From positions 1 to 64,000 of the forward strand of contig DATLGO010000031.1 in assembly GCA_035540375.1 (NCBI GenBank): 64,000 nucleotides of DNA, read 5' to 3'. Source of the stretch: Candidatus Thermoplasmatota archaeon (GTDB lineage: Archaea; Thermoplasmatota; SW-10-69-26; JACQPN01; JAJPHT01). The notes beneath the pieces are model-generated. The model saw only the letters and a program-made list of their open reading frames with translations. It did not search any database and was not told the origin of the DNA. Below are positions 1 to 64,000 of this stretch, piece after piece (the stretch's first letter is position 1; each line of letters starts with the position of its first letter). The translations under genes were made by a program, and so were the position numbers.

Positions 1-1149
1 ATCCTGCATTTCGACCTCGACGCCTTCTACGCGAGCGTCGAGCAGCGCGACGATCCGTCCCTGAAGGGCAAGCCCGTCGTGATCGGCGCCGACCCCGAAG
101 GCGGGCGCGGGCGCGGCGTCGTGGCGACCGCGAGCTACGAGGCGCGCGCCTTCGGCATCCGGAGCGCGATGCCGATGACGCAGGCGTGGCGCGCGTGCCC
201 GGACGCCGTCTACCTGCCGCCGGACATCGAGCGGTACGCCGCCGTGAGCCGCGAGGTGTTCGCGACGATCGCGCGGCACGCGGACGTGCTCGAGCCCGGC
301 GGCATCGACGAGGGGTACCTCGACGTGACGGAGCGCACGCGGGGCGACTTCGACGAGGCCCGCGCGCTCGCCGCGCGCGTCGCGGCTGAGGTGCGGCGCG
401 ACCACGGCCTCTCGACGAGCTGGGGCGTCGCGCCGTCGAAGCTCGTCGCGAAGATCGCGACCGACATGCAGAAGCCGCGCGGCCTCACCGTCGTGCGTCC
501 GGGCGAGGAGGAGCGCTTCCTCGCGCCGCTTCCCGCGCGGAAGATCCCGGGCGTGGGGCCGAAGACCGCGGAGCGGCTCGAGGACCTCGGCGTGAAGACG
601 TGCGCCGATCTCGCGGCCACGCCCGTCGCGCTGCTTGCGCGCGAACTCGGCGTGTGGGGGCCGCGCCTCGCGGCGCTCGCGCGCGGCCTGGACGATTCGC
701 CCGTCGACCCCGCGTGGGAGCGCAAGAGCGTCGGCAGCGAGACGACGTTCCACGACGACCTCCCGCCGGGCCCCGCGCTCGAGGAGGCCGTCGCGCGCGC
801 GGCGGGCTGGGTCGCGGAAGGCCTCGCCGCGGAGGCGCTCCTCGCGCGCACGGTGGTGCTCAAGGTCCGGCTCGAGGACTTCACGACGTTCACGCGCAGC
901 CGCACGCTCGCCCTCCCGACGGACGACGCCGCGACGCTGCGCGAGGCCGCGCTCGCGCTCCTTGCCGAATCGCCGCTCCCGAAGCGCGTGCGCCTCGTCG
1001 GCGTGCGCGGGACGAATCTCGTCGCGCCGCATGGCGCCCGACAGGCGACGCTCGACCGCTGGCCCGCCGACGTGCTCGGCGAGCGCGCCGCGGCCGGGGG
1101 GCGCGGGAAGCGGCCGAGGCTGTGGGAGTGGGAGGAACGCGAACGGTAG
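1..1149 (+). CDS. dinB: DNA polymerase IV (Y family), 5' end cut by window
   Basis: Translesion DNA polymerase that copies past damaged template bases. The window opens a few codons inside the gene; the first visible residues, ILHFDLDAFYASVE, are the metal-binding palm motif, and SYEARAFGIRSAMP (about residue 44) is the finger motif. The second catalytic motif reads GGIDEGYLDVT (about residue 100): Asp-Glu is kept, but Gly replaces the usual Ser. A helix-hairpin-helix (KIPGVGPKTAERL, about residue 181) and a little-finger domain follow. QATLDRW at nt 1042-1062 fits the archaeal PCNA-interaction box, so clamp recruitment is likely. 382 residues are visible, close to full family length. Confidence 0.95.
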   Translation: MLHFDLDAFYASVEQRDDPSLKGKPVVIGADPEGGRGRGVVATASYEARAFGIRSAMPMTQAWRACPDAVYLPPDIERYAAVSREVFATIARHADVLEPGGIDEGYLDVTERTRGDFDEARALAARVAAEVRRDHGLSTSWGVAPSKLVAKIATDMQKPRGLTVVRPGEEERFLAPLPARKIPGVGPKTAERLEDLGVKTCADLAATPVALLARELGVWGPRLAALARGLDDSPVDPAWERKSVGSETTFHDDLPPGPALEEAVARAAGWVAEGLAAEALLARTVVLKVRLEDFTTFTRSRTLALPTDDAATLREAALALLAESPLPKRVRLVGVRGTNLVAPHGARQATLDRWPADVLGERAAAGGRGKRPRLWEWEERER

Positions 1150-1168
1150 CGCGGGAGGGCGGCGCGAG

Positions 1169-1179
1169 AACCTTTATCT
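1169..1179 (+). promoter_or_regulatory. TATA-like box upstream of lipoprotein gene
   Basis: The sequence aacctttatct is centred about 28 bp before the ATG at 1202. That spacing puts transcription start at or next to the start codon, so the mRNA is probably leaderless, as is usual in many archaea. Confidence 0.65.
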
Positions 1180-1201
1180 CGCCTCGTTCGAGTCCCCGCC
1201 C

Positions 1202-2140
1202 ATGCGTCCCTGGCTCGCCCTCCTCGTCCTCCTCTCCGCGACCGTCCTCGCCGGATGCGCCGCGCCCGCCGGAAGCGACGCGGGCAAGGGACCCGCGAAG
1301 GTGGACGACGGCACCGTCGAGGCGCCGTGGTGGCCGGTCGGCGCGTGGTGGGACCTCCGGTTCACGCGCGAGAGCAAGGTCGAGCACGTGCGCCTCGCGA
1401 ACTTCTGGAACGATTCGGAGACGCACCACTTCTGGCTCGGCGTCTCGAACCGCGCCGTCGCGATGGACCACGCGCTCCACGACACGAACCCGCTCCTCGG
1501 CCGCATCCACTGGAACATCCTCACGCCGCACCAGAAGGGCATCCACGCGCACGGCATGTACAACTTCCCCGTGAAGCCCGGCGACCAGTTCGGCGGCCTC
1601 ATGTTCGACCACGAGTGGAGCATGAAGGCATCCGCGGGCGAGAAGAAGGGCGCGCTCAGGTTCGAGGGCACCGCGACGGACGGATCAAAGATCCAGTACG
1701 ATTACGACCCCGACCTCCAGTGGTTCTCGTTCGTCGAGATCAAGGACCGCGCGGGGAAGCTCAAGCTCCGCGTCGACGTGACCGACCACGGCGAGGGCGC
1801 GAAGGGCGCCTTCTACTTCCTGCGCGGTCGCGACTACTACGAAGGTCCGAAGCAGCAGGGGACGCACGACGAGACCTTCGAGGTGAAGGAGGAGGAGATC
1901 CCCCACAAGTCGCTCGCGATCAAGATCCGGGGCGCGGCGAGCGGCATCCTGCGCCTCGACTTCATCGATCCCTCGGGGGCGATGCGCCACAGCGAGACGC
2001 TGCCCGCCCAATCGATCGACCGCATCGTGGAGATCCCCAGCCCCCAGAAGGGTCGCTGGACGCTGCGCTACGCGGGCACGGGCGAGTTCCAGGGCGAGAT
2101 CCTGGGCATCGGCATCCTGGAATACACGCGGACGCTCTGA
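1202..2140 (+). CDS. Predicted secreted lipoprotein
   Basis: 312 residues, function unknown. An N-terminal signal peptide ends in a lipobox (LAGC, Cys19), so the mature protein is probably lipid-anchored outside the membrane. A Gly/Lys/Asp-rich linker leads to a Trp-rich start of the folded part (WWPVGAWWDL, about residue 42), a pattern also seen in the lipoprotein at 26980-27798 (WRVGDSWTY). The last 75 residues, with KGRWTLRYAGTG, resemble a PPC-type beta-sandwich. The ATG at 1202 is preferred because the TATA-like box lies 28 bp upstream and the signal peptide begins there; the open frame extends further upstream, but over dinB. Confidence 0.85.
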   Translation: MRPWLALLVLLSATVLAGCAAPAGSDAGKGPAKVDDGTVEAPWWPVGAWWDLRFTRESKVEHVRLANFWNDSETHHFWLGVSNRAVAMDHALHDTNPLLGRIHWNILTPHQKGIHAHGMYNFPVKPGDQFGGLMFDHEWSMKASAGEKKGALRFEGTATDGSKIQYDYDPDLQWFSFVEIKDRAGKLKLRVDVTDHGEGAKGAFYFLRGRDYYEGPKQQGTHDETFEVKEEEIPHKSLAIKIRGAASGILRLDFIDPSGAMRHSETLPAQSIDRIVEIPSPQKGRWTLRYAGTGEFQGEILGIGILEYTRTL

Positions 2141-2296
2141 GCGCGCCCGAAGGGTATTTCAGGGAGGCGCCACCCTCGTCGGTCGGCCAGACGCGACGAG
2201 GGAGACGGCGCGCGTCGCCACGTTCCACGCGCCGTCCATCGCGCCCCGCGGGGCGTCCCGGGCGACGAGCGACGCTCTCGCCCCCGACGTGATCCC

Positions 2297-3781
2297 ATGC
2301 CCTCGTTCAAGGACTTCAACCTCAGCCCGACCACGCTCGCCGCCGTCGAGGCGATGGGCTTCGAGACGCCGACCCCGATCCAGGCCGCCGCGATCCCGCT
2401 CCTCCTGCAGGGCGAAGACGTCCTCGGCCAGGCGCAGACCGGCACCGGCAAGACGGCGGCCTTCGGCCTCCCCATCGTGGAGTCGTTCTGCCACGAGCGT
2501 CGGCTCGGCCGGGCCGCCCGCGGTCCGCGCGCGCTCGTGCTCGTGCCGACGCGCGAGCTCGCGATCCAGGTCGTCGACGAGCTGAACGCGCTCGCGGGCT
2601 CCGCCGCCGCGCCGCCTCGCAGCAGCCGCGCGGACGACGTGGACTATTCGACAGGCTTCGCGGCGGTCGCGGTGTACGGCGGCGTCGGGTTCGCGACGCA
2701 GGCGCGCGCGCTCGGGTCGCGCGGCGCGACGTGCATCGTTGCGACGCCCGGCCGCCTCATCGACCACATGGAGCGCAAGAGCGCCCACCTGGAGAACGTG
2801 GAGTTCCTCGTCCTCGACGAGGCGGACCGCATGCTCGACATGGGTTTCCTGCCCGCCGTGAACCGCATCCTCTCGGCGCTCCCGCGCGATCGCCAGACGG
2901 CGTTCTTCAGCGCGACGATGCCGCCCGAGGTCTCGAAGCTCGCGGGGCGCATCCTGCGCGAGCCCGAGACGGTGCGCGTGGGCGAGGACTCGCTCACGAC
3001 CCCGCTCGCCGCGCAGTTCCGCGTCGTCGTGCGGCAGGAGCAGAAGATGGGCGCCCTCGCCGCGCTCCTCGAAGCGGAGGAGCCCGAGCGCGCGCTCGTG
3101 TTCGTGCGGACGCGCCATGGCGCGCGACGGCTCGGCAAGCGCCTCCGCGCGCTCGGCCACGAAGCCGAGGCGCTCCACGGCGACCTTTCGCAGGGCCAGC
3201 GCGAGCGCGTGATGGACCGGTTCCGCGACGGGTCCCTGCACATCCTCGTCGCGACCGACGTCGCGGCGCGCGGCATCGACGTGCCCGAAGTGACGCACGT
3301 CATCAACTTCGACGTGCCCACGGAGCCTGAGACGTACGTGCACCGCATCGGCCGCACGGGCCGCGCGGGCAAGGAGGGCCGCGCGTTCCTCCTCGCAACG
3401 GGCGACGAGCGCCAGGAGGTCCAGGCGATCGAGCGCCTCATCGACGCGACGCTCGAGCCGTTCGACGTCGGACCGCTTCCGGACGTGGCTTTCTCGGAGC
3501 CGAAGCCCCAGAGCCCCTTCCGCCACGGCATGCATCGCCGCGGGCGCGAGCGCGACGAAGGTCCACGCGGTCGCGGCCGCGACGGGCGCGGTCCGAACGC
3601 GGGCGCCGCACGGCCCGGCGGCGACCGTCGCGGAGCCTCCGGTCCTGCGGGCCACGCCGGTCGAGGACCGGCCGGCGTCCGGCGCGGACCCGGGCGCGGT
3701 CCCGGCGCGCCCGGGCGCGGCTCCGGTCGTCCGGGGAGCGGAAGCGGCGGTCGCGGCCGCGACCGACGCGGGCGCGCGTGA
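2297..3781 (+). CDS. DEAD-box RNA helicase
   Basis: ATP-dependent RNA helicase of superfamily 2, 494 residues. All core motifs are present: Q motif (FETPTPIQ, about 22-29), motif I AQTGTGKT (46-53), PTRELA, TPGR, the DEAD box in VLDEADRML, SAT, then in the second domain ATDVAARGIDVPEV and HRIGRTGRAG. An insert rich in Ala, Ser and Arg lies between PTRELA and the following GG motif. The last hundred residues are an Arg/Gly-rich tail, typical of nonspecific RNA binding in this family. It probably helps unwind structured RNA in ribosome assembly or mRNA turnover. The nearest TATA-like stretch (gggtatttca, about 2152) would give a leader of roughly 110 nt. Confidence 0.95.
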   Translation: MPSFKDFNLSPTTLAAVEAMGFETPTPIQAAAIPLLLQGEDVLGQAQTGTGKTAAFGLPIVESFCHERRLGRAARGPRALVLVPTRELAIQVVDELNALAGSAAAPPRSSRADDVDYSTGFAAVAVYGGVGFATQARALGSRGATCIVATPGRLIDHMERKSAHLENVEFLVLDEADRMLDMGFLPAVNRILSALPRDRQTAFFSATMPPEVSKLAGRILREPETVRVGEDSLTTPLAAQFRVVVRQEQKMGALAALLEAEEPERALVFVRTRHGARRLGKRLRALGHEAEALHGDLSQGQRERVMDRFRDGSLHILVATDVAARGIDVPEVTHVINFDVPTEPETYVHRIGRTGRAGKEGRAFLLATGDERQEVQAIERLIDATLEPFDVGPLPDVAFSEPKPQSPFRHGMHRRGRERDEGPRGRGRDGRGPNAGAARPGGDRRGASGPAGHAGRGPAGVRRGPGRGPGAPGRGSGRPGSGSGGRGRDRRGRA

Positions 3782-3784
3782 GCC

Positions 3785-5419
3785 TCAGCCGAGGACGGCC
3801 TCGCGCACGACGTCGCAATCCCGCACGATCGAATCGATGACGAGGCCCGCGTCCGCGAACTCCACGCGGAGGTCGTCCGTGCACGCGGTGAACGTGACCG
3901 AGGTCGAACCCTGCGGGAAGTGGACGTACCACATGCCCCAGAAGTTTCCGGGTTCGGCGAGGGTCCACGACATCGGGATACGGATGGGCGACGAGCCCGT
4001 CACGATCCACGAAGTGCCGAGCGACGTCGGGAGATACCACTTGTCCGTGACGAGCACGCCCGCGCCCCAGTCCGTGGTGGGAGTCAATGTCACGTTCCAT
4101 CCCGCGAGCCCGCCGTTCGAGGGCGTGCGCGGCTTCGTCTCGTGCGCCGGACTTCCATAGACGCCGGTGAACTCGCCGTTCGAGCGCCGGTGATCGTCCG
4201 CGATCGGTCGCGCGCCGCTCTCGTAGGGATCGGGCGCGCTGGCCGTGCCGACGTATCCGTCCTCATTGAGGTCGCGCCAGATGCCGGTCCACGCCTGGAC
4301 GCCGAGGATGCCGGGCAGCATCGCGGGCCGACCGTCGGCGTCGCGGCCCGGCAGCGGTGAGGTGCGCGCGTTGACGAACGGATTGAGCTGGCCGAACCCG
4401 AGCTGCAGGTCGATCCAGCCGCGGTGCTCGGTCTGATACTCCGCGAGTCGGCCGGACGCGGTCGAGGTCGAGCCGATCTCCGTCTCCTGCATGTACCGGC
4501 CGTAGATCCGCCCTTGCGCCGCGTTCACGGGACCCCCGAGGGGCTCGGGGGCGGTCACGGGGGGAAGGATGCACCCTTGCGGACAGAGCGGCCAGATGGG
4601 GGGCGCGAGCCCGTTGACGAGCGGCGCCGCGGCCGCGCCGTAGAGCGACGCGACGGGGCCGGGCGCGACGACGGGATACTCGTCGATATCGACGAGGCTC
4701 GTATTGCGGGGCGTGTAAGGCGTTCCCGACGCGTGCGGAAGGAAGATGGGATCCGAGACCGTCTCCGCGACGTACCGCTGCAGGAGCGAGTTGTCGTACA
4801 GGATGACCGGACCGCCCCCCGATATGTAGAGGTGGTTCCCCGCCGTGATGTAGGACACGTCGGGCGATGCGTCGTCCGGCGCGTAGCTCGCGGTGTAGGC
4901 CGGATGCGACCCCGGACTCATCCATGTGTAGATCGTGGCGTGGCGTCGGGTCCACTCGTTGTCCGCGTAGGCGGTGGTGGCGTTCGCCCACCGGATGCGG
5001 ATGATCCCGTCGCCGTTCTGATCGCGCCAATGCCCGTGCCACGCATGGAACCAGCCCGCGCCCCAGATGACGTCCGGCGCATCCTCGCCGAGCGCGCGAC
5101 GCGTGTTCATGTTCGTGCGTTGGGACGAGTCGGTCCAGCCGTAGGCGTTGCGGCGCTGACCGTCGCCCGCCTCCTCGAGGGGGGGAATCTCGTCGCCCCG
5201 GTTGGGGCCCGACGTGGTCCAGAAGCTGTCGAGGATGCGGATGCCGCCCGGCGTCTCTCCCGCGTCGAGGATGGCCTCGACCACGTTGTTGGATTGGTGC
5301 GCGAAACGGGGACCTCGTTCCGCGGCCTCCCACCGCAGGTCGGCGTTGTGGGCGAACGCCGCGCCCGCCACGTTCACGATCAGCGCCGTTGCTGCCAGCA
5401 CGAGGCTCAGCCGTCCCAT
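3785..5419 (-). CDS. Secreted protein with DxDxDG loops, paralog A
   Basis: 544 residues, function unknown. A signal peptide ends near AGAAFA (about residue 23). Two Ca-binding-type loops follow a conserved Trp: WRDQNGDG and WRDLNEDG, as in EF-hand or dockerin-like motifs. The protein is homologous along its length to the divergently transcribed neighbour at 5606-7360: shared blocks include SLVDID, PGSHP, PDVSY and AMLPG followed by the second loop and DPYE. Several Cys residues suggest disulfides outside the cell. The chosen ATG directly precedes the signal peptide and lies about 37 bp from a TATA-like box; the open frame continues upstream but overlaps the divergent gene. Confidence 0.82.
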   Translation of the reverse strand: MGRLSLVLAATALIVNVAGAAFAHNADLRWEAAERGPRFAHQSNNVVEAILDAGETPGGIRILDSFWTTSGPNRGDEIPPLEEAGDGQRRNAYGWTDSSQRTNMNTRRALGEDAPDVIWGAGWFHAWHGHWRDQNGDGIIRIRWANATTAYADNEWTRRHATIYTWMSPGSHPAYTASYAPDDASPDVSYITAGNHLYISGGGPVILYDNSLLQRYVAETVSDPIFLPHASGTPYTPRNTSLVDIDEYPVVAPGPVASLYGAAAAPLVNGLAPPIWPLCPQGCILPPVTAPEPLGGPVNAAQGRIYGRYMQETEIGSTSTASGRLAEYQTEHRGWIDLQLGFGQLNPFVNARTSPLPGRDADGRPAMLPGILGVQAWTGIWRDLNEDGYVGTASAPDPYESGARPIADDHRRSNGEFTGVYGSPAHETKPRTPSNGGLAGWNVTLTPTTDWGAGVLVTDKWYLPTSLGTSWIVTGSSPIRIPMSWTLAEPGNFWGMWYVHFPQGSTSVTFTACTDDLRVEFADAGLVIDSIVRDCDVVREAVLG

Positions 5420-5450
5420 GGTCTCCCAGGGACAAGAGGCGCTTTGGGGA

Positions 5451-5460
5451 TCGATAAAGA
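5451..5460 (-). promoter_or_regulatory. TATA-like box for secreted paralog A
   Basis: On the minus strand this reads tctttatcga, centred about 37 bp upstream of the ATG at 5419, implying a leader of about ten nucleotides. Confidence 0.5.
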
Positions 5461-5576
5461 TGTGCTTGCGCCGGACCGAGGCCCCCGCGCGAACGGATGG
5501 GCGAGGTCGGCATCCCCGGTCCCCGCGCGCGGTCCCCGGTCGGGGCGACGATCCGGCGACGCATTGAAGGCCCCGG

Positions 5577-5586
5577 GAAGATAACA
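5577..5586 (+). promoter_or_regulatory. TATA-like box for secreted paralog B
   Basis: The sequence gaagataaca lies about 25 bp before the ATG at 5606, consistent with a leaderless transcript. Together with the minus-strand box at 5451-5460 it forms a divergent promoter region of about 190 bp between the two paralogs. Confidence 0.5.
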
Positions 5587-5605
5587 CCCGCGCGAGCACG
5601 AGCCC

Positions 5606-7360
5606 ATGATCCCGTTCCGAACGCTCGCCCTCGTTCTTCTTCTCGCGACCCCGGCCGCCCTCGCCCACGTCGACGCGCGCGACCTCCGGATCGAGATCGA
5701 GGAAGGGTCGCGCACCCAGCGCGAGGCCGAGGGCCAGTTCAACTGCGTCAGCGAAGCCGCCGCAGGGGGACGGGATGCCTGCCCCCGGGCCTTGACGTCC
5801 CAAAAGTTCCCCCATGAAGGCGTGCGCATGCTCGAGGCGCACTACCTTCACGCGGCGCCGCTCGGCCGACCCATGAGCGTCGCCGAGGACGACCCGGCCT
5901 CGTACGCGATGAGCCTCCCCGACGGATGGAGCACGGCCGAGTCCTCGCAGGGGCTCCTCTCCGAGATCATCCTTCCCGGTCCGGCCGACTTCCGCGCCTG
6001 GTACGGCTTCTGGAACGACCTGGACTCCGACTCGACCCTCTCGGCTCGGCGCAGCGCCCCCGCCGTCTATGCTCCGGACAACGAATGGGCGCCGATCCAC
6101 CGCGCGAATATCGTCTCGTACGTCGAGCCCGGGAGCCACCCGGGCGTCTTCGCGAACGACCGCGCGGACCGGTCGACGCCCGACGTGAGCTATCGCGAGG
6201 AAAAAGGGATCACGTCGCAGTTCTACGACGCGAGCGCCTTCGGCTTCATCCTCTTCCTGGATGGAAGCCTCCTCCAGGCCTACCACGTCATCACGGTCAC
6301 CGACCCGATCCTCGCCCCGGATGGCGAGTCGTTCCCCTTCACCGCCCGGACCGGCTCGCTCGTGGACATCGACGTCCATCCCGCCGTGGCCGCCGGACCC
6401 GTGGTCGCGCTCTACGCCCAGACGCTCGGCCGTCCGATGAACGACATCGGGTCACCGAGCCTCGGCACGGTCTCGCGAAACGGCGGACGCGTGGGTCCGG
6501 TGCCCTCGAGCGAAACGCCTCTTGCGGGGACGCCCGCCGCAGAAGCGCTCGATGGCGCGATCGGATCCCTCTACGCCCCGTATCCGCGCGAATGGCTCGA
6601 CGATTCGGGCAGTGTCGCCGCGGGCGCCCGCGACGCCTACAACGTCTCGTATCTTCCGTGGCTGGACCTCGTGCCGTCCTATGGAGAGCGGGTCGACACT
6701 TCGATCCAACTCTCGATCGATTTCGCCGGTCCGAGGCCCTACGAGTATCGCGCGCTCACGGGCCTGAGCACCGTTTACTTCGTGAAGAGCGGCCCGCTCC
6801 CGGGCAAGACCGAGAGCGGCGGCCAGGCCATGCTGCCCGGAACCCTCACGTTCCAGATCTTCTCCGGCTTCTGGAAGGACGTGGACCGGGACGGATTCAT
6901 CGGGTCGGCCGCGACCCCCGATCCGTACGAGGGCGGCGGGCGGCCGTTCCCGGACAATTACTTCAACGCGAACGGCGAATTCTTCGGCACTCCGCTCCTC
7001 GTCGCGTCGGGAAAGCCGGCCACGTCGTCCGACATCCGCATCGTGCTCGTTCCGGACGTCGATTGGGGCGAGCACGGCGTCATCCTGGAATCGGTCTCCC
7101 TCCTCTGCGGACCGGGCTGCGTGAACCCGGCCGAGAAGTGGACGATCAAGGGTTCGCAGCCGATCGTCATGACCGCGATGACCGAGGAAAACATCGCCGG
7201 ATCCTACCGCAGCCGCGAGCGGCTGATCCTCCCGACCGGAACGCAGGACCTCTCGTTCAGGGCCTGCCTCAGCGGGGTCTATCTCCTCGACGAAGTCGCG
7301 GACGAACGCGTGCACGTCTGGGATTGCGACCGGGTCGGTCGGCTCGCTACTCCCGCTTGA
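5606..7360 (+). CDS. Secreted protein with DxDxDG loops, paralog B
   Basis: 584 residues, function unknown. A signal peptide ends near PAALA (residue 20). Like its divergent paralog at 3785-5419 it has two Trp-preceded acidic loops, WNDLDSDS (degenerate) and WKDVDRDG (canonical), and the shared blocks SLVDID, PGSHP, PDVSY, AMLPG and DPYEGG. A Cys-rich spot (CGPGC) near residue 500 and the final Cys probably form disulfides. The head-to-head arrangement and shared architecture suggest duplication followed by divergence and probably co-expression. The 3' end overlaps the convergent etfA by 14 bp. No enzymatic motif is recognised. Confidence 0.83.
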   Translation: MIPFRTLALVLLLATPAALAHVDARDLRIEIEEGSRTQREAEGQFNCVSEAAAGGRDACPRALTSQKFPHEGVRMLEAHYLHAAPLGRPMSVAEDDPASYAMSLPDGWSTAESSQGLLSEIILPGPADFRAWYGFWNDLDSDSTLSARRSAPAVYAPDNEWAPIHRANIVSYVEPGSHPGVFANDRADRSTPDVSYREEKGITSQFYDASAFGFILFLDGSLLQAYHVITVTDPILAPDGESFPFTARTGSLVDIDVHPAVAAGPVVALYAQTLGRPMNDIGSPSLGTVSRNGGRVGPVPSSETPLAGTPAAEALDGAIGSLYAPYPREWLDDSGSVAAGARDAYNVSYLPWLDLVPSYGERVDTSIQLSIDFAGPRPYEYRALTGLSTVYFVKSGPLPGKTESGGQAMLPGTLTFQIFSGFWKDVDRDGFIGSAATPDPYEGGGRPFPDNYFNANGEFFGTPLLVASGKPATSSDIRIVLVPDVDWGEHGVILESVSLLCGPGCVNPAEKWTIKGSQPIVMTAMTEENIAGSYRSRERLILPTGTQDLSFRACLSGVYLLDEVADERVHVWDCDRVGRLATPA

Positions 7361-8333
7361 GCTCCTCGAGGATGGCGGGAATGAGCGTTCGCGCGTCGCC
7401 CACGAGGTGGTACTGCGCGAGCTTCGAGACCGGCGCTTTCTTGTCGGGGTTGATCGCGACCACGAGTTCGGGGCTCGTCACGCCGACAAAATGCTCGAAC
7501 TGGCCCGAAAGGCCCGCGGCGACGTAGAGGCGCGGCTTCACGCGACGTCCCGTCGCCCCGACCTGCCGGTCGGCATCCGCGAGGCCGAACTGGACGGCCG
7601 CGCGCGTCGCCCCGGGCGCGCCTCCGAGGGCGCGCGCGAGGTCGTCGACGAGTTTCATGCCGTCCCGCGAGCCGAGTCCGAGGCCTCCCGACACAACGAC
7701 TTCCGCGGTCTCGAGCGGGGGCGTCGCGGGGGGCGCGTCCTCGAGGCCGAGGAAGCGCACGCGCGTGCGGTGCTCCACGACCTCGACGCCTTCGACGCGG
7801 CCGTAGCGCGACTCGTCCGGGTAGCCGGGTCGGACGGCGCCGGGCCGGAGCGAGGCGACCTGCGGTCGCGCCTTCGGGATGGTCGCGACGGCCTCGATCG
7901 AGCCGTCGTAGGTCAGACGCTTCGCGACGAGGAGCCGATCCGTCTCGTCGATCTCGAGCTTCGTCGCGTCGGCGAGCGCGCCCGTGCCGAGGGCGGCCGC
8001 GAGGCGCGGCGCGAGGTCGAGGCCCATGGGCGTCGCGCTGAAAAGCAGGATCTCCGGCTTGCGCTCCTTCACGACGGGCAGGATCGCGTGGAAGTGCGCG
8101 TCGACGTTCCCGAGCGTGAGCGCCTCGGACTCGCCCGTGAGGACGATGTCCGCGCCATGGTGGATCGTCGACTCCGCGAGGGCCGCGACCGCGGGGCCGA
8201 GGAGCAGCGCCTCGACGCGCGCGCCGAGCGTGTCGCCCAGCTCGCGCGCCTTCGTGAGGATCTCGAGGCCCGATTTCGCGAGCTTCTCGCCGCGGATTTC
8301 GGGTACGACCAGGATGTCGCGGTGGGCGGTCAC
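7347..8333 (-). CDS. etfA: Electron transfer flavoprotein alpha subunit
   Basis: 328 residues. With EtfB it forms the FAD heterodimer that takes electrons from acyl-CoA dehydrogenases. The C-terminal third carries the FAD-binding domain: SGGLGLGSRDGM, a GATRAAV segment, QVGATGRRVKP, SGQFEHFVG and AINPDKKAP match the family's conserved blocks. The GTG start is inferred from the 4-bp GTGA overlap with the etfB stop, which indicates translational coupling. It is the last gene of the acyl-CoA dehydrogenase-etfB-etfA operon. Confidence 0.94.
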   Translation of the reverse strand: MTAHRDILVVPEIRGEKLAKSGLEILTKARELGDTLGARVEALLLGPAVAALAESTIHHGADIVLTGESEALTLGNVDAHFHAILPVVKERKPEILLFSATPMGLDLAPRLAAALGTGALADATKLEIDETDRLLVAKRLTYDGSIEAVATIPKARPQVASLRPGAVRPGYPDESRYGRVEGVEVVEHRTRVRFLGLEDAPPATPPLETAEVVVSGGLGLGSRDGMKLVDDLARALGGAPGATRAAVQFGLADADRQVGATGRRVKPRLYVAAGLSGQFEHFVGVTSPELVVAINPDKKAPVSKLAQYHLVGDARTLIPAILEELKRE

Positions 8334-9130
8334 GGGACCACCCCCCGGCTGCGCAGGCGCCGAACGAACGCTTTCGCGATCTCCGCGGGCTCGCCTTCGA
8401 AGTGCTCGACCTCGGCGCGCTCCTTGCGCTCGCGCGCGAGCTTCTCCATGCGACGCACGCGCGTCGGGGAGCCCTCCTTGCCGACGCTCTCCTCGTGGAG
8501 GTCGAGGTCGCGGATGTTCCACACCTTGACCTCCTTCGTCGCGTAGGCGTCGTGCACGCCCCACGCGGTGGCGATCGCGGGCTTCGGCGCCTCGTCGCCC
8601 ACGGAGAGGAGGCACGGGAGCGGGACCTCGTATTTCGCGACCTTCGCGCCGAATCGCTTCCGCACCTCGACCGCGCGGCCCTGCATGGCGGCGTCCATGA
8701 CGAACGTCACGGCGGGCACGTTGAGGAGCTGCGCGAGCATGGGGCCGACGCCCGCCGCGCGGCGGTCCGCCGTGCGGCCGCCCGTGAGGACGATGTCGGG
8801 GCGAAGCTTCGTGACGGCGGCCGACAGCACGCGGGCCGTCGCGAGCGTGTCGGCGCCCTCGAAGGCGCGGTCGTGGAGCAGGATGGCCTTGTCGGCGCCC
8901 ATCGCGAGCGCCTCGCGGAGCGCCATGGAGGCGCTCGGCTCGTCCATCGTGACGACGGTGAGCGCGCCGCCGTGGGTCTTCACAAGCTCGAGGCCCATCG
9001 CGATCGCGCGCTTCTCCCACGGGTTGATGACCCATCGCAGGCCCTCGAGGACCGGTTCGCCGGTGCGGCGCGAGACGTGCACGTTCAGGTCGCTCGGCAC
9101 CGCCTTGATACAGACCACGATGTTGGGCAT
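8330..9130 (-). CDS. etfB: Electron transfer flavoprotein beta subunit
   Basis: 266 residues. The partner of EtfA in the electron transfer flavoprotein. The N-terminus (MPNIVVCIKAVP) and the segments INPWEKRAI, LREALAMGADKAILL and LTGGRTADRRAAGVGP match the ETF-beta signature. The ATG overlaps the stop codon of the upstream acyl-CoA dehydrogenase by one base (TGATG) and its own stop overlaps the etfA start, so the three genes are almost certainly one transcript. The length is normal for the family. Confidence 0.94.
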   Translation of the reverse strand: MPNIVVCIKAVPSDLNVHVSRRTGEPVLEGLRWVINPWEKRAIAMGLELVKTHGGALTVVTMDEPSASMALREALAMGADKAILLHDRAFEGADTLATARVLSAAVTKLRPDIVLTGGRTADRRAAGVGPMLAQLLNVPAVTFVMDAAMQGRAVEVRKRFGAKVAKYEVPLPCLLSVGDEAPKPAIATAWGVHDAYATKEVKVWNIRDLDLHEESVGKEGSPTRVRRMEKLARERKERAEVEHFEGEPAEIAKAFVRRLRSRGVVP

Positions 9131-10347
9131 CAGAGCTCGAACCCCCCGAGCGCGTACAGCTCGCGACCGATGATGAGACGCTGGATCTCGTTCGTCCCTT
9201 CGAAGATCTCGTTGATGATGTGATCGCGGAAGCCCTCCTCGAGGTCGTCGAAGCCTTCCATGAAACCGCGCGCTCCATAGATCTGGAGGCAGCGGTCGAT
9301 CGCCTTGCCCGCGATCTCCGAGCCGAGGATCTTGATCATCGCCGTCTGGCGGGAGACGCGGGCGCGGAACTGGCGCGGCACCGACTTGCCGGCGGCGACC
9401 AGCTCGTAGTAGTGCTCGACCTCCTGCGTCGTCAGGTAAGCCGCGACGCGCGCCGCGTAGATTTCCGCCGCGAGCTCCGCGAGCGTGAACTGCGTCGCCT
9501 GCTTCTTGCCGATGGGCTCGCCGAACTGCTCGCGCGCCTTCGCGTAGCGGATCGTGCGGTCGAGGATCTCGACCGCGCCGCCGAGATTGCCGACGCCGAG
9601 CGCGACTCGGCCGCCGTCGAGGGCGGTGAGCGCGGCGATGAAACCCTCGCCGACATTTCCGAGGATGTTCTCCTTCGGGACGCGCACGCCGTCCAGCCGG
9701 ATCTCCGCCGTCGTCGAGAGGCGGATGCCCATCTTGTCCTCGAGGTTCGCGACCTTGAAGCCCTCCGACTTGGACTCCACGATGAACGTCGTTACGCCGC
9801 CGCGCGCGCCGAGCGCAGGATCCGTGACGGCCGACACCATGAGGTAGTCCGCGACGTTGCCGTTCGTGACGTAGATCTTCGTGCCGGTGAGGAGGTAATC
9901 GTCGCCGTCCTTCTCTGCGATCGTCTTGATGTTGGCCGCGTCCGAGCCGGCCTCGGGCTCGGTGAGCGCGAACGCGCCGATGGCCTTGCCCTCCGAGAGG
10001 GGCCGCACGAAACGTTCGCGCTGGTCGGGCGTGCCGAAGAGGTAGAGGGGCTGAACGCAGATGCCCGTGTGCGCGCCGACGATGGTCGCGATGGAGCCCG
10101 ACACCTTCGCGAGCTCCTCGAGGAGGATGCAATAGCCGACCTCGCCGAGGCCCGCGCCACCGAGCTCGCGGGGAATCGGAACGCCCATGAAGCCCTGGCG
10201 CTGGAGCTTCCGCACGATGTCCCACGGGAACTCGTGGCCTTCGTAGAAGCCGCGCGGGAGCATGGGACGGATCTCGGAGTCGAGGAACTCGCGCACGGTG
10301 GCGCGGAACAGCTCCTGCTCTTCGCTGAACGTGAACTCGAGGGCCAT
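9130..10347 (-). CDS. Acyl-CoA dehydrogenase (ETF operon)
   Basis: 405 residues. FAD enzyme that introduces the alpha-beta double bond into an acyl-CoA thioester, the first step of beta-oxidation or branched-chain acid breakdown. Family landmarks are visible: the flavin-proximal blocks ALTEPEAGSDA and YVTNGNVADY, and near the C-terminus IYGARGFMEGFDD and EIFEGTNEIQRLIIGR, whose Glu sits where short-chain acyl-CoA dehydrogenases place the catalytic base. It differs clearly from the two paralogs at 21783 and 24176. Its immediate partners are etfB and etfA, its electron acceptors. Chain-length preference cannot be read from the sequence. Confidence 0.94.
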   Translation of the reverse strand: MALEFTFSEEQELFRATVREFLDSEIRPMLPRGFYEGHEFPWDIVRKLQRQGFMGVPIPRELGGAGLGEVGYCILLEELAKVSGSIATIVGAHTGICVQPLYLFGTPDQRERFVRPLSEGKAIGAFALTEPEAGSDAANIKTIAEKDGDDYLLTGTKIYVTNGNVADYLMVSAVTDPALGARGGVTTFIVESKSEGFKVANLEDKMGIRLSTTAEIRLDGVRVPKENILGNVGEGFIAALTALDGGRVALGVGNLGGAVEILDRTIRYAKAREQFGEPIGKKQATQFTLAELAAEIYAARVAAYLTTQEVEHYYELVAAGKSVPRQFRARVSRQTAMIKILGSEIAGKAIDRCLQIYGARGFMEGFDDLEEGFRDHIINEIFEGTNEIQRLIIGRELYALGGFEL

Positions 10348-10378
10348 CGAGGTCGCCGCGGGGATTAGGGTCCGTCAA

Positions 10379-10390
10379 CCCATAAGGGAT
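10379..10390 (-). promoter_or_regulatory. TATA-like box of the acyl-CoA dehydrogenase/ETF operon
   Basis: The minus strand reads atcccttatggg, centred about 38 bp upstream of the ATG at 10347. It lies in the 74-bp gap after the upstream thioesterase gene, so the operon can have its own start. Confidence 0.45.
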
Positions 10391-10421
10391 GTGTCCTCGC
10401 GACCACGGACGGGAGTGAAAT

Positions 10422-10970
10422 TCAGGCCCGGCCCGCGGCCGTGATGCGACGGGATCGTTCGAGGATCATCTCCCGCCGCTTCTCGGGGGGCGCGGCCAGG
10501 AGCTCGACCGCCATCGGCGAGACGGGTCGCCCCAGGAGGCGCGCAAGGAGGGCCGGGTCCTCGACGAACATGTACTCCGTGACCGCAGTCGAGGCGACGG
10601 CGCCGTCCGCGTGGCGGATCTCGGTCGCGAAGGCGCCGCGGCGCGCGTCGACGCTCGCGACGCGGCCCGTCGCCGTCACGCGGTCGCCGATGCGGATCGG
10701 CCGCTGGAAGCGGACGTCCATCCGGGTCGTGACCCCGATCTGGCCGACGAGGACGTTCATCGCCCAGTGCGCCGCGTCGTCGTGCAGCGCCGCGAAGGCG
10801 CTTCCGTGCACGAGGCCGCCCCATCCCTCGAGCGCGGCCGTCGCGGTCCAGGCCCCGACCACGGTGTCGCCGTCGACGCGGAAGCGCACGTTGTAGCCGT
10901 GCTCGCGGTCGAGGCCGCACACGAGGCATCGCGCCGCGTCGGGGGCGGGAACGAGGTGGTACGCCTCCAT
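10422..10970 (-). CDS. PaaI-type hotdog thioesterase
   Basis: 182 residues. Predicted acyl-CoA thioesterase of the hotdog fold. The N-terminus contains CLVCGLDREHGYN, typical of PaaI-like proteins that begin with a Cys pair; GWGGLVHGSAFAALHDDAAHW is the central helix region that carries the active-site residues, and TTRMDVRFQRP and DRVTATGRV are the following strands. The neighbourhood of acyl-CoA dehydrogenase and ETF suggests it releases CoA from intermediates or recycles CoA. The ATG at 10970 is chosen; an in-frame ATG at 10997 would add nine residues. It lies 40 bp downstream of the subtilase gene on the same strand. Confidence 0.85.
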   Translation of the reverse strand: MEAYHLVPAPDAARCLVCGLDREHGYNVRFRVDGDTVVGAWTATAALEGWGGLVHGSAFAALHDDAAHWAMNVLVGQIGVTTRMDVRFQRPIRIGDRVTATGRVASVDARRGAFATEIRHADGAVASTAVTEYMFVEDPALLARLLGRPVSPMAVELLAAPPEKRREMILERSRRITAAGRA

Positions 10971-11010
10971 GACGCGCCCATTTTCCGGTCGGCCCATGAA
11001 GCTTCCCGCG

Positions 11011-12585
11011 TCAGGCCATCCGCCCGGCGGGCGTCACGAGGTCGCCGAGGTAGGTGGGCTCGACCGGCGCGCCGTCGACCTTGACGGTGACCGTGTAGGC
11101 CTGTCCCGAGGCGCCGACGAGGTAGCCTTCGACGAGGAGCGTGTAGACGCCCGTTTCGAGCGCGAGGAAGCCGACCGCCTCGTGGTTCGCGCCGACGCGG
11201 CTGCCGTGGGCGCTCGCGAGGCGCACGTCGCCGTGGCTCCAGAGACCGCGAGCCCCCGCGCCGGGGCGGTAGACGCCGATGTCGATGTCCGTCGTGCCCA
11301 CGTTCACGTCGGCGAATATCGCATCCACGTCGCGGCCCGCGGGATCGAACCAGTCGACGCGCACCTCGACGCGCTCTCCCTCCCTCAGGAGAATGCCGTA
11401 GGGATGGATGGCCCGGGCCCCCATGGGGCCGCTCGGGGGCAGGAAGCCGGGGTTCGACGCGCCCGTCGGCAGCGCGATCGTGACGGCGTCGTGCGCGGTC
11501 GAAGCGCGGCGCGCCTCGAGGGACGCCTCGTGCGCGAGCACGTTCGCGATCGACGGAGCGGCGGGGAGCGTCCCGGCGCGCGCGTGGGGGAGGACGGCGT
11601 TGACCGCGGCCGCGTTCACGAATCCGAATCCCTCGATCGCGAACGGCACCGCCGCGTCGTCGAGCGCCGCGCGGTGGACGAGCGCGCGGACGCGCTCCGG
11701 CGAAGCATCGGCGGCGTGGTCCTTCGCGGCCTGCATGAGGCGCGCGGACCAGCCCGCCACGAGCGGCGCCGCGAAGCTCGTGCCCGAGGCCGTGCTGTAA
11801 ACGTTTCCGGGACGCGCGACGACGACGTTCGCGCCCCACGCGATGACCTCGGGATCCGTGTTGGAGAAGTACGCTCCGGTCGTCCGCGCGCTTGCGGTCC
11901 CGCTCGCGCCGGAGGCGCCCACGATGAGGGCGTTCGGGGCGTAGGCGGGAGAGCTTCCCTCGGCGGGGAACTTGACGCCCGCGTTCCCGAGTCCGTTGCC
12001 GGCCGCGACGACCGGGAGGACGCCGCGGGCGGCGACCATCTCCATGACCTCGTCCGTCGTGTCGAGCGCCCCGGTGATGGGGATGATGGTGCCGATGCTG
12101 ATCGAGAGGATGTCCGCGCCGACGGTGTTCACCGCCCACTCGATCGCCTGGTCGACGCTCGTGATGGACCCGTCCGCGTCCGTCACCTTGGCGATCGCGA
12201 GCTTCACGCCGGGATAGGCGCCGACGGTCTTGCCGCCGACCGCACCCGCGGTCGCCGTGCCGTGGCACGAGGAGCGGCAGCCGTCGTAGGGGATGGCTCG
12301 GTTGGGGTCCCACGTCGCGCCGATCGGCGGGACGCCGCTCGTTCCGAAGTCCCACCAGGCGACGATCTGCGGGCTCGCGACGCCGGCCTGGCCGCGGTAG
12401 CCGCCGAACTCGACGTGGAGGCCGTCCGCGCCCGTGTCGATGACGGCCACGACGACCTCCGAGTCCGGGACGCCGATCGAGGGGTGGTGCCGACGGGGCT
12501 CGAGCGCCGCATCCGCCGGGGTCGCGAAAGCGGGGAGCACGAGGAGGGCCGAGAGAACGAGAACAGTGATCGAAAGCGCGCGCAT
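11011..12585 (-). CDS. Secreted subtilisin-like serine protease
   Basis: 524 residues. An S8-family protease with a signal peptide (cleavage near ADA, about residue 26). The catalytic triad is complete: Asp50 in VAVIDTGADG, His108 in CHGTATAG and Ser270 in SGTSFAAP, with oxyanion Asn197 in AAGNG. Two Cys (CRSSC) just before the catalytic His may form a disulfide. The prodomain is very short or absent, which is unusual for the family. After about residue 380 a beta-rich C-terminal domain of PPC type (EVRVDWFDPAG, GVYTLLVEGY) follows. It probably degrades extracellular protein for nutrition. Divergent from the APC permease. Confidence 0.92.
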   Translation of the reverse strand: MRALSITVLVLSALLVLPAFATPADAALEPRRHHPSIGVPDSEVVVAVIDTGADGLHVEFGGYRGQAGVASPQIVAWWDFGTSGVPPIGATWDPNRAIPYDGCRSSCHGTATAGAVGGKTVGAYPGVKLAIAKVTDADGSITSVDQAIEWAVNTVGADILSISIGTIIPITGALDTTDEVMEMVAARGVLPVVAAGNGLGNAGVKFPAEGSSPAYAPNALIVGASGASGTASARTTGAYFSNTDPEVIAWGANVVVARPGNVYSTASGTSFAAPLVAGWSARLMQAAKDHAADASPERVRALVHRAALDDAAVPFAIEGFGFVNAAAVNAVLPHARAGTLPAAPSIANVLAHEASLEARRASTAHDAVTIALPTGASNPGFLPPSGPMGARAIHPYGILLREGERVEVRVDWFDPAGRDVDAIFADVNVGTTDIDIGVYRPGAGARGLWSHGDVRLASAHGSRVGANHEAVGFLALETGVYTLLVEGYLVGASGQAYTVTVKVDGAPVEPTYLGDLVTPAGRMA

Positions 12586-12657
12586 GGGAGCCTCCGGGGA
12601 AGCGATGGCAAGGACGCGTCATCAAGGCTTGGGTCCGCCCCTCGGCGTTCCCGGAAC

Positions 12658-12665
12658 GTTCAAGG
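12658..12665 (+). promoter_or_regulatory. GTTCAAGG promoter element of the APC permease
   Basis: Centred 27 bp upstream of the GTG at 12689. The same TTCAAG/CTCAAG core recurs at this distance before several other genes in the window, so it is taken as a GC-genome variant of the TATA box and decides the start chosen for the permease. Confidence 0.4.
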
Positions 12666-12688
12666 CCGAACCGTCCCCTGACCGCGAC

Positions 12689-14068
12689 GTGACCCAGTTC
12701 GCGAAGGGCATCGGCCTCCTCACGGCGACGACGCTCATCATGGGCTCCGCGATCGGGAGCGGCATCTTCCTCCTCCCGAGCGCGATCGCCGGGCACGTCC
12801 AGGCGCCGGGCCTCCTCGTGCTCGTGTTCGTCGCGGGCGCCATCATGTCCTTCGCGGGCGCCCTCACCTTCGCGGAGATGGGCGCGATGTTCCCGCGCGC
12901 GGGCGGCCAGTACGTGTTCCTGCGCGAAGCGTTCGGCGACGGCCCGGCCTTCCTTTACGGGTGGATGATGTTCTGGGTCGCGATCACGGGCATCATCGCG
13001 GCCGTCGCGACGGCGTTCGCGATCTACGTGGGCTACTTCTTCAAGCTCTCCGTGTTCGAGACGCGTCTCGTCGCCGTCGCGTGCATCGGATTCCTCACGC
13101 TCGTGAACGCGCTGGGCGTGAAGCACGGCGGCACGGTGAACAACGTGTTCACCATCGCCAAGGTCGGCGCCATCGCGGCGCTCGTCATCCTCGGCTTCGC
13201 CCTCGGGAACGGGACGGGCGAGCTCGTCACCCCGGTCCTCCCGCCCGATGCGGGCCTCGCGCTCGTTTCGGCGTTCGGCTTCGCGGTCCTCCTCTCGCTC
13301 TTCGCCTTCGACGGATGGTCGAGCGTGACCTTCGTCGCGGCCGAGATCAAGAACCCGCAGCGCACGATCCCGCTCGCCGCCTTCCTCGGCGTCCTCGGCG
13401 TCACCGTGGTCTACCTCGCCGCGAACCTCGTGTACCTGCACATCCTCCCCATCGACGCGATCGCGGCCTCGCCCGCGCTCGCTTCGGACGTCGCAAGCGC
13501 CTTCCTGGGCCCGAACGGAGGCGCCCTCATCGCCGCGGCCATCGTCGTCTCGACCTTCGGCACGGTCAACGCGTTCATCCTGCAGGGTCCGCGCATCTAT
13601 CATGCGATGGCGGAATCGGGCCTGTTCTACCGCGGCTTCGGCCGCCTCGACGCGAAGCGCGCCGTTCCCACCTTCGGCCTCATCGTGCAGGCCGAATGGG
13701 CCGCGCTCCTCGTGCTCACGGGCACCTACACGCAGCTCGTGACGTACGTGACGCTCGCGATCTGGGCCTTCTACGGCCTTGCCGGCTTCGCTTACTTCCG
13801 CCTGCGGAGGAAGTACCCCGACATGCCGCGGCCGTACAAGACGACCGGCTACCCCTGGGTTCCGGGCCTCTTCATCGGCGCCGCCATCTTCGTCGTCGTG
13901 AACACGCTCGTGTTCGACACGACGAACGCGCTCTTCGGCCTCGGGCTCGTCGCGACGGGCATTCCCGTCTACTGGCTCATGCGGCGACGTCTTCAGGCGG
14001 GATTGCGCAACGTCCCGGTGGACCCTCCGAGCCCCGCGGCGCCGGCGGCCGAGGACGCGGGCCGCTAG
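12689..14068 (+). CDS. APC-superfamily amino acid permease
   Basis: 459 residues, about twelve membrane helices. Secondary transporter for amino acids or related amines. The first helix contains GSAIGSGIF, the hallmark unwound substrate-binding segment of the APC superfamily, and helix 6 contains FAFDGWSSVTFVAAEIKNPQRTIP with the conserved Glu. The GTG start is preferred because a TATA-like element lies 27 bp upstream; an ATG at 12605 would add 28 residues without recognisable features. The substrate is unknown; a neighbouring secreted protease makes uptake of released amino acids a reasonable guess. Ends by a 4-bp overlap with the convergent glycosyltransferase gene. Confidence 0.9.
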   Translation: MTQFAKGIGLLTATTLIMGSAIGSGIFLLPSAIAGHVQAPGLLVLVFVAGAIMSFAGALTFAEMGAMFPRAGGQYVFLREAFGDGPAFLYGWMMFWVAITGIIAAVATAFAIYVGYFFKLSVFETRLVAVACIGFLTLVNALGVKHGGTVNNVFTIAKVGAIAALVILGFALGNGTGELVTPVLPPDAGLALVSAFGFAVLLSLFAFDGWSSVTFVAAEIKNPQRTIPLAAFLGVLGVTVVYLAANLVYLHILPIDAIAASPALASDVASAFLGPNGGALIAAAIVVSTFGTVNAFILQGPRIYHAMAESGLFYRGFGRLDAKRAVPTFGLIVQAEWAALLVLTGTYTQLVTYVTLAIWAFYGLAGFAYFRLRRKYPDMPRPYKTTGYPWVPGLFIGAAIFVVVNTLVFDTTNALFGLGLVATGIPVYWLMRRRLQAGLRNVPVDPPSPAAPAAEDAGR

Positions 14069-15219
14069 TCCTTCCGCCACGGGGCGTAGCGGCGACCCTT
14101 CCATTCCGATCCGCGACCCGTCACGCGGTCCCAGAGGCTCGCGCCGACCACGGCGAGGAAGAGCGCGCTCCCGAGGGGGTGCAGGAACGCGTAGCGGCGC
14201 GGCACGCCCGTCGTGTGACGGTACGTGCGCGCGAGCCGCGCCGCGAACTCGAGGTAGGCGACGAATCCCAGCACGGCGAGGCTCCACGATCCGGCTTTGA
14301 GCGCGGCGAGGGCGCCCGGGAGGGCGAAGGCGCCCTGCCACGTCGAAAGCCCGGTGAGAAAGGCTTCACGCGGTGGCGTCGCGACCGCGCCCTCGGCCGC
14401 GTTCTTGCGCCAGCCGCGCCACATCTCGCCGAAGCTCGCATACATCCGCACGCGGACGTGTCCCTTGAGATCCACGAAGCTCGACCCGACGCCCGCGCGG
14501 GCCGCGGCGCGCGAGATGGCGAGGTCCTCCGCGACGCGGGCGCGCACCGCCTCGTGCGTGCCGGTCCGCTCGTACGCGGCGCGCGTGAAGAGGAGATACT
14601 GGCCATTCCCGATCGCGCGTTCGGGATCCCGGATCGCGGTCACGGGCGCCCCACCCATCGCGGTCTCGATCGCGACGAACACCGGCGGCATGAAGACGCG
14701 TTCCCACGCCGTCGGGAATTCCTGCTCCGTGCCGCCCGTCACGAAGCCCGCGCCGGACTCGAGGAGGTGCGTCACGGCGCGCGCGAGGCTCTCGGGCGCG
14801 TGCACGGTATCGGCGTCCGTGAAGAGGAGGAGGTCGTGCCGCGCGGCGCGCGCCCCCGCGAGGCAGGCCCAAGGCTTCCCGACCCAGCCGGGCGGCAGCG
14901 GCGGCTCGTCGAGGACGCGGATTCGCGGGTCGCGCGCGGCGGCCGCGACCGCGGCCTCGCGCGTGCCGTCGGCCGAGCCCCCTTCGACCACGATGACCTC
15001 GAAGTCGGGATAATCGAGCGCGGAGAGCGACGCGAGGAGGCGCGGGAGCGTCGCGGCCTCGCGGCGCGCGGGCACGACGATGCTTACGGGCGGGAGGTCC
15101 GCGCGCGGCCGAGGGGGCGGGAGCGACGGCGCGTCGACGGCGGGCCGCCAGCGCGCGACGAGGGCGGCCGCGAAGGCGACGAGGACGGCGACGGCCGCGG
15201 CGGCGAAGAGGAGGTCCAA
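14065..15219 (-). CDS. Membrane-bound family 2 glycosyltransferase
   Basis: 384 residues. One N-terminal membrane helix (about 1-20), a GT-A catalytic domain, and two or three helices at the C-terminus. PVSIVVPARREA starts the nucleotide-binding domain, VVEGGSADGT is the sugar-nucleotide motif, and the metal-binding DXD occurs in FTDADT. ARVAEDLAISRAA carries the acceptor-site ED motif. The overall layout resembles membrane GT2 enzymes that glycosylate lipids, such as glycosyl-4,4'-diaponeurosporenoate or hopanoid types; the substrate is unknown. No ATG fits: a TTG at 15219 is the most plausible start, 30 bp downstream of a CTCAAG element. Confidence 0.88.
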   Translation of the reverse strand: MDLLFAAAAVAVLVAFAAALVARWRPAVDAPSLPPPRPRADLPPVSIVVPARREAATLPRLLASLSALDYPDFEVIVVEGGSADGTREAAVAAAARDPRIRVLDEPPLPPGWVGKPWACLAGARAARHDLLLFTDADTVHAPESLARAVTHLLESGAGFVTGGTEQEFPTAWERVFMPPVFVAIETAMGGAPVTAIRDPERAIGNGQYLLFTRAAYERTGTHEAVRARVAEDLAISRAAARAGVGSSFVDLKGHVRVRMYASFGEMWRGWRKNAAEGAVATPPREAFLTGLSTWQGAFALPGALAALKAGSWSLAVLGFVAYLEFAARLARTYRHTTGVPRRYAFLHPLGSALFLAVVGASLWDRVTGRGSEWKGRRYAPWRKD

Positions 15220-15325
15220 GGCACGCCGGTCATTCCGGGGCGGGGACTTGAGGGTGGTGGTGACCTGGAAAGGATCATGCGACCGGATGCTCGTGACAAC
15301 CCGGACATCTCCAAGGAAGATCACC

Positions 15326-16051
15326 ATGAAAAAGACGTTGGCGTTCATCCTCCTGGTCGTCGCGCCGACCGCGACCGCCGGCTTCATCGCCCCTATGGAA
15401 GCCAGGACCGACGCCGTCGGCCCCTTCGAGGTCTCGACCTGGATCGGCGGCCGGTACCGCATCGAGGACCCTGTACCGGCGGCGAACGCGAGCGGGATCA
15501 GCGTCGTCGTCCATTGGGCCCACGCGAACGCGACGAACGTCTCGATCGTCGTGCGGCTCGTCAACGTGTCCCATCCGCTTCTCGGCCTCCATACGGAATG
15601 GAGCCCGCGGACGGACGGATTGAACCGGTCGTGCCACCCCGAACCCGGGATGCGCTGCCTCTGGGGCGGCATCCCCTTCAAGGCCACCCCCGGTCCGCAG
15701 CCGGAGGTCGTGGAGGCCGTGGTGGACGTCGAACTCTCGGCGGAGGTGCCGGGGCGTGGCGCTTGGAACGAGACGCGGCGATATGCGTTCGACATCCGTT
15801 TCGAGGGGGAAGGCGTCGAAGGGGACCCGGCCTGGAAACCGATCATGGAAACCAAGGGCTTGCCAAACACCTCGTCCGACGGGCCCGTCACGCCGACCCG
15901 CATTCCCGGGTCGGCAGCTTGGCTCGTCCTCCTCGCGGCCGTCGGCGCCGCGCTCGCGGGTCGCGTCAGCTCTTCCGCTCGATCCAGCCGCTCTGCTCCG
16001 CCATCCGGAGGAGACGCTTCGTCGTCTGCGTCTCGTTCCCGGTCACCTTGA
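15326..16051 (+). CDS. Secreted protein with C-terminal membrane anchor
   Basis: 241 residues, function unknown. A signal peptide (cleavage near TATA|G, about residue 18) is followed by a beta-rich extracellular domain with many possible N-glycosylation sites (NAS, NAT, NVS). A hydrophobic helix near the end (IPGSAAWLVLLAAVGAALAG, about 194-213) begins with an IPG motif, resembling archaeal C-terminal anchor or sorting segments. The Ser/Arg-rich tail after it overlaps the convergent ABC-F gene by 86 bp, unusually long, so the last 28 residues could reflect a lost stop. A purine-rich aaggaag precedes the ATG. Confidence 0.75.
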   Translation: MKKTLAFILLVVAPTATAGFIAPMEARTDAVGPFEVSTWIGGRYRIEDPVPAANASGISVVVHWAHANATNVSIVVRLVNVSHPLLGLHTEWSPRTDGLNRSCHPEPGMRCLWGGIPFKATPGPQPEVVEAVVDVELSAEVPGRGAWNETRRYAFDIRFEGEGVEGDPAWKPIMETKGLPNTSSDGPVTPTRIPGSAAWLVLLAAVGAALAGRVSSSARSSRSAPPSGGDASSSASRSRSP

Positions 16052-17792
16052 GGGTCGAGCCCCACTCGTAGCGCAGGCCCGTGCTGAAGTCCTTGAACGA
16101 CTTGCGCACGAGGTACTCGCGCGCGTCGCCCGTGCCGAGGAACTCCTGGAGCTTCCCGAGCGTGCGCGTCGAGGAGAAGTTGCCGGGGAACATCGCGATC
16201 CGGCGGTGCGCGATGACCGCGATGCGGTTCACGACCGCGTCGAGGAAGTGCCGGTCGTGCGAGACGACGAGGAGGCTCCCCTGGTATTCGGCGAGGGCCT
16301 TCTCGATCACGTCCTGCGAGGCGAGGTCGAGGTGGTTCGTCGGCTCGTCGAGCACGAGAAGGTTCGTCTGCCCCACGAGGAACTTCGCGAGGGCGAGGCG
16401 CGCCTTTTCGCCGCCCGAGAGCTTCGCGACGTGCTTGAACGCGTCGTCGCCCTTGAACATGAAGCGGCCGAGGATGCCGCGCGCCTCCTCGTCGCCCATG
16501 CGCGGCGACGGGCGGATCGTGCGGATCTCCTCGATGAGCGTGCGCGTCGGGTCGAGGCCCGCGTGCTCCTGGTCGAAGAAGCCGACCTTGACGCCGGGGC
16601 TGATCTCGAGCGTTCCGGAGGTCGGCTTCTCGAGGCCGACGATCATACGGAGGAGCGTCGTTTTTCCGGCGCCGTTCGGCCCGATGAGGCCCACCTTGTC
16701 GCCCTTCGCGACGACGAGGTCGGCGTTGTCGAGGATCGCGACGTCGCCGAAGCGCTTCGTGAGGCCTTCCGCGGTGAGCACGTCCATGCTCGACTTGCGC
16801 GTCGCTTCGAGGCGGAGCTTGAACGTCTTCTGGTCGAGGATCGAGTAGTCGACGCCCTGCGATTCGCGCTGGGCGCGTTCGAGACGGCGCGTCTTCGAGC
16901 GCGCCTGCGCGTCGTACTTGTTGCGGCGCTTGATCTCCTCGATGATCTGCATCTGCCGCTTGAACTCGTCCGCCTCGCGGCGGCGGCGCGCTTCGAGGGC
17001 GCGCAGGTAGGCGGCTTTCTGCTCGCGGTACGCCGTGAAGTTGCCTTCCCATTCCCAGACCTTGAGCGACTCGATCTCGAGGATCTTCGTCGCAAGCTCG
17101 TCCATGAGGTACTGGTCGTGCGCGACGAGGAGGAGCGCGCCCTTGTATTCCTCCACGAGGAGGTTTTCGAGCCATTCGACCGTCTCGATGTCGAGGTGGT
17201 TCGTCGGCTCGTCGAGGATGAGCAGATCCAGCTCCTTGTAGTTCGCGAGCGCCTTCGCGAGAAGGACCCGCGTCTTCTGTCCGCCCGAGAGGCTCCGCAT
17301 CGTCGTCTCGAGCTCGACGTCCGCGAGGCCGAGCTCGGTGAGCATCGTGAGCGCCGCGCCCGCGTCGCCCTTCGAGGCTTGGCGCTGGAACTCGCGCTGC
17401 AGCTCGGAGTACCGCGAGAGCACGTCCTCGTAGCCCGGCTCCTCGTAGAAGGCGGGGTCGGCCATGCGGGCCTCGATCTCTTCGATCTCGGCTTTCAGGG
17501 TCGCCGCTTGCGGCGGAAGGGTCGTGAGGAGCGAGCCGACGGTCGCCTCCGGGGCGAACTCGAAGGTCTGGGACATGTAGGACCACCGCATGGTGGCGTC
17601 GACCGCGAGTTCGCCGAGGTCCGGCGAGAGGCGGCCCGTGATGAGGTTGAGGATCGTCGTCTTCCCCGCGCCGTTCGGGCCCACGAGCGCGACGCGCTCG
17701 CCCTCGGCGATGATGAACCCCGCCTGCGCGAGGATGGTGCGTCCGCCGTAGGCCTTCGAGACCCCGTCGGCCTGCACGAGGAGGCGCGTCAT
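15966..17792 (-). CDS. ABC-F family ATPase
   Basis: 608 residues. Soluble protein with two ABC ATPase domains and no membrane part, a ribosome-associated translation factor by family. Domain 1: GPNGAGKTT (about 39-47), LSGGQKTR, LLILDEPTNHLD. Domain 2: GPNGAGKTT, LSGGEKARL, LLVLDEPTNHLD. Between them is a long basic helical linker with an Arg/Lys-rich coil (about 250-320) that contacts tRNA in studied homologs. A hydrophobic-basic C-terminal extension of about 70 residues follows the second domain. A strong TTTAAA box lies 25 bp upstream of the ATG, consistent with a leaderless transcript. Confidence 0.94.
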   Translation of the reverse strand: MTRLLVQADGVSKAYGGRTILAQAGFIIAEGERVALVGPNGAGKTTILNLITGRLSPDLGELAVDATMRWSYMSQTFEFAPEATVGSLLTTLPPQAATLKAEIEEIEARMADPAFYEEPGYEDVLSRYSELQREFQRQASKGDAGAALTMLTELGLADVELETTMRSLSGGQKTRVLLAKALANYKELDLLILDEPTNHLDIETVEWLENLLVEEYKGALLLVAHDQYLMDELATKILEIESLKVWEWEGNFTAYREQKAAYLRALEARRRREADEFKRQMQIIEEIKRRNKYDAQARSKTRRLERAQRESQGVDYSILDQKTFKLRLEATRKSSMDVLTAEGLTKRFGDVAILDNADLVVAKGDKVGLIGPNGAGKTTLLRMIVGLEKPTSGTLEISPGVKVGFFDQEHAGLDPTRTLIEEIRTIRPSPRMGDEEARGILGRFMFKGDDAFKHVAKLSGGEKARLALAKFLVGQTNLLVLDEPTNHLDLASQDVIEKALAEYQGSLLVVSHDRHFLDAVVNRIAVIAHRRIAMFPGNFSSTRTLGKLQEFLGTGDAREYLVRKSFKDFSTGLRYEWGSTLKVTGNETQTTKRLLRMAEQSGWIERKS

Positions 17793-17812
17793 GCCGGCGC
17801 AACATGACGCTT

Positions 17813-17822
17813 GATTTAAAAG
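17813..17822. promoter_or_regulatory. Bidirectional TTTAAA promoter box
   Basis: The sequence gatttaaaag is nearly symmetric. On the minus strand it lies 25 bp upstream of the ABC-F start at 17792. On the plus strand it could serve the small membrane protein at 17900 with a leader of about 55 nt. Confidence 0.55.
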
Positions 17823-17899
17823 GGTTCGGGGGCCCCCGGCGGTCCCTTCGAGGGACGTGTCGCAAGGCTCAAGCCGCGCGTCGCGGCCGGGCGGCCGAG

Positions 17900-18148
17900 A
17901 TGGCGAAGCGTCCCTGGTATGCGGTCCCCAGGTGGGTCCCCCTTGTCTGCGGCCTCCTCGCCGCGCCGCTCCTCGCCCTCGGATTCGCGGGCGGGTGGGA
18001 ACGCGCCGCGTTCGCGACGGCCTCGTTCGCGACGGGCGCGGGGTTCGGCCTCGCGGTCGCGACGGCGCTCCTCCTCATCCTCGGCCGCGACGCGCCGCGG
18101 CCCGCGAAAGGGACCCCCGAGAGCGCGAAGGAAATGTCGCCGCCTTAG
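17900..18148 (+). CDS. Small two-helix membrane protein
   Basis: 82 residues, no recognised family. Two hydrophobic helices (WVPLVCGLLAAPLLALGFAG, about 10-29, and a second of about 25 residues at 35-60) are followed by a polar tail rich in Pro, Lys and Glu. The frame is open further upstream, but the ATG at 17900 gives the compact membrane protein. Its stop codon overlaps the convergent gene at 18145 by four bases. Confidence 0.6.
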   Translation: MAKRPWYAVPRWVPLVCGLLAAPLLALGFAGGWERAAFATASFATGAGFGLAVATALLLILGRDAPRPAKGTPESAKEMSPP

Positions 18149-18723
18149 CGCGTCGCCTCGAGCCGGACGGCCATCGTCTCGAGGAACGCGAGCCGCGACG
18201 CGATCACGGACGGCTCCCATTCCTTGCCGTAGGTTTCGAGGAGGACCTCGCGGCCGCCCGCCTCGATGCGGCGCACGGTGCCGTCGACGAGGCTCGCGCG
18301 GGCCTCGGGGGTCAGCGCGAAGGTCACGCGATCCGGATCGTTCGTCCGGACGCGGAACCGGTGATCGAACGCGGCGTCGCCGAGGACGACATCCTCGCCG
18401 CCGAAGGCCTTGATGATCGCGGTCCCGATGTCCTCCTGATCGGCCCTGAACCGGAAGCCTTCGGGCGAGGCGATCGCGAGGCGGACCTGCGTCGTCCACG
18501 GCCCGTTCTTGCCGAGCTTCCGGTGGCGCACGGCGGCGCGACGCCCCTTGTAGTCGCCCTTCACCCCGCCCTCGAAGGCGACGCCCTTCGCGGCGACGAA
18601 GCCGTGCGCGGCGAGCGCCGCGCCGAGCGCGCGCAGGCGCCGATGCTCGACGACGATGAGGCTCACCACGATCGCCATCACGATGACGAAGACCCCGGGC
18701 CCGATCAGGACCTCCCATGCCAT
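18145..18723 (-). CDS. Membrane-anchored protein of unknown function
   Basis: 192 residues. One N-terminal membrane helix (GPGVFVIVMAIVVSLIVVEH, about 8-27) is followed by a soluble domain of mixed alpha/beta character with FDHRFRVRTNDP near its middle. Soluble domains of this shape occur in several uncharacterised archaeal and bacterial membrane-linked proteins, but I do not recognise the family securely. The ATG is supported by an AT-rich element (atttgacc) about 23 bp upstream on the minus strand. No operon partner: it converges with the small membrane protein and diverges from the phosphofructokinase gene. Confidence 0.75.
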   Translation of the reverse strand: MAWEVLIGPGVFVIVMAIVVSLIVVEHRRLRALGAALAAHGFVAAKGVAFEGGVKGDYKGRRAAVRHRKLGKNGPWTTQVRLAIASPEGFRFRADQEDIGTAIIKAFGGEDVVLGDAAFDHRFRVRTNDPDRVTFALTPEARASLVDGTVRRIEAGGREVLLETYGKEWEPSVIASRLAFLETMAVRLEATR

Positions 18724-18813
18724 GCCGACGGCAGCGGGGCAGGGTCAAATGAGCGCTGCGCTCCGGTCCCGGAGGCCGAAACGCCCAAGTACGGCAAGAC
18801 GGGTGGCGCGACC

Positions 18814-20052
18814 ATGTCCCGCACCCTCGCGGTCCTCGTCGGCGGCGGCCCGGCCCCGGGTCTGAACGGCGTCATCAACGCGGTCACCCTCGCGGCCCGC
18901 GCGCGCGGCTGGAAGGTCCTCGGCGTGCCGAAGGGCTTCTCGCAGCTCATGAAGGGCGACGTGTCGAAGGTGCGCGAGCTCACCGAGCGAGACGTCGCGG
19001 GCATCGAGGTTCGCGGCGGCAGCATCCTGTTCACGTCTCGGGCGAATCCCACGAAGAAGCCCGAGGACATGAAGAACGTCGTCGACGCGCTCGCCAAGCT
19101 CGGCGTCACGGACCTCGTGACGCTCGGCGGCGACGACACGGCGACGAGCGCGACGAAGGTCGCGGCCGCCGCGGGGGCGGGCATGCGCGCGGTGCACGTC
19201 CCGAAGACCATTGACAACGACCTGCCGCTTCCCGGCGAGGCGCCGACCTTCGGCTTCGAGACCGCGAAGCACTGGGGCACGCTCCTCTGCAACAACCTCA
19301 TCGTCGACGCGCAGACGACCGGCCGCTGGTACCTCGTCACCGCGATGGGCCGCTCCGCGGGCCACCTCGCTCTCTCGATGGGCGTCGGGTCCGGCGCGCA
19401 GCTCGTCGTCATCCCCGAGGAGTTCCCCGCAGGCCGCATCACGCTCGATGGGATCGCCGACCTCGTCGAGGCGGCCATCGTGAAGCGGAAGGCGGACGGC
19501 CACGACTGGGGCCTCGTCGTCCTCGCCGAGGGCCTCCTCGACCGCATGGACGCGGCCGATCTCGCGTCGTTCGTGACGCTCGAGATGGACGAGCACGGCA
19601 ACCCGCGCCTCTCCGAGATCGACCTCGGCCGCGTCGTGCGCGACGTGCTCAACAAGCGCTTCAAGGCCCGCTCGTTCGACGTGGGCTGGATCACGAAGAT
19701 CATCGGCTACGAGCTGCGCTGCGCGGACCCCGTTGCGTTCGACGTGCAGTACACGCGCACGCTCGGCTTCGGCGCGGTCGACTTCCTCGCCACCGGCTCG
19801 GGCAACGCGCTCGTCTCCCTCGACGGCGGCAAGCTCGCGCCCATCCCTCTTGAGAAGCTGCGGGACCCCGCGACGGGTAAGGTCGCGATCCGCCGCGTCG
19901 ACGTCACGGGCGGACGCTTCCAGGCGGCCGTCGCGCTTCAGTCGCGGCTCGCGAAGGCCGACCTCGAAGGCGACCGCCTCGAGAAGCTCGCGAAGGCCGG
20001 CAAGACCACGCCCGACGACATCAAGGCGCGGCTCAGCCGGCTCGCGCGCTGA
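18814..20052 (+). CDS. 6-phosphofructokinase, probably pyrophosphate-dependent
   Basis: 412 residues. Phosphorylates fructose 6-phosphate at C1, reversibly if PPi is the donor. VGGGPAPGLNGVINA is the N-terminal phosphate-binding loop; TLGGDDTATSA carries Asp108 and PKTIDND carries Lys131 with catalytic Asp134. In the family, ATP-dependent enzymes have Gly at both 108- and 131-equivalent positions, whereas Asp plus Lys is the signature of PPi-dependent enzymes, so PPi use is inferred. AMGRSAGHLAL and PEEFPAG follow as sugar-phosphate-binding segments. It is convergent with the aldolase of the next metabolic step, separated by 35 bp. Confidence 0.92.
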   Translation: MSRTLAVLVGGGPAPGLNGVINAVTLAARARGWKVLGVPKGFSQLMKGDVSKVRELTERDVAGIEVRGGSILFTSRANPTKKPEDMKNVVDALAKLGVTDLVTLGGDDTATSATKVAAAAGAGMRAVHVPKTIDNDLPLPGEAPTFGFETAKHWGTLLCNNLIVDAQTTGRWYLVTAMGRSAGHLALSMGVGSGAQLVVIPEEFPAGRITLDGIADLVEAAIVKRKADGHDWGLVVLAEGLLDRMDAADLASFVTLEMDEHGNPRLSEIDLGRVVRDVLNKRFKARSFDVGWITKIIGYELRCADPVAFDVQYTRTLGFGAVDFLATGSGNALVSLDGGKLAPIPLEKLRDPATGKVAIRRVDVTGGRFQAAVALQSRLAKADLEGDRLEKLAKAGKTTPDDIKARLSRLAR

Positions 20053-20087
20053 CCGGGCGCGCATCCGGGCGGCCTGTCGGGGCAAAC

Positions 20088-21113
20088 CTAAGCGTGAAGC
20101 TCCTTCTCGAGCTTCGCGTCGTACTTGCCCTCGGCCGCGAGCCCGTTGAGCTTCGCGCGCTTCAGGAACGCGCGCTGCGCGGCGGCCTTGTTGGCTTCCT
20201 TGCCGCCCCACGTCACGAGCGCGGGGTGCTGGAGCGCGCGGCCGTAGCTGAAGCTCAATCGCCAGGGGTTGTGGCCCTTCCGGTTCATCGCGTCGAGGTA
20301 CGCGGTGGCGTCCTCGTCGCTCAGGCCGCCCGAGAGGAACACGACGCCCGGCACGGCCGCGGGGACGTTGCGGCGCAGGCACCGGAGCGTCGCCTCCGCG
20401 ACCTGGTCCGCGGTCGTCTTCTCGCCGGACGCGTAGCCCGGGACGACCATGTTGGGCTTGAGAAGCATGCCGCGGAAGTGGACGCGGTGCAGGTGGAGCT
20501 GACGGAACACCTCGTGCTGGATCGCGTCCGTGACCTCGAACGAGCGGGCCATCGAGTGGCCGCCGTCCATGATGACCTCGGGCTCGACGATGGGGACGAT
20601 GCCGGCTTCCTGGGAGAGGGCCGCGTAGCGGGCGAGCGCGTGCGCGTTCGCCTCGAGGCCGTAGCGCGTCGGGTATCCGTCGCCGATGTTGATGACCGCG
20701 CGCCACTTCGCGAAGCGCGCGCCGAGCGTGTGGTACTCCTTGAGGCGCTCGCGGAGGCCGTCGAGGCCCTCCGTGACCTCCTCCTCGGGCGCGCCCGCGA
20801 GGGGCTTCGAGCCCTTGTCCACCTTGATGCCGGGGACGATGCCCTTGCGGGCGAGGAACTGGGGGACGGGGACGCCGCCCGCGATCTTCTGGCGGAGCGT
20901 CTCGTCGTAGAGGATGACGCCGCTCACGTTCTTCTCCGCGCCGTCCGCGGTGAAGAGGAGCTCGCGGTACGCTCGGCGGTTCTCCTCGACGTTCTCCACG
21001 CCGATCTTCTCGAACCGCTTGCCGATGGTGCCGGTGCTCTCGTCGGCCGCGAGGATGCCCTTGCCGGGCGCGACGAGCTTCTCGGCGATCTCTTCGAGAG
21101 CCTTGACGTCCAT
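20088..21113 (-). CDS. fba: Fructose-bisphosphate aldolase, classical class I
   Basis: 341 residues. Cleaves fructose 1,6-bisphosphate to two triose phosphates through a Schiff base. It belongs to the classical class I type known from eukaryotes and some bacteria, not the shorter DhnA type common in archaea: GKGILAADESTGTIGKR (18-33), LLFTADG, FAKWRAV (Lys about 136), VEPEV (Glu 177 and 179), LLKPNMV (Schiff-base Lys219) and FLSGGLSDEDA all match it, as does FSYGRALQ near the C-terminus. The C-terminal tail lacks the terminal Tyr of animal enzymes. Together with the neighbouring phosphofructokinase it covers two consecutive glycolytic or gluconeogenic steps. Confidence 0.95.
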   Translation of the reverse strand: MDVKALEEIAEKLVAPGKGILAADESTGTIGKRFEKIGVENVEENRRAYRELLFTADGAEKNVSGVILYDETLRQKIAGGVPVPQFLARKGIVPGIKVDKGSKPLAGAPEEEVTEGLDGLRERLKEYHTLGARFAKWRAVINIGDGYPTRYGLEANAHALARYAALSQEAGIVPIVEPEVIMDGGHSMARSFEVTDAIQHEVFRQLHLHRVHFRGMLLKPNMVVPGYASGEKTTADQVAEATLRCLRRNVPAAVPGVVFLSGGLSDEDATAYLDAMNRKGHNPWRLSFSYGRALQHPALVTWGGKEANKAAAQRAFLKRAKLNGLAAEGKYDAKLEKELHA

Positions 21114-21203
21114 ATCGATCCCGGCTCTCGAAACATGACCCTGTAGATAGGGGTTTCCGCTCGCGGGCGGCGGGCTCAAGAGGCGGAGCGGACATCCGGC
21201 CAC

Positions 21204-21725
21204 GTGCGCGGCGCGCGTTGGACCGGCGCGGGGATCGCCCTCGCGGGGCTCGGATCGGCGGTCTCGGGGATGATCGGAACCACGAGCGACACCGTGCGCG
21301 CCGCGAGCCTCGCGGTCGCGATCGGCCTCGTGGTCGCGGGCGGCGCCTTCGCGGCCTCGCCCGACCGTCGCGGCGCGAACCTCCTTCTCGGCGGCCTCGG
21401 CTTCGCGGCGGCGGCGGGTCTCGGCCTCATGATCGCGGACCCCGCCTCGCCGGGCCGCGGCCTCTTCGTCGCGGGCGCCGGCCTCGTCGCGGCCGCGATC
21501 GCCGTCGCCTTCGGCGAGAACAAGGTCCCCTCCGTCCTCTTCCTCCGCACGGGCTTCGCGCTCGCCGCCGTCTCGTTCGTCGTCCGCGCCGTCGCGCCCG
21601 GCGACTTCGGCCCCGGCGACGGGCTCGCCGTCGCGGGCTTCGCCCTTGCGGCCCTCGCCATAGGCGACGCCGCGGGCGCCTTCGCGCGCGACGCCCGCGA
21701 CGCAGGCGCGCCCGAACCCCGCTGA
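21204..21725 (+). CDS. Polytopic membrane protein of unknown function
   Basis: 173 residues, Ala/Gly-rich, with about six predicted membrane helices and short loops. No recognised motif. The GTG start is supported by a CTCAAG element centred 27 bp upstream at 21175-21180. It diverges from the aldolase and precedes the acyl-CoA dehydrogenase at 21783, which has its own promoter box. Confidence 0.7.
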   Translation: MRGARWTGAGIALAGLGSAVSGMIGTTSDTVRAASLAVAIGLVVAGGAFAASPDRRGANLLLGGLGFAAAAGLGLMIADPASPGRGLFVAGAGLVAAAIAVAFGENKVPSVLFLRTGFALAAVSFVVRAVAPGDFGPGDGLAVAGFALAALAIGDAAGAFARDARDAGAPEPR

Positions 21726-21742
21726 ATCGCGCGCGCCGATGG

Positions 21743-21752
21743 GTTTTATGGG
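21743..21752 (+). promoter_or_regulatory. TATA-like box of the acyl-CoA dehydrogenase at 21783
   Basis: The sequence gttttatggg is centred about 36 bp upstream of the ATG, implying a leader of about ten nucleotides. The 3-hydroxyacyl-CoA dehydrogenase gene at 27897 carries an almost identical box (ggtttatggg) at the same distance. Confidence 0.6.
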
Positions 21753-21782
21753 AAAAGGGCGTACCGGGATCCGAGGGTCCCG

Positions 21783-22937
21783 ATGGACTTCAGCCTGAGC
21801 GAGGAGCAGAAGGCGCTGCGGAAGATGGCGCGGGAATTCGCCGAGAAGGAGTTCCCCAAGTACGCGAAGGACTGCGACCTGAACGAGAAGTTCCCGCATG
21901 AGCTCCACCGCAAGGTCGCCCAGCAGGGCCTCATCGGGATGCAGATCCCGCAGGCCTACGGCGGCGCCGGCCTCGGGATGGTCGAGAGCGCGATCGTGAT
22001 GGAGGAGTTCGCGCGCATCGACGGCGGCCTCGGCGTCGGCGTCTGGAGCGCGGACTTCGGGAGCGAAGCCGTCGTGCGCCTCGGGACCGAGGAGCAGAAG
22101 AAGCGCTGGCTCGCGCCCGTCTGCTCGGGCGAGGAGATCATGGGCGCCGCGATCAGCGAGGCGGGCGCGGGAAGCGACGTCGCGGGCGCCACGTGTGAGG
22201 CCAAGCTCGCGGGCGACCACTACGTCGTGAACGGCGCGAAGATGTGGATCACGAACGGCACCGTCGGCCGGTACTTCGTGACGCTTGTTGCGACGGACCC
22301 CGCGAACCCGAAGCGCCACGAGCGCTTCAGCCTCCTCATGATCGACGCCCAGAGCGAGGGCTTCAAGGCGAACAAGATCCACGGCAAGCTCGGCGTGCGC
22401 GCAAGCGACACCGCGGAGCTGCAGCTCGACCACGTGAAGGTCCCGAAGGAGAACCTCCTCGGCGAGGCGGGCAAGGGCTTCTACTACGTGATGGAGTTCT
22501 TCAACAACACGCGCATCGGCGTCGCCGCGCAGGCCGTGGGCATCGCGCAGGGCGCGCTCGAACAGGCCACGCAGTACGCGATGGACCGCCAGGCGTTCGG
22601 TCAGCCCATCGCGAGCTTCCAGATGATCCAGCAGAAGCTCGCCGAGATGGCAACGCGCGTGGAGGCGAGCCGCCAGCTCACGTACAAGGCCGCGTGGCTC
22701 AACGACCAGGGCAAGCCCAACCCGAGCGCGAGCAGCATGGCGAAGTGGTTCGCGGGCGAGACCGCCGTCCACTGCGCGAACGAAGCCGTGCAGATTCTCG
22801 GCGGCATGGGCTACGTAAACGAGATGCCCGCCGAGCGCTTCTACCGCGACGCGAAGATCTGCGAGATCTACGAAGGCACGAAGGAAGTGCACAAGCTCAT
22901 CATCGCGCGGAGCCTGCTCGGAAGGATCAAGGGATAA
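21783..22937 (+). CDS. Acyl-CoA dehydrogenase, paralog 1
   Basis: 384 residues. FAD-dependent acyl-CoA dehydrogenase of the short-chain type: ISEAGAGSDVAGAT, MWITNGTVGRYF, and at the C-terminus QILGGMGYVNEMPAE and EIYEGTKEVHKLIIAR, whose Glu is the likely catalytic base. The paralog at 24176-25330 is of identical length and very similar; at nucleotide level the last 95 bases differ at one position, and long identical tracts occur elsewhere, pointing to recent duplication or gene conversion. Both are followed, 15 bp after the stop, by the same inverted repeat. Electrons presumably go to the EtfAB encoded at 7347-9130. Confidence 0.94.
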   Translation: MDFSLSEEQKALRKMAREFAEKEFPKYAKDCDLNEKFPHELHRKVAQQGLIGMQIPQAYGGAGLGMVESAIVMEEFARIDGGLGVGVWSADFGSEAVVRLGTEEQKKRWLAPVCSGEEIMGAAISEAGAGSDVAGATCEAKLAGDHYVVNGAKMWITNGTVGRYFVTLVATDPANPKRHERFSLLMIDAQSEGFKANKIHGKLGVRASDTAELQLDHVKVPKENLLGEAGKGFYYVMEFFNNTRIGVAAQAVGIAQGALEQATQYAMDRQAFGQPIASFQMIQQKLAEMATRVEASRQLTYKAAWLNDQGKPNPSASSMAKWFAGETAVHCANEAVQILGGMGYVNEMPAERFYRDAKICEIYEGTKEVHKLIIARSLLGRIKG

Positions 22938-22951
22938 AGGAAACAGGTCAC

Positions 22952-22998
22952 GTGGACTGTCACCTGCTTCCGCGCCGCGCAAGCACGTGACAGTCCAC
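22952..22998. repeat. Hairpin repeat, copy 1 (imperfect)
   Basis: Inverted repeat with 18-bp arms (gtggactgtcacctgctt and its complement with one mismatch) around an 11-nt GC loop, beginning 15 bp after the stop of acyl-CoA dehydrogenase 1. The same sequence in perfect form follows acyl-CoA dehydrogenase 2 at 25345-25391. It may act as a 3' RNA structure or a protein-binding palindrome. Confidence 0.85.
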
Positions 22999-23042
22999 CG
23001 GCACCGGGTTTTGGTGTGACGTCCGGAGGGCGAGCGGCCCCC

Positions 23043-23558
23043 TCACGTCCTCAAATTCACCGCGAGCGCCATGAGCGCGACGACCGAGATCGTGATCGCG
23101 AAGTTCACGAGCCCGAGCCGCGCGACGCGCTTCGCGAGCGCGGGGACCTCCGGCGGCGGAGGCGCGCCCGGGGTCGCCGCCTTGCCGAGCGCGATGAGGC
23201 GGAAGCCCATCGGGCGAATGGCGAAGACCGCGATCGCGAGGGCCGCGAGCATCGCGACGAGGCTCACTGCGAGGACCGCGCCGTAGAGCGTGCTCGTGAC
23301 GACGGGTACGACGCCGTCGAAGCCCACGATGAGGCCGAGGAGCCACGCCCCGCTCAGGATGGCGGTCGCCGACGCGGCCGCGAGGTAGTTCGAAACGCGG
23401 GGGAAGAGCGCGGCCACCATGGCGCCGCGCACGGGCGGCGGCAGGAGCTTCGCGGAGGTGGGCATGATCACGGTCGTCCAGAGGAAGGCGCCGCCCGCGA
23501 GCGTGACGCCCGCGACGATGTGCAGGATGCGGACCGCGCCGGTGATGTCGTCGGCCAT
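23043..23558 (-). CDS. Four-helix membrane protein (CopD/DUF2269-like)
   Basis: 171 residues with four or five membrane helices. The start, ILHIVAGVTLAGGAFLWTTVIMP, has a His and Gly in the first helix in the pattern of CopD-like and DUF2269-like integral membrane proteins, some of which bind haem or copper. No further catalytic motif is visible. It converges on acyl-CoA dehydrogenase 1, with the hairpin repeat between them, and lies 64 bp downstream of the FKBP gene on the same strand. The family assignment is tentative. Confidence 0.7.
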   Translation of the reverse strand: MADDITGAVRILHIVAGVTLAGGAFLWTTVIMPTSAKLLPPPVRGAMVAALFPRVSNYLAAASATAILSGAWLLGLIVGFDGVVPVVTSTLYGAVLAVSLVAMLAALAIAVFAIRPMGFRLIALGKAATPGAPPPPEVPALAKRVARLGLVNFAITISVVALMALAVNLRT

Positions 23559-23622
23559 GGTCCGGGCGAGGGCGGCGGCGGGGCATGGGCTTGCCGCGCG
23601 CGCCGCGCTCGAAAGCGGAGCG

Positions 23623-24051
23623 TCAGGCGGGCTGGATGCTCACGACGGTGATCGTGAACGTCAGGGCCTCGCCCGCGAGGTGGGGGTTCGTGTCGAGCGT
23701 CACGAAGTCCTCCGCGACCTCCTTCACGTCCGCGTGGACGTGCCGGCCCTGCTCGTCGACCAGGTTCAGGTGCTGGCCGACCTCGACCTCGTGGTCGCCG
23801 AACATCGCGCGCTCGACCTTGAACACCTTGCGCGGGTCGTGCGTGCCGTACGCCTCCTCGGCCGGGATGCGGACGGTTTTCGAGGCGCCCACTTCGAGAC
23901 CCACGACGGCGGCCTCGAAGCCGGGGATGAGCTGGCCTTCGCCGAGCGTGAACTCGAGGGGCTCGCGACCTTCGCTCGTGTCGAAGACGACGCCGCTGTC
24001 GAGCTTGCCGGTGTAGTGGACGGCGACGGTGTCGCCCTTCGATGCGCCCAT
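23623..24051 (-). CDS. FKBP-type peptidyl-prolyl isomerase (SlyD-like)
   Basis: 142 residues. Folding catalyst of the short archaeal FKBP type, with the chaperone insert-in-flap domain. VAVHYTGKLDSGVVFDTSE (about 10-28) is the FKBP core; GEGQLIPGFEAAVVGL surrounds the isomerase site, and the insert with FGDHEVEVGQHLNL follows the flap (PAEEAYG). TLDTNPHLAGEALTFTITVV closes the core. The ATG at 24051 is chosen over upstream in-frame codons because a GATTAAACG box lies 29 bp upstream. Cytosolic, since no signal peptide is present. Confidence 0.93.
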   Translation of the reverse strand: MGASKGDTVAVHYTGKLDSGVVFDTSEGREPLEFTLGEGQLIPGFEAAVVGLEVGASKTVRIPAEEAYGTHDPRKVFKVERAMFGDHEVEVGQHLNLVDEQGRHVHADVKEVAEDFVTLDTNPHLAGEALTFTITVVSIQPA

Positions 24052-24074
24052 GGCCCCCGCGACGCCGCGCTTTT

Positions 24075-24084
24075 CGTTTAATCC
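24075..24084 (-). promoter_or_regulatory. TATA-like box of the FKBP gene
   Basis: The minus strand reads ggattaaacg, 29 bp upstream of the ATG at 24051; leaderless or nearly so. The EamA gene has a similar box, ggattaagg. Confidence 0.6.
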
Positions 24085-24175
24085 TTTTCCGCGCGACCCG
24101 GGAGACCTCCATTTCACCCGCTTTCACGTCCGCCAGAGGGAGAAGGTCATCCCCCGATCCCGACCATGACGCCCC

Positions 24176-25330
24176 ATGGACTTCACCTTCACCGACGAAC
24201 AGAAGGCCCTCCGCCAGATGGCCCGCCAGTTCGCGGAAGCCGAGTTCCCGAAGTACTCGAAGACCTGCGACCGGAACGAGCAGTACCCGAAGGAACTCAT
24301 GCAGAAGGCCGCGAAGCAGGGCCTCCTCGGCATCATGATCCCCGCCGAATACGGCGGCGCGGGCGTCGGCATGATGGAGAGCGTCATCGCCGCCGAGGAG
24401 CTGAACGCCGTCGACCCCGGCCTCGCGCTCTGCCTCGCCGCGGCCGACTTCGGCACCGAGGCCATCATCCGCCTCGGCACCGACGCGCAGAAGACGCGCT
24501 GGCTCGCCCCCATCCCCAAGGGCGAGATGGTGAGCGGCGCCGCCATCAGCGAAGCGGGCGCGGGAAGCGACGTCGCGGGCGCCACCTGCACCGCCATCAA
24601 GGACGGCAACGACTACGTCCTGAACGGCGCGAAGATGTGGATCACGAACGGCACCGTCGCCGACTACTTCATCACGCTCGTCGCGACGGACCCCACCAAC
24701 AAGGACCGCCACAAGCGCTTCAGCCTCGTCATCGTGCCCGCCGGCGTCCCGGGCTTCAAGGCCAACAAGATCCACGGCAAGCTCGGCATCCGCGCAAGCG
24801 ACACCGCCGAGCTGCAGTTCGAGAATCTCCGCGTTTCGCGGGAGAACCTGCTCGGCGAGGAAGGGAAGGGCTTCTACTACGTGATGGAGTTCTTCAACAA
24901 CACCAGGATCGGCGTCGCCGCTCAAGGCGTCGGCATCGCCCAGGGGGCCACCGCCATCGCGACGAAGTACGCCACCGAGAGGGAAGCCTTCGGCCAGCCC
25001 ATCGCCGGCTTCCAGATGATCCAGCAGAAGCTCGCCGAGATGGCGACCCGGACCGAAGCCGCCCGGCAGCTCACGTACAAGGCCGCGTGGCTCAACGACC
25101 AGGGCAAGCCCAACCCGAGCGCAAGCAGCATGGCCAAGTGGTTCGCGGGCGAAACCGCCGTCCACTGCGCGAACGAGGCCGTGCAGATCCTCGGCGGCAT
25201 GGGGTACGTCGACGAGATGCCGGCCGAGAAGCTGTACCGCGACGCGAAGATCTGCGAGATCTACGAAGGCACGAAGGAAGTGCACAAGCTCATCATCGCG
25301 CGGAGCCTGCTCGGGAGGATCAAGGGATAA
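24176..25330 (+). CDS. Acyl-CoA dehydrogenase, paralog 2
   Basis: 384 residues, same length and architecture as the paralog at 21783-22937. ISEAGAGSDVAGAT, MWITNGTVADYF and EIYEGTKEVHKLIIAR mark the flavin and active-site regions. Differences are concentrated in the N-terminal third (for example ALCLAAADFGTEAI against GVGVWSADFGSEAV), which could alter substrate choice, while the C-terminal half is nearly identical, as expected after gene conversion. No convincing TATA box is seen; agaaggtcat lies about 31 bp upstream. The shared inverted repeat follows 15 bp after the stop. Confidence 0.94.
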   Translation: MDFTFTDEQKALRQMARQFAEAEFPKYSKTCDRNEQYPKELMQKAAKQGLLGIMIPAEYGGAGVGMMESVIAAEELNAVDPGLALCLAAADFGTEAIIRLGTDAQKTRWLAPIPKGEMVSGAAISEAGAGSDVAGATCTAIKDGNDYVLNGAKMWITNGTVADYFITLVATDPTNKDRHKRFSLVIVPAGVPGFKANKIHGKLGIRASDTAELQFENLRVSRENLLGEEGKGFYYVMEFFNNTRIGVAAQGVGIAQGATAIATKYATEREAFGQPIAGFQMIQQKLAEMATRTEAARQLTYKAAWLNDQGKPNPSASSMAKWFAGETAVHCANEAVQILGGMGYVDEMPAEKLYRDAKICEIYEGTKEVHKLIIARSLLGRIKG

Positions 25331-25344
25331 AGGTAGCAGGCCAC

Positions 25345-25391
25345 GTGGACTGTCACGTGCTTCGGCGCCGCCGAAGCACGTGACAGTCCAC
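25345..25391. repeat. Hairpin repeat, copy 2 (perfect)
   Basis: Perfect inverted repeat: 21-bp arms (gtggactgtcacgtgcttcgg and its complement at 25371-25391) with a 5-nt loop, cgccg. It begins 15 bp after the acyl-CoA dehydrogenase 2 stop, the same offset as copy 1 at 22952-22998. There is no downstream T-run, so it is not a classical intrinsic terminator. Confidence 0.9.
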
Positions 25392-25455
25392 CTGCGCCGT
25401 CCTTTCCGGCGATCTCCGGACAAGCGCCAAACCCCCCGCCCGCCCTCGCGGCCGC

Positions 25456-25755
25456 ATGGAGCCGATTGCCTCCGAATTCGAGCGTTCCCTTCGCCGCAGC
25501 CGTGTCCGAACGCGTCTCCTCCTTTCCCTGTCATCGCTCGGGGAGGCCTACGTCGGCCAGCTCGCGCGGCATGCGGGCACGACGTGGCCGCGGGCGCGGG
25601 CGGCCCTTTTCGGCGGTCCGGGGTATCGCCCCGCCCTCTCCCTCGTGGGCCTCGGACTCGCAAGCGTGGAGCCGTCGGCTTTCGGCCGTCGCATCCGCAT
25701 CACGCCGCGAGGGCGCCGGAAGGCGCGATCGGTCGCGTCGTCGCGGCGCTTCTGA
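25456..25755 (+). CDS. Small winged-helix DNA-binding protein
   Basis: 99 residues. Predicted transcription factor. Helix 1 (RSRVRTRLLLSLSSLGEAYV) is followed by a helix-turn-helix (GQLARHAGTTWPRARAALFG) and a beta wing (GLGLASVEPSAFGRRIRITPRGRRKAR) in which ITPRGRRKA matches the final wing-plus-helix of archaeal one-domain winged-helix regulators. The insert GGPGYRPALSLVGLGL is typical of a group of such proteins common in euryarchaea. Strongly basic. It sits just after the hairpin repeat; its targets are unknown. Confidence 0.72.
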   Translation: MEPIASEFERSLRRSRVRTRLLLSLSSLGEAYVGQLARHAGTTWPRARAALFGGPGYRPALSLVGLGLASVEPSAFGRRIRITPRGRRKARSVASSRRF

Positions 25756-25930
25756 TGCCCCGCGGCGCGTGGCCGCAAGCGGACTCGGCCGCGCGAGGGA
25801 CCTAACCTCCGCCGGGCGCCGCGCGCAAGCGGCGCGGCAGGCCGCACGAGGGCCGGTTCCGCGCGCGGACCCGCATGGGCGGCGTTCCCCAAAGGAAGCC
25901 CTGAAATGGGCGCTCGCCGTATACGCGCGC

Positions 25931-26515
25931 ATGTCACCGGGTCGTCGGGGCGGTCGCCGTCAGGCGGATTCGCCCTACATCACGGCCGTGGAAGTGTTCC
26001 TCTTCCGCGAGCTCGAGGTGGGCGTGGAGTGGTTGCTGCTCCGCCTGCCGTCCGGCGTCTGGCAGCCCGTCGCGGGCAAGATCGGCCCGCGCGAGGATCC
26101 GATCCAGGCGGCCGCGCGCGAAGCCCTCGAAGAAACCGGCATCGCGGACGTCGCTCCGCGCCCGGCGCACTACATCGACGCGTTCATCGATCCCGATCGC
26201 GGACGCTCGTTCATGCTTCCCGTGTTCTACGCCCGGGTCGATCCGGAGGCCGCGGTGCAGATCTCCGAGGAGCACACGGAATTCGCTTGGCTTCCGTTCG
26301 AGAAGGCGCTCGAACGACTGCCGTACCACGGCTATCGCGAGGCGCTCAAGGCGTCGGATGCGGCGCGCCTCGCGGAGGCCGTCACCGGAATCCCCCCGGG
26401 CGTGCGCCGCGCGCCCGAGGTCGCGGACCGACCGCCCCCCGCGTCGGGCCGGCGGCGTCGCCGTCGACGCCGCGGCCGCCGCCGCGGTCACGGCGGCGAG
26501 CCGCCACCGGGCTGA
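25931..26515 (+). CDS. Nudix hydrolase
   Basis: 194 residues. Hydrolyses a nucleoside diphosphate linked to another group. The Nudix box is intact at about residues 49-71: G at the start, then REALEETG with the metal-binding glutamates. WLLLRLPSGVWQPVAGK precedes it, as in dATP or dihydroneopterin-triphosphate pyrophosphatase types. The last 40 residues are an Arg/Gly-rich basic tail (runs of Arg with RRGHGG), which is unusual and suggests nucleic-acid association. The 3' end overlaps the convergent SRPBCC gene by 28 bp. The ATG at 25931 is the first start after the preceding gene giving a compact Nudix domain. Confidence 0.88.
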   Translation: MSPGRRGGRRQADSPYITAVEVFLFRELEVGVEWLLLRLPSGVWQPVAGKIGPREDPIQAAAREALEETGIADVAPRPAHYIDAFIDPDRGRSFMLPVFYARVDPEAAVQISEEHTEFAWLPFEKALERLPYHGYREALKASDAARLAEAVTGIPPGVRRAPEVADRPPPASGRRRRRRRRGRRRGHGGEPPPG

Positions 26516-26949
26516 AGGTCGCGACGCGCGTCCGCGAGGTGGCCTTCGAGGTCGCGCGTCAGGAATCGTCTCACGAAGGGGCGTCCGAGCGGGTCGAGGA
26601 GGGCGAGGAGTCCGATCGGCGCGAGGGTCGCTTCCAGCGTGACGCGCGTTCCGGCGGAGGTCGCCTCGAAATCGTAGGTGGCGCGAAAGATCGAGAAGTT
26701 GTTGGCGCCCTCGAGCACGACCCGGCCCGGCTCGCGTCGAACGTCGTACCGTTCGAGCAGGGGCATTCCGAAGAAGCGTCCCTCGTCCTCGACACGCACG
26801 ACCGCGTCGTCGAGCCTCCGCAGACGGCGCCAGACGGGCGCGTCCGACCCGAGGAACGCGTGGTCCGCGGACCCTTCGCGCAGGTCGCTCCACCAGGCTT
26901 CGAGGGCCTCGGGGGGCACGTCCACGTCGCGCACGATGCGGAGACGCAT
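26488..26949 (-). CDS. SRPBCC (START-like) ligand-binding protein
   Basis: 153 residues. The START/Bet v1-like helix-grip fold is suggested by the N-terminal strand-helix (LRIVRDVDVPPEALEAWW), the middle strands GRVVLEGANNFS and GTRVTLEATLAP, and a long C-terminal helix. Proteins of this fold bind hydrophobic ligands or act as cyclases; no ligand can be named. A CTCAAG element lies 26 bp upstream of the ATG. Another member of the fold occurs at 62945-63403. Confidence 0.75.
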   Translation of the reverse strand: MRLRIVRDVDVPPEALEAWWSDLREGSADHAFLGSDAPVWRRLRRLDDAVVRVEDEGRFFGMPLLERYDVRREPGRVVLEGANNFSIFRATYDFEATSAGTRVTLEATLAPIGLLALLDPLGRPFVRRFLTRDLEGHLADARRDLQPGGGSPP

Positions 26950-26979
26950 GGGCGGGGACGACCGCGGCGATGCTTGAGT

Positions 26980-27798
26980 CTACCTCGGCGCGAGATGGTA
27001 GCGGACGAGCTCGAGACGCTCGCCCCCGTCGCCCTTCTGGACGAAGACGTCGTTCAAAACCTTCGGGCTGTACCACCGGTGGGTCACGGCGGGTTCCGCG
27101 CGCGATCCCTCGACCGACGTGCGGGTCGTGAATTGCACGGTGTCGAACGTGCCCGCCTCGGTCTTGAGCTTGATCGGCCCGACGAGGCGGACGGTCGCGT
27201 TCTTCACGTACGTGGTCGTTCGCGACGGTTCGAATTCCGTCCGCGAATCGTCCGTGCGCGTGACGGTGAAGTTGTAGGTCCCGTTGCGGAGGAAGCGCGG
27301 GCCCGGATCGGGGGGAGAGTGCGTGAATCGCACCTTGTCCCCCGTGATGTTCGCGACCCCGTGCGTCGCGGCGTCGATGCCTGCGTAGGTGACGTAGGCC
27401 TGGGGCTGGTTGCGGAGCTTCAGCTCGGTCTTCTGGATGAACATCCCCGCGCTGCCGCGTTTCGCGTATCCGACGATGGAGACGGTGGTTTCGCTCCCGA
27501 GGAGAGGTCCGCTCACGGCGCGGTAGGTCCACGAGTCCCCCACGCGCCAGCTCGCCGTGACCACGAGGCCCGGATCGGGTTTCGCGGGCGCGCTCGGCTG
27601 CGCCGGCGGGGGTTGCGTCGGCGACGCGGGCGTCGGCGGGGGTTTCGACGGTTTCGAGAGGTCGACGTTCGGGTGGGGCGCCGCCGTCGGGTCGAAGCCG
27701 CGGTACTCGGCCGCGGGAGACCCCAGGTTGATGCAGCCTGGAGTAAGGAGGGCGGCGGCGAGGACCGACGCCAGCAGGACGCGGCGCGCGGACGGCAA
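26980..27798 (-). CDS. Predicted secreted lipoprotein with Pro-rich linker
   Basis: 272 residues, function unknown. Signal peptide with lipobox LTPGC (Cys about 22), then a Pro/Ala/Lys-rich spacer of about 50 residues, then a beta-rich domain opening with WRVGDSWTY, the same kind of start as in the lipoprotein at 1202-2140. Several Asn-X-Ser/Thr sites are present. A TTG at 27798 is preferred because GCTTCAAG lies 27 bp upstream and the signal peptide follows at once; an ATG at 27879 would add 27 residues and would run across the promoter of the divergent 3-hydroxyacyl-CoA dehydrogenase gene. Confidence 0.78.
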   Translation of the reverse strand: MPSARRVLLASVLAAALLTPGCINLGSPAAEYRGFDPTAAPHPNVDLSKPSKPPPTPASPTQPPPAQPSAPAKPDPGLVVTASWRVGDSWTYRAVSGPLLGSETTVSIVGYAKRGSAGMFIQKTELKLRNQPQAYVTYAGIDAATHGVANITGDKVRFTHSPPDPGPRFLRNGTYNFTVTRTDDSRTEFEPSRTTTYVKNATVRLVGPIKLKTEAGTFDTVQFTTRTSVEGSRAEPAVTHRWYSPKVLNDVFVQKGDGGERLELVRYHLAPR

Positions 27799-27858
27799 CG
27801 TCGGTCCGTTCGGGAGACGGGTCTTGAAGCTTGTTGTGCAGGCCTGGCTGGAGATGGG

Positions 27859-27868
27859 GTTTATGGGG
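27859..27868 (+). promoter_or_regulatory. TATA-like box of the 3-hydroxyacyl-CoA dehydrogenase
   Basis: The sequence ggtttatggg is centred about 34 bp upstream of the ATG at 27897, giving a leader of roughly eight nucleotides. Nearly the same box precedes the acyl-CoA dehydrogenase at 21783, hinting at common regulation of beta-oxidation genes. Confidence 0.6.
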
Positions 27869-27896
27869 CGGAAGCCCATGGCGCGCCGGGATTCCG

Positions 27897-28775
27897 ATGA
27901 AGGTCCAGGAGATCGCGGTCATGGGCGCCGGCCAGATGGGCAACGGCATCGCGCAGGTGGCGGCGGAGGCCGGCTTCACGGTCGTCATGCGCGACGTTGA
28001 GGACCGGTTCGTCGAGCGCGGCCTCGCGACCATCCGCAAGAACCTCGACCGTGCCGTCGAGAAGGGCCGCGCGACGCGCGAGGTGGCGGACGCGGCGCTC
28101 GCCCGCATCAGGCCCACGACCGACCTCAAGGCCGCGGCGAACGCGGACCTCGTCGTCGAAGCCATCATCGAGAACCTCGATCTCAAGCGCAAGCTCTGGA
28201 CGGACCTCGACGGCATCGTGAAGCCGGGCGCGGTCTTCGCCTCGAACACGTCGTCGATCCCGATCACGGTCCTCGCCGCCGCGACGAAGCGGCCGAAGCA
28301 GTTCGTCGGGATGCATTTCTTCAACCCCGTCCCGGTGATGAAGCTCGTGGAGCTCATCCGCGGCGTCGAGACGAGCGACGAGACGGTGGCCGTCATCCGC
28401 GGCGCCGGCGAGCGCATGGGCAAGACCGTGGTCGAGGTGCAGGACTATCCCGGCTTCGTGAGCAACCGCGTGCTCATGCCGATGATCAACGAGGCCGTTT
28501 TCGCCCTGCACGAGGGCGTCGGCACGCCCGAGGCCATCGACACCGTGATGAAGCTCGGCATGAACCACCCGATGGGCCCGCTCGAGCTCGCCGACTTCAT
28601 CGGCCTCGACACGTGTCTCTCCATCCTCGACGTCCTGCACGACGGATTCAAGGATCCGAAGTACCGCCCGTGCCCGCTCCTCGCGAAGAAGGTGCAGGCG
28701 GGCCACCTCGGCCGGAAGGTGGGACGCGGATTCTACCGCTACGACGAGAAGGGCCGCATCGCGGGCCCGGCCTAG
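27897..28775 (+). CDS. 3-hydroxyacyl-CoA dehydrogenase
   Basis: 292 residues. Oxidises L-3-hydroxyacyl-CoA to 3-ketoacyl-CoA with NAD, the third step of beta-oxidation (or the reverse in butanoate formation). The Rossmann loop is GAGQMG (10-15); SNTSSIP (about 117-123) and [14 protein letters not shown] hold the catalytic His140-Glu152 pair; [16 protein letters not shown] and ADFIGLDT belong to the C-terminal dimerisation domain. This is a stand-alone enzyme without a fused hydratase. An ATG in another frame at 27878 is not used. The stop overlaps the small convergent gene by four bases. Confidence 0.95.
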
Positions 28776-28954
28776 CCGAGCTCGTGGCGCATGAGGAGGA
28801 CTTCGAGTTCAGCCCGGCGGTCCTCGATCGGCTTCACGAACGCCCGGTAGCCCTCGGGGGAGAGCCTCCCCATCGCGAGCTGCACGCGCGCATGGCGAAT
28901 CAATTGCTCCAGTTTTTTCCGCTCTGCGCGGAGACCCGCCGTGTCCACGGACAT
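28772..28954 (-). CDS. Small helical protein
   Basis: 60 residues, charged and almost entirely helical: [18 protein letters not shown], a break at GRLSPEGY, then [16 protein letters not shown]. It looks like a short coiled-coil hairpin. No family recognised. Its stop overlaps the 3-hydroxyacyl-CoA dehydrogenase stop by four bases, and an upstream GTTCAAG element plus a purine-rich gaggag before the ATG support expression. Could be a spurious frame, but the heptad-like pattern argues for a real gene. Confidence 0.5.
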
Positions 28955-29020
28955 GTCTGTGTTTCTCCTCGGACTTGAACGATACCGGGCAAGGCTGCTT
29001 TGCCCCAGGTCCCCTGGGCC

Positions 29021-30613
29021 TCAGGTGCCCGTTCGCTTGAACACCTTCGTCTCGAGGACGCCTCCGTCCCGGTAGACGACCGACCGCTCGAGGAAGAGCG
29101 TGTAGCCCTCGTAGCTCGATCCCGCCGCGAGGCTGATGATCCAATCCGGCCACTCGCCCTGGGGGCGTTGCGACCACGCGTACACGCGGAGATCGTGCTC
29201 CTCGACGTACGGGTAGAACGAGTACTTGATGAGCGGCCCGTCGAGCGCGACGGCGTCGCCGGCCTCGAGGTGCGGGCTGAGCGCGCGCGCCGCCTCCGCT
29301 TCGCTCCAACGCTGCGGATTCGAGAAGAGCTGTCCGGCGACGAGGGCGAGGACGACGAGCAGCGCGACGGCCCGGACGCGGAAACCGCCGCTTGCGAAGC
29401 GCGCATGGCGCAGCATCGCCCACGCAAGCGGCACGACCGCGATCACGAAGTAGCGGTGGTTGTCGAGCCACCAGATATCGTACTGCTCGTACGTCCAGAA
29501 GAGGCTCGCCATGAAGAGCGAAATGGCCGCGACGAGGAGCACGGAGAGCCAAAGGCCGGATTCGTGCTCCTCGCGGATGCGTCGCGCGGCGCGCGCCACC
29601 TCGGCCGGGAAGAACGCTGCGTAGGCGAGGATGAAGGCCGCGAAAAGCGGCGCCTTCCAGGCGAGGGCGTGCAGGAACAGCTGGACGGGGTCGGCCGCGA
29701 AGAAGAAGCCTTCGGATTTCGCGGGCGGCGGCTCCCACCAGTCGTAGCCGTTCGCGGGATGCGTGCAGTAGCTCGCCCCGAGAAGACACCCTTGGATCCA
29801 CGTCGTATAGCTCGACGTCTCCCAATGGGGCCATCCGAACGCGGACACGTTCCGCCACGCCCACGCGAGCACCATCGCGCCGAAGATCGCGATCGCGGCG
29901 AGGTAGTGCTTGTCCGCGAGCACGCGGACGCCGCGGTGCCACAGCCTCCAGGCGAGCCCCGCGAAGCCCGCGACGACGAAGAAGTAGCCCATCGACGCGC
30001 GGGTGAGGTACGCGAGCCCGGCGAAGAGGCCCGCGAACACGATGTAGCGGTTGTCTTCGAGGCTCTTGAGGATCGCCCACATCGTGCCGACGAAGAACGC
30101 GAGCACGAGGTTCTCGCTGAAGTTGAGGCCCGTGACGAGGACGAGGTGCGGCTCGAGCGCCGCGATCGCCGTTGCCGTCTCCGCGAGACGCGCGCCGTAG
30201 AGGTCGCGCGTCGCGACGTATACCACGGCGAGCGTCGCGATCGAAAGCGCGATCGCCGCGAGCTTCGTCGTCGCGAGGCTGAATCCGAGCGCCTTGTACC
30301 ACAATCCGAGATAGAGCGGATAGAGCGGGGGATAATGGTGGCTCAGGCCCGGCGGCGTCGGCTCGCTCGTCGTCACGTCGCCGTACGGCATGAGGAACGC
30401 GCCGGTCTCGGCCCAGGCGTGGCCCATCGCGGTGTACGTCGCGCCGTCGGCGCGCGGGTCCATGAGGAAGAACGTCGCGACGCGCAGCGCGACGCCGAGG
30501 GCGATCGCGCCCCACGCGATCGCGCCGAGGGGGAGGCGCGCCGTCACGGCCGCAACCCGCGCGCGCCACACGGACGCGGCGGGCATCGACGGGGTGCCGG
30601 CGAGGGGTTGCAC
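29021..30613 (-). CDS. GT39/PMT-like membrane glycosyltransferase
   Basis: 530 residues with about eleven membrane helices. The large first outer loop after helix 1 contains MDPRADGATYTAMGHAWAE, the acidic motif region of GT39/ArnT-type transferases that use polyprenyl-phosphate sugars. A second outer loop holds two Cys and many aromatic residues (CLLGASYCTHPANGYDWW). The C-terminal 100 residues form a soluble outer domain. A role in protein or lipid glycosylation is likely; the sugar is unknown. The GTG start is supported by a TTTAAG box exactly 27 bp upstream. Confidence 0.88.
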   Translation of the reverse strand: MQPLAGTPSMPAASVWRARVAAVTARLPLGAIAWGAIALGVALRVATFFLMDPRADGATYTAMGHAWAETGAFLMPYGDVTTSEPTPPGLSHHYPPLYPLYLGLWYKALGFSLATTKLAAIALSIATLAVVYVATRDLYGARLAETATAIAALEPHLVLVTGLNFSENLVLAFFVGTMWAILKSLEDNRYIVFAGLFAGLAYLTRASMGYFFVVAGFAGLAWRLWHRGVRVLADKHYLAAIAIFGAMVLAWAWRNVSAFGWPHWETSSYTTWIQGCLLGASYCTHPANGYDWWEPPPAKSEGFFFAADPVQLFLHALAWKAPLFAAFILAYAAFFPAEVARAARRIREEHESGLWLSVLLVAAISLFMASLFWTYEQYDIWWLDNHRYFVIAVVPLAWAMLRHARFASGGFRVRAVALLVVLALVAGQLFSNPQRWSEAEAARALSPHLEAGDAVALDGPLIKYSFYPYVEEHDLRVYAWSQRPQGEWPDWIISLAAGSSYEGYTLFLERSVVYRDGGVLETKVFKRTGT

Positions 30614-30635
30614 GGCGCGGCAAGCGGGTCCACGG

Positions 30636-30645
30636 CCTTAAACGG
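30636..30645 (-). promoter_or_regulatory. TATA-like box of the GT39-like gene
   Basis: The minus strand reads ccgtttaagg, centred 27 bp upstream of the GTG at 30613; the transcript is probably leaderless. Confidence 0.6.
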
Positions 30646-30736
30646 TTTTGACGGCGACGACCGCGGCGCGGTCGCATGGAAAACCCGCGGAAAATGGCGG
30701 GTTCGCCCCGATTCGTCCGCGCCCGGACCAAGCAAC

Positions 30737-30748
30737 GCTTTTATACAC
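30737..30748 (+). promoter_or_regulatory. Strong TATA box of the coiled-coil gene
   Basis: The sequence gcttttatacac is the best archaeal TATA box in the window. Transcription would start near 30770, leaving a leader of about 90 nt before the ATG at 30859, much longer than for its neighbours. In-frame codons upstream of this box cannot be the start. Confidence 0.75.
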
Positions 30749-30858
30749 CTACTCATCTACCGCGACAGCCCCGGGGGCGTTCCCCGACGCGCGGGCCCGT
30801 CCCGTTGCGCGCGAAGACCACGGGGCGAGCCGCGTCTGCGGCTGTGCGAGGGCCTTTC

Positions 30859-31743
30859 ATGACCGAGGGCGAGAGCGACGTTTTGATCGAGGACTTCCTG
30901 GACAAGAAGGAACGTCTCAACCAGCAGGCGAACCGTCACCGCGATCTCCGCGACCGGATGAACGAGGAGACGAAGCGCTGGGCCGCCCGCCGCGACGAGC
31001 TCAACGCGAAGGTCCGCGGCCTCATCGATCAGGCCAACCAGCACAAGGCGCGCCGCGACGAGCTCAACCGCAACGTCATGGCCGCGAAGCAGCAGCGCGA
31101 CGAGCTGAACAAGGTCGCCAACGAGAAGGCCGACGCCCTCAACCTTCTCAAGAAGGACCGCAGCCCGCGCGAAGGCCCGACCCCCGGCAAGCTGAAGGCC
31201 GAGATCCGCCGCCTCGAGTTCGAGCAGCAGACCAAGGTCATGACGCCGAAGAAGGAGAAGGAGCTCATCGACCGCATCGGCGCGCTCCTCAAGGAGCTGC
31301 GCGCGATCGAGACCTCCTACGAGGCCGACGCCGGCGTCAAGGAAGCCTACGAGGCGATGAAGACCGCGAAGGCGGCGGCTGAAGAGCAGCACCGCGCGGT
31401 CACGGAGCTCGCGAACGCCGCCCAGGAGCAGCACGACAAGATGGTCGCGCTCTTCGAGGAGGCGGACAAGTACCGCCGCGAAGCCGACGGCGGCCAGGAG
31501 AAGTTCATCGAGTCCAAGATGGGCGCTGACAAGGTCCACCACGAGTACATCGACATGGTGAACCAGATCCGCGACCTCGAGAAGGTCGTGAACGGGCTAC
31601 GCGGCAAGGACCGCCGCGGCCGCGGCGAGACCGCCGCCGTCGCCGCGAAGGCGGAAGGCGACGCGATCTTCGAGAAGTTCAAGAAGGGCGAGAAGCTCAG
31701 CACGGAGGACCTGATGGCCCTCCAGAAGGCCGGGCTTCTTTAA
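30859..31743 (+). CDS. Coiled-coil protein (COG1340 type)
   Basis: 294 residues, almost wholly alpha-helical with heptad repeats and very rich in Glu, Lys, Arg and Gln. ERLNQQANRHRDLRDRMNEE and RRDELNAKVRGLIDQANQHK open long coils broken near SPREGPTPGKLKAEIRRLE (about 101-119), a segment typical of the archaeal COG1340 coiled-coil proteins; the C-terminus KFKKGEKLSTEDLMALQKAG is also characteristic. Such proteins are widespread in archaea and sometimes mislabelled phosphoserine phosphatase; their role is unknown. The strong TATA box suggests high expression, and the long leader may carry regulation. Confidence 0.85.
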   Translation: MTEGESDVLIEDFLDKKERLNQQANRHRDLRDRMNEETKRWAARRDELNAKVRGLIDQANQHKARRDELNRNVMAAKQQRDELNKVANEKADALNLLKKDRSPREGPTPGKLKAEIRRLEFEQQTKVMTPKKEKELIDRIGALLKELRAIETSYEADAGVKEAYEAMKTAKAAAEEQHRAVTELANAAQEQHDKMVALFEEADKYRREADGGQEKFIESKMGADKVHHEYIDMVNQIRDLEKVVNGLRGKDRRGRGETAAVAAKAEGDAIFEKFKKGEKLSTEDLMALQKAGLL

Positions 31744-31750
31744 CAGCGGG

Positions 31751-31900
31751 CACTCCGTGACACGAGTTTCACACCTCGGGTCGCGCCTGCGGGCGCGACC
31801 CTCGGCTCGTGTCACTCCGTGCCAGAGGAGGGGCGCTGCGCGCGCCCCTCCTCTGGACTCCGCCCCCAGCGCCAGGGGGCTGCCGCCCCCTGGACCCCCA
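31751..31900 (+). repeat. Composite hairpin repeat, copy 1
   Basis: Layout: 9-bp direct repeats cactccgtg at 31751-31759 and 31813-31821; between them a 53-bp segment bounded by the inverted 7-mers acacgag and ctcgtgt and containing a 10-bp-arm hairpin (31778-31801). After the second direct repeat come two more hairpins, 31822-31855 (ccagaggaggggcgc arms) and 31872-31893 (ccagggggc arms), then acccccat. The same order of parts, inverted, is found at 55165-55339. Confidence 0.75.
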
Positions 31901-32025
31901 TCCAAACCCGTGTTTCTTTCTCGAAGCAGCGTTACCTTACGCGCCCCTCCTCGCGTGCGGTGCGGGGCCCTCGGGGCTGCCGCTCGCGACGAGCTGATGT
32001 GAGACCCGTGCGCGAATGCCATCTG

Positions 32026-32090
32026 CGGTCCCGGTCCCGGACCCGGTCCCGGACCCGACGCCCGACACCCGGTCCCATTCCCGGTCCCGA
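32026..32090. repeat. Degenerate GGTCCC/GGACCC tandem tract
   Basis: About ten imperfect hexamers such as cggtcc and cggacc in 65 bp, in gene-free DNA. Probably a slippage-generated simple repeat. Confidence 0.7.
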
Positions 32091-32251
32091 GTCGAGACGC
32101 GTGCGGTCGCGAACCGAACGGCCGTGCGCGGGGCCGGGTTTTCGGTTTCTCCCCTCGCCCCCGCGCGGGCCTCCGCCCCGCGAGGGCCTTCTCCCCTAGG
32201 ACTGTTCCTGAACGGCTATGGTCCCCCGCTTCGTCATGAGATCCGAAGCCC

Positions 32252-32488
32252 ATGCTTGATCTGGCCTACGCCCCCGACGTGCCTCGCGCGATGCTCGATG
32301 TCCTCGAGCACCACGGCCGCCGGCTCGGTCTCCCGCTTTCGACCCTGGAGGCCATCGGCCAGAGCCTCGACCTCGTCGAGCGCTTCATCGTGGAGTGCGA
32401 GCGCGGGTATGGCGAGGCGTTCGCGGACTTCGTGATCGAGCGCGGCGCGGGCGCGGCGGCCTTCGCGGCGCGCGCGGCCTCCGCGTGA
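32252..32488 (+). CDS. Small protein, tandem paralog 1
   Basis: 78 residues, family unknown. The core YAPDVPRAMLDVLEHHGRRL, then GLPLSTLEAIGQ, aligns with the next gene's YDPSVPRDLLVRVERRARRL and GVPLGTLELLGQ, so the two are tandem duplicates. Mostly helical, with no membrane segment or Cys. A TATA-like ggctatggtc lies about 35 bp upstream. The paralogy between two small adjacent frames is the main evidence that both are real. Confidence 0.65.
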   Translation: MLDLAYAPDVPRAMLDVLEHHGRRLGLPLSTLEAIGQSLDLVERFIVECERGYGEAFADFVIERGAGAAAFAARAASA

Positions 32489-32551
32489 TGGCGCGATCCA
32501 ATCCGAAACGCTCTTCTCCTTTCTCACGGACTCGCCCCCGGGAGTGGGCCC

Positions 32552-32806
32552 GTGCAGCTCGATTACGATCCTTCCGTTCCGCGCGACCTTCTCGTCCGCG
32601 TCGAGCGCCGCGCCCGGCGCCTCGGCGTTCCCCTGGGAACGCTCGAGCTCCTCGGCCAGGATCCCGGCGTCGCGGCCGCCTTCCTCGCGACGCGGCGCGC
32701 GCCCGCGGCGCGCACGTTCGTGGACACGCTCGACCTCGCCCGCCTGGAGTCCCTCCGGACGGCGCGCGGACCCTCCTCGCCGGCCGGCGCCCCGGGTCGT
32801 CGTTGA
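32552..32806 (+). CDS. Small protein, tandem paralog 2
   Basis: 84 residues, GTG start. The N-terminal 40 residues match the upstream paralog at 32252-32488 (VPRDLL, RRLGVPLGTLELLGQ); the C-terminus differs and is Arg/Pro-rich. It ends in a disordered tail (SPAGAPGRR). No domain recognised. Spacing of 63 bp from the first copy would allow one transcript. Confidence 0.6.
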   Translation: MQLDYDPSVPRDLLVRVERRARRLGVPLGTLELLGQDPGVAAAFLATRRAPAARTFVDTLDLARLESLRTARGPSSPAGAPGRR

Positions 32807-33002
32807 CGGGTCGGCCGGTGACGCAAGCGGCGCGCCCCCCCGGCGCGCGACCTTCGCATTATGAAGGGTCCCCCGGCCCTTCCGATCCCGCCCGGAACGT
32901 GGTCGGGATATACGGCCGCCCGCCTTGTTGCGATGCCGCCGGGCCATCGTGCCCGCCGCGCTTCCGGCGCCCGCGCAAGCGGGCCCGGGGGGACAGAATC
33001 CG

Positions 33003-33227
33003 ATGCTCGCAAGCTGCAACAACTGCGCGAACCGCGAAGGGACCGCCTGCCTGCTCAACCTCAAGCCGAGGGCGGGCGACATCCTCTGCGACAAGTACGC
33101 GATGAGCGTGGCCTTCCGGGACCAACTCCTCGCGAAGCTCCGCGAGGACCTCTCCGTGGAGATCAGCCAGGCGATCCTCAAGGTGAAGGTCGAGCGCCAG
33201 GCCGCGGGCCAGGGGTTCGCGGCCTAG
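33003..33227 (+). CDS. Small four-cysteine protein
   Basis: 74 residues. The N-terminus has a CxxC followed by two more Cys (CNNC, then TAC and ILC), spaced like a structural zinc site or a small Fe-S site; a helical C-terminus with EISQAILKVKVE follows. Small archaeal proteins with such a CNNC start are common but uncharacterised. The ATG at 33003 is used; the frame is open to a TTG at 32925. TATA-like sequences (cgcattatga near 32860, gggatatacg near 32910) imply a leadered transcript. Role unknown. Confidence 0.65.
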   Translation: MLASCNNCANREGTACLLNLKPRAGDILCDKYAMSVAFRDQLLAKLREDLSVEISQAILKVKVERQAAGQGFAA

Positions 33228-33305
33228 GTGGGACCTTCGGGGATACACTTTCCTGAGAACGGTCATCCCTCCCGTCGACGGTAGGGCCCTTGGAGGCAAG
33301 GGAGT

Positions 33306-36300
33306 ATGATCAGGTCTCGTCCGGTCACGCCAGCCGCCGCGCTGCTTCTTTCGATGGTCCTCGTCGGGTCCCCGGCGGGAGCCGCGGTCGTGGCGCCCAT
33401 CCCGAACGCGTCCGCGCCCGATTTCGAGCGCGTGGGTTGGACCGCTTTCCCTCCGGGCGCTCCCGTCCGAGACCACGAGGCCGCGTTCGGCGCGAAGGAT
33501 CCGACGCACGGTCTCGCCCACGGCGTCAACCCGGCCGCGATCGACATCGCAAGCGGCGTGGCGTCGGTCGGCGCGAACCCGGGCCCGGAGCCCTCGCTCG
33601 CGTGGAGCGACGCCGACGCTTCGCACGTCTTCTTTCGGCTCCGGGTCGGCGGCGATCCCACGAGCCCCGGCAAGGACCCCAAGATGTACAAGGCGTACCA
33701 CTGGAACGTCCTCGTCGACGCCGACGGGGACGGCATGAGCGAGTTCGTGGTGGATCTCTTCGGCGGGAAGCGCGCCGACCCCCCGCACCCCGCGGGAAGC
33801 CTCGTCGTCCACAACAACCACGCCTGCGAAGACGTTCCCACGGGGAACGTGGACGCCGACAACGCGGTCGCCCCGGGCCAGGTCGTCTGGTCCGCGCCGG
33901 CCTCGAAGGCGTCGAACGCTTACACGCGTGCGCGCGCGACGGGCGATGGCCAGTATTGGATCGAGATGGCCGTGCCTTGGACCGCGTTCACCTACGCGCG
34001 CGGCGTCTGCGCGGGGGAGCGCGCCCTCTTCACCGGCTCGAGCCCCGGCCTCTTCGCATCCACGAGCGCCTCCAACACGAATCCGCTCCAGAAGGATTGG
34101 ATGGCCGGCGCGGTTCTAGCCCCCCGGCTCGAGGTTTCGAAATCGGCCGACGTCGCGGAGGCCGCGCCGGGCGGCCTCATCACCTACACGCTCGAGGTCG
34201 CGAACGTCGGCTCGGGATGGGCGCGGACGCCCACGCTCACGGACGCGGTGCCGGCGCACACGTCCTTCGTCTCCGCCTCGAACGGAGGCATCCACGACGC
34301 CGCGACGGGTCTCGTGCGGTGGACGCTCCCGAGCCTCGCGCCCGGCGCGCGGGCCACGGTCGACCTCAGCGTCGTCGTCGCCGATCCTCTGCCGTCCGAC
34401 GTCGGCGCGGTCGAGAACGTCGCCGTCGCGGGCGGCGCGGCGAGCAACGCCGTCACGACCCCGATCGTCCGCGCGCCCGCGCTCGCATTGGCGCTCGTCG
34501 CGGCGCCCCCCGCGCTCGGACCCGGAGGAGTCGGGATCTTCACCTTCAGCTACGCGAACACGGGCTCCGCGCGCGCGATCGACGTCGTCCTCGAGACGGC
34601 CTTCGAGGGGCCCGGCATTCCGCGACCCTCGGACGGCGTTGACATGGAAGGCGGTTTCGCGCGCTGGTCGGTCGGCGACCTCGAGCCGGGCGCCTCGGGC
34701 ATCGCCACGCTCCGCATCGACGTCGATGCGGCGCTCGAGCCCGGCGTCCACACCCTCGTCGCCTCGGGCCGTCTCGTTGCCGCGAACGCTCCCGCGACCG
34801 CGGCCGGTCCCGCGACGATCCTCGCGATGGCGACCGCGGGGCTCGCGGTTACCTCGACCCCGTCGATCGCGGAGGCGCGGCCCGGCGACGCGATCACGTG
34901 GACGATCGCCTGGCGCAACGACGGCAACGCGACCGTCGCCGACGCCCGGCTCGAGCAGGTCCTTCCGCCCGGGTTCGTCGTCGTCTCCGTCGGGGACGGC
35001 GGTCGAATGGAGGAAGGCGTTCTCGTCTGGGTCCTCGGCACCCTCGGACCCGGCGCTTCGGGCGCCACGATGGTCGTCGTCCGGGCGCCCTCGACCGCGC
35101 CGGAAGGACGGACGCTCCACGAGGACGCCGTCACCCTGAGCGCGCGCTCGGCCGCGCCTGCCCGCGCCGTGTCGCAGGTCCTCCTGATCGCCGAGCCGCT
35201 CGCCGAGCTCGGCTTCGAGGCGCTCGCGCCCGCGACGGGCCCCGGCGGCGCGCTCGCGTTCCGCGCGACATGGTCGAACGGGGGCGACGCCGTCCTGCGC
35301 GACGCCGTGCTCTCGGTCCTTTTCGAGGGCCCGGTCTCTCCCGCGTCGCTCCGATTCCCGATCGGGGACGTCGCGCCCGGCGCGAACGGGGCCATCACGT
35401 TCGACGTTCGCGCCGACGAACGTCTGCGCCACGGATCCCATCCCGTCCTCGCGCACGCCGCGCTCGCGTCCGCGAACGCCCCCGCCGCCGCGGCCGGACC
35501 CGCCCGGGCGACCGTGGTGGCGGGCGCCGCGCTCGCGCTCGCCGTCGACGTCTCGCCGGAGCGCGGCGGGCCGGGCGACGCGTTCCGCTGGAATCTCGCA
35601 TGGGCCAACGTCGGGAACGGGACCGCGGCCTCGGCGACGCTTGCCGACCTCGTCCCGCCCGGTTTCGCGCTCGTCGCGATCTCGCCCGGCGGGATCGCCT
35701 CGGGCGATGCGCTCCTCTGGACGCTCAGGGATCTCGCGGCGGGATCGTCCGGCGCGGCGTGGTTCGAGGCCCGGGCGCCCGCGCATGTGCCTGCGGGCGA
35801 GTCGCGCTTCCCGAACGACGCGAAGCTCAGCGCCGAGGGGCTCGACACGGTCGAGGGCTCGGTCGAGGCGATCGTCGCCTCGCGCGGCGTGCTTGCGCTC
35901 GCCGTCTCGGTCTCGCGCCCCGCGATGGGCCCCGGCGACGTGGCCGCGCTCACGATCACGCTGACGAACGTGGGCAACGCGGCCGCTTCCGATGCGCGCG
36001 TCGAGGGGCTCGTCGAGGGCCCCGCGCGCTGGCCCGATGCCTCGCCGGATGCGAGGCTCGCCTGGGACGTCGGGAGGCTCGATGCGGGCGAAACCCGCAC
36101 GCTCGTCGTTGGCGTCGTCGGCGACGCGATCGTTCCGCACGGCATCCACGAGGTCGTCGCTTCGTTCAACGTTCGCGCGCTCGACGCCGACGTCCCCGCG
36201 CCCGCCGGCGTTTCGATCGGCATCCACGCCTCGGCACGGCTGTCCCTCGCGTCGACCGTCGAACCCGGCGAAACGATCGCGGGCGGGGAGGCGCGGTTCC

Positions 36301-38435
36301 GACTTGCGTGGGCCAACCTCGGAAACGGCACCGCGCGTGGCGCCCGGCTGCTCGACGTCGTTCCGGCGCACGCGACGCTCGTGGACGCGGGGTCCGGGGC
36401 TGAGGTCCGCGACGGCCTCGTGACGTGGCGACTCGGCGACCTCCACCCCGGCGCTCGCGGCTTCGTGGACATGGACGTCCGCGTCGCGTGGCCCATGCCG
36501 AACGGGACGACGCGCGTCTCGGACGACGCGCTTCTCGAAGCGGAGGGACCGGAGGCGGCGCGCGACGCCGCGACGCTTCTCGTCCGCGCCGCTCCCGACC
36601 TCGCGGTCGCCAAGACCGTGGACCGGACCGCCGCGAGCCCCGGGGACCGGCTGTTCTACACGATCGGCGTCGAGAATCGCGGGTCGGCGGCCGCTTCGAA
36701 CGTCTTGATCCTCGATGCGCTTCCGGGGCATCTGTCTCTCGTCGAAACGAGCGAATCCTGCGGCCTCGTCGCAGAGACGCGGGAGGTGCGCTGCCTCGTC
36801 GGCACGCTTGCGGCCGGCGCCCGCGCTCCGTTCTGGATCCTCGCCGCCGTCGACGCGACGATGCCCTCCGGCGAGACGCGCCTCGTCAACGTCGCGGAGG
36901 CGCGCTTCCTCGAAGGCGCGCCGGCGCGGTCGAACGAGGTGGAGACCGTCGTCGCGGCGGCGCCCGAGGTCGAAGTCCTCAAGCGCGTGAACCCGGGCTC
37001 GGCGACGGAAGGTGAGCTCCTGCGCTACGTGATCACGGTGGTGAACCACGGAAACGCGGACGCCCGCGACCTCGTGGTCCGGGACCCGCTGCCGCCCGAG
37101 CTCGAGTTCGTCGACGCGGAGCCGGAGGCCGTCGTCGACGGCTCCGTCGTGACGTGGCAGGTGCCGCTCCTCGAAGCCCACGGCGGCTCGATCACGCTGC
37201 TCCTCCTCACACGCGTGCGCGACCTCGACGTGAAGAGCGTCGTCGCGTGCAACGCGGCGAGCGTCGAGGGCGCGAACGTTCCCGCAACGGAAAGCGCGCG
37301 CGCGTGCGTTCGATTGAGCTGCGCGATGCCGGACCCGCTCGCGAGCAGCGCGGCGGCCTCGGTCGCCCTCGTCGGCGGCGCGCCGTCGCACGAGGTCGCG
37401 CAGCGCGGCGAAGGCCGTCAGGAGTCGGGCTCCGCGACGGAGCTCATGACGCTGCCCGGCGTGAGGATCGGCCTCGGCGCGAACGCGGTGACGGGCGCCG
37501 TCGCCGAGGACGGCGCCGCCGTCGCGAACGCGCAAAGCGTGTTCGGGCCCATCGACGTCCTGGGCCGCCTCAAGGCCGACGGCGCGGTGATGAATCTCGT
37601 CGCCGCCACGGACGGCGCGAACGCCACGTGGTCGATCGAAGGTACGCGATTCCTGAACCTCACGCTCGACGGCGTCCCGCTCACGGACGTCGTGCCGGGC
37701 CTCGAGATCGATCTCGCGGGTGCCCGCGCGACGCTTCTCAGGGTCGACGCGCGCACCGAGGCGCCGCGCCAGGGATACGAAGGCTTCGCCGCCTTCCGCT
37801 CGACCGCGACGCTCACCCTCCTCGCCCTCGAACCCGTGCTCGGTGCTCCCGTCTCGGTGGGCGTCGCCCACGCGACGGCGCTCACGGGCGTGGAACCCGA
37901 GTGCTCGGGCCCGTCCCATCCGTGGATGCGGGCCGATGCCGCCCTCGTCGACGTCGGCGGTCTTCACGCGGTCCACGCCGGCGTCAGGGGGCTCGGCGGC
38001 GAGGACGAGCGTCGCGGCGACATGTTCGCGTCGCCGCTCGTCGAGGCGCGCGGCTGGCGCGCCCTCGCGCGCGGCGCGACGAACACGACGTGGGCGCGCG
38101 CCGAGACCGGCCTCGAAGCGGCTTACGTCGACATCCTCGACGGCCTGGTGGTCGCGCGCGGCCTCGAGGGCCGGATCGTGGTCGAGAACGGACCCTCGAA
38201 GCTCGAGGGCCACATGGCGATCGCGGAGCTCATCGTGGAAGGCCAGGCCTACGCGGGCGGCGCGATGCCTCAATCGGAGATCCCCCTCGGAGGAGGCGGT
38301 CGCGTGCTCCTGAACGAGCGCATCGCGCTCCACGACGGAGGCCTGCGGGTGAACCTCATCCGCGTCGAGGGCCCCGACGGGGTCACCCTCGCGCTCGTGG
38401 GCGCGCTCCAGGCGGAAGCGCACCTGACGACGTGA
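33306..38435 (+). CDS. Giant surface protein with nine DUF11-like repeats
   Basis: 1709 residues, extracellular. Signal peptide (cleavage near AGA, about residue 26); an N-terminal domain to about residue 275 with LVDADGDGMSEFVVDL and EMAVPWTAF resembling carbohydrate-binding modules; then nine beta-sandwich repeats of about 120 residues with the DUF11 pattern (GD..TWTI..RN.GN.T......LPPGF). Repeats 2-7 alternate between two forms, one with FEGP and one with PPGF, making a 235-residue superrepeat three times. The last 350 residues are a different domain with no repeats. No obvious C-terminal anchor is seen. Probably a cell-surface or adhesive stalk protein. GGAGG ten bases before the ATG looks like a ribosome-binding site, rare in this window. 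Confidence 0.92.
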   Translation: MIRSRPVTPAAALLLSMVLVGSPAGAAVVAPIPNASAPDFERVGWTAFPPGAPVRDHEAAFGAKDPTHGLAHGVNPAAIDIASGVASVGANPGPEPSLAWSDADASHVFFRLRVGGDPTSPGKDPKMYKAYHWNVLVDADGDGMSEFVVDLFGGKRADPPHPAGSLVVHNNHACEDVPTGNVDADNAVAPGQVVWSAPASKASNAYTRARATGDGQYWIEMAVPWTAFTYARGVCAGERALFTGSSPGLFASTSASNTNPLQKDWMAGAVLAPRLEVSKSADVAEAAPGGLITYTLEVANVGSGWARTPTLTDAVPAHTSFVSASNGGIHDAATGLVRWTLPSLAPGARATVDLSVVVADPLPSDVGAVENVAVAGGAASNAVTTPIVRAPALALALVAAPPALGPGGVGIFTFSYANTGSARAIDVVLETAFEGPGIPRPSDGVDMEGGFARWSVGDLEPGASGIATLRIDVDAALEPGVHTLVASGRLVAANAPATAAGPATILAMATAGLAVTSTPSIAEARPGDAITWTIAWRNDGNATVADARLEQVLPPGFVVVSVGDGGRMEEGVLVWVLGTLGPGASGATMVVVRAPSTAPEGRTLHEDAVTLSARSAAPARAVSQVLLIAEPLAELGFEALAPATGPGGALAFRATWSNGGDAVLRDAVLSVLFEGPVSPASLRFPIGDVAPGANGAITFDVRADERLRHGSHPVLAHAALASANAPAAAAGPARATVVAGAALALAVDVSPERGGPGDAFRWNLAWANVGNGTAASATLADLVPPGFALVAISPGGIASGDALLWTLRDLAAGSSGAAWFEARAPAHVPAGESRFPNDAKLSAEGLDTVEGSVEAIVASRGVLALAVSVSRPAMGPGDVAALTITLTNVGNAAASDARVEGLVEGPARWPDASPDARLAWDVGRLDAGETRTLVVGVVGDAIVPHGIHEVVASFNVRALDADVPAPAGVSIGIHASARLSLASTVEPGETIAGGEARFRLAWANLGNGTARGARLLDVVPAHATLVDAGSGAEVRDGLVTWRLGDLHPGARGFVDMDVRVAWPMPNGTTRVSDDALLEAEGPEAARDAATLLVRAAPDLAVAKTVDRTAASPGDRLFYTIGVENRGSAAASNVLILDALPGHLSLVETSESCGLVAETREVRCLVGTLAAGARAPFWILAAVDATMPSGETRLVNVAEARFLEGAPARSNEVETVVAAAPEVEVLKRVNPGSATEGELLRYVITVVNHGNADARDLVVRDPLPPELEFVDAEPEAVVDGSVVTWQVPLLEAHGGSITLLLLTRVRDLDVKSVVACNAASVEGANVPATESARACVRLSCAMPDPLASSAAASVALVGGAPSHEVAQRGEGRQESGSATELMTLPGVRIGLGANAVTGAVAEDGAAVANAQSVFGPIDVLGRLKADGAVMNLVAATDGANATWSIEGTRFLNLTLDGVPLTDVVPGLEIDLAGARATLLRVDARTEAPRQGYEGFAAFRSTATLTLLALEPVLGAPVSVGVAHATALTGVEPECSGPSHPWMRADAALVDVGGLHAVHAGVRGLGGEDERRGDMFASPLVEARGWRALARGATNTTWARAETGLEAAYVDILDGLVVARGLEGRIVVENGPSKLEGHMAIAELIVEGQAYAGGAMPQSEIPLGGGGRVLLNERIALHDGGLRVNLIRVEGPDGVTLALVGALQAEAHLTT

Positions 38436-38436
38436 A

Positions 38437-38445
38437 GGATTAAGG
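38437..38445 (+). promoter_or_regulatory. TATA-like box of the EamA gene
   Basis: The sequence ggattaagg lies just past the stop of the giant surface protein, centred 27 bp upstream of the GTG at 38468. It supports a leaderless GTG start. Confidence 0.6.
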
Positions 38446-38467
38446 ACGGGGGTCGCCTCGGGGGCCC

Positions 38468-39379
38468 GTGGCCTCCGGCGACCGCCTCGTCGTCCCCGCG
38501 CTTCTCGCCGTGTCGTTCTCGTTCGCGACCATGGCCATCGCCGGGAAGATCGCGCTCACGGGGCTCCCGCCGCTCGCCCTCGCGGGCGTGCGCGTCGCGA
38601 GCGCGGCCGTCGTGCTGCTCGCGGCCGCCTGGTTCGTCGCCCGCGAGCGCGTGCCCCGCGCGGACCTCGCCCGCATGGCGGGCCTCGCCTTCCTCGGCGT
38701 CACCGTCAACCAGGTCCTGTTCATCCAGGGCTTGAGCCTCACGGGAGCCATCCCCGCCACGGTGCTCGTCGCCACGATCCCCGCCTTCACGCTCCTCGTC
38801 GCGGGCGTCCTCGGTCACGAGAAACTCACGGCGAGAAGGGGTTTCGGCGTCGCGGTGAGCTTCACGGGCGTCGTCGTGCTCCTCGGCGCGAGCGCGGTCG
38901 GCGGCCTCGGGACGAGCCTTCTTGGGGACGCGCTCATCCTCGTGAACGCCCTGTCGTACTCGTTCTACCTCGTGCTCTCGCGTCCCGTCCTCGCTCGCTA
39001 CAGCCCCGTCACCGTGGTCGGCGTCACGTTCGGCTTCGGGGCGCTCTTCACCCTCGCCGTCTCGGCGCCCTCGCTCGCGACCGTCGATTGGGCCGCGCTT
39101 CCCCGCGACGTCGTCCTCGCGACGGGTTGGGTCGTGCTCGTGAGCACCATCCTCGCCTACGGGCTCAACAACTGGGTCCTCAGACGCGCGCCCGCCTCGA
39201 CCGTCGCGAGCTACGTGTACCTGCAGCCTCTCATCGCGGCCGCGCTCGCGATTCCGCTCTTCGGCGAGGCGCTGACGCCGGGGATTCTCGCGGGCGGAGC
39301 CCTCATCCTTGGGGGGGTCGCGCTCGTGACCCGGGATGGAAGGCCGAAGGCCGCGCCGCTTCCGGCCGCCCCCGAATGA
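38468..39379 (+). CDS. EamA-family (DMT) membrane transporter
   Basis: 303 residues, ten membrane helices in two five-helix EamA halves. Family features: PPLALAGVRVASAAVV in the first half, LTGAIPATVLVATIPAFT, and in the second half LGDALILVNALSYSFYLVLSRP and ASTVASYVYLQPLIAAALA with LFGEALTP. Members export or import small metabolites such as amino acids; the substrate is unknown. A monocistronic unit with its own TATA box, converging on the signalling operon with no gap between the stop codons. Confidence 0.92.
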   Translation: MASGDRLVVPALLAVSFSFATMAIAGKIALTGLPPLALAGVRVASAAVVLLAAAWFVARERVPRADLARMAGLAFLGVTVNQVLFIQGLSLTGAIPATVLVATIPAFTLLVAGVLGHEKLTARRGFGVAVSFTGVVVLLGASAVGGLGTSLLGDALILVNALSYSFYLVLSRPVLARYSPVTVVGVTFGFGALFTLAVSAPSLATVDWAALPRDVVLATGWVVLVSTILAYGLNNWVLRRAPASTVASYVYLQPLIAAALAIPLFGEALTPGILAGGALILGGVALVTRDGRPKAAPLPAAPE

Positions 39380-40192
39380 TCAGGCGGACTGCGCCGCCCC
39401 GAGGCGCCGCAGCAGCCAGGGGGGCGGGCGGAGGGCGACGAGGATCGTCAAGGGAATGGCGATCGCGACGATTCGCGTGAAGATGATCCACCACGCGGCA
39501 TTTTGGAGCGCCGCCGCGGAACCGAAGGCTGGAGAAAGAAACCACGCGAGAATACCGAGAGAGATGGTGGCGATGCGGAACCTCTGGATCGGCTCCTGCG
39601 TTTTCCAGTAGAGGCTTCCATACGCGATGGCGCCGATGACGATCGGCAGCACGAGAACCGCGACCACGAAGGCGACGGCGGCGGAATCGAGCGTGTTCGT
39701 ATTCACGAGTACGGCGCTCGCTCCCGCGCCGATCCGCACGTCCACGGGGTTCAGCCAGACGAAGAGGTACACGAAATAAGCGTAGATCACCGAGTAGACC
39801 AGGGCGAGCGTCCAGGCCGGCTTGAGGGAACCGGTGTAGATGAAGAGCAGGTAGGACATGAGCCCCCAGAGGCTCATGACGAGGGGGAGGATCGCGATGA
39901 AGCCGAGAGCTTCGTGGAAAACGAGGTCGTGGACGCCCATGACCACGAGGAACGTCCGCGCGCCGCCGATGAACGTGCTCACCGCGAGCGCGAACCACCA
40001 GAGGGCGAAGGCCCTGATCGCCGTTTGCGCGTTGCCTTCGGCCGGCCGCTCGCTGACGACCCGACCGATGTAAGCGTAGAGGGCGGCCGTGAGGCACGCG
40101 AGCGCTGCGCTTCCGAGCCCAAAGATATCGGTCACGGTGCGCCCTCGGGCGTCCTTGTTCGCGGACGTAGAAGAACCCTTCGTTTGGACCAC
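39380..40192 (-). CDS. Seven-helix membrane protein at end of signalling operon
   Basis: 270 residues, seven predicted membrane helices and short loops. The last gene of the kinase/pilus operon, 19 bp after the histidine kinase, so probably co-translated with it. No retinal-binding Lys occurs in the last helix, so it is not a rhodopsin. A role as sensory or partner module of the kinase is inferred from position only. The GTG at 40192 (VVQTKG) is used; a GTG at 40135 just before the first helix is an alternative and would drop a polar N-terminus of 19 residues. Confidence 0.75.
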   Translation of the reverse strand: MVQTKGSSTSANKDARGRTVTDIFGLGSAALACLTAALYAYIGRVVSERPAEGNAQTAIRAFALWWFALAVSTFIGGARTFLVVMGVHDLVFHEALGFIAILPLVMSLWGLMSYLLFIYTGSLKPAWTLALVYSVIYAYFVYLFVWLNPVDVRIGAGASAVLVNTNTLDSAAVAFVVAVLVLPIVIGAIAYGSLYWKTQEPIQRFRIATISLGILAWFLSPAFGSAAALQNAAWWIIFTRIVAIAIPLTILVALRPPPWLLRRLGAAQSA

Positions 40193-40211
40193 CGCGCATG
40201 GCGCCGACGCA

Positions 40212-41951
40212 TCAGATCAGCTCCCGCACGCGCCCTTGGATGGAGTCGATCGGCCGCGGCGTCGTGGTCGGTTTCGGCGTCGGAACGTCCGGACCCTGGG
40301 GCGGCGTGACGGGGATCCTGACCGTGAACACGGTTCCGCGGCCAGGACCGGGACTCGCGACGGCGATGGTCCCGCCGTGGGATTCGACGATGCCCTTGCA
40401 GATGTAGAGGCCGAGACCTGAACCGGTCTTGCGGTCCTTCATCGCCCCGACCTGGGAGAATGGGCGGAACAGCAATGAGGCGTCTTCAAGCGTCAAACCC
40501 GTGCCGTCGTCCTCGACCATAAGGAGAACGTCGTTGGCCCGCCTCTCGGTCCGCACCTGCACATGCCCTCCTCGCGGCGTGAATTTGATCGCGTTGCCGA
40601 TGAGATTGAAAAGGACCTGCATGAGCCGCTTTGGATCGGCTTCGAGCGAGCACGCTCCGTGGATCCGAGCCTCGAGGTGAAGGCCCGAGACGTGCGCCGC
40701 CTCCGCGTAGCTCTCGACGGCCTCGAGGACGAGGCGGTTGAGGTCGATGGATTTGCGGTCGAGCCCAAGACTTGCGGCCTGGATACGGGCGACGTCCAAT
40801 ACGTCCTGTGTGAGGATGCGAAGGCGCTCGACGTTCCGGTCGAGGACCTGGATGGACTTGATCTGCTCCGGCGACAGCCGGGTCATGTCGGCTCGCTTGA
40901 GGATGTGGATCTGCATCCGGATGGGCGTGAGGGGGGTTCCGAGCTCGTGCGCCGCCATGTTGATGAACTTCGTCCTGAAGGCGTCCATTTCGCGCAGCCG
41001 CTCGACCTCGGCCTGGCGTTCGACCGCGCGATGTCTTTCGACCTCGGCCAGCTTGCGCTCGCGGAGGTCCCTGAGAACATGGATGACGAGCGCGTCGGAC
41101 CCCAGGGACACCGCGCTCGAGGTCACCTCCATCGGAATCGCCTGCCCCGCCGCGTCGCGCGCGACGACCTCTGCAGTCTTCCGACCCCGTTTCGGGGTGA
41201 GCGCCGTGAGGTTCGTGGTATCCGCCGCGAGCAGGGACGAGATCGGGGCCCCGAGGAGCCGGTCTCGCGTTTGACCAAAGAGACCTTCCGCCTGGGCGTT
41301 CACGAGCGTGATGGCGCCCCCGTCGTCGGTGATCACGATCGGGTCGGGCGCGGCTTCGAGGAGGCTGCGGAACTTCTCCTCGGCGCGCTGCACGAGCCTC
41401 ATCTCCTCCCGCATCTCGCCCTTCGCGCGGGCTTCGTCGAAATACTGTTGCGCGATGAAAGCGCTCACGGCGGCGACAAATCCGAAATAGGATACCCGAA
41501 GGAGCGCCTCGACGAGATTGCGTTCAAGCTGTCCCATGCCGACGAGAAGGCCGAGATAGCTCACCCCGTACGCCGCGGCGCCGACGACGGTGGCCACGGG
41601 GCTGAAACGGAGCGCGACGGAGGCGATCGCGACGAAAAACAGGTGCTGAAAGGGCGAGTGGAAACCCCCCGTCGCGTAGATCCATACCATGATGAAGCCG
41701 AAATCGAAAAGGGTCGTCGCCCATGCGGCGACGATCGGCCGGAGACGTTGAAAGGGGTCGCGGAAGAGCGTGACGATGCCGTAGATGAGCGCCGCGACGA
41801 TGATGACCTCGGCGAGCCACGGCGTCGCTTCGCGAGCGGGACCTGAGACTCCGTAAACGATGGTATTGACCACGATGATCGGGAACCGGACCCACGAAAG
41901 CCATCGCTCGGCTTCGCTCAACCGGACCGCCGCGGGATTCGCCGTCGCCAT
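40212..41951 (-). CDS. Membrane sensor histidine kinase with PAS domain
   Basis: 579 residues. About six N-terminal membrane helices (20-170), a coiled linker, a PAS domain (about 190-300; APDPIVITDDGGAITLVN), then HisKA with the phosphoacceptor His335 in NMAAHELGTPLTPI and a HATPase domain with N box LFNLIGNAIKFTP, G1 VEDDGTGL and G2 KTGSGLGLYICKGI. The disordered Pro/Thr-rich tail is short. It begins 2 bp after the platform protein gene, within the filament operon whose first gene is a response regulator, so the two are the obvious phosphorelay pair. The ATG at 41951 is chosen; a longer frame would overlap the upstream gene. Confidence 0.93.
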   Translation of the reverse strand: MATANPAAVRLSEAERWLSWVRFPIIVVNTIVYGVSGPAREATPWLAEVIIVAALIYGIVTLFRDPFQRLRPIVAAWATTLFDFGFIMVWIYATGGFHSPFQHLFFVAIASVALRFSPVATVVGAAAYGVSYLGLLVGMGQLERNLVEALLRVSYFGFVAAVSAFIAQQYFDEARAKGEMREEMRLVQRAEEKFRSLLEAAPDPIVITDDGGAITLVNAQAEGLFGQTRDRLLGAPISSLLAADTTNLTALTPKRGRKTAEVVARDAAGQAIPMEVTSSAVSLGSDALVIHVLRDLRERKLAEVERHRAVERQAEVERLREMDAFRTKFINMAAHELGTPLTPIRMQIHILKRADMTRLSPEQIKSIQVLDRNVERLRILTQDVLDVARIQAASLGLDRKSIDLNRLVLEAVESYAEAAHVSGLHLEARIHGACSLEADPKRLMQVLFNLIGNAIKFTPRGGHVQVRTERRANDVLLMVEDDGTGLTLEDASLLFRPFSQVGAMKDRKTGSGLGLYICKGIVESHGGTIAVASPGPGRGTVFTVRIPVTPPQGPDVPTPKPTTTPRPIDSIQGRVRELI

Positions 41952-41953
41952 CC

Positions 41954-42841
41954 TTAGAGCACCCCTGCGAACACGGCGAACGCGAGGGCGACCATGACCC
42001 ACGCGTGTCCGAGCCCGCCTCGCCAGGAGCCGGAGCCGAGGACGCCCGCGACCAGACCGCCTCCGAGACCCTGGGCGAGCGCGGCCGCGTAGTAAAACGT
42101 CTCGAAGTCGTCGAGATCCACGCTGCGGAACGAGAGGCCCGCGGCCGATGCCGAAGCCGCCTGCGAGGTCGCGAGGACCAGCTCAGGCACGAGGGTCGCG
42201 TAGAGCAGCGCGACAACGCCCAGGAACACGACGAACGAGATGTGGATGATCGCGACGTACATCGAAATCATCGATCGCCGCTCGACTCTCATCTGCCGGC
42301 TGGCGCGTGCGTCGCGCGCGGCGATCATGAGGACTTCGCTCACGTTGCCGCCCGCAGCGCTGGCCTCGGCCACAAGCCGGGCCGCGCGTCGAACCGCGGG
42401 CGTCCGGGTCTCGATGCTGAAGCGTTCGAAGGCCTCGGCGAACTCGATGTTCCAGTCGAGGCGCTCGGCAAGTCGCCTGATATGGTGCCCGAGCGCGCCA
42501 TGGTCGCTGCGGGCCGCGACCTCCACCGCCGCGGGCAAGGTCAATCCTGCCCTCCTCGAGGCGGCGAGGTCGCGAAGAAAGTCCGGAAAGCGGTCGTCGA
42601 TCTCCTCGACCTCGCGTCGGCGCGCGTTCTCGAGAAGCGCGAAGGGGCCGAGCCCGACGAGGAGGCCGGCCGCGAGGAGATCGAGCGCTCTGCCCGGGAT
42701 GTATCCAAGCGCCGCCGGCATGGCGGCGGCCGCAAGAAGGATGCCCGCCGCAAGAGCCCCCCACGTTACGACCCGCGCGAGGTCGACGTCGCGAGCGGGT
42801 TTCGCGATCTTGAGGCCCGCAGGGAGGACCGACCCGTTCAT
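41954..42841 (-). CDS. TadC-like type II/IV secretion platform protein 2
   Basis: 295 residues. One T2SSF-type domain: two N-terminal membrane helices, a cytoplasmic helical bundle (EEIDDRFPDFLRDLAASRRAGLTLPAAVE, about 77-107, is the classic start of the domain) and further helices at the C-terminus. The sequence SAAGGNVSEVLMIAARDARASRQM completes the bundle. With the adjacent 42838 gene it would form the membrane platform for filament assembly, as TadB and TadC do. The ATG overlaps the stop of the upstream gene by four bases (ATGA). Confidence 0.9.
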   Translation of the reverse strand: MNGSVLPAGLKIAKPARDVDLARVVTWGALAAGILLAAAAMPAALGYIPGRALDLLAAGLLVGLGPFALLENARRREVEEIDDRFPDFLRDLAASRRAGLTLPAAVEVAARSDHGALGHHIRRLAERLDWNIEFAEAFERFSIETRTPAVRRAARLVAEASAAGGNVSEVLMIAARDARASRQMRVERRSMISMYVAIIHISFVVFLGVVALLYATLVPELVLATSQAASASAAGLSFRSVDLDDFETFYYAAALAQGLGGGLVAGVLGSGSWRGGLGHAWVMVALAFAVFAGVL

Positions 42842-43710
42842 GCGTCCTCCGGCGTCACCGCGTGGATCGTGAACGCGAAGGCGGCCTGCATGAGCGGGAC
42901 GACCACGAGCACGAGGAGGTAGCCGTCGGTGAGCGACGCCGAGGCGGCGGAACCGAACGACACCATGACCGAGAGCATGATGATGAGGAAGAGCGGGGCC
43001 GCCACGACGACCGTCACGTAGGATTCGGCGATGAGCCCGAGGTGATCGAGGAAGCTGCGCTGTTCGAGTCGGGTCTCCGCGGCGATTTGTTCGCTTTTCG
43101 AGATCAGGTATTCGCGAAGGCTTCCGCCCGCGCCGAGGGTGGAAACAGCGCCCTGGAGGAAGTCCGCGAAGCGGGGCGAAGGGGATTGGTCGATCGCCCG
43201 CGAAAGCGCCGAGACGAGGTCGAGGCCGAGCACGCGCATGTCGCGCGCGATCCGAGCGCACTCATCGGCGACGGGGCCGAACGCTTTCTCGCGCCCGACC
43301 TCGGCAAAGATCCTCTCGGGCACGACGCCCGCGCCCGCGAGCGCCGCAACGTAGGCGAGCGCCGCGGGGAGCGCCGCGTCGGCGCTCCTGCTCCGCGCCT
43401 CGGCGAGGATCCGGGGCACGCGGTGGACTGCGGCGACGCCGAGCAGGGTTACGAGGATGCCGAGTCCGAGCCCGAGCATCCCGGCGGCCTCGGGCGCGCT
43501 CCCGACCGCGGTCGCCGTCGCGGTCGCAAGGATCGCCATGAAAACGCCCGTTGCGGTCGACGCGCCGTACCCGACGACGAGAAAAAGGTCGGCGCGCAGG
43601 GGAAGATGGGCCCGTGCCACGTCGCGTTCGAGCCTCGCGAGGGACGGGTGCCGCCGGGCGAGCCTTCCGAAGGCCCGATACGCCAGGCGCGCGACGGGGC
43701 CCACCTTCAC
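42838..43710 (-). CDS. TadB/TadC-like secretion platform protein 1
   Basis: 290 residues. A T2SSF-type platform protein with helices near 40-95 and two at the C-terminus, and a cytoplasmic bundle between (LPAALAYVAALAGAGVVPERIF, then LGAGGSLREYLISKSEQIAAE). The central GAGGSLREYL matches the second half of the T2SSF domain. Having two single-domain platform genes next to the ATPase is the Tad arrangement rather than that of classical type IV pili or archaella. The GTG start overlaps the ATPase stop by four bases. Confidence 0.9.
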   Translation of the reverse strand: MKVGPVARLAYRAFGRLARRHPSLARLERDVARAHLPLRADLFLVVGYGASTATGVFMAILATATATAVGSAPEAAGMLGLGLGILVTLLGVAAVHRVPRILAEARSRSADAALPAALAYVAALAGAGVVPERIFAEVGREKAFGPVADECARIARDMRVLGLDLVSALSRAIDQSPSPRFADFLQGAVSTLGAGGSLREYLISKSEQIAAETRLEQRSFLDHLGLIAESYVTVVVAAPLFLIIMLSVMVSFGSAASASLTDGYLLVLVVVPLMQAAFAFTIHAVTPEDA

Positions 43711-45347
43711 GAATAATCCTCCGCGTCCTTGCGCGCCGCTTCCGCGACGCCTTCCGGATCCGTGGCGTAGGCCGCGAAGATGCGCGTCACGTGGTCGAAT
43801 CGTCGAATGCCGCGGCGGGCCATCCAGGCGAGGATCTCGGACCGCCGACGCGCCTCGGCTTCCACCGCCTCGCGGTCCAGGTTGCGGCTCTCGCCGATCT
43901 CCTCGAGGATGCGGCTCTTGCCGAGGAAGCGCATTTGGCCCGAGGCCCGGTCCCGCCTGAAGGCCGTGTTCGTGAGGATTTCGCCCGTGCGGTTGTCGAG
44001 GCCCGCGATCTCCGTGAGCTCGACGACTCGTCGAACGAGCTTTCCGTCAACCCGCAAGGAGGCCTGGATGAGGATCCCGTCAACCTGCTGGATCAGCACG
44101 CGAGGGATGTTGATCGGTTCGTTCTCGAGGCGACGGACCACTGCCTCGGCGCTGTCGGCGTGCATCGTGCTGTAGACAGCGTGACCGGTGCTCATCGCCT
44201 GGAAAAGCGTGAAGGTCTCCGCGCCGCGGACCTCTCCCACGAGGATGTATTCGGGTCGCTGCCGGAGCGCGGCCTCGAGGAGGCGGTACATGTCGACGGC
44301 TCCGGCCAGCTTGGAGCCGGAAAGCTCGCCCGCAAAGCCGGTCCTCGTCACCGACGCGATCCAATTTTCGTGCGCAAGATTGATCTCGCGCGTTTCCTCG
44401 ATGGACACGATCTTCTTCTGGAGGGGGATGAAGGTGCAGAGCGCGTTGAGGGTCGTGGTCTTCCCGCTCGCGGTGCCGCCCGCGACGAGGAGGTTGCGCC
44501 CGCTCTCCATCGCAAGCCAGAGCGTGGCCGCGAGATCTGGATCGAGCGTCCCATACGCGATGAGGTCCGGAGGCGTGAGGGGGTCGCTCCGGAACTTGCG
44601 GATCGTGAAGGACGAGCCGCGCGTGGTCACCTCGCGCGAGAGCGTGGCCTGCAGCCTGCTCGAGTCCGGCAGCGTCGCATCGAGGATCGGATCCGCGATG
44701 CTGATCTGCTTGCCCGCCCGCTGGCCGAGCCTCATCACATAGCGGTCGAGTTCGATCTCGTCGTCGAACACGACGGTTGTTCGCATCGATTCGAATCGAC
44801 GATGAAAGACGTAAAGGGGGATTCCGGGGCCGTCGCAAGAGATGTCCTCGATGAGCGGGTCGCGCATGACGACGTCCATCGGGCCGTAGCCGAGGAGATC
44901 GCGCGCAAGCGCGTATCGGACGCGTTCGCGGCCGACGGGATCGAGGAGGACGGAATGATCCACGATCGCCTGATCCGCCGCCGCAAGAAGTCTCGCCTCG
45001 CGGTCGGACGAATCAGCCGCTTCGACCGGCAAGGTCTTGACGAGCGTCTCGCGCAGGAAAGCGCAAGCCTCGCGCTCGGGACCCGCGAGGACGGGCTCCA
45101 CGACTTCGTAAAGGTTCGTTCCCGATGCGCCGTCGCGGAGGATGCGCGGAAAGGCGAGACCGCCGGTTCCGGGATCGAGGATCTCGAAGGGCGCCGCGAC
45201 CTCGCGAACCGGGGTCACGGGTCGGTCCGGCGCGAGGCCCAGCGCCGCATAGGCCGCGCGGCCGCGGAGCAGCTGGCGGTCAAGGGGCGTCGGCGCGGTC
45301 GCGCCGTTGCGAAGGCCCCGGAGGGCATCAAGCCACGATCGCGACAT
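43707..45347 (-). CDS. TadA/FlaI-type secretion ATPase
   Basis: 546 residues. Hexameric AAA-like ATPase that powers filament assembly. The N-terminal 150 residues are a helical domain; then LGYGPMDVVMRDPLIEDISCDGPG, a TadA/CpaF-like N-domain motif; Walker A GGTASGKT (290-297); the Asp/Glu box SIEETREI; Walker B YILVGEVRG (367-375); and the His box MHADSA (His 396). No zinc-binding tetracysteine of PilB type is seen. It probably interacts with the two platform proteins encoded just downstream with 4-bp overlaps. The 5' end overlaps the large pilin-like gene by 20 bp. Confidence 0.94.
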   Translation of the reverse strand: MSRSWLDALRGLRNGATAPTPLDRQLLRGRAAYAALGLAPDRPVTPVREVAAPFEILDPGTGGLAFPRILRDGASGTNLYEVVEPVLAGPEREACAFLRETLVKTLPVEAADSSDREARLLAAADQAIVDHSVLLDPVGRERVRYALARDLLGYGPMDVVMRDPLIEDISCDGPGIPLYVFHRRFESMRTTVVFDDEIELDRYVMRLGQRAGKQISIADPILDATLPDSSRLQATLSREVTTRGSSFTIRKFRSDPLTPPDLIAYGTLDPDLAATLWLAMESGRNLLVAGGTASGKTTTLNALCTFIPLQKKIVSIEETREINLAHENWIASVTRTGFAGELSGSKLAGAVDMYRLLEAALRQRPEYILVGEVRGAETFTLFQAMSTGHAVYSTMHADSAEAVVRRLENEPINIPRVLIQQVDGILIQASLRVDGKLVRRVVELTEIAGLDNRTGEILTNTAFRRDRASGQMRFLGKSRILEEIGESRNLDREAVEAEARRRSEILAWMARRGIRRFDHVTRIFAAYATDPEGVAEAARKDAEDYS

Positions 45348-46674
45348 CGAGGCTCACCTCCTTGATCGCAACGTGGACATCTTCCGATGCCGAGGACGGC
45401 GAGGTCCCGAGAATCCGGACCTGGATGGAAGCGCTTCCCGTCGTAACCATGTAATCCTTCGGCGAAACGAGACCCGCCCGACCGAAGGCGTCGTGGACGA
45501 TCCCCGCCCAAGCCGCGGGCGCCCGCGTCTCGATGACGAGGGTGGCCTCCGGCGCGCGCCCCTCAACCCGCAAGATCTTCGTCGGCGTAAGCGTGGCGAC
45601 GGCGGCGCCCGTCGAAGTCGCTTGGAGGGTTGCTCCCTGGAGACGGGCGCCGTCGAGAGAAACCACGGTGACGTCGTTGATGCGCGCGACCCCAAAGTCC
45701 GGAGGGACCCGGAAGACGAAGGCTCCGCCTTGATCAAGGAGGAGGGCGCCGTGCTCGACGACGAGCTTCTGGTCGGGATACCGGTTGTTTGCCGCCGCGA
45801 TGGAGAGCGCGCCGCCCGCGGACCTCCACGCGTAAGGCTCCCGGACGGTGCCGCCGCCCGTGGTGACGAGCGTTCCGTCGGGGGCCGCCTCTCGCGAACG
45901 CATTGCGTATTCGGCCGTGATGAACGACGAGAGCGGCTGCGCGTTGAACGTTTCGATAGAAAGCGAGACCGGCTTCTCGGCATCGGCGATCACGCGGTCG
46001 AATCGCCAGGTCGGCGTGAGGACGTCGACCCAGAACGGAGGCGCGATGGGGGAGGTCATGGAGTGGATTCCCTGGAAGAAGATCGTCGTTCCCGACTCGG
46101 TCCTCACGGCGGCGGTCAGCTCGGAGGCCTGCGAGCCGCCCGGGGCCGAAACCCGGAAGCGGAAATCGCCCGCGAAGGCGCCCGTCCGGTTCCGGAGCGT
46201 GAGGTCGACGGCGTCGAGGTGATTGGCCTGGGAAAGCGTCGACGTGATCTTGAGCCTCAAGTCGTCGACGGCGGCGAGGTTGGTGATGTTGATCCGACTG
46301 GTGAGGGGCGACCACGATTCGCTCGCGCCCGCGGCGCTTGCCCCGTCGGACCAGATGCGCATCCGCGGCGACGACACCGTGAGCGCGGGTCCCGTGGCTT
46401 CGAAGGAGACGGTGGGGGGTAGCCCCGAGGTCCCGAGGAACTCGTCCCCGCGCCCGACAGGGATCAGGAAGGCCTGCGCGCCCTGGGCGGGATCCGTCGT
46501 GCGCGCGCTCGCGGCAAGCTTCGCAAGGCGCTCCTCGAGCGTGGCGATCCTCTCGATCTCGCGATCCCGCTCCAGGGCTGGAAGCACGGTCACGCGAGCG
46601 GCGGCGAACGCGGCGGCCACGATCGCGAGGACGAGAATCGCGCCGATGACGTTGGAAACACCCTTGTCGCCCAT
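45328..46674 (-). CDS. Large pilin-like protein with class III signal peptide
   Basis: 448 residues. The N-terminus MGDKGVSNVIGAILVLAIV is an archaeal class III (prepilin) signal: a short charged leader, Gly before the cleavage site, then a hydrophobic stretch that forms the filament core or membrane anchor. The remainder is a large beta-rich extracellular domain with few Cys, much larger than an ordinary pilin (100-200 residues), so it may be a tip adhesin or minor subunit. No prepilin peptidase gene lies in the window. The ATG is 3 bp from the stop of the small pilin gene upstream. Confidence 0.85.
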   Translation of the reverse strand: MGDKGVSNVIGAILVLAIVAAAFAAARVTVLPALERDREIERIATLEERLAKLAASARTTDPAQGAQAFLIPVGRGDEFLGTSGLPPTVSFEATGPALTVSSPRMRIWSDGASAAGASESWSPLTSRINITNLAAVDDLRLKITSTLSQANHLDAVDLTLRNRTGAFAGDFRFRVSAPGGSQASELTAAVRTESGTTIFFQGIHSMTSPIAPPFWVDVLTPTWRFDRVIADAEKPVSLSIETFNAQPLSSFITAEYAMRSREAAPDGTLVTTGGGTVREPYAWRSAGGALSIAAANNRYPDQKLVVEHGALLLDQGGAFVFRVPPDFGVARINDVTVVSLDGARLQGATLQATSTGAAVATLTPTKILRVEGRAPEATLVIETRAPAAWAGIVHDAFGRAGLVSPKDYMVTTGSASIQVRILGTSPSSASEDVHVAIKEVSLDVAIVA

Positions 46675-46677
46675 GCT

Positions 46678-47121
46678 TTAGCCCACCGTGTAGATCGCAT
46701 TCGCGAGGAGGCGGGACGTGCCGTCCTCCGACGTCGCGGATACCTGTATCGAAACCCGGGCACCCGGCGCGAGCCGCAGCGTCCGGGTCCACGTTTCGCC
46801 CGCCGTGAGGCTTCCGTCGGAAAAGGCGGAGCCGAGAGCGCTTCCCGTGAGTCGCGTCGTCAGACCGTCGACGGCGTAGACCACGACGACCCGCGATGCG
46901 GGGAGGCGTTCTCCTCCGCCGTGCGTTATCCTCAGTTGGTCGTCGGCGGTGTTCCAGACCGCGTCGGGGCCGCGCGCGATGCCGGTGGAGACGTCGGCGT
47001 GAGGCGGAGTCTCGACGACGAGCCTCGCATGGAGGAAAGCCCCGAAGACTGCGGCCGCGGCCACCGTGATCGCGACGAGCAGGAGCGTCCCCACCGTCTC
47101 GACGGCCCCCCCGTCCGTCAT
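46678..47121 (-). CDS. Small pilin-like protein with class III signal peptide
   Basis: 147 residues. MTDGGAVETVGTLLLVAITV is a short prepilin-type leader cleaved after Gly, followed by a hydrophobic helix, as in archaeal type IV pilins. The mature part of about 140 residues contains DAVWNTADDQLRITHGGGE, a turn-rich segment common in archaeal pilin families (DUF1628-like), and a beta domain. It is the best candidate for the major subunit of the filament. The ATG overlaps the KaiC-like gene's stop by four bases. Confidence 0.85.
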   Translation of the reverse strand: MTDGGAVETVGTLLLVAITVAAAAVFGAFLHARLVVETPPHADVSTGIARGPDAVWNTADDQLRITHGGGERLPASRVVVVYAVDGLTTRLTGSALGSAFSDGSLTAGETWTRTLRLAPGARVSIQVSATSEDGTSRLLANAIYTVG

Positions 47122-47846
47122 CGGATGCGTCCTCCGGAGAACGAGCCCGTGATTTCGACGTTCGCTTCGTCGAAGCGGTACTCCGTCCAACCGATCTCGG
47201 GCGGCGCGCCCAGCCCCTCGACCCGCAGGAGGTGGCGGTCGCCGTCGCGCTTCACTTCGATGATGCCATGACAGAGGTGCTTGAAGGCCTGCACGTCGGC
47301 GTCCGCGTGCATCCCGTGGTCGACAAGGAGCATTCCCGTCGCCCCGGCGCGTCGCGCCATCCCGATGAAGACCTGGAGGAAGCGGAACGTGGCCTGGGGA
47401 CTCGTCTGGATCGCAAGGGTCGACACCGAGTCGAGGACGAGCGCGTGCCGCGATGCGTTCTTCGTGATCTCGCGATGAACTTTGCCGAGCGCAACGCCCA
47501 GGTCGTTGAGGCTTGCGAGCCCGTCGACGAGTTCGGTCCCGAGCCGGGGGTCCTCCTCGAATCCGATCACCCGGCTGTAGGCGTCGATCGTGTGAAGAAG
47601 CCCCGACGCGATTGGCACCGCGAGATTTCCCGCGGAGCGGGCGAGATCCTTGTGGAACTCGGAGGCCGTTGCGTTCGTGACGATCCCGAGGGCGGCGTCT
47701 CCGCGCGCGATGCTTTGTGCGAGGAAACGGCGCGCAAGCACCTCCTTCCCCGCGAAGGGCGGCCCGTACACCAGCGCGAAGGATCCTTCGGGGAGGCCCC
47801 CTCCGAGCAGATCGTCGAGTCGCCGGACGCCCGTCAGGATCTTCAC
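47118..47846 (-). CDS. KaiC/RAD55-like ATPase
   Basis: 242 residues, a single RecA-fold domain. The start TGVRRLDDLLGGGLPEGS is the classic KaiC opening. Walker A is GPPFAGKE (28-35): Lys34 is kept but Glu replaces the usual Thr or Ser next to it. Walker B is ALVLDSVS (Asp139). In archaella the related FlaH pairs with the FlaI ATPase; here the gene sits five places upstream of the TadA ATPase in one transcript, suggesting a similar regulatory role. The GTG start overlaps the fusion gene's stop by four bases. Confidence 0.88.
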   Translation of the reverse strand: MKILTGVRRLDDLLGGGLPEGSFALVYGPPFAGKEVLARRFLAQSIARGDAALGIVTNATASEFHKDLARSAGNLAVPIASGLLHTIDAYSRVIGFEEDPRLGTELVDGLASLNDLGVALGKVHREITKNASRHALVLDSVSTLAIQTSPQATFRFLQVFIGMARRAGATGMLLVDHGMHADADVQAFKHLCHGIIEVKRDGDRHLLRVEGLGAPPEIGWTEYRFDEANVEITGSFSGGRIR

Positions 47847-49018
47847 GTGACCACCCCCCGGACGTTCCGGAAGAGCCGGCGCAAGAGCGCGCGGCAGGCG
47901 ATTGGGTCGCTCACGTCGATGGGGACCACGGGGACGTCGTCGCCGAGGGCGAGCTCCCGGGCGATCTCCTCGGGCGAAAGGGCGTTCGAGGGATCCTGCC
48001 GGTTCGCGGCCACCACGATGGGAAGATGCTGGGTCCCCGATTCCTCGAGCATGGCGCGGGCGCGCTTCAACGAATAGTGGCGGCTGCTCTCGACGACGAG
48101 TACGACCCCCATCGCCTGGCCCGCGAGCATGCCGAGGAGCGGATCGAACCGCGCTTGACCGGGCGTGCCGAACACCTCGGTGGTGAAACCGTCCATCGTG
48201 ACCGTCCCATGATCGAGGGCCACGGTCGTATCGAGCCGATTGACGCTGATCGAGGTGTCGCTCACCGCGTTCACGAACGTGCTCTTGCCGGCGTGGAAGG
48301 GACCCGTCACCAGAATCTTGGGGATGTATTCCAGGACTCCTTCCGGCTCGCGGACGACGAAAGCGACGGCTTCGTCCGAGCCGTTTGCGCGCCAGCCCGC
48401 GCGCTCGACCCGGAAGGCGTGCCCCGTCGTCGCGCGGCGACCCTGGAGGCCGCTCACCTGGACGACGCCGTCGAAGGCCGAGGTGAACGGCGCGGTCCCT
48501 CCTTCGTAGGGCCACGCGGTCACAACGGTCGCGGACACGGGGAATCGCCTGAACGCGGCGACGATGCGGGGCAGGTCGCGCGCGGCCCGCTCGGGATCCG
48601 CCGCGCGATCCACGAGCGTGGACAGGGAATCGACGGCAAGGAACGCGTTCGGATAGAGGGTCGATAGGCGTTCGATCTCCATCGCGAGCGACGCAGGGTC
48701 GTACGGATCGGGTATCACATGACGGGCTCCGAAATCGAGGCCGAGTCCCGACGAGTAGCCGTCCACGATGACGAGCTTCGGGGCTCTGGCGTCGAGGCCG
48801 AAGGCGCGCAGACGCATCGCGACCGCGTTCGGCGGGCGGTCAAGGCCGACGAAAACCACGGGTCCTCCGCGGGCGACGTGCTCGCGCGCGGCCTGGTAGA
48901 GGAACGGCGTCGCGTCGACGCCCGGATCATTGACGAAGACCACCGACGAGCCCTTGGGAACCGGCGCCATCCGCCGGTCGACGGCGGGGACGCCGATGAG
49001 CGTGGAGGCGGAGGACAC
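47843..49018 (-). CDS. KaiC-like domain fused to a small GTPase
   Basis: 391 residues in two parts. Residues 5-225 look like a KaiC/RAD55 domain in which the P-loop is lost (VNDPGVDATPF has no Lys) while the Walker B-like FLAVDSLSTL is kept. Residues 232-391 form a complete Ras-like GTPase of the COG2229/MglA type: G1 GPFHAGKST (239-247), G3 FGTPGQARF (283-291) and G4 ANRQD (338-342). The GTPase would switch filament activity with the adjacent Roadblock protein as partner. The GTG start is 3 bp from the Roadblock stop. I know of no standard name for this fusion. Confidence 0.9.
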   Translation of the reverse strand: MSSASTLIGVPAVDRRMAPVPKGSSVVFVNDPGVDATPFLYQAAREHVARGGPVVFVGLDRPPNAVAMRLRAFGLDARAPKLVIVDGYSSGLGLDFGARHVIPDPYDPASLAMEIERLSTLYPNAFLAVDSLSTLVDRAADPERAARDLPRIVAAFRRFPVSATVVTAWPYEGGTAPFTSAFDGVVQVSGLQGRRATTGHAFRVERAGWRANGSDEAVAFVVREPEGVLEYIPKILVTGPFHAGKSTFVNAVSDTSISVNRLDTTVALDHGTVTMDGFTTEVFGTPGQARFDPLLGMLAGQAMGVVLVVESSRHYSLKRARAMLEESGTQHLPIVVAANRQDPSNALSPEEIARELALGDDVPVVPIDVSDPIACRALLRRLFRNVRGVVT

Positions 49019-49021
49019 ACT

Positions 49022-49420
49022 TCAGCCTCCGTTTTCCTTCGAGTGCTCGATCGCCTTCCGCACGTGCGCAAAGGTCTGTTTGAGGTCCGCGTTCGGCTCA
49101 GCCACGGCGACGAGCATGAGATCGGTGGCGGCCGCGACGGCGATCAGGCTCACCCCCTCGGCCTCCAGTCGGAGGATCACGGGGGAGCGGCCCCCGAGCT
49201 CGCCCACCATCGTTTCGCCGGCAGCCATGACGGCGGCCGCGAGCGCGCTCATGGTCCCGGGTCGGGAGATCTTCGGACATTCGTTGATGACGCAAAGACC
49301 GTCGCGCGTGACGAGGAGCGCGCCCTGGATGCCGGGCGCGTCGGAGAGGGTGGCGAGGGCCTGTTTCCATGGATCGCGAATCACGCCGAGAGGCGTCCTT
49401 CTGGGTGAACCGATGGTCAT
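49022..49420 (-). CDS. Roadblock/LC7-domain protein
   Basis: 132 residues. A Roadblock fold of the MglB type: LSDAPGIQGALLVTRDG (about 25-41), the central helix MSALAAAVMAAGETMVGELG, and LIAVAAATDLMLVAVAEPNADL. MglB homologs are GTPase-activating partners of MglA-like GTPases; the next gene encodes such a GTPase, so this pairing is very likely. The gene begins 1 bp after the response regulator stop. The ATG at 49420 is used; the frame is open upstream but within the response regulator gene. Confidence 0.9.
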   Translation of the reverse strand: MTIGSPRRTPLGVIRDPWKQALATLSDAPGIQGALLVTRDGLCVINECPKISRPGTMSALAAAVMAAGETMVGELGGRSPVILRLEAEGVSLIAVAAATDLMLVAVAEPNADLKQTFAHVRKAIEHSKENGG

Positions 49421-49421
49421 G

Positions 49422-49940
49422 TCAGGTCCTCCGCCCGAGCTCGTGACGCATGGCGTCGAGGCTCCTGGCGAATGCCCGCGCCCGAAGCTCGTCGGCGCGG
49501 CGCGCCCGGAGGATCGAGAAGACGTTCTCGACAACGACGTCAGGATCGAACGGTTTGACGAGGAAGTTGTGCACGCCTTCGAGGTTGATGGCCTTGAGCG
49601 CGATGTCGAGGTCGGGATAGGCCGTGATGAGCATCCGGGCGCTCCCGGGGGCGATCTTCTGGGCGGCGGCGAGGAACTCGAGTCCTGTCATCCCCGGCAT
49701 CCGGTAGTCCGTGATGATGAGATCGACGGCCTCCTTTTCGAGGAGCGTGAGCGCGTCGGGACCCGACGTTGCCACCACCACGTCGATCTCGAGCTCGGCC
49801 TCGAGCAGATCGCGGAGCGAATCGCCGATGTCCACCTCGTCGTCGACGACCAGGACCCGCTGACGGCGGATGGGGTCGGACGCGTCGTCCGTCACGGCGA
49901 TCCTCTCCATCGGGAAAGGGGGGCGCCCGAAACCAGCCAT
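49422..49940 (-). CDS. Response regulator, single receiver domain
   Basis: 172 residues. One REC domain: acidic pair in VLVVDDEVD (Asp33-34), phosphoacceptor Asp78 in ITDYRMPGMTG, Thr106 in LITAY and Lys129 in LVKPFD. There is no DNA-binding output domain; a short helical tail follows (ARSLDAMRHELGRRT), so it probably works by protein contact, perhaps on the GTPase or ATPase. First gene of the operon; the kinase is encoded at 40212-41951. The ATG at 49940 is used; an internal ATG at 49910 just before the REC domain is an equally plausible start. Confidence 0.9.
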   Translation of the reverse strand: MAGFGRPPFPMERIAVTDDASDPIRRQRVLVVDDEVDIGDSLRDLLEAELEIDVVVATSGPDALTLLEKEAVDLIITDYRMPGMTGLEFLAAAQKIAPGSARMLITAYPDLDIALKAINLEGVHNFLVKPFDPDVVVENVFSILRARRADELRARAFARSLDAMRHELGRRT

Positions 49941-50021
49941 CCGTCTTGGGGGGGTGATTGCATGGGGGGGTTCCGCTCCGTGCCCGGTTCCGGGCGTCCG
50001 CTTCCCTGTCTGTCGCCCCTC

Positions 50022-50031
50022 GCATACAAGC
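50022..50031. promoter_or_regulatory. Possible divergent promoter region (49941-50160)
   Basis: The 220 bp between the signalling operon and the TrmB gene contain gcatacaagc, which on the minus strand (gcttgtatgc) could be the operon's TATA box with a leader of about 60 nt. On the plus strand cggatagg at about 50131-50138 lies 26 bp before the GTG at 50161. Both are weak matches. Confidence 0.35.
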
Positions 50032-50160
50032 GTGTGTCTGTCCGGGGAGACGGACAACTCGTCCGGCCGGGTGGACCCGTCAATCCGAACACGCCCGTTC
50101 AAGGGTGCGGCCAGCGGGATCTCCGCAACGCGGATAGGCCGGGAGGAAAGAACCCACCCC

Positions 50161-50982
50161 GTGGCGACGGACCCTCGTCGCGCGGACACCCCGCGGATGG
50201 ACGACCTGTACGAACGGCTCGCCGAGGTCGGTCTCGACGGCGCGGCCGGCCGCATCTACGTCCATCTCCACACAACGGGCGGGGCCAAAGCCGGCGAGAT
50301 CGCGCGCGATCTGAGCCTCGGCCGGGGCGAGACGTACCGCATCCTGAAGGATCTCGTCGATCGGGAGATCGTGACTTCGACGCTCGATCGACCGATCCGT
50401 TTCCTCGCCATCCCCCCGGAGCGACTCTTCGAGGGCCTGCTCGGCCGGGCCCGCGAGCGCCTCTCCACCATCGAGCGGACGCGGGACGAGATCACCGACG
50501 TTCTCGCGCGCCTCGAATCCCAGGCCGAGACCGCCCAGGGCGGTCGCTCGTTCCGCATGATCCATGGCCGTCCCGCCGCGGCCGCCGCGTGGGAACGACT
50601 CGTCCGAAGCGCCCGGTCCTCCGTGCTGGTCGTGAGCGTCGACCCGACCGGATGGCGCATGGTCGATGCCTTCGGAGGGTCGGGGCTCGTCGCCGGAGCA
50701 GCCGACAGCGGCGCGCGCGTCATGGTCCTCACGTCCCCCGGTCCCGAGGGCAAAGATCCGCGCGACCCCCGCGTGGACTGTCGCATCGTCGAGGCCCATA
50801 CGAGCGTGAACGGCCTCGTCGTCGACGATCGCGAGGTCCTTGTCTGGGCCATGATCGATCCGTCCCGCCGGCTGAACGCCGAGGGCGACATCGTCCTCTG
50901 GAGCGACTCGCCCGACTTCGTGCGCGCTCAAGCCGCCCTCTTCAGCGCCCTCGCCCGGACAGGCAAACTCCATGAGCCGTGA
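50161..50982 (+). CDS. TrmB-family transcriptional regulator
   Basis: 273 residues. The N-terminal winged helix is clear: LYERLAEVGLDGAAGRIYVHL, then AGEIARDLSLGRGETYRILKDL as the helix-turn-helix and STLDRPIRFLAIPPERLFEGLL as the wing and linker, followed by a short coiled coil. The C-terminal domain (RSARSSVLVVSVD, VNGLVVDDREVLVWAM) has the TrmB phospholipase D-like layout, but residues for sugar binding cannot be identified. It forms an operon with an MFS transporter and a methyltransferase (GTGA overlaps) and faces the pilus-signalling operon, either of which it could control. GTG 50161 is preferred over ATG 50197 on promoter spacing. Confidence 0.88.
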   Translation: MATDPRRADTPRMDDLYERLAEVGLDGAAGRIYVHLHTTGGAKAGEIARDLSLGRGETYRILKDLVDREIVTSTLDRPIRFLAIPPERLFEGLLGRARERLSTIERTRDEITDVLARLESQAETAQGGRSFRMIHGRPAAAAAWERLVRSARSSVLVVSVDPTGWRMVDAFGGSGLVAGAADSGARVMVLTSPGPEGKDPRDPRVDCRIVEAHTSVNGLVVDDREVLVWAMIDPSRRLNAEGDIVLWSDSPDFVRAQAALFSALARTGKLHEP

Positions 50983-52274
50983 CGGCGTCTCGCCGCCCCG
51001 TGGCCGAGCCTCCAGGTTTCCTCGCGCGCGTCGCCGCGCCGTACCGCGCCGGCCTCGCGGGCCTTGACCGGCGCATCCCGCTCCTTGCGCTTTCCACGTT
51101 CCTTTTCATCGCGGCTCGGCTCGGGGCGCTCACCTTCCTCGGCATCTACTTCGTCCGCGTCCTCGAAATTCCGGTCCCGACGGTGGGCCTCGCCTTTCTC
51201 GTCGAAAACGTCGTCCGTGGCGCCGTGGGACCGTTCACGGGGGCGCTTTCCGACCGGATCGGTCGCAAACCGATGCTCATCGCGAGCGTCCTCGCGAGCG
51301 CCGCGCTCATGCCCGCGTTCCTGCTCGTGGAGGATGCGCGCGGGCTCTTCCTCTGGAGCGCGGCCATCGGCATCGCGCAAGGCCCGTGGTTCCCCTCCTC
51401 GATGGCGCTCCTCATCGACCTCGCGCCCGTCGCCCGACGTCAGAGCGCGATGGCTCTCGTCTTCACGGCGCTCGCGCTCGGCTACACGCTCGGCGTCGCC
51501 CCCGCGGGTTTCCTCGCAAGCGCTGGCTACGAGCTGCTCGCGGCCGGAAGCTCCGGCGTCTTCCTCCTCGTCGCCCTCGTCGTCGCCCTTGCGTTCCGCG
51601 GGCCGCTTCCGCGCGAACCTGAAGGATCCCGGGGATCGGTCCTCGCCGAGATGCTGCGCGCGCCCCGCGACCCCGCCTTCGCGCTGTTTGCGCTTCTCGT
51701 GTTCCTCTTCCCCCTCGGCATCGGGCTCGTCTCGCTCGTCGTGCCGATCTACGGGTCCGACCTCGGCCTGTCGGAGGCGACCATCGGCCTCGTCCTGAGC
51801 GCGAGCGGCATCGTGCTCGCGGGCCTCGCCCTGCCCGCGAACGCCCGCGTGGAGTCGCGAGGACCGTTCCGGTTCCTGCCGGTCGCCGCGGCCTTCGCCG
51901 TCGCCGCCTACGCGGCGCTCGCCTTCGCGGACGGCGCGCTCGCGATGCTCGTCGCCGTCGTCGTGTTCACCCTCGCCGAGGTGTTCTTCAGCGCGGCGCT
52001 TCCCGTGGCCGTCGCCGCGCTCGCGCCCCCGGGGTCGCGCGGCGCCTACCAGGGAACGTGGGGATTCCTCTTCGCGGCCTCCGTGGGCTCGGCGCTCTTC
52101 CTCGCCGGCCTCGGCCGCGACGCCCTCGGGTGGCGCGCCACGTGGCTCGTCTTCGCGGCGGCGACCGCCCTTGCGGGCCTCGGCCTCGCGCTCGCGCGCG
52201 CACGCCTGAGGCGGGTCGCGGATGCGCGGGCGGCGCAAACGACTTCCACGCCGGCGTCCTCCCCCGAAGCGTGA
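50979..52274 (+). CDS. MFS transporter
   Basis: 431 residues, twelve membrane helices. The major facilitator signature between helices 2 and 3 reads GALSDRIGRKPML, and helix 4-5 with GPWFPSSMALLIDL and RRQSAMALVFTALALGYTLG is typical of drug/proton antiporters. A second-half signature is weaker. The GTG start overlaps the TrmB stop by four bases. Co-transcription with a regulator suggests inducible export or uptake of a small molecule; the substrate is unknown. Confidence 0.91.
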   Translation: MTASRRPVAEPPGFLARVAAPYRAGLAGLDRRIPLLALSTFLFIAARLGALTFLGIYFVRVLEIPVPTVGLAFLVENVVRGAVGPFTGALSDRIGRKPMLIASVLASAALMPAFLLVEDARGLFLWSAAIGIAQGPWFPSSMALLIDLAPVARRQSAMALVFTALALGYTLGVAPAGFLASAGYELLAAGSSGVFLLVALVVALAFRGPLPREPEGSRGSVLAEMLRAPRDPAFALFALLVFLFPLGIGLVSLVVPIYGSDLGLSEATIGLVLSASGIVLAGLALPANARVESRGPFRFLPVAAAFAVAAYAALAFADGALAMLVAVVVFTLAEVFFSAALPVAVAALAPPGSRGAYQGTWGFLFAASVGSALFLAGLGRDALGWRATWLVFAAATALAGLGLALARARLRRVADARAAQTTSTPASSPEA

Positions 52275-52849
52275 ACCGCTTCGAGGGCGCCTACGACGGC
52301 ACGCCGCCGTGGGACATCGGACGGCCGCAACCCGCGTTCGTCCGACTCGCCGAGGAGGGGGCCATCCGGGGAAGCGTGCTCGACGTGGGGTGCGGAACGG
52401 GCGAGAACGCGCTCTTGTTCGCGAGCCGCGGACACGAGACGTGGGGCCTCGACGCGGTGCCGAGGGCCATCGAGGCCGCGCGCGCGAAAGCGGAGGCGCG
52501 CGGCGTCGAAGCCACGTTCGTCGTCGATGACGCGCTCGCGCTCGAGACACTCGGCCGCCGCTTCGACACGCTCACGGATTCGGGCGTCTTCCACGTCTTC
52601 GACGACGCCGAGCGTCTGCGCTACGTCGCGAGCCTCGCCCGCGCGCTCGCGGCGGGCGGGCGCTACCACATGCTGGTCTTCAGCGAGCGCGAACCCGCGT
52701 GGGGCGGCCCGCGGCGCGTCGCTGAAAGCGAGATCCGCGAAGCGTTCGCGGGCTGGCGCGTTGAGCGGCTCGACCGGGCGCGTTTCGCGACCCTCCTCCA
52801 CGAAGGGGAGGGCGCGCACGCGTGGCTCGCCACGCTTGCCCCGCCGTGA
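52271..52849 (+). CDS. Class I SAM-dependent methyltransferase
   Basis: 192 residues. Rossmann-fold methyltransferase: VLDVGCGTGENALLFA (about 37-52) is the SAM-binding motif I, GLDAVPRAIEAARAKA carries the ribose-binding acidic residue, and TLTDSGVFHVFDDAERLRYV is the region after motif II. PPWDIGRPQPAF near the N-terminus is the common start of a group of small-molecule methyltransferases (thiopurine or tellurite resistance types). The GTG start overlaps the MFS stop by four bases, making the third gene of the TrmB operon. It could modify the compound the transporter carries (inference). Confidence 0.9.
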   Translation: MNRFEGAYDGTPPWDIGRPQPAFVRLAEEGAIRGSVLDVGCGTGENALLFASRGHETWGLDAVPRAIEAARAKAEARGVEATFVVDDALALETLGRRFDTLTDSGVFHVFDDAERLRYVASLARALAAGGRYHMLVFSEREPAWGGPRRVAESEIREAFAGWRVERLDRARFATLLHEGEGAHAWLATLAPP

Positions 52850-53227
52850 TCAGCCGTTCGCCATCGCGCGGCAGGTTTCGCCGCACGCTGAACACGCCTC
52901 AGCGCAGGCGGCGAGCTGCGGGTCGGACTCCATCTCGCGGCACGCGTCCTCGCACGCCTCGCACGCCGCGGCGCACGCGCCGCACACCTCGCCGTGGATG
53001 GGCGATCCGCGCAGCATGAAATCCGCGCTCGTGCGGCACATCTCCGCGCAGTCGGCGAGCGCGCGGAGACGTTCAGGCGACGCGAGGTCGCCGCCTTTCG
53101 CCGTGACGTAGGCGAGCGTCTCCAGGCAGATGCTGGCGCAGTTCATGCAGTTCTCGATGCATTGCCGCATCGCAGCGTCGAGCTTCCTCGCCTCCGCCGT
53201 CTCCTGCCAGGCCATCACGCTCGTCAC
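52850..53227 (-). CDS. Cytosolic copper-storage-like four-helix protein (Csp/DUF326)
   Basis: 125 residues with fifteen Cys. The Cys are spaced CxxxC and CxxC along helices: QCIENCMNCASIC, ADCAEMC, VCGACAAACEACEDAC and AACAEACSACGETC. This is the pattern of the four-helix copper-storage proteins (Csp), whose core binds many Cu(I) ions. There is no signal peptide, so it resembles the cytosolic Csp3 group. It is 1 bp from the upstream ferritin-like gene, so the pair would store copper and iron together. The GTG at 53227 allows coupling; an ATG at 53215 is the alternative. Confidence 0.9.
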   Translation of the reverse strand: MTSVMAWQETAEARKLDAAMRQCIENCMNCASICLETLAYVTAKGGDLASPERLRALADCAEMCRTSADFMLRGSPIHGEVCGACAAACEACEDACREMESDPQLAACAEACSACGETCRAMANG

Positions 53228-53228
53228 G

Positions 53229-53717
53229 TCATCGCCTCGCGGGGGCCTCGGCGGGGGGCTTCGCGGGCGCCTCCTGCTCGAGTTCCTTGAGGTAGCCGCG
53301 GAAGAGCGTGCGGTGTCGCTCCTCGTCCGCGAGGATCTGGATCCCGAGGTCCTCCGTCACGTGGTCTTCGTCCTCAGAGGCGGCTTCGATGAGCCGGCGG
53401 TAGGTGCGGATGGCCTCCCCCTCGGCTTCGAGGACGCCGCGCACGACGCTCATGACGTCGGTCGATTCCCGCGGAACCTGCAGGTGGTTCTGGTGGAAGT
53501 CCAGGTCGAGGCTCCCCGGAGGCATGTGGCCGAGGTCCTTCAGGCGGCTCGCGATCAGCTTCGCATGGTTCAGCTCCTCGGGCACGTCCTTCTCGAGCTT
53601 CTCCTTCACCTCTTCCGCCCGGACGCCGTCCATCGCGATGGAGAGGGCGAGATAGTTGGCGACGGTCTCGATCTCGTCGGAATAGGCCTCTTTCAGGATG
53701 TCGACGACGTTCGGCAT
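53229..53717 (-). CDS. Ferritin-like diiron protein
   Basis: 162 residues. A four-helix bundle with two ExxH-type pairs: DEIETVANYLALS, EELNHAKLIASR, EAEGEAIRTYRR and ADEERHRTLF supply the carboxylates and His of a diiron centre. The length and spacing fit small bacterioferritin- or Dps-like proteins of archaea. An Ala/Pro-rich tail (PAKPPAEAPARR) ends the protein. Functions could be iron storage or peroxide removal. First gene of a two-gene unit with the Csp-like protein; no clear TATA box is seen, only a weak acaagcct element about 34 bp upstream. Confidence 0.85.
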   Translation of the reverse strand: MPNVVDILKEAYSDEIETVANYLALSIAMDGVRAEEVKEKLEKDVPEELNHAKLIASRLKDLGHMPPGSLDLDFHQNHLQVPRESTDVMSVVRGVLEAEGEAIRTYRRLIEAASEDEDHVTEDLGIQILADEERHRTLFRGYLKELEQEAPAKPPAEAPARR

Positions 53718-53853
53718 GAACCGCTCTCGGCTCCGCGCCGGGGATGAGGCTTGTGGCCGCTTCGGCGCGGAAGTGAGCGGCCCATCGTTGAGCGCCGTCG
53801 CGGCCTCGTGGGCCTCCTCGCCCGCCGGCCTGAGGTCCGCGGTCGCGCGGGGG

Positions 53854-55005
53854 TCACCCTTGCGAGGACTTCAGCCGATACGACGTGCCGCGCCGTTCCC
53901 CCTGCGCGTCAAGGACCCCGCCATCGCGCAGCGCCGAGAGGTCGCGTTTGAGCGTGCGGGCCGGCACGTCCGGAAAGGCGCGGTGCACGTCGGCGAACTT
54001 GACGCGCCGCTCCGGGCTCGCGCGCGCGAGCTGCGCGAACCAGTCCGCGACGCTCCGTTGCCGCGCGGGGAGGTCCGGAGGCAGCGCGCCGTGGAATCGC
54101 GCGAGCGTGACGGCATCCTCGTACGCGGCGCGCGTCGTCCGGGTCATGTAGGCGAGCCACGGCGTGTAGTCCTCGAACCCGTTCCTCTCGACCGCGGCGA
54201 GATTCGCAAAGTAGTCCTTCCGCTCGCCGTAGATCCGGTAATCGAGCGGCGCGTACGCGACGCCGGGGTACCCGAACGCGGCGAGGATCATCGGCGTGAG
54301 GGCGCGCCCGGCGCGGCCGTTGCCGTCGCGGAACGGGTGGATGCTCTCGAACTCGTGATGGAAGAGGAACGCGCGCGCGAGGGGCGGATGCGTCGTCGCG
54401 TCGTGCAGCCAGTCGAGCGCGTTCTGAAGCTCGGGTTTCACGCGCTCCGCCGCCGCGGGCACGTAGACGACGCGTCGGTCGCTTCGACTTCCGATGAAAT
54501 TCGTGTCTTTCTTGAACTGCCCCGCGTCGCGGAAGACGCCGTCAAAAAATCTCGCGTGCACCTCCGCGACGTCGGCGGTCCGGCGCGGGGCCCGCTCGGC
54601 GGCGGGCGACGTCATGAACGCGGCGTAGTTGAGGATCTCCAGTTCGTCGGCGCTCGCGGCGCCGCCGGGCGTCGCCGGCGCGGCGAGGAGGCTTTCGACC
54701 TCGGCGAGCGTGAGCGGATTCCCCTCGATGCTCGCGGTCGCGAAGGCGTTGCGTTGGAGCGTGGCGCGGCGGATGCGCGCGAGGACGCCGTTGTCGCCGG
54801 GCAGGCTCGTGGCGAGTTCGTGATCCGCGCGTTCGATCGCGCGAAGCCCGTCGAGGATCTCCGCGGTGGTGGTGTAGGTCGGCTCGAAGGCATCGCGGAC
54901 GGGCCGCCACACGGTCTCCTCGTCCGTCACGAACGCCCCGAACGTCGTCCCAACCCTTCCGGTCGCGGGCCGGCCCCCCCGTTTCCCCGCGCGCGGCGCC
55001 GCCAT
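53854..55005 (-). CDS. Fic family protein with C-terminal winged helix
   Basis: 383 residues. Fic enzymes transfer AMP or a similar group to target proteins. The catalytic motif HPFRDGNGRAGR is complete (223-234, His223). A built-in inhibitory motif precedes it: T90 xxx E94 G95 in TASIEGN, the class II arrangement in which the Glu blocks ATP. The last 70 residues form a winged helix (KFADVHRAFPDVPARTLKRDLSALRDGG) that could bind DNA, so the protein may be its own repressor. The ATG at 55005 is chosen because the TATA box at about 55031-55041 would start transcription near 55010; in-frame upstream ATGs at 55014 and 55035 are less likely. Confidence 0.9.
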   Translation of the reverse strand: MAAPRAGKRGGRPATGRVGTTFGAFVTDEETVWRPVRDAFEPTYTTTAEILDGLRAIERADHELATSLPGDNGVLARIRRATLQRNAFATASIEGNPLTLAEVESLLAAPATPGGAASADELEILNYAAFMTSPAAERAPRRTADVAEVHARFFDGVFRDAGQFKKDTNFIGSRSDRRVVYVPAAAERVKPELQNALDWLHDATTHPPLARAFLFHHEFESIHPFRDGNGRAGRALTPMILAAFGYPGVAYAPLDYRIYGERKDYFANLAAVERNGFEDYTPWLAYMTRTTRAAYEDAVTLARFHGALPPDLPARQRSVADWFAQLARASPERRVKFADVHRAFPDVPARTLKRDLSALRDGGVLDAQGERRGTSYRLKSSQG

Positions 55006-55028
55006 GGCCCTCATCCAGACGCCATGAT

Positions 55029-55072
55029 GGCACATAAACCTACTTTCGGTGGCACATAATTCCGGCACATAA
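55029..55072 (-). promoter_or_regulatory. Fic promoter with three TTATGTGCC repeats
   Basis: On the minus strand TTATGTGCC occurs three times in direct orientation: 55029-55037, 55051-55059 and 55064-55072 (plus-strand ggcacataa). The first overlaps the TATA box ggtttatgtg (55031-55040). Repeats at a promoter of a gene that ends in a winged helix look like operator sites for autoregulation. Confidence 0.6.
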
Positions 55073-55164
55073 CCCGCGGAGACGACCACACGGTTTCGTC
55101 GATCGCGCTCGGAATCCGCGCGCCCGCAACGTCAACGGACCAGCCGACCGCGCAAGAGAGCCAA

Positions 55165-55339
55165 CCGCGCGGGGGGTGCAGGGGGGCGGCGCGAGCCCCC
55201 CTGCCGCGGGGAGGGTCCAGGGAGGGGGTGCGAAACCCCCTCCCTGGCACGCAGTGGCGCGCTCGGGATCCGCGCGCGACCAGCAAGTATGACAAGAAAG
55301 GGCGCGCGCGGATCCCGATGGGAGGCGCGCCACGGAGTG
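55165..55339 (-). repeat. Composite hairpin repeat, copy 2 (inverted)
   Basis: Read on the minus strand: cactccgtg (55339-55331), a 74-bp segment with outer arms gcgcgcc/ggcgcgc and an inner 14-bp inverted repeat (55264-55277 with 55304-55317), then cactgcgtg (55256-55248), a hairpin with ccagggagggggt arms (55217-55246), about ten bases, a second hairpin with gcaggggggc arms (55178-55204), then accccccc-like sequence. The order matches copy 1 at 31751-31900, although the segment between the 9-mers differs. Confidence 0.75.
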
Positions 55340-55458
55340 GACCGATGAAAAGCGGTTCGCGCTCAGAGCGCACAGTCGTCCTCAACGGGGAGTTAGTGGC
55401 CCCTCGGCGACGTCGTTCGGCATCATCACCACGCGAACGCGTCCCGATGGCGGGCCCT

Positions 55459-55469
55459 CCTTCAAATAC
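55459..55469 (+). promoter_or_regulatory. TATA-like box of the MacB-type ABC operon
   Basis: The sequence ccttcaaatac would start transcription near 55491-55493, leaving about 22 nt before the ATG at 55515. Confidence 0.5.
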
Positions 55470-55514
55470 CCTCGCCGCGCGAGGCGCGGGCCCGGACAGC
55501 TTCATGCCCCCTGG

Positions 55515-56234
55515 ATGGGATCGGGCCAGCGCATGGCCGGTTCGGACCTCGTGGTGAGCGCCCGCGGCGTGAAGCGCGTGTATGGCGCCGGGGACCTCGC
55601 GCAGGCGGCGCTCGACGGCGTGGACCTGGATGTGCGGCGCGGGGAGATGGTCGCGATCATGGGCCCGTCGGGGTGCGGGAAGACGACGCTCCTCAACTGC
55701 CTCTCGGGTCTCGACCGGCCGACGGCCGGTGAGATCCATCTGGATGGGCGCGAGATCGCGCGGCTCAAGGAGCCGGAGGTGACGCGTCACCGCGCTCGGA
55801 CGGCGGGGTTCGTGTTCCAGGCCTACAACCTCATCCCGGTGCTCACGGCGGAGGAGAACGTGGCGCTGCCGCTCATCACGCGCGGCGACAAGGAGGCCGA
55901 CGCGCGGCGCGCGGCGCGCGCGGAGCTCGCGCGGCTCGGGCTCGGGGGGAAGGAGCACCGCCTCCCGATGGACCTCTCGGGCGGCGAGCAGCAGCGGGTC
56001 GCGATCGCGCGCGCGCTCGTGCCGCGGCCCGCGGTCGTGTTCGCGGACGAGCCGACGGGAAACCTCGACACATCGCGCGCGAAGGACGTGCTCGACCTCT
56101 TCTCGGCCGCGAACCGTGAGCATCGGCAGACGTTCGTGATCGTGACACACGATTCCCAGGTGGCGTCGCGCGCGTCGCGCATCGTCCGCATGGAGGCCGG
56201 CCGCGTCCTCGCCGCGGGGGCCGTTCGCGCTTGA
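55515..56234 (+). CDS. ABC transporter ATP-binding protein (MacB/LolD type)
   Basis: 239 residues. Walker A GPSGCGKTT (about 51-59), Q-loop FVFQAYNLIPVLTAEENV, signature LSGGEQQRVAIARAL, Walker B VVFADEPTGNLD and the His switch VTHD. The Q-loop and LSGGEQQR belong to the MacB/LolD/FtsE subfamily, which works with FtsX-like permeases rather than solute importers. The ATG at 55515 is used; an ATG at 55533 would drop six residues. The stop overlaps the permease start by four bases. Confidence 0.94.
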   Translation: MGSGQRMAGSDLVVSARGVKRVYGAGDLAQAALDGVDLDVRRGEMVAIMGPSGCGKTTLLNCLSGLDRPTAGEIHLDGREIARLKEPEVTRHRARTAGFVFQAYNLIPVLTAEENVALPLITRGDKEADARRAARAELARLGLGGKEHRLPMDLSGGEQQRVAIARALVPRPAVVFADEPTGNLDTSRAKDVLDLFSAANREHRQTFVIVTHDSQVASRASRIVRMEAGRVLAAGAVRA

Positions 56235-59200
56235 AAGGCCTCCGCAAGCTGCCGATGCTCGGGCGGCTCGCGCGGCGATACGCGCTCGGCCACCGCAAGC
56301 AGACAGCGCGCGCGGTTCTTGGTCTCGTCGTCGTCACGGTCGTCCTCGTGGGCGGCCTCGGCATGGGCGAGAGCATGACCGCCTCGCTCAAGCGCGCGAC
56401 GGAATCCGTGTACGGACCGGTCGACATCGTGGCCGAGGGCTGGGCTCCGGCGGGTCGCGATGCGGTCGCGGAGGCGCTCTCGGATCCGGCGCTCGCCCGT
56501 TACGGCTTCGCGGGCGCGCCGTCGCTCGCGACCCGCGCGATCGCGGCGCATCCCGCCGCGGGGCTCGCCGAAGGGACGGCGATGATCCGCGGGGCCGAGG
56601 CGGGGGAAGCGCGGGCCCTCGGACCGCTCGTGGACCGCGAAGGCCGCGCCGTCGCGGAGCCGCGAGCGGGGCAGGTCGTGCTTTCCGAGACGCTCGCGAA
56701 GCGCCTCGGCGCAACGCACGGTTCGAAACTCCGATTCTACGCCGCGCCTCCGGGCTACGACTTCGAACCCCGCGTCGATCGCGAGAACCTCACCGGCGTC
56801 GCGGGCCTCCCGCAGAGCCTCGGCGCGCAACACATGGTTGAGGTCCGGAAGGACGCCGTGCTCCTCGCCGTGGGCGTCGGGTGGACCGGGGCGCCGGGGA
56901 CGACGGTGACGATCAGCGCCCGGGACCCGTCGGGGCGCGTGCACGCGAACGCGAGCGCCGCGTCGCAGACGGAACTTGTGATCGCGGGCGACATCGCGCC
57001 CGGGACGTGGGTGATCACCGTGACGGCGACGAACCCCACGCCGTACATCGGGGGACGAGCCGTCGCCTACATCCCCTCCGACCTGTTCTCCCGTTCGCTC
57101 GTCCTCGACGCGACGGTGAGCGGCATCGCGGAGGATGGCGGCCGCGTGGGACCGCCGGGCCCGCCTGTCGCCCTCGTGCCGCTTGCGGACCTGCAGGCCG
57201 CCGTCCAGTCGGACGACGTCGTGACGCACGTGCTCGCGCGGGCGCCCGTCGATCCCGCGCGGGCCGCGATCGCCCTGGAAACGGCGCTCGAGAAGAAGCA
57301 CGCGAACTTCCGCGCTTCGGCCGCGAAGCTCGACTCGCTCGAGCGCGCGGAGATGGCCGGAACAGGCATCGCGGGATTCCTCCTCGTCATGGGCGGCTTC
57401 ACATTGGTCGCGGGCATCCTCCTGGCCTTCGCGCTCTTCAGCGCCCTCGTGGAGTCGCGACGCGCGGAGCTCGGGATCGGCCGCGCGCTCGGCCTCACGC
57501 GCGGCAACGTCTCGCTCGCGATGACGCTCGAAGGCGCCATCTACGCGGGTGCCGCGGCCCTCGTGGGCCTCGCGGTGGGCGTCGCGCTCGTCGCGGGCCT
57601 GCTCGCGGGCCTCACGGCCGCATTCGAGAGCGAGGGCGCGCCGCGGCTCGTCCTCTCGATCGCCCCGACGACGCTCGGGCTCGCGTTCGTGGTGGGCACG
57701 CTCATTCCGCTGGTCACGATCGGCGTCGCGAGCCTCCGCTTTGCGCGCCTCGATCCCGCGCGCGCGATCCGCGGCATCCCGGAAGATCCTCGCGCGCGGC
57801 GCCGGTCTGGCCTCGCGGGCGCGATCGCCCTCGCGCTTCCCGGCGCGGCGATGGCCCTCTCGGATCCCTGGCACCTCGCGGGCGTACCGCTCCTCGCGTT
57901 CGCCGCGGCGCTCGGACTGTCCGCGTTCCGCCTCGGATGGCTGGGGCTTGCCGTTGCGCTCGCGGGCATGGCGTGGACCCTCCAGTCGCTCTACTCCTTC
58001 GACGATTGGACCGGCCGCGGGATGCTCGACCCGATGGTCACGATGCTGCGCGGGGCGATCCTTGCCGTGGGTCTCGCGGCGACGGCGGTCGTCTCGCGTC
58101 GCCCGCTCGAATCCCTCGCGCGCCTCGTGAGCCGGGGTAAACGCCGTCGCGCGTCGTTCATCGCGCTGCGCTACCTTGTCGCGAAGCGCGGCTCCGCCGG
58201 CCTCACGATGAGCATGATCGCGCTCGTCACCCTCGTCGTGACCGTGATGGGCACGCTCTTCCTCCTGTTCGGCGGCACGATCATGGCCGACCAGGGCGGC
58301 TACGACATCGTCGGCGAAACGATGCCAGGCACGCTGATCCCGGAAGCGAACCCGCCCGCCGCGGTCGCGCGCGACGTCGAGGCGTTCGTGATCGTGGCGA
58401 GCCACCAGTCGCTCACCGGCATTCCAATCATGGGCGCGAACGACGACGGCGTGAACGTCGACCGGTTCGTGGGCGTCACGGCCGCCTTCGCGGCGACCCA
58501 GCGCTTCGAGCTCGTCGATCGTTCGCCGCTCTACGCCACCGACGAAGCCGCCTGGCGCGCCGTCGCGGACGGTCGCGCGATCATCCTGCACGCGTACCTG
58601 CCGCTCGAGGACTTCGGCGGCTCGCGCCGCGTCACGCTCGATCCGGGGGGGACGCCGCGCGAGGTCGAGATTGCCGGATGGCTCGGGGAAACGTGGTACG
58701 ACGGCGCGGTGCTCGTCGCCGATTCCTGGGTGCGCGAGCAGGGCTTCATGCTCTCGACGCGCGCCTACGTTCGGACCGCGGATGGCGCGGACTCGGGCAC
58801 GGTCGCGCGGGCCCTCACTGCGCATTACGCGGAGCGCGGCCTCGTTTTCACGAGCCTCGAAGAAGAAGGACGACGCATGGCCGCCGGCATGCAGGCGTTC
58901 GTCCTCGTGCTCGAATCCTTCCTCGCGCTCGGCCTCTTCGTCGGCCTCGCGGCGACCGGATTCCTCGCGTCGCGCGCGGTGCACGAGCGAGGACGAGAGA
59001 TCGGGACGCTGCGCGCCCTCGGTTTCGAGGAGCGCGACGTCTCGCGGGCATTCATGATGGAATCGCTCCTCGTCGCCCTGGGAGGGCTCCTCTCCGGTCT
59101 CGTCGTCGGCATCGTCGTCGCGCACAGCGTCTGGTGGCGCGAGATCCGCGAGGAGGCGGGCGGCGGGCCTTTCGAGATGCCGATCCCCATCATCGCCGGC

Positions 59201-59302
59201 TTCGCCGTCGCCGTCCTCGGCCTCGCGGCGCTCGCCGCGCGCGGCCCGGCGCGCCGGGCCGCGGCCCTCGCCCCCGCGATGGCCGTGAGGCACACGGAAT
59301 GA
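56231..59302 (+). CDS. MacB/FtsX-like ABC permease, large
   Basis: 1023 residues. Two FtsX permease halves plus an N-terminal helix: the first periplasm-like outer domain (about 50-375) follows helix 1; FLLVMGGFTLVAGILLAFALFSALVESRRAELGIGRALGLTRGNV is shared in pattern with FtsX domains and recurs near residue 880-920 as VGLAATGFLAS, RGREIGTLRALGFEERDV. An unusual insert in the outer domain (about 210-265) reads like a PPC or PKD-type beta-sandwich (GAPGTTVTISARDPSG). The TTG start is coupled to the ATPase stop. Such transporters act on lipoproteins, export peptides or act as mechanotransmitters; the role here is unknown. Confidence 0.9.
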   Translation: MKGLRKLPMLGRLARRYALGHRKQTARAVLGLVVVTVVLVGGLGMGESMTASLKRATESVYGPVDIVAEGWAPAGRDAVAEALSDPALARYGFAGAPSLATRAIAAHPAAGLAEGTAMIRGAEAGEARALGPLVDREGRAVAEPRAGQVVLSETLAKRLGATHGSKLRFYAAPPGYDFEPRVDRENLTGVAGLPQSLGAQHMVEVRKDAVLLAVGVGWTGAPGTTVTISARDPSGRVHANASAASQTELVIAGDIAPGTWVITVTATNPTPYIGGRAVAYIPSDLFSRSLVLDATVSGIAEDGGRVGPPGPPVALVPLADLQAAVQSDDVVTHVLARAPVDPARAAIALETALEKKHANFRASAAKLDSLERAEMAGTGIAGFLLVMGGFTLVAGILLAFALFSALVESRRAELGIGRALGLTRGNVSLAMTLEGAIYAGAAALVGLAVGVALVAGLLAGLTAAFESEGAPRLVLSIAPTTLGLAFVVGTLIPLVTIGVASLRFARLDPARAIRGIPEDPRARRRSGLAGAIALALPGAAMALSDPWHLAGVPLLAFAAALGLSAFRLGWLGLAVALAGMAWTLQSLYSFDDWTGRGMLDPMVTMLRGAILAVGLAATAVVSRRPLESLARLVSRGKRRRASFIALRYLVAKRGSAGLTMSMIALVTLVVTVMGTLFLLFGGTIMADQGGYDIVGETMPGTLIPEANPPAAVARDVEAFVIVASHQSLTGIPIMGANDDGVNVDRFVGVTAAFAATQRFELVDRSPLYATDEAAWRAVADGRAIILHAYLPLEDFGGSRRVTLDPGGTPREVEIAGWLGETWYDGAVLVADSWVREQGFMLSTRAYVRTADGADSGTVARALTAHYAERGLVFTSLEEEGRRMAAGMQAFVLVLESFLALGLFVGLAATGFLASRAVHERGREIGTLRALGFEERDVSRAFMMESLLVALGGLLSGLVVGIVVAHSVWWREIREEAGGGPFEMPIPIIAGFAVAVLGLAALAARGPARRAAALAPAMAVRHTE

Positions 59303-59345
59303 CGGGTCCGAAAAGGTCATCTCCGCCCGGCCCCTCGCACTCCGC

Positions 59346-60494
59346 GTGCGCATCCTGATGGTGTGGCCCAACCTGGAGACGACGAACGCCTGCGGCGTGC
59401 GCGGGCTCGCGTTCCTCCGGGCCTGGCGCGAGGAGGGCGCCGACGTCGCCATCATCGCGCATCCGCCGACGGGCGGGGGCGCGATTCCCGCGGAAGCGGA
59501 CGCGCGCGTGGTTCGCCTCTTCCACGACAAGGCCGACCTCTGGCGCCTCCCCTGGAGCGACGCGCGACTGGACCGCGAGATCCGACGCCACAAGCCGGAT
59601 GTCGTCGTCGCCTCGACGCCCGCCGTCACGGTGGGTTGGCAGGCCGCGCGCGCGGCGGCGCGAGCGCGCGTGCCGTTCGTCGCGGACGTGCGCGATCTCA
59701 GCGTCGAGGGGCTGAGAGCGGCGAACGGCGATCGGCTCGCATACAGGCTCCTCGACCGGATGGAGCGAGAGGTCTTCGCGCGGGCCGCCGCCGTGACGCC
59801 CGTGAGCGACATCATGGGCGACGACCTCGTCTCCCGCTACGGGGTCCCGCGCGGGAAGATCCACGTGGTTCCGAACGGCCACACGTTCGGCGACGCGGAG
59901 CCGTCGAACGTCGCGAAGGACATCGACGCCATTCTCGTGGACACGGACCTCGACGCGAGCCGCCGGCCGCTCGAGGTCGTGGACGCCTACGCGCGGGTGA
60001 AGCGGGAGAAGCCCGACGCGGTCTTCGCGTTCCTCGGCTGGCGCGACGACCTCCCGATGTCGGGCCCCGTGAAGGCGAAGATTGCGGCCCTCGGTCTCGC
60101 CGGATCGGTGCGACTTCTGCCACGCGTCGAGCGCGCCGAGGTCCGCGCGACGCTCGAGCGGAGCCGGGTCGGCATCCTGTCGCTCGCGAACCATCCCGCC
60201 TACAGGAGCGCCGTCGGCGCAAAGACCTATGAGTATCTCGCGCTGGGCCTTCCCGTGTGCGTCCTCGGCCTGCCCGGCGACTCCGAGGCGCGCCGCCTCG
60301 TCGAGGGCGCGGGGGTGGGCCTCTTCGCCTCCGATCCGGACGCGTTCGCGGACCATTTGACGAAGCTTATCGCGAACGACGCTTACCGCGAGCGCCTCGG
60401 CCGCAAGGCGCGGGAGGTCGCGAAGGCGTTCGACCGCGGGTCGCTCGCGCGGCGCGCGCTCGTCGAGGCGATCGCCCCGCTCGCGCGCCGTTAG
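59346..60494 (+). CDS. GT-B fold glycosyltransferase (group 1)
   Basis: 382 residues. GT4-type glycosyltransferase: WPNLETTNACGVRGLAFLRAW is the N-terminal domain motif, PFVADVRDLSVEGL and AAAVTPVSDIMGDDLV lead to the linker, PRGKIHVVPNGHTF is the hinge motif, and KTYEYLALGLPVCVLGLPGDSEARRLVE is the nucleotide-sugar binding region with the conserved Glu (E in KTYEY). It may glycosylate surface polymers or lipids. The GTG start is used; aaaaggtcat lies about 30 bp upstream. It is probably a single-gene unit converging with the thioredoxin-like gene by four bases. Confidence 0.92.
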   Translation: MRILMVWPNLETTNACGVRGLAFLRAWREEGADVAIIAHPPTGGGAIPAEADARVVRLFHDKADLWRLPWSDARLDREIRRHKPDVVVASTPAVTVGWQAARAAARARVPFVADVRDLSVEGLRAANGDRLAYRLLDRMEREVFARAAAVTPVSDIMGDDLVSRYGVPRGKIHVVPNGHTFGDAEPSNVAKDIDAILVDTDLDASRRPLEVVDAYARVKREKPDAVFAFLGWRDDLPMSGPVKAKIAALGLAGSVRLLPRVERAEVRATLERSRVGILSLANHPAYRSAVGAKTYEYLALGLPVCVLGLPGDSEARRLVEGAGVGLFASDPDAFADHLTKLIANDAYRERLGRKAREVAKAFDRGSLARRALVEAIAPLARR

Positions 60495-61009
60495 AGCGTG
60501 GCGAGCAGGTCGCGCCACGCCGCCTCGTCCGTTGTCGTCTCGTCGCGATACGCGATGCGTCCTTCGGAGTCGACGACGAGGTTCCAATCGAGCGCGACCG
60601 CCCCGTACGTCCGCGTGACGGCGTCGGGCGCGTAGCCGAGGTATACCTCGCCAAACCCGTGCCGTTCGGCATAGTCGCGCATCCAGTCGGGCGGGTCGCG
60701 CGGGCTCGCGTCGAAGAGGAGCAGCACGAGCGACGCGCCCCCGTCGGGGGTCGCGCGGGCCGCGGCCTGGAGCGCGCGCGACTCGCCCTCGCAGGTCGCG
60801 CACGACTGGCTCATCAGATCCACGATGACCGTGCGCCCGCGGAAGTCGCTCAAGTTGTGGTCGCGCCCGTCGAAGGCCGTGAACGTGAAATCGGTTGCCG
60901 TCACCCGCTTTGCGGCGGGGATGACGCGCGGCCCGTCCCCGGCCTCGAGGCACCCCGCGAAGGCTGTCGCGAGGAGGGCGACTCCGAGGACCGCCGCGGC
61001 ACGGCGCAT
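60491..61009 (-). CDS. TlpA-like thioredoxin lipoprotein
   Basis: 172 residues. The signal peptide ends in a lipobox (FAGC, Cys19), followed by a thioredoxin fold. The active-site pair is SCATC (Cys about 70 and 73), in the TlpA/ResA pattern, with LSDFRGRTVIVDLMS before it and LLFDASPRDPPDW after it. It would reduce or exchange disulfides outside the membrane, for example in cytochrome maturation or resistance to oxidants. A TATA box (gctttatcac) lies 27 bp upstream of the ATG, so the transcript is probably leaderless. Confidence 0.92.
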   Translation of the reverse strand: MRRAAAVLGVALLATAFAGCLEAGDGPRVIPAAKRVTATDFTFTAFDGRDHNLSDFRGRTVIVDLMSQSCATCEGESRALQAAARATPDGGASLVLLLFDASPRDPPDWMRDYAERHGFGEVYLGYAPDAVTRTYGAVALDWNLVVDSEGRIAYRDETTTDEAAWRDLLATL

Positions 61010-61030
61010 GCGCCCGACTAGTCCTTACCC

Positions 61031-61040
61031 GTGATAAAGC
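61031..61040 (-). promoter_or_regulatory. TATA-like box of the TlpA-like gene
   Basis: The minus strand reads gctttatcac, centred 27 bp upstream of the ATG at 61009. Confidence 0.65.
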
Positions 61041-61208
61041 GCGCGGGCGGACCCGGACCGGGGTTGGGAGGGCGACCGGGACCCAAGGCGTGCCCGGAGG
61101 GTCGTGGATGGGACGCAGGCCGCGGAGGCCCGATCCGTTCAAGTGCCAGGGGCGCTTTCGCCTCCCTCAGAGGGCGCCCCGGGCGTCCCCTCCCTTGAGG
61201 TTCATGCG

Positions 61209-61760
61209 ATGAATCGCGACACTGTGATCGGCATCGTGGGCGCGGCGGTCTTGATCGTGGCGATGGTCGGCGTCTTCGTGTATGAGCGCGACCGCGCGGC
61301 GGCGCTCCTCGACGACGGGGACGGCGGGAACCTCGAAATCGCCTCGTTGGCGGGACCGGAAGCCCAGGGCGTCGTGAAGCTCGGGCAATCGATGGAGGGG
61401 AAGCTGAACGTCACCACGCACAACCTCACGAAGATCGACTTCACGCTCGCGTGGAAGGCGGCCCAGGGGAAGGACACGCTCGCCCTCACGGTGACGCCGC
61501 CGCCCGGCGTCGCGACCAACAGCACGCTCACGATGGTTTCCGACTCGGGGACGATCGTCCTCACGGTCGACCTCGCGAACCCGAAGCCCGCGCGCGACCA
61601 CGTCACGACCGGCGCGGGCGAATGGGGCTTCAAGGTCGAGTTCAAGAAGGCGACGGGCGTCGCCCCCGACCCCGTGCCGGTGGGCAAGGATGAGAGCGTC
61701 GGCTTCACGCTCGCGACGCAGCTTGCGGCGTGGAAGCCGGCGCCCCCGAAGTCGGCGTGA
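61209..61760 (+). CDS. Membrane-anchored extracellular protein
   Basis: 183 residues, function unknown. One N-terminal membrane helix (IGIVGAAVLIVAMVGVFVY, about 7-25), a short acidic stretch and a beta-rich outer domain containing GKLNVTTHNLTKIDFTLAWK, LTMVSDSGTIVLTVDLA and GEWGFKVEFKKA, similar in layout to PPC domains. Two or three Asn-X-Ser/Thr sites suggest it is glycosylated. The ATG at 61209 is the first start that gives the helix at the N-terminus; GTTCAAG at about 61137 is the likely promoter element, with a leader of about 40 nt. Confidence 0.75.
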   Translation: MNRDTVIGIVGAAVLIVAMVGVFVYERDRAAALLDDGDGGNLEIASLAGPEAQGVVKLGQSMEGKLNVTTHNLTKIDFTLAWKAAQGKDTLALTVTPPPGVATNSTLTMVSDSGTIVLTVDLANPKPARDHVTTGAGEWGFKVEFKKATGVAPDPVPVGKDESVGFTLATQLAAWKPAPPKSA

Positions 61761-61767
61761 TCCTCGG

Positions 61768-61858
61768 GCCCCCCGCGCGCGCCCGCGCGGACGGGACGCC
61801 TCCCCGAGGGCCTCCCACGCCCTCTGATGCCCCCCGCGCGCGCCCGCGCGGACGGGAC
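61768..61858. repeat. 30-bp direct repeat pair in intergenic DNA
   Basis: A 30-bp sequence beginning gccccccgcgcgcgcccgcg occurs identically at 61768-61797 and 61829-61858, 61 bp apart, in the 257-bp gap between two genes. The gap holds no coding sequence that I recognise. Confidence 0.75.
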
Positions 61859-62017
61859 CCTGATTCGAGGTTGCCGCGCCTCGGCCGTCCCGCCCGCGGG
61901 CCGCGGGCGATCCCGCGTCTCGCCGTGCTGGAGAACGGCGAGCCGGGACCTTGACGCGGGGGACGCCTCGCGCGCGGGAGACGCATGGCGCGCCCCCCGT
62001 CCGAGCCTTCTTCGAGC

Positions 62018-62881
62018 TCAGGGATTGGCGCACGGAGCCTGGCTGTAGGCTGCGGGACCCATGTGCACGTATTGACCGCCGGTGAGCCACTCGCTCGCGG
62101 GTCGACCGAGCGGCTTCGCGAACGTGCCCTCGAGGCCCCGGACGTTGAGGTTGCTCACGCAGTGGACCTGGTTGGGGTTCTCCTGGTAGGACATGATGTC
62201 CTCCTTGGGGTAGTTCTTCGCGCTGAAGTCCAGCGCGTCCCCCACATGGCCGAGTCCGAGGCAGTGGCCGAACTCGTGCGCGTTCAAGTCGTACATGCTG
62301 CGCTGCGCGCCTCCGACGAGGAGCCAGTTCATGTCCAAGACCAGGCACACGTTCTCCGTGTCGCGCTCGCAGTCGATGATGGCCGACGCCCAGCTCGAAC
62401 CCGGGTGCTGGTGGAAGATGTCGGGAACGGTGAGGATCCCGGTCGGGACGATGGGCGGGAGACGGTCGAGCCACCATTCGATCTCCCCGCACACGAGATT
62501 GTCGCTGCCGGCGCCGATGCCGAAGAGGACGAACGGAACGAGCTCGCCCGCGACCACGATGATCTCGGGGTCCTCCAGGACCTCCTGCGGGATCGGGTTG
62601 AGCCCTGCCGTGTACCGGTTGATCTCGAGCCCGTCGACGAGCCAGGGGGCGCCGAAGTGGTCGATGCCGGCCTCCCAGGCGTCGATGCTCTTCTCGATCG
62701 CCGCGAGCCGCGCGGCGCGCGCCGTGGCGACCGGGGGCACGATGATGACGTCGACGGTGGCCGTATCGACGTCGTTGAGGATGTACATGTGGTAATTGTC
62801 GTCGTTGAAGTCCGCGCCGAGGGCGGCGGGGGTGGCGACGAGGGCGATCAGGGCGAGAACGAGCGACGTCCTGGACTGCAC
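62018..62881 (-). CDS. Secreted metzincin-type zinc metalloprotease
   Basis: 287 residues. The signal peptide is followed by a protease domain with HEFGHCLGLGH (His202, Glu203, His206, His212) and, 18 residues further, the Met-turn DIMSYQ, together diagnostic of metzincins (MEROPS M10/M57-like). Asp215 in GHVGD may also help. Six to seven Cys, some near the active site (HC, VC), probably form disulfides. It ends in a Gly/Pro-rich tail with no second domain. A prodomain is not evident. GTG start; a TATA-like box (tctaaatggc) lies 38 bp upstream on the minus strand. Confidence 0.9.
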   Translation of the reverse strand: MQSRTSLVLALIALVATPAALGADFNDDNYHMYILNDVDTATVDVIIVPPVATARAARLAAIEKSIDAWEAGIDHFGAPWLVDGLEINRYTAGLNPIPQEVLEDPEIIVVAGELVPFVLFGIGAGSDNLVCGEIEWWLDRLPPIVPTGILTVPDIFHQHPGSSWASAIIDCERDTENVCLVLDMNWLLVGGAQRSMYDLNAHEFGHCLGLGHVGDALDFSAKNYPKEDIMSYQENPNQVHCVSNLNVRGLEGTFAKPLGRPASEWLTGGQYVHMGPAAYSQAPCANP

Positions 62882-62914
62882 GTGAGCCTCTCCGGGGGAG
62901 GCATGCGCCGGGGG

Positions 62915-62924
62915 CCATTTAGAC
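62915..62924 (-). promoter_or_regulatory. TATA-like box of the metzincin gene
   Basis: The minus strand reads tctaaatggc, centred 38 bp upstream of the GTG at 62881; leader about eleven nucleotides. Confidence 0.5.
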
Positions 62925-62944
62925 CTAGCCGCACGGTCGGGCTC

Positions 62945-63403
62945 CTAAGGGACAACGGGTCCGAATCGCTCGAGGAGCTTTGTCCGCCTGAATTCGAAGA
63001 TGGCCTCGAGGTCCGGGCGCACGAGTCGGCGTTCGAGGAACGCGCCGCCCGCGTGGGCATACGCGATGCGGTCGCGAACCCGGGTGCCGTACGCGATCGG
63101 GTCGAGGCTGTGACGGTGGATCCAGCGCAGGTACGGGCCGACGATCTGGCGGTCGACGAAGCCGCGCGGCGGATCCACCGACACGATGCGCGTCATCCAG
63201 AGGACCGGAAACCCGCGGATGCTCAGGAGATACCACAGCGACGCGCCCGGGACGATCGCGGGCGGCGGCTCGACGATGAAGCGAAACCTCAGCGCGGGCG
63301 GCGTGAGGTCCGCGAGGTTGCGAGGCGCCGAGAAGAACGCGTACGCCTCGTCGGGGTCCACGGCGAGGTCGACCTCCGTCTCGAACGTCCGCGTCCGCAT
63401 CAT
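62945..63403 (-). CDS. SRPBCC family protein (COG4276-like)
   Basis: 152 residues. A START/Bet v1-like fold: FETEVDLAVDPDEAYAFFS opens the first strand-helix, and ADLTPPALRFRFIVEP is the motif that marks the COG4276-type branch of this superfamily. SIRGFPVLWMTRIVSVDPPRG continues the strands. Binds a hydrophobic ligand; identity unknown. The ATG overlaps the upstream stop by four bases, so it is translated together with the ABM-like protein at 63400-63684. Confidence 0.83.
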   Translation of the reverse strand: MMRTRTFETEVDLAVDPDEAYAFFSAPRNLADLTPPALRFRFIVEPPPAIVPGASLWYLLSIRGFPVLWMTRIVSVDPPRGFVDRQIVGPYLRWIHRHSLDPIAYGTRVRDRIAYAHAGGAFLERRLVRPDLEAIFEFRRTKLLERFGPVVP

Positions 63404-63684
63404 CGGTCCCAGGGAACGGGATCGGACACGACGGTGATGCGCGGCTCGTCCACCACGCCTGCGCGCTGCATGACCTGACGCACGTCGGATTCGCGCATGA
63501 ACGCATCGAAGCGCTCGGGCGATTCCCACGGCAGCACGAGGATGAGGTCGTTCGGGTCGTCCTCGTTGCGGTGGACCGTGCCGCCCTTCCCTCCGAAGCG
63601 CTCGCGCGTCGGCGCGTGCGCGCGGAAGTGGGCGAGCCAGGCGTCGAAATCCTTGACGTGGTGTTCGATGATGATGCGCGTCAT
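63400..63684 (-). CDS. Dimeric alpha-beta barrel (ABM-like) protein
   Basis: 94 residues. Alternating strand-helix-strand-helix layout typical of the antibiotic-biosynthesis-monooxygenase/ferredoxin-like fold: MTRIIIEHHVKDFDAWLAHF and DLILVLPWESPERFDAFMRE, then RITVVSDPV. Such proteins are dimers with varied roles, from monooxygenases to stress proteins. The ATG lies 28 bp downstream of an aaacgcttgag element. It is the first gene of a two-gene unit with the SRPBCC protein. Confidence 0.75.
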   Translation of the reverse strand: MTRIIIEHHVKDFDAWLAHFRAHAPTRERFGGKGGTVHRNEDDPNDLILVLPWESPERFDAFMRESDVRQVMQRAGVVDEPRITVVSDPVPWDR

Positions 63685-63750
63685 GGGTGTCGCGACGCGC
63701 GCGGGCTGCTCAAGCGTTTTGCCCTCCGCGGCGCGCGCGTGCGGGACAAC

Positions 63751-64000
63751 TCACGGAGGCAGCGCGTCCTCGAACCCTGCGGGCATCCGCTCGTAACCCA
63801 TGCGTCTCAGGAACTCCGCGCGGCTTGGCAGGTCGTATTCCCGCGAGAGCGAGGCCACGGACGCGCCGGTCGCGTCCTTGGCTTCGACGAGGATGGCCGC
63901 CTCGCGTTCGCGCGGCGCGACGGCGCGCCCCGCGAGGATCAGGGTTTCCCCGGTCGCGACCCAGCGCTTCGCGTCGAGCGCGCTCGTGCGGGCCGGGATG
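63751..64000 (-). CDS. C-terminal part of a hotdog-fold-like protein, cut by window
   Basis: The last 83 codons of a minus-strand gene whose start lies outside the window. The visible part has the strand pattern of a PaaI-type thioesterase C-terminus: VATGETLILAGRAVAPR, then AAILVEAKDATGASVASLSREY, a final helix with AEFLRRMGYERM, and the end EDALPP. The assignment rests on this pattern only and needs the missing N-terminus with the active-site residues. Confidence 0.55.
   Translation of the reverse strand, partial: IPARTSALDAKRWVATGETLILAGRAVAPREREAAILVEAKDATGASVASLSREYDLPSRAEFLRRMGYERMPAGFEDALPP

What the first reader, a model, noticed from the sequence alone, without database searches (positions are those of the whole stretch)
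39380..49940. Eleven-gene operon coupling a Tad-like filament machine to a GTPase/Roadblock/KaiC/two-component circuit
On the minus strand, with gaps of at most 19 bp and mostly overlapping: response regulator, Roadblock, KaiC-GTPase fusion, KaiC-like ATPase, small pilin, large pilin, TadA-type ATPase, two TadC-type platform proteins, histidine kinase, 7-TM protein. In bacteria MglA (GTPase)/MglB (Roadblock) set type IV pilus polarity, and Streptomyces conservons pair kinase, Roadblock and COG2229 GTPase, but one archaeal operon holding the filament machine together with the whole switch is, as far as I know, not described. It suggests a regulated filament for surface sensing, twitching or secretion.
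Basis: partly seen in the sequence, partly recalled or inferred. Interest (0 to 1): 0.92.

Follow-up and report, generated by a model that had tools for sequence, protein, structure and literature searches.

The report
Archaeal pilus operon with GTPase switch
An uncultivated archaeon has one eleven-gene operon that joins a pilus-building machine to a Ras-like GTPase switch and a sensor system; the three-gene core of the switch recurs in many archaea and sits beside pilus genes in several lineages, which suggests that archaea have their own counterpart of the bacterial MglA/MglB pilus control.

Summary
Eleven minus-strand ORFs (49895 to 39380) follow each other with gaps of -20 to +19 bp. They encode a receiver-only response regulator, Roadblock, a KaiC-like/GTPase fusion, a second KaiC/ArlH-like protein, two archaeal pilins, a FlaI-type assembly ATPase, two TadC-type platform proteins, a PilS-like histidine kinase and a 7-TM protein. 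'Tad-like' should read 'archaeal type IV pilus': the ATPase scores 393 bits to FlaI and 163 to TadA. The core is the trio Roadblock–fusion–ArlH-like. In 60 of 79 GTDB loci (Archaeoglobi, Methanosarcinales/ANME, Hydrothermarchaeota, Thermoplasmatota) all three are contiguous. The fusion's KaiC half has no P-loop; its GTPase half is intact and carries the GTPGQ motif of MglA groups 2–5. In Thermoplasmatota the trio lies within about 10 kb of a pilus ATPase in 8 of 26 genomes, in several gene orders. In methanogens and Archaeoglobi it stands apart from pilus genes. Best explanation: a Ras-type switch, tuned by Roadblock and two-component input, acts through ArlH-like docking on pilus assembly. 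Gene context supports the coupling; the mechanism is inferred. Roadblock and KaiC genes near archaeal pili were known; I found no report of the GTPase fusion or the trio.

The parts
49422..49895 (-). Receiver-only response regulator (157 aa, helical C-terminal tail, no DNA-binding domain)
   Evidence: PF00072 4.6e-23; SD-like GGAGAGG before GTG 49895; RR homologues beside the trio in G001, G002 and CheY-like RRs convergent to the trio in several loci of family f5 (three by Pfam; more by profile)
49022..49420 (-). Roadblock/LC7 protein (132 aa), MglB/CvnB-like, predicted GTPase regulator
   Evidence: PF03259 5.9e-10; family profile hits Roadblock chains 9jue, 7f8m, CvnB5 (3leq) and MglB (6h5b); R39-D40-G41 nearly invariant or invariant
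47843..49018 (-). Fusion: P-loop-less KaiC-like domain (aa 1-230) plus Ras/Arf/MglA-type GTPase (aa 231-391)
   Evidence: AlphaFold pLDDT 91.8, pTM 0.89; KaiC fold by Foldseek
47118..47846 (-). Second KaiC/ArlH-like protein (242 aa), P-loop GPPFAGKE
   Evidence: PF06745 6.7e-19; KaiC and FlaH/ArlH models below cut-off; GK[E/D] in most orthologues
46678..47121 (-). Small type IV pilin (147 aa)
   Evidence: PF07790 2e-9; one N-terminal hydrophobic segment, residues 12-30
45328..46674 (-). Large pilin-like protein (448 aa), class III-type signal MGDKG/VSNVIG, probably a minor pilin
   Evidence: DUF7289 1e-11 and weak Pilin_N; TIGR02537 just below cut-off; homologue in L053 at 3e-54
43707..45347 (-). 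FlaI/ArlI-type pilus assembly ATPase
   Evidence: PF00437 2.2e-37; NF058587 393 bits; tree
42838..43710 (-). TadC/ArlJ-type platform protein 1
   Evidence: PF00482 3.7e-14
41954..42841 (-). TadC/ArlJ-type platform protein 2
   Evidence: PF00482 5.1e-19
40212..41951 (-). Sensor histidine kinase: PilS-like membrane part, PAS, HisKA, HATPase_c
   Evidence: PF02518, PF00512, PAS and weak PF25323 6TM_PilS 1.4e-4, below its cut-off
39380..40192 (-). 7-TM membrane protein of no known family
   Evidence: no Pfam or NCBIfam match; homologues next to Roadblock in G125 and next to the HK in G002; model pLDDT 76

Best explanation
This is a euryarchaeal type IV pilus assembly operon fused to an archaeal Ras-type signalling module. 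Shown: the gene order, the protein families, conservation of the trio Roadblock / psiKaiC-GTPase / ArlH-like KaiC, and its repeated linkage to pilus assembly genes in Thermoplasmatota. Inferred mechanism: (1) the GTPase half of the fusion is, in most lineages, the only part of the trio with an unimpaired nucleotide site and cycles between GTP and GDP; (2) the Roadblock protein binds it and sets its state, as MglB does for MglA; (3) the receiver-only regulator, phosphorylated by the PilS-like kinase (and perhaps fed by the 7-TM protein), acts by protein contact on Roadblock or GTPase, as RomR does in Myxococcus, not by binding DNA; (4) the P-loop-less KaiC half and the ArlH-like partner, which usually lacks the Mg-binding Ser/Thr, form a KaiC-type assembly that docks on the FlaI-type ATPase, as ArlH docks on ArlI, so that the GTPase state permits or blocks pilus assembly at a given time or place.
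For: Tight 11-gene operon. Trio contiguous in 60 of 79 named loci, several exceptions being contig ends. Pilus ATPase within about 10 kb of the trio in 8 of 26 Thermoplasmatota with the fusion, against a rough expectation of 0.03 per genome. Arrangements include trio-pilins-ATPase-TadC (window, L053), trio-x-ATPase-TadC-TadC (G125/L167), ATPase-TadC-TadC-trio (L040, L047, L048, L163), convergent (L032), and ATPase-TadC-TadC-fusion-x-Roadblock in a MAG labelled Nanoarchaeota (L125). The ATPases of the window, G002, G125 and L053 form a clade (100/98). GTPase motifs G1 GPFxxGKS/T, G2 GTT, G3 GTPGQ, G4 ANKQD conserved, with GTPGQ and Thr-Thr being the MglA group 2-5 signature (PMC4316618). The KaiC half has no P-loop in any of 48 members. 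RR genes flank the trio in family f5. MglA-GTP activates type IV pili in Myxococcus through SgmX (PMC7668184).
Against: In Archaeoglobi and Methanosarcinales the trio is not beside pilus genes within about 10 kb (only 2 of 79 named loci contain such an ATPase), so it is not a dedicated pilus device everywhere. In G002 the trio and the pilus genes are about 9 kb apart with an opposite-strand gene between. Some linked GTPases have FGIPGQ or FGLPGL in place of FGTPGQ, so hydrolysis may differ. No interaction, GTPase or transcript data exist. In sequence the GTPase is closest to Arf-family chains of the PDB, not to MglA.
Confidence: 0.55

Rival explanations
1. The trio is a general archaeal signalling or polarity module with targets other than the pilus; its place in the pilus operon reflects co-expression, and it acts on pili indirectly or only in some Thermoplasmatota.
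For: The trio occurs without pilus genes in Archaeoglobi, Methanoperedens, ANME-2 and Methanosarcinaceae, next to housekeeping genes; also unlinked in G034, G047 and others of family f5.
Against: Repeated linkage to ATPase/TadC in several gene orders and overlapping reading frames inside one operon; pili can also be controlled in trans, so absence of linkage is weak evidence.
Confidence: 0.3
2. The signalling genes control expression of the pilus through two-component signalling, like PilS-PilR, and the GTPase plays no role in assembly.
For: The kinase has a PilS-like membrane part with PAS, HisKA and HATPase domains; a TrmB-type regulator gene lies divergently upstream.
Against: The RR of the operon has no DNA-binding domain, and the trio is conserved independently of the kinase.
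Confidence: 0.1
3. The eleven genes are a chance concatenation of a pilus operon and an unrelated signalling operon in this lineage.
For: The full eleven-gene order was not found in any second genome.
Against: Fusion-ArlH-like-pilin-pilin-ATPase-TadC1 in L053 and Roadblock-fusion-ArlH-like-x-ATPase-TadC-TadC in G125, from another family; chance expectation low.
Confidence: 0.05

Closest known systems
MglA-MglB-RomR polarity switch of Myxococcus xanthus and its control of type IV pili through SgmX
   Same: Ras-like GTPase, Roadblock partner and receiver-domain partner tied to a type IV pilus
   Different: The GTPase is fused to a P-loop-less KaiC domain, comes with an ArlH-like protein, and lies in one operon with the pilus machine; no SgmX or RomX seen; the GTPase has the group 2-5 GTPGQ motif, not the group 1 Arg and TVPGQ of Myxococcus MglA
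Streptomyces conservons (CvnA-D)
   Same: Kinase, Roadblock and MglA-type GTPase in one operon
   Different: No LPxR tail on the kinase, no NxFD G4 motif, no CvnC-type protein seen, and a filament machine is present
Euryarchaeal clade 2 type IV pili (PilB3/PilB4-type loci of Makarova et al. 2016)
   Same: VirB11/FlaI-type ATPase, two TadC-like genes, pilins; KaiC-family and Roadblock genes reported in such loci
   Different: The text of that census names no Ras-type GTPase, no KaiC-GTPase fusion and no kinase/RR pair inside the operon (its supplements were not read)
Archaellum ArlH-ArlI-ArlJ
   Same: KaiC-like ArlH-type protein beside a FlaI-type ATPase and ArlJ/TadC-type platform
   Different: No archaellin or other Arl accessory gene in the operon; the genome has a separate archaellum locus on C66; the ArlH-like protein scores far below the ArlH cut-off and usually lacks the P-loop Ser/Thr
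Group 4 (euryarchaeal) MglA proteins
   Same: Archaeal, GTPGQ G3 motif, no bacterial G1-G2 insertion, related to Arf
   Different: Described as single-domain proteins without conserved neighbours; here KaiC-fused with conserved neighbours

Membership tests
MglA family, groups 2-5 | GTPGQ motif in G3 | tested here: met
   Window FGTPGQARF; GTPGQ is the commonest form among 48 fusions, FGIPGQ in a minority; motif definition from PMC4316618
MglA family, groups 2-5 | Thr in place of the group 1 Arg beside the G2 Thr | tested here: met
   DTTVALDHG in the window, GTT in most members, GAT in a minority
MglA family, groups 2-5 | Coupled MglB/Roadblock with a conserved Asp-Gly pair | tested here: met
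   D40-G41 nearly invariant/invariant in 24 linked Roadblock proteins; family profile matches MglB and CvnB5
MglA family, groups 2-5 | Single-domain GTPase | tested here: not met
   Fused to an N-terminal KaiC-like domain in all 48 aligned members
MglA group 4 (archaeal) | Placement with group 4 in a tree of prokaryotic small GTPases | not tested
   No reference set of group 4 sequences was at hand; PDB search puts the domain nearest Arf-family chains
MglA/MglB switch | GTP hydrolysis stimulated by the Roadblock partner | not testable with these tools
   Needs biochemistry
Streptomyces conservon | Kinase with C-terminal LPxR motif | tested here: not met
   Kinase ends ...RPIDSIQGRVRELI, no LPxR; motif named in PMC4316618
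Streptomyces conservon | G4 motif NxFD in the GTPase | tested here: not met
   ANRQD in the window, ANKQD in most members; motif named in PMC4316618
Archaeal type IV pilus, euryarchaeal clade 2 type | FlaI/VirB11-type ATPase with two TadC-like proteins and class III-type pilins | tested here: met
   two tadC-like genes in many clade 2 loci per PMC4858521
Archaeal type IV pilus, euryarchaeal clade 2 type | Clade placement of the ATPase in the published tree | not tested
   Only a local tree was built
Archaellum | Archaellin and Arl accessory genes in the operon | tested here: not met
   No archaellin match among the operon's proteins; archaellins with ArlH/ArlI-like genes are on contig C66
ArlH | Score above the NCBIfam ArlH cut-off | tested here: not met
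   30.7 bits against 215
KaiC clock protein | Two tandem KaiC domains with intact Walker A | tested here: not met
   Single domains; P-loop absent in the fusion and GKE in the partner

The most novel reading that the evidence does not exclude
Archaea have their own widespread Ras-type switch: a hetero-oligomer of a P-loop-less KaiC-GTPase fusion and an ArlH-like protein, read by a Roadblock partner and a receiver protein, that controls when or where type IV filaments are assembled by docking on the FlaI-type ATPase, and that was present early in the euryarchaeal lineage.
Probability: 0.3. Interest if true: 0.87.

Novelty: new variant of a known kind. Interest (0 to 1): 0.68.

Why it matters
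The 2014 survey of prokaryotic Ras-like GTPases found no conserved neighbours for the archaeal group 4 MglA proteins, and the text of the 2016 census of archaeal type IV pili names no Ras-type regulator. The trio gives archaeal Ras-type GTPases a defined partner set and, in Thermoplasmatota, a likely target machine. It makes testable whether GTPase control of type IV filaments was invented separately in bacteria and archaea or is old, and it links KaiC/ArlH-type proteins to small GTPases. The GTPases are also close in sequence to the Arf family, so the system bears on where that family came from.

Tried and rejected
A single-sequence scan of genome contigs found nothing; an alignment was needed. 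The 7-TM protein was folded (pLDDT 76) and searched against the PDB: only generic 7-helix receptors with E above 0.01, so no fold claim is made. A receiver-Roadblock fusion elsewhere in the genome (C106) was looked at as linking evidence, but its Roadblock match is below the Pfam cut-off and hhalign gives 4.8% probability, so it is not used. Rejected readings: conservon (LPxR and NxFD absent), archaellum (no archaellin, separate locus on C66), circadian KaiC (single degenerate domains), chance concatenation (conserved blocks). Twitching was not rejected: archaeal pili can retract without PilT (PMC11178785), but nothing here supports it in particular.
Full report
What is there. The minus strand from 49895 to 39380 carries eleven ORFs with junctions of -20 to +19 bp. 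Pfam and NCBIfam name them as response regulator, Roadblock, KaiC-GTPase fusion, KaiC/ArlH-like protein, two pilins, assembly ATPase, two TadC/ArlJ platform proteins, histidine kinase, and an unnamed 7-TM protein. The convergent EamA transporter gene (38468-39379, + strand) ends at the base next to the last base of the 7-TM gene; a TrmB-type regulator and an MFS transporter lie divergently upstream. The window is inside an 84.5 kb contig of a 3.13 Mb genome, 97% complete. G001 is JAJPHT010000012, labelled 'Proteobacteria', which looks like a mislabel.

The machine. The ATPase scores 393 bits to NCBIfam FlaI (below that model's cut-off of 550) and 163 to TadA. With two TadC-like proteins and pilins that carry class III-type signals (MGDKG/VSNVIGA for the large one), it fits the euryarchaeal clade 2 pili of Makarova et al. 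2016 (PMC4858521). The same genome has an archaellum locus on C66, two other pilus ATPases on C94 and C48, and a prepilin peptidase on C98. The operon is therefore one of several filament systems and depends on a peptidase encoded elsewhere.

The switch. The 391-aa fusion is modelled with high confidence (pLDDT 91.8, pTM 0.89) as a KaiC fold (Foldseek) joined to a small GTPase. In an alignment of 48 members the KaiC half has no P-loop in any of the forms seen (for example FVNDPGVDATPF where relatives have GxxGxGKT), while the GTPase half keeps G1 GPFxxGKS/T, G2 GTT, G3 GTPGQ and G4 ANKQD. GTPGQ and the Thr-Thr pair are the published signature of MglA groups 2-5 (PMC4316618); K245 to T265 is 20 residues, so the bacterial MglA insertion between G1 and G2 is absent, as in archaeal proteins. 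By sequence search against the PDB the domain is nearest Arf-family chains, in line with that paper's view that group 4 MglA and Arf are close. The Roadblock partner belongs with MglB/CvnB-type proteins and keeps the Asp-Gly pair. The ArlH-like partner usually reads GPPMSGK[E/D]: the Lys stays, the Mg-binding Ser/Thr is replaced; Archaeoglobaceae keep GKS. So in most lineages the GTPase is the only unimpaired nucleotide site of the trio (inference from motifs).

Conservation. A pattern scan of GTDB genomes found 201 relatives. Among 79 of the best 80 loci in which the fusion could be called, Roadblock is adjacent in 68, the ArlH-like gene in 66, both in 60; several exceptions are contig ends. 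The taxa, by record title, are Archaeoglobaceae, Methanoperedens, ANME-2 and other Methanosarcinales, Alkanophagales, Altiarchaeales, Hydrothermarchaeota and Thermoplasmatota. The order is ArlH-like-fusion-Roadblock in most non-Thermoplasmatota and Roadblock-fusion-ArlH-like in most Thermoplasmatota.

Linkage to pili. Of 26 Thermoplasmatota genomes with the fusion (of 156 searched), eight have a pilus ATPase within about 10 kb: G000 (window), G001, G002, G007, G039, G059, G078, G125. Several others are cut by contig ends. The named locus L053 has fusion-ArlH-like-pilin-pilin-ATPase-TadC1, the window's order, and is truncated on both sides. G125, from another family, has 7-TM-Roadblock-fusion-ArlH-like-x-ATPase-TadC1-TadC2. 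Families f5 and f29 have ATPase-TadC1-TadC2-Roadblock-fusion-ArlH-like. G001 has the two blocks convergent with kinase and RR beside them. G002 has them about 9 kb apart with an opposite-strand gene between, with a kinase after TadC2 and kinase, 7-TM and RR genes near the trio. L125, a MAG labelled Nanoarchaeota, has ATPase-TadC1-TadC2-fusion-x-Roadblock. With 1-5 ATPase-like genes per genome the chance of such proximity is about 0.03 per genome; 8 of 26 would then have P about 5e-7 if genomes were independent, which they are not; three independent events in 12 families (a number I assumed) would have P about 0.004. The window-type ATPases (G000, G002, G125, L053) form a supported clade apart from the f5/f29 ATPases, so linkage arose or was kept in at least two pilus lineages.

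Signalling input. The RR has a receiver domain and a short helical tail, no DNA-binding domain. In family f5 a CheY-like RR is convergent to the ArlH-like gene (three confirmed by Pfam; more by profile). The kinase has a PilS-like membrane part, a PAS domain and a standard kinase core; PilS of Pseudomonas controls pilin expression and motility (PMC6058289). The kinase, 7-TM and RR genes stay near the trio in G002 even though the pilus genes are farther off.

How it most likely works. MglA-GTP turns on type IV pili in Myxococcus by recruiting SgmX (PMC7668184), and ArlH is thought to switch the archaellum motor ArlI (PMC12448462). The operon combines parts of both. I propose that the GTPase state, set by Roadblock and by a phosphorylated receiver, is passed by the KaiC-type halves to the FlaI-type ATPase. 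Steps shown: gene set, motifs, conserved linkage. Steps inferred: nucleotide cycling, Roadblock action, RR contact, docking, effect on assembly.

What is known and what is new. Roadblock (arCOG02603) and KaiC genes in archaeal pilus loci were reported in PMC4858521. PMC4316618 found no conserved neighbours for group 4 MglA. Searches of the open literature for KaiC with MglA, and for Roadblock with archaellum or pili and GTPase, returned nothing on the fusion or the trio; subscription papers, preprints and supplements were not covered. I therefore call it a new variant of a known kind. The limits are that the trio is not pilus-linked in most archaea sampled, that no second genome shows all eleven genes in one order, and that no function has been tested.

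Noticed in passing
window 33306-38435 (+): A 1709-aa protein with at least six DUF11 repeats (PF01345, 8e-81), probably a large surface protein, one gene away from the pilus operon.
   Followed up: no
L217 14123-14938 (contig C106 of the same genome): One protein joins a receiver domain and a Roadblock-like domain (Roadblock 21.7 bits, just under the Pfam cut-off of 23), a possible natural link between the two partners.
   Followed up: partly
L167 10664-14393: Three paralogues of the window's 7-TM protein lie beside the trio in G125, so this unnamed family may be a receptor class tied to the module.
   Followed up: partly
L125: In a MAG labelled Nanoarchaeota the trio region holds further Roadblock genes and what looks like a HAMP-type sensor protein; its pilus ATPase is very divergent.
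   Followed up: no
L035, L036, L039: Some Thermoplasmatota have three or more KaiC/ArlH-like genes around the fusion, as if the KaiC part had multiplied.
   Followed up: no
L057 11501-12106: In Archaeoglobaceae a protein of about 200 aa that looks like a V4R-type sensor follows Roadblock directly; not checked by profile.
   Followed up: no
   Followed up: partly

Follow-up and report, generated by a model that had tools for sequence, protein, structure and literature searches.

A pseudo-KaiC::GTPase fusion in a conserved archaeal three-gene module, and its recurrent linkage to type IV pilus genes

The gene described here encodes a KaiC-like domain without its Walker A lysine, fused to a complete MglA-type GTPase. 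The real unit is a module of three genes, coding for a Roadblock protein, for this pseudo-KaiC::GTPase fusion and for a second KaiC-like protein, and linkage of this module to genes for type IV pili (T4P) recurs in other lineages. It was studied in a window comprising the whole of a 64,000-nucleotide stretch (positions 1 to 64,000 of contig DATLGO010000031.1, assembly GCA_035540375.1) from a Candidatus Thermoplasmatota archaeon. The best reading of the arrangement, to which a probability of roughly one half may be given, is that it represents a GTPase switch resembling MglA/MglB, with two pseudo-KaiC scaffolds coupling it to T4P; the domain folds, the lost and retained motifs, the gene linkage and the conservation on which this reading draws were all observed or computed.

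The fusion, its relatives and its module

The reading frame at 47843–49018 on the minus strand, which a first-pass annotation made from the sequence alone had proposed to encode such a fusion, is genuinely open, running uninterrupted over 391 codons from a GTG start. Its N-terminal half (residues ~1–231) matches KaiC models (Pfam ATPase/KaiC, E 1e-5; TIGR03877, E 2.5e-5) and its C-terminal half (residues ~232–391) matches Arf/Ras models (Arf, E 5.4e-10), while a profile search against solved structures using 46 family members placed the KaiC-like entries 2zts/2dr3 at residues 3–231 and Arf-like GTPases at residues 234–390. An AlphaFold2 model is confident over the full chain (mean pLDDT 91.4, pTM 0.88), and its N-terminal half (model residues 4–231) aligns with 2dr3_F, the KaiC-like ATPase PH0284, with Z 25.8 and an rmsd of 2.2 Å over 220 residues; this is the RecA/KaiC fold that had been anticipated, a fold outside the RecA class not being seen. 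The matches listed from the structure search are those of the KaiC half, and for the GTPase half the fold is assigned from sequence profiles and from the secondary structure of the model.

Within the N-terminal half no GxxxxGK[ST] motif is present, the P-loop being reduced to the vestigial NDPGVDATPF, and the loss of the Walker A Lys, already remarked upon in the window protein, extends throughout the family: 96 full-length copies were compared, and not one of the 95 that are readable at this position has Lys there. The Walker B-like strand that had also been described fares less uniformly, since it is indeed present in the window (LAVDSLS) but its Asp is kept in just 26/96 relatives. A GGIPxGKS string that occurs in many relatives was considered as a second P-loop and rejected, because in the alignment it is located upstream of the P-loop position. 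The GTPase half is as complete as had been claimed, with GPFHAGKST in G1, GTPGQ in G3 and NRQD in G4; among the 96 copies G1 is intact without exception, G3 reads GTPGQ in 86 and G4 reads NKQD in 82, and the G2 region, with the sequence DTTV in the window protein and GTT in the majority of relatives, presents Thr rather than Arg.

The fusion is not a one-off, having about 200 relatives in Euryarchaeota and in some DPANN-like archaea. A scan of genome contigs with the single sequence found no relatives, while an alignment-based scan covering one genome per species found 201 related stretches (80 of which were retrieved), and a search among 60 relatives added 18 further full-length copies. Carriers include Methanoperedens, ANME-2, Methanosarcinaceae, Archaeoglobaceae, Alkanophagales, Hydrothermarchaeota, Altiarchaeales, Thermoplasmatota and DPANN-like genomes, and the fusion is present in 20 of 100 genomes sampled from the phylum to which a Methanosarcinaceae relative belongs. 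The domain order holds in the 96 full-length copies compared, and in a tree of KaiC-like domains all the fusion N-terminal halves form one clade with support 100, so that one fusion event explains all copies. Stand-alone GTPases of 160–169 aa, ~41–43% identical to the GTPase half, were also encountered (locus L049, 8656–9165, in genome G031; locus L050, 70–552, in genome G023), and to judge from this similarity they are possibly an unfused relative of that half.

Immediately beside the fusion gene in the window, at 49022–49420 on the minus strand, lies a gene for a Roadblock/LC7 protein of 132 aa with an RDG motif (Robl_LC7, E 5.9e-10). This domain is related to MglB, its profile matching MglB 6h5b (E 1.2e-7) as well as CvnB 3leq (E 1.6e-11), and the Roadblock proteins of the module carry an Asp-Gly pair. 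In 87/96 loci the Roadblock gene adjoins the fusion on the same strand, at a distance of 50 nt or less in 77 of them. On the other side, at 47118–47846 on the minus strand and overlapping the fusion gene by 4 nt, is the gene for the second KaiC-like protein (242 aa), here called the partner. As had been suspected, this neighbour is conserved, a KaiC-like gene lying next to the fusion in nearly all loci, on its upstream side among the relatives from methanogens and Archaeoglobus and on its downstream side in Thermoplasmatota; four genomes that have no adjacent partner encode an orthologue elsewhere, which scores 122–190 bits as against at most 67 for the next KaiC in the same genome. A role in anti-phage defence was considered and rejected: the fusion and the Roadblock protein matched none of the PADLOC defence models, and the partner gave just a weak, partial match to mad8 (E 0.003).

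The window operon and the linkage to type IV pilus genes

In the window the module forms part of a longer series of minus-strand genes. First comes a response regulator receiver protein (49422–49940, 172 aa, start codon approximate), followed by the Roadblock protein, the fusion and the partner, and then by an archaeal type IV pilin-like protein with a Pilin_N domain (46678–47121, overlapping the partner gene by 4 nt), a further pilin-like protein (45328–46674; DUF7289 / weak Pilin_N), a T4P assembly ATPase of PilB/FlaI type (43707–45347; T2SSE, the best NCBIfam match being FlaI, below its cut-off), two T4P platform proteins of T2SSF/TadC type (42838–43710 and 41954–42841) and, directly after the second of these, a PAS histidine kinase with a weak PilS-like membrane domain (40212–41951). 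From receiver through to kinase, neighbouring genes either overlap by 4 nt or are separated by gaps of a few bases, and they are therefore read as one operon, the end of which is placed at the histidine kinase on the basis of spacing and strand. The kinase and the receiver protein frame this operon, and the context as a whole (T4P machinery, receiver, PilS-like kinase) was missing from the first-pass annotation. The window also encodes, at 33306–38432 on the plus strand, a probable large surface protein of 1709 aa in which DUF11/CARDB-like domains are repeated.

ArlH (FlaH) is the KaiC-family partner of the archaellum ATPase, and a shared archaellum context was considered for the window. It was rejected: this genome has an archaellum-type ArlH, together with a T2SSE gene, on another contig (C66), and the T4P system of the window is therefore a separate one.

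Of 19 genomes in the window's phylum that have the full fusion, 5 carry the gene for a T4P ATPase no more than 4 kb away from it, the number expected once genome size, copy number and contig ends are taken into account being 0.26 (P 4e-6); with genomes collapsed to families the same test gives 3 against 0.26 (P 1.4e-3), a figure that reflects few independent lineages. Gene order differs from case to case, the module preceding the T4P genes in the window and following them in families f5 and f29. In two archaea that are more distantly related, the fusion (L124/L166) or a separated partner KaiC (L165) comes immediately after a T4P operon. One DPANN-like genome has the order pilins, ATPase, two platform proteins, fusion, small membrane protein and Roadblock, with the partner 9 kb further on, and in a relative of that genome 26 nt separate the second platform gene from the split-off partner. 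Further along the cluster of the DPANN-like genome at L166 (6433–11335) come repeated Roadblock genes and genes for membrane proteins with HAMP domains, possibly a sensory array.

Linkage of this kind has clear limits. In the flanks (up to 8 kb) of most Methanoperedens, ANME-2, Methanosarcinaceae and Archaeoglobaceae loci no T4P genes were found, and a pilus target is therefore not general; in these loci the module adjoins YhbY/S19e/PDCD5-like genes or a V4R protein. The first three of these neighbours, seen in Methanoperedens and ANME-2 (e.g. L094, 9524–10682, and L084, 9876–10322), are small conserved reading frames, 84, 149 and 115 aa long, whose sequences by eye look YhbY-like, S19e-like and PDCD5-like, respectively. 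It is conceivable, if on balance somewhat doubtful, that the module is really a general signalling hub relaying varied inputs to varied targets, with T4P linkage a secondary development in some lineages. The T4P-free loci would fit such a role, as would the way in which neighbours vary by lineage to include V4R, DUF2226 and HAMP proteins with extra Roadblock genes, and a role as archaeal signal hubs has been proposed earlier for KaiC-family proteins, in work known here as it is cited in PMC5847659. Against this, the T4P linkage recurs in separated lineages and with different gene orders, and where fusion and partner have been split apart the T4P genes touch either the one or the other.

A degraded KaiC-like partner

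The partner has a clean KaiC fold (pLDDT 93.6; match to 2dr3 with Z 28.3 and rmsd 2.9 over 229 residues), and the first-pass annotation had supposed it to be an active ATPase, to which the degenerate half of the fusion would bind so as to tether the GTPase to it. The tethering survives as a reasonable guess if it is recast as a heteromer of two KaiC-like domains; the activity does not fare well. In the window the partner's P-loop reads GPPFAGKE rather than GxxxxGK[ST], with Glu in place of the Ser/Thr that in a Walker A motif binds magnesium, and the catalytic Glu region that ArlH keeps is gone. Across 91 neighbouring KaiC-like proteins Glu or Asp occupies this same place in 70, and Asn replaces the Walker B Asp in 48; Ser/Thr is found in 14, six of which are extra canonical KaiCs belonging to one clade. 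In the four separated partner orthologues (L146–L149) even the Lys has gone from its place, which reads GPPLAGEKN or APPVVETHL. An active ATPase next door is thus an improbable reading, despite the near-universal adjacency of a KaiC-like gene, the retention of the Walker A Lys (or Arg) in 88/91 neighbours and the existence of Archaeoglobaceae partners that keep GKS, and which, to go by that motif, may still bind ATP. A further point in its favour comes from the six loci of the single clade just mentioned (L035, L036, L037, L038, L041 and L111), where a KaiC-like protein whose P-loop is canonical (GTGKTT) is additionally encoded just upstream of the fusion; these loci also have a degraded KaiC-like protein downstream of it. 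Judged by its motifs, then, the partner is degraded as well as the fused domain, which leaves the GTPase as the single canonical NTPase site of the module beside two degraded KaiC domains.

Identification of the partner as ArlH itself was also considered and rejected: against the curated ArlH model the window protein scores 30.7 bits, under the cut-off of 215, and in the KaiC-domain tree the partners form a clade apart from ArlH. Partner-like KaiC domains occur, in addition, within long proteins (ORFs of ~540–870 aa, e.g. G032:C58:101664-102365 and G010:C23:3791-4483), which are present in genomes with and without the fusion and are possibly input or sensor proteins. Because these longer multidomain proteins give matches in fusion-free genomes, a search with the partner profile alone shows no specificity of co-occurrence.

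That the two KaiC-like domains might instead build a composite or altered nucleotide-sensing site (for ADP, say, or some other nucleotide), and so serve for sensing, not just as a scaffold, seems unlikely: the strongly conserved N-half residues P32, D86, S133, D137, W169 and Y171 do exceed what a free scaffold should need, and some of them sit in strands that bear the KaiC active site, but no known set of phosphate-binding residues is left in the N-terminal half, and the conserved residues may form an interface instead.

A candidate GTPase switch and its relation to known systems

The preferred reading, an MglA/MglB-like switch with two pseudo-KaiC scaffolds, can be set out as follows. Within a conserved signalling module of archaea the fusion would act as the switch, its C-terminal MglA-type GTPase presumably cycling between GTP and GDP, while the Roadblock protein of the adjacent gene would be its MglB-like regulator, probably acting as a GTPase-activating protein (GAP). 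The N-terminal KaiC domain, with ATP binding apparently lost, would serve as a docking scaffold; in the simplest form it would join the degraded partner through an interface of RecA/KaiC type, and the resulting heteromer would deliver the state of the GTPase to a target. Here, and in several other lineages, that target would most likely be the T4P assembly machine (PilB/FlaI-like ATPase and TadC platforms), by analogy both with MglA-GTP and SgmX in Myxococcus and with ArlH. The PilS-like kinase and the receiver protein at the ends of the operon may supply the input. The most economical way of putting this is that the fused and the partner pseudo-KaiC together may constitute the adaptor of an MglA/MglB-like switch. 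One might go further and see a distinct class of switch, in which an MglA-type GTPase sits in a ring or dimer of two dead KaiC domains and ATP-driven KaiC signalling has given way to GTP-driven control of T4P under a PilS-like kinase, but this stronger version is offered only tentatively. A point against the preferred reading is that the receiver protein is linked to the module just in the window's closest relatives.

The closest known counterparts are the MglA proteins of Groups 2–5, which are marked by GTPGQ, with an Asp-Gly pair in their MglB (PMC4316618). The fusion shares with them GTPGQ in G3, Thr in G2 and a Roadblock gene beside that of the GTPase, as well as the Asp-Gly pair in the Roadblock protein and a link to T4P: in Myxococcus MglA-GTP activates T4P through the adaptor SgmX (PMC7668184), MglB being the GAP and the receiver-domain protein RomR taking part (PMC7668184, PMC9481161, PMC6785124). 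It differs from them in that the GTPase is not a single-domain protein of <240 aa but is fused to an N-terminal pseudo-KaiC in a chain of 391 aa, in that a second degraded KaiC belongs to the unit, and in that the nearest solved GTPases by profile are Arf/Arl. For the archaeal Group 4 MglA no conserved neighbours were reported, in a classification that was built on proteins of <240 aa (PMC4316618).

Archaeal signalling proteins with inactivated KaiC domains (iKaiC) are likewise on record (Makarova et al. 2017, as cited in PMC5847659), and the fusion is itself of this kind, in that its KaiC-family domain lacks an ATP site and is attached to a signalling domain; as far as that citation describes them, what sets the present case apart is that the signalling domain is a GTPase and that the whole is kept as one clade with fixed partners. 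With ArlH the partner has in common a KaiC fold and a position beside a FlaI-like ATPase gene, but it lies outside the ArlH clade and has lost Walker residues that are all kept in the 12/12 ArlH sequences compared. Roadblock (arCOG02603) and KaiC-family genes are also frequent in archaeal T4P loci (PMC4858521), as they are here, and the portions of that survey dealing with KaiC, GTPases and Roadblock make no mention of a KaiC::GTPase fusion. The module was not found described in the literature searched, although an earlier mention is possible, for instance in the article on KaiC hubs in archaea by Makarova et al. 2017, which lay outside the search. What was already known, then, are iKaiC domains, KaiC and Roadblock genes in T4P loci, and MglA/MglB pairs; what appears to be new is their combination, kept as a module across Euryarchaeota.

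To our knowledge it is largely unclear how archaea control when and where T4P assemble, and the partners of many archaeal KaiC-like proteins are for the most part not known. The module names three or four proteins that are kept together over large evolutionary distances, and it suggests that the nucleotide driving the system is GTP and not ATP. As a direct counterpart, in archaea, of the control that MglA/MglB exert over bacterial pili, it would also provide a testable candidate for the on/off switching of archaeal surface pili.
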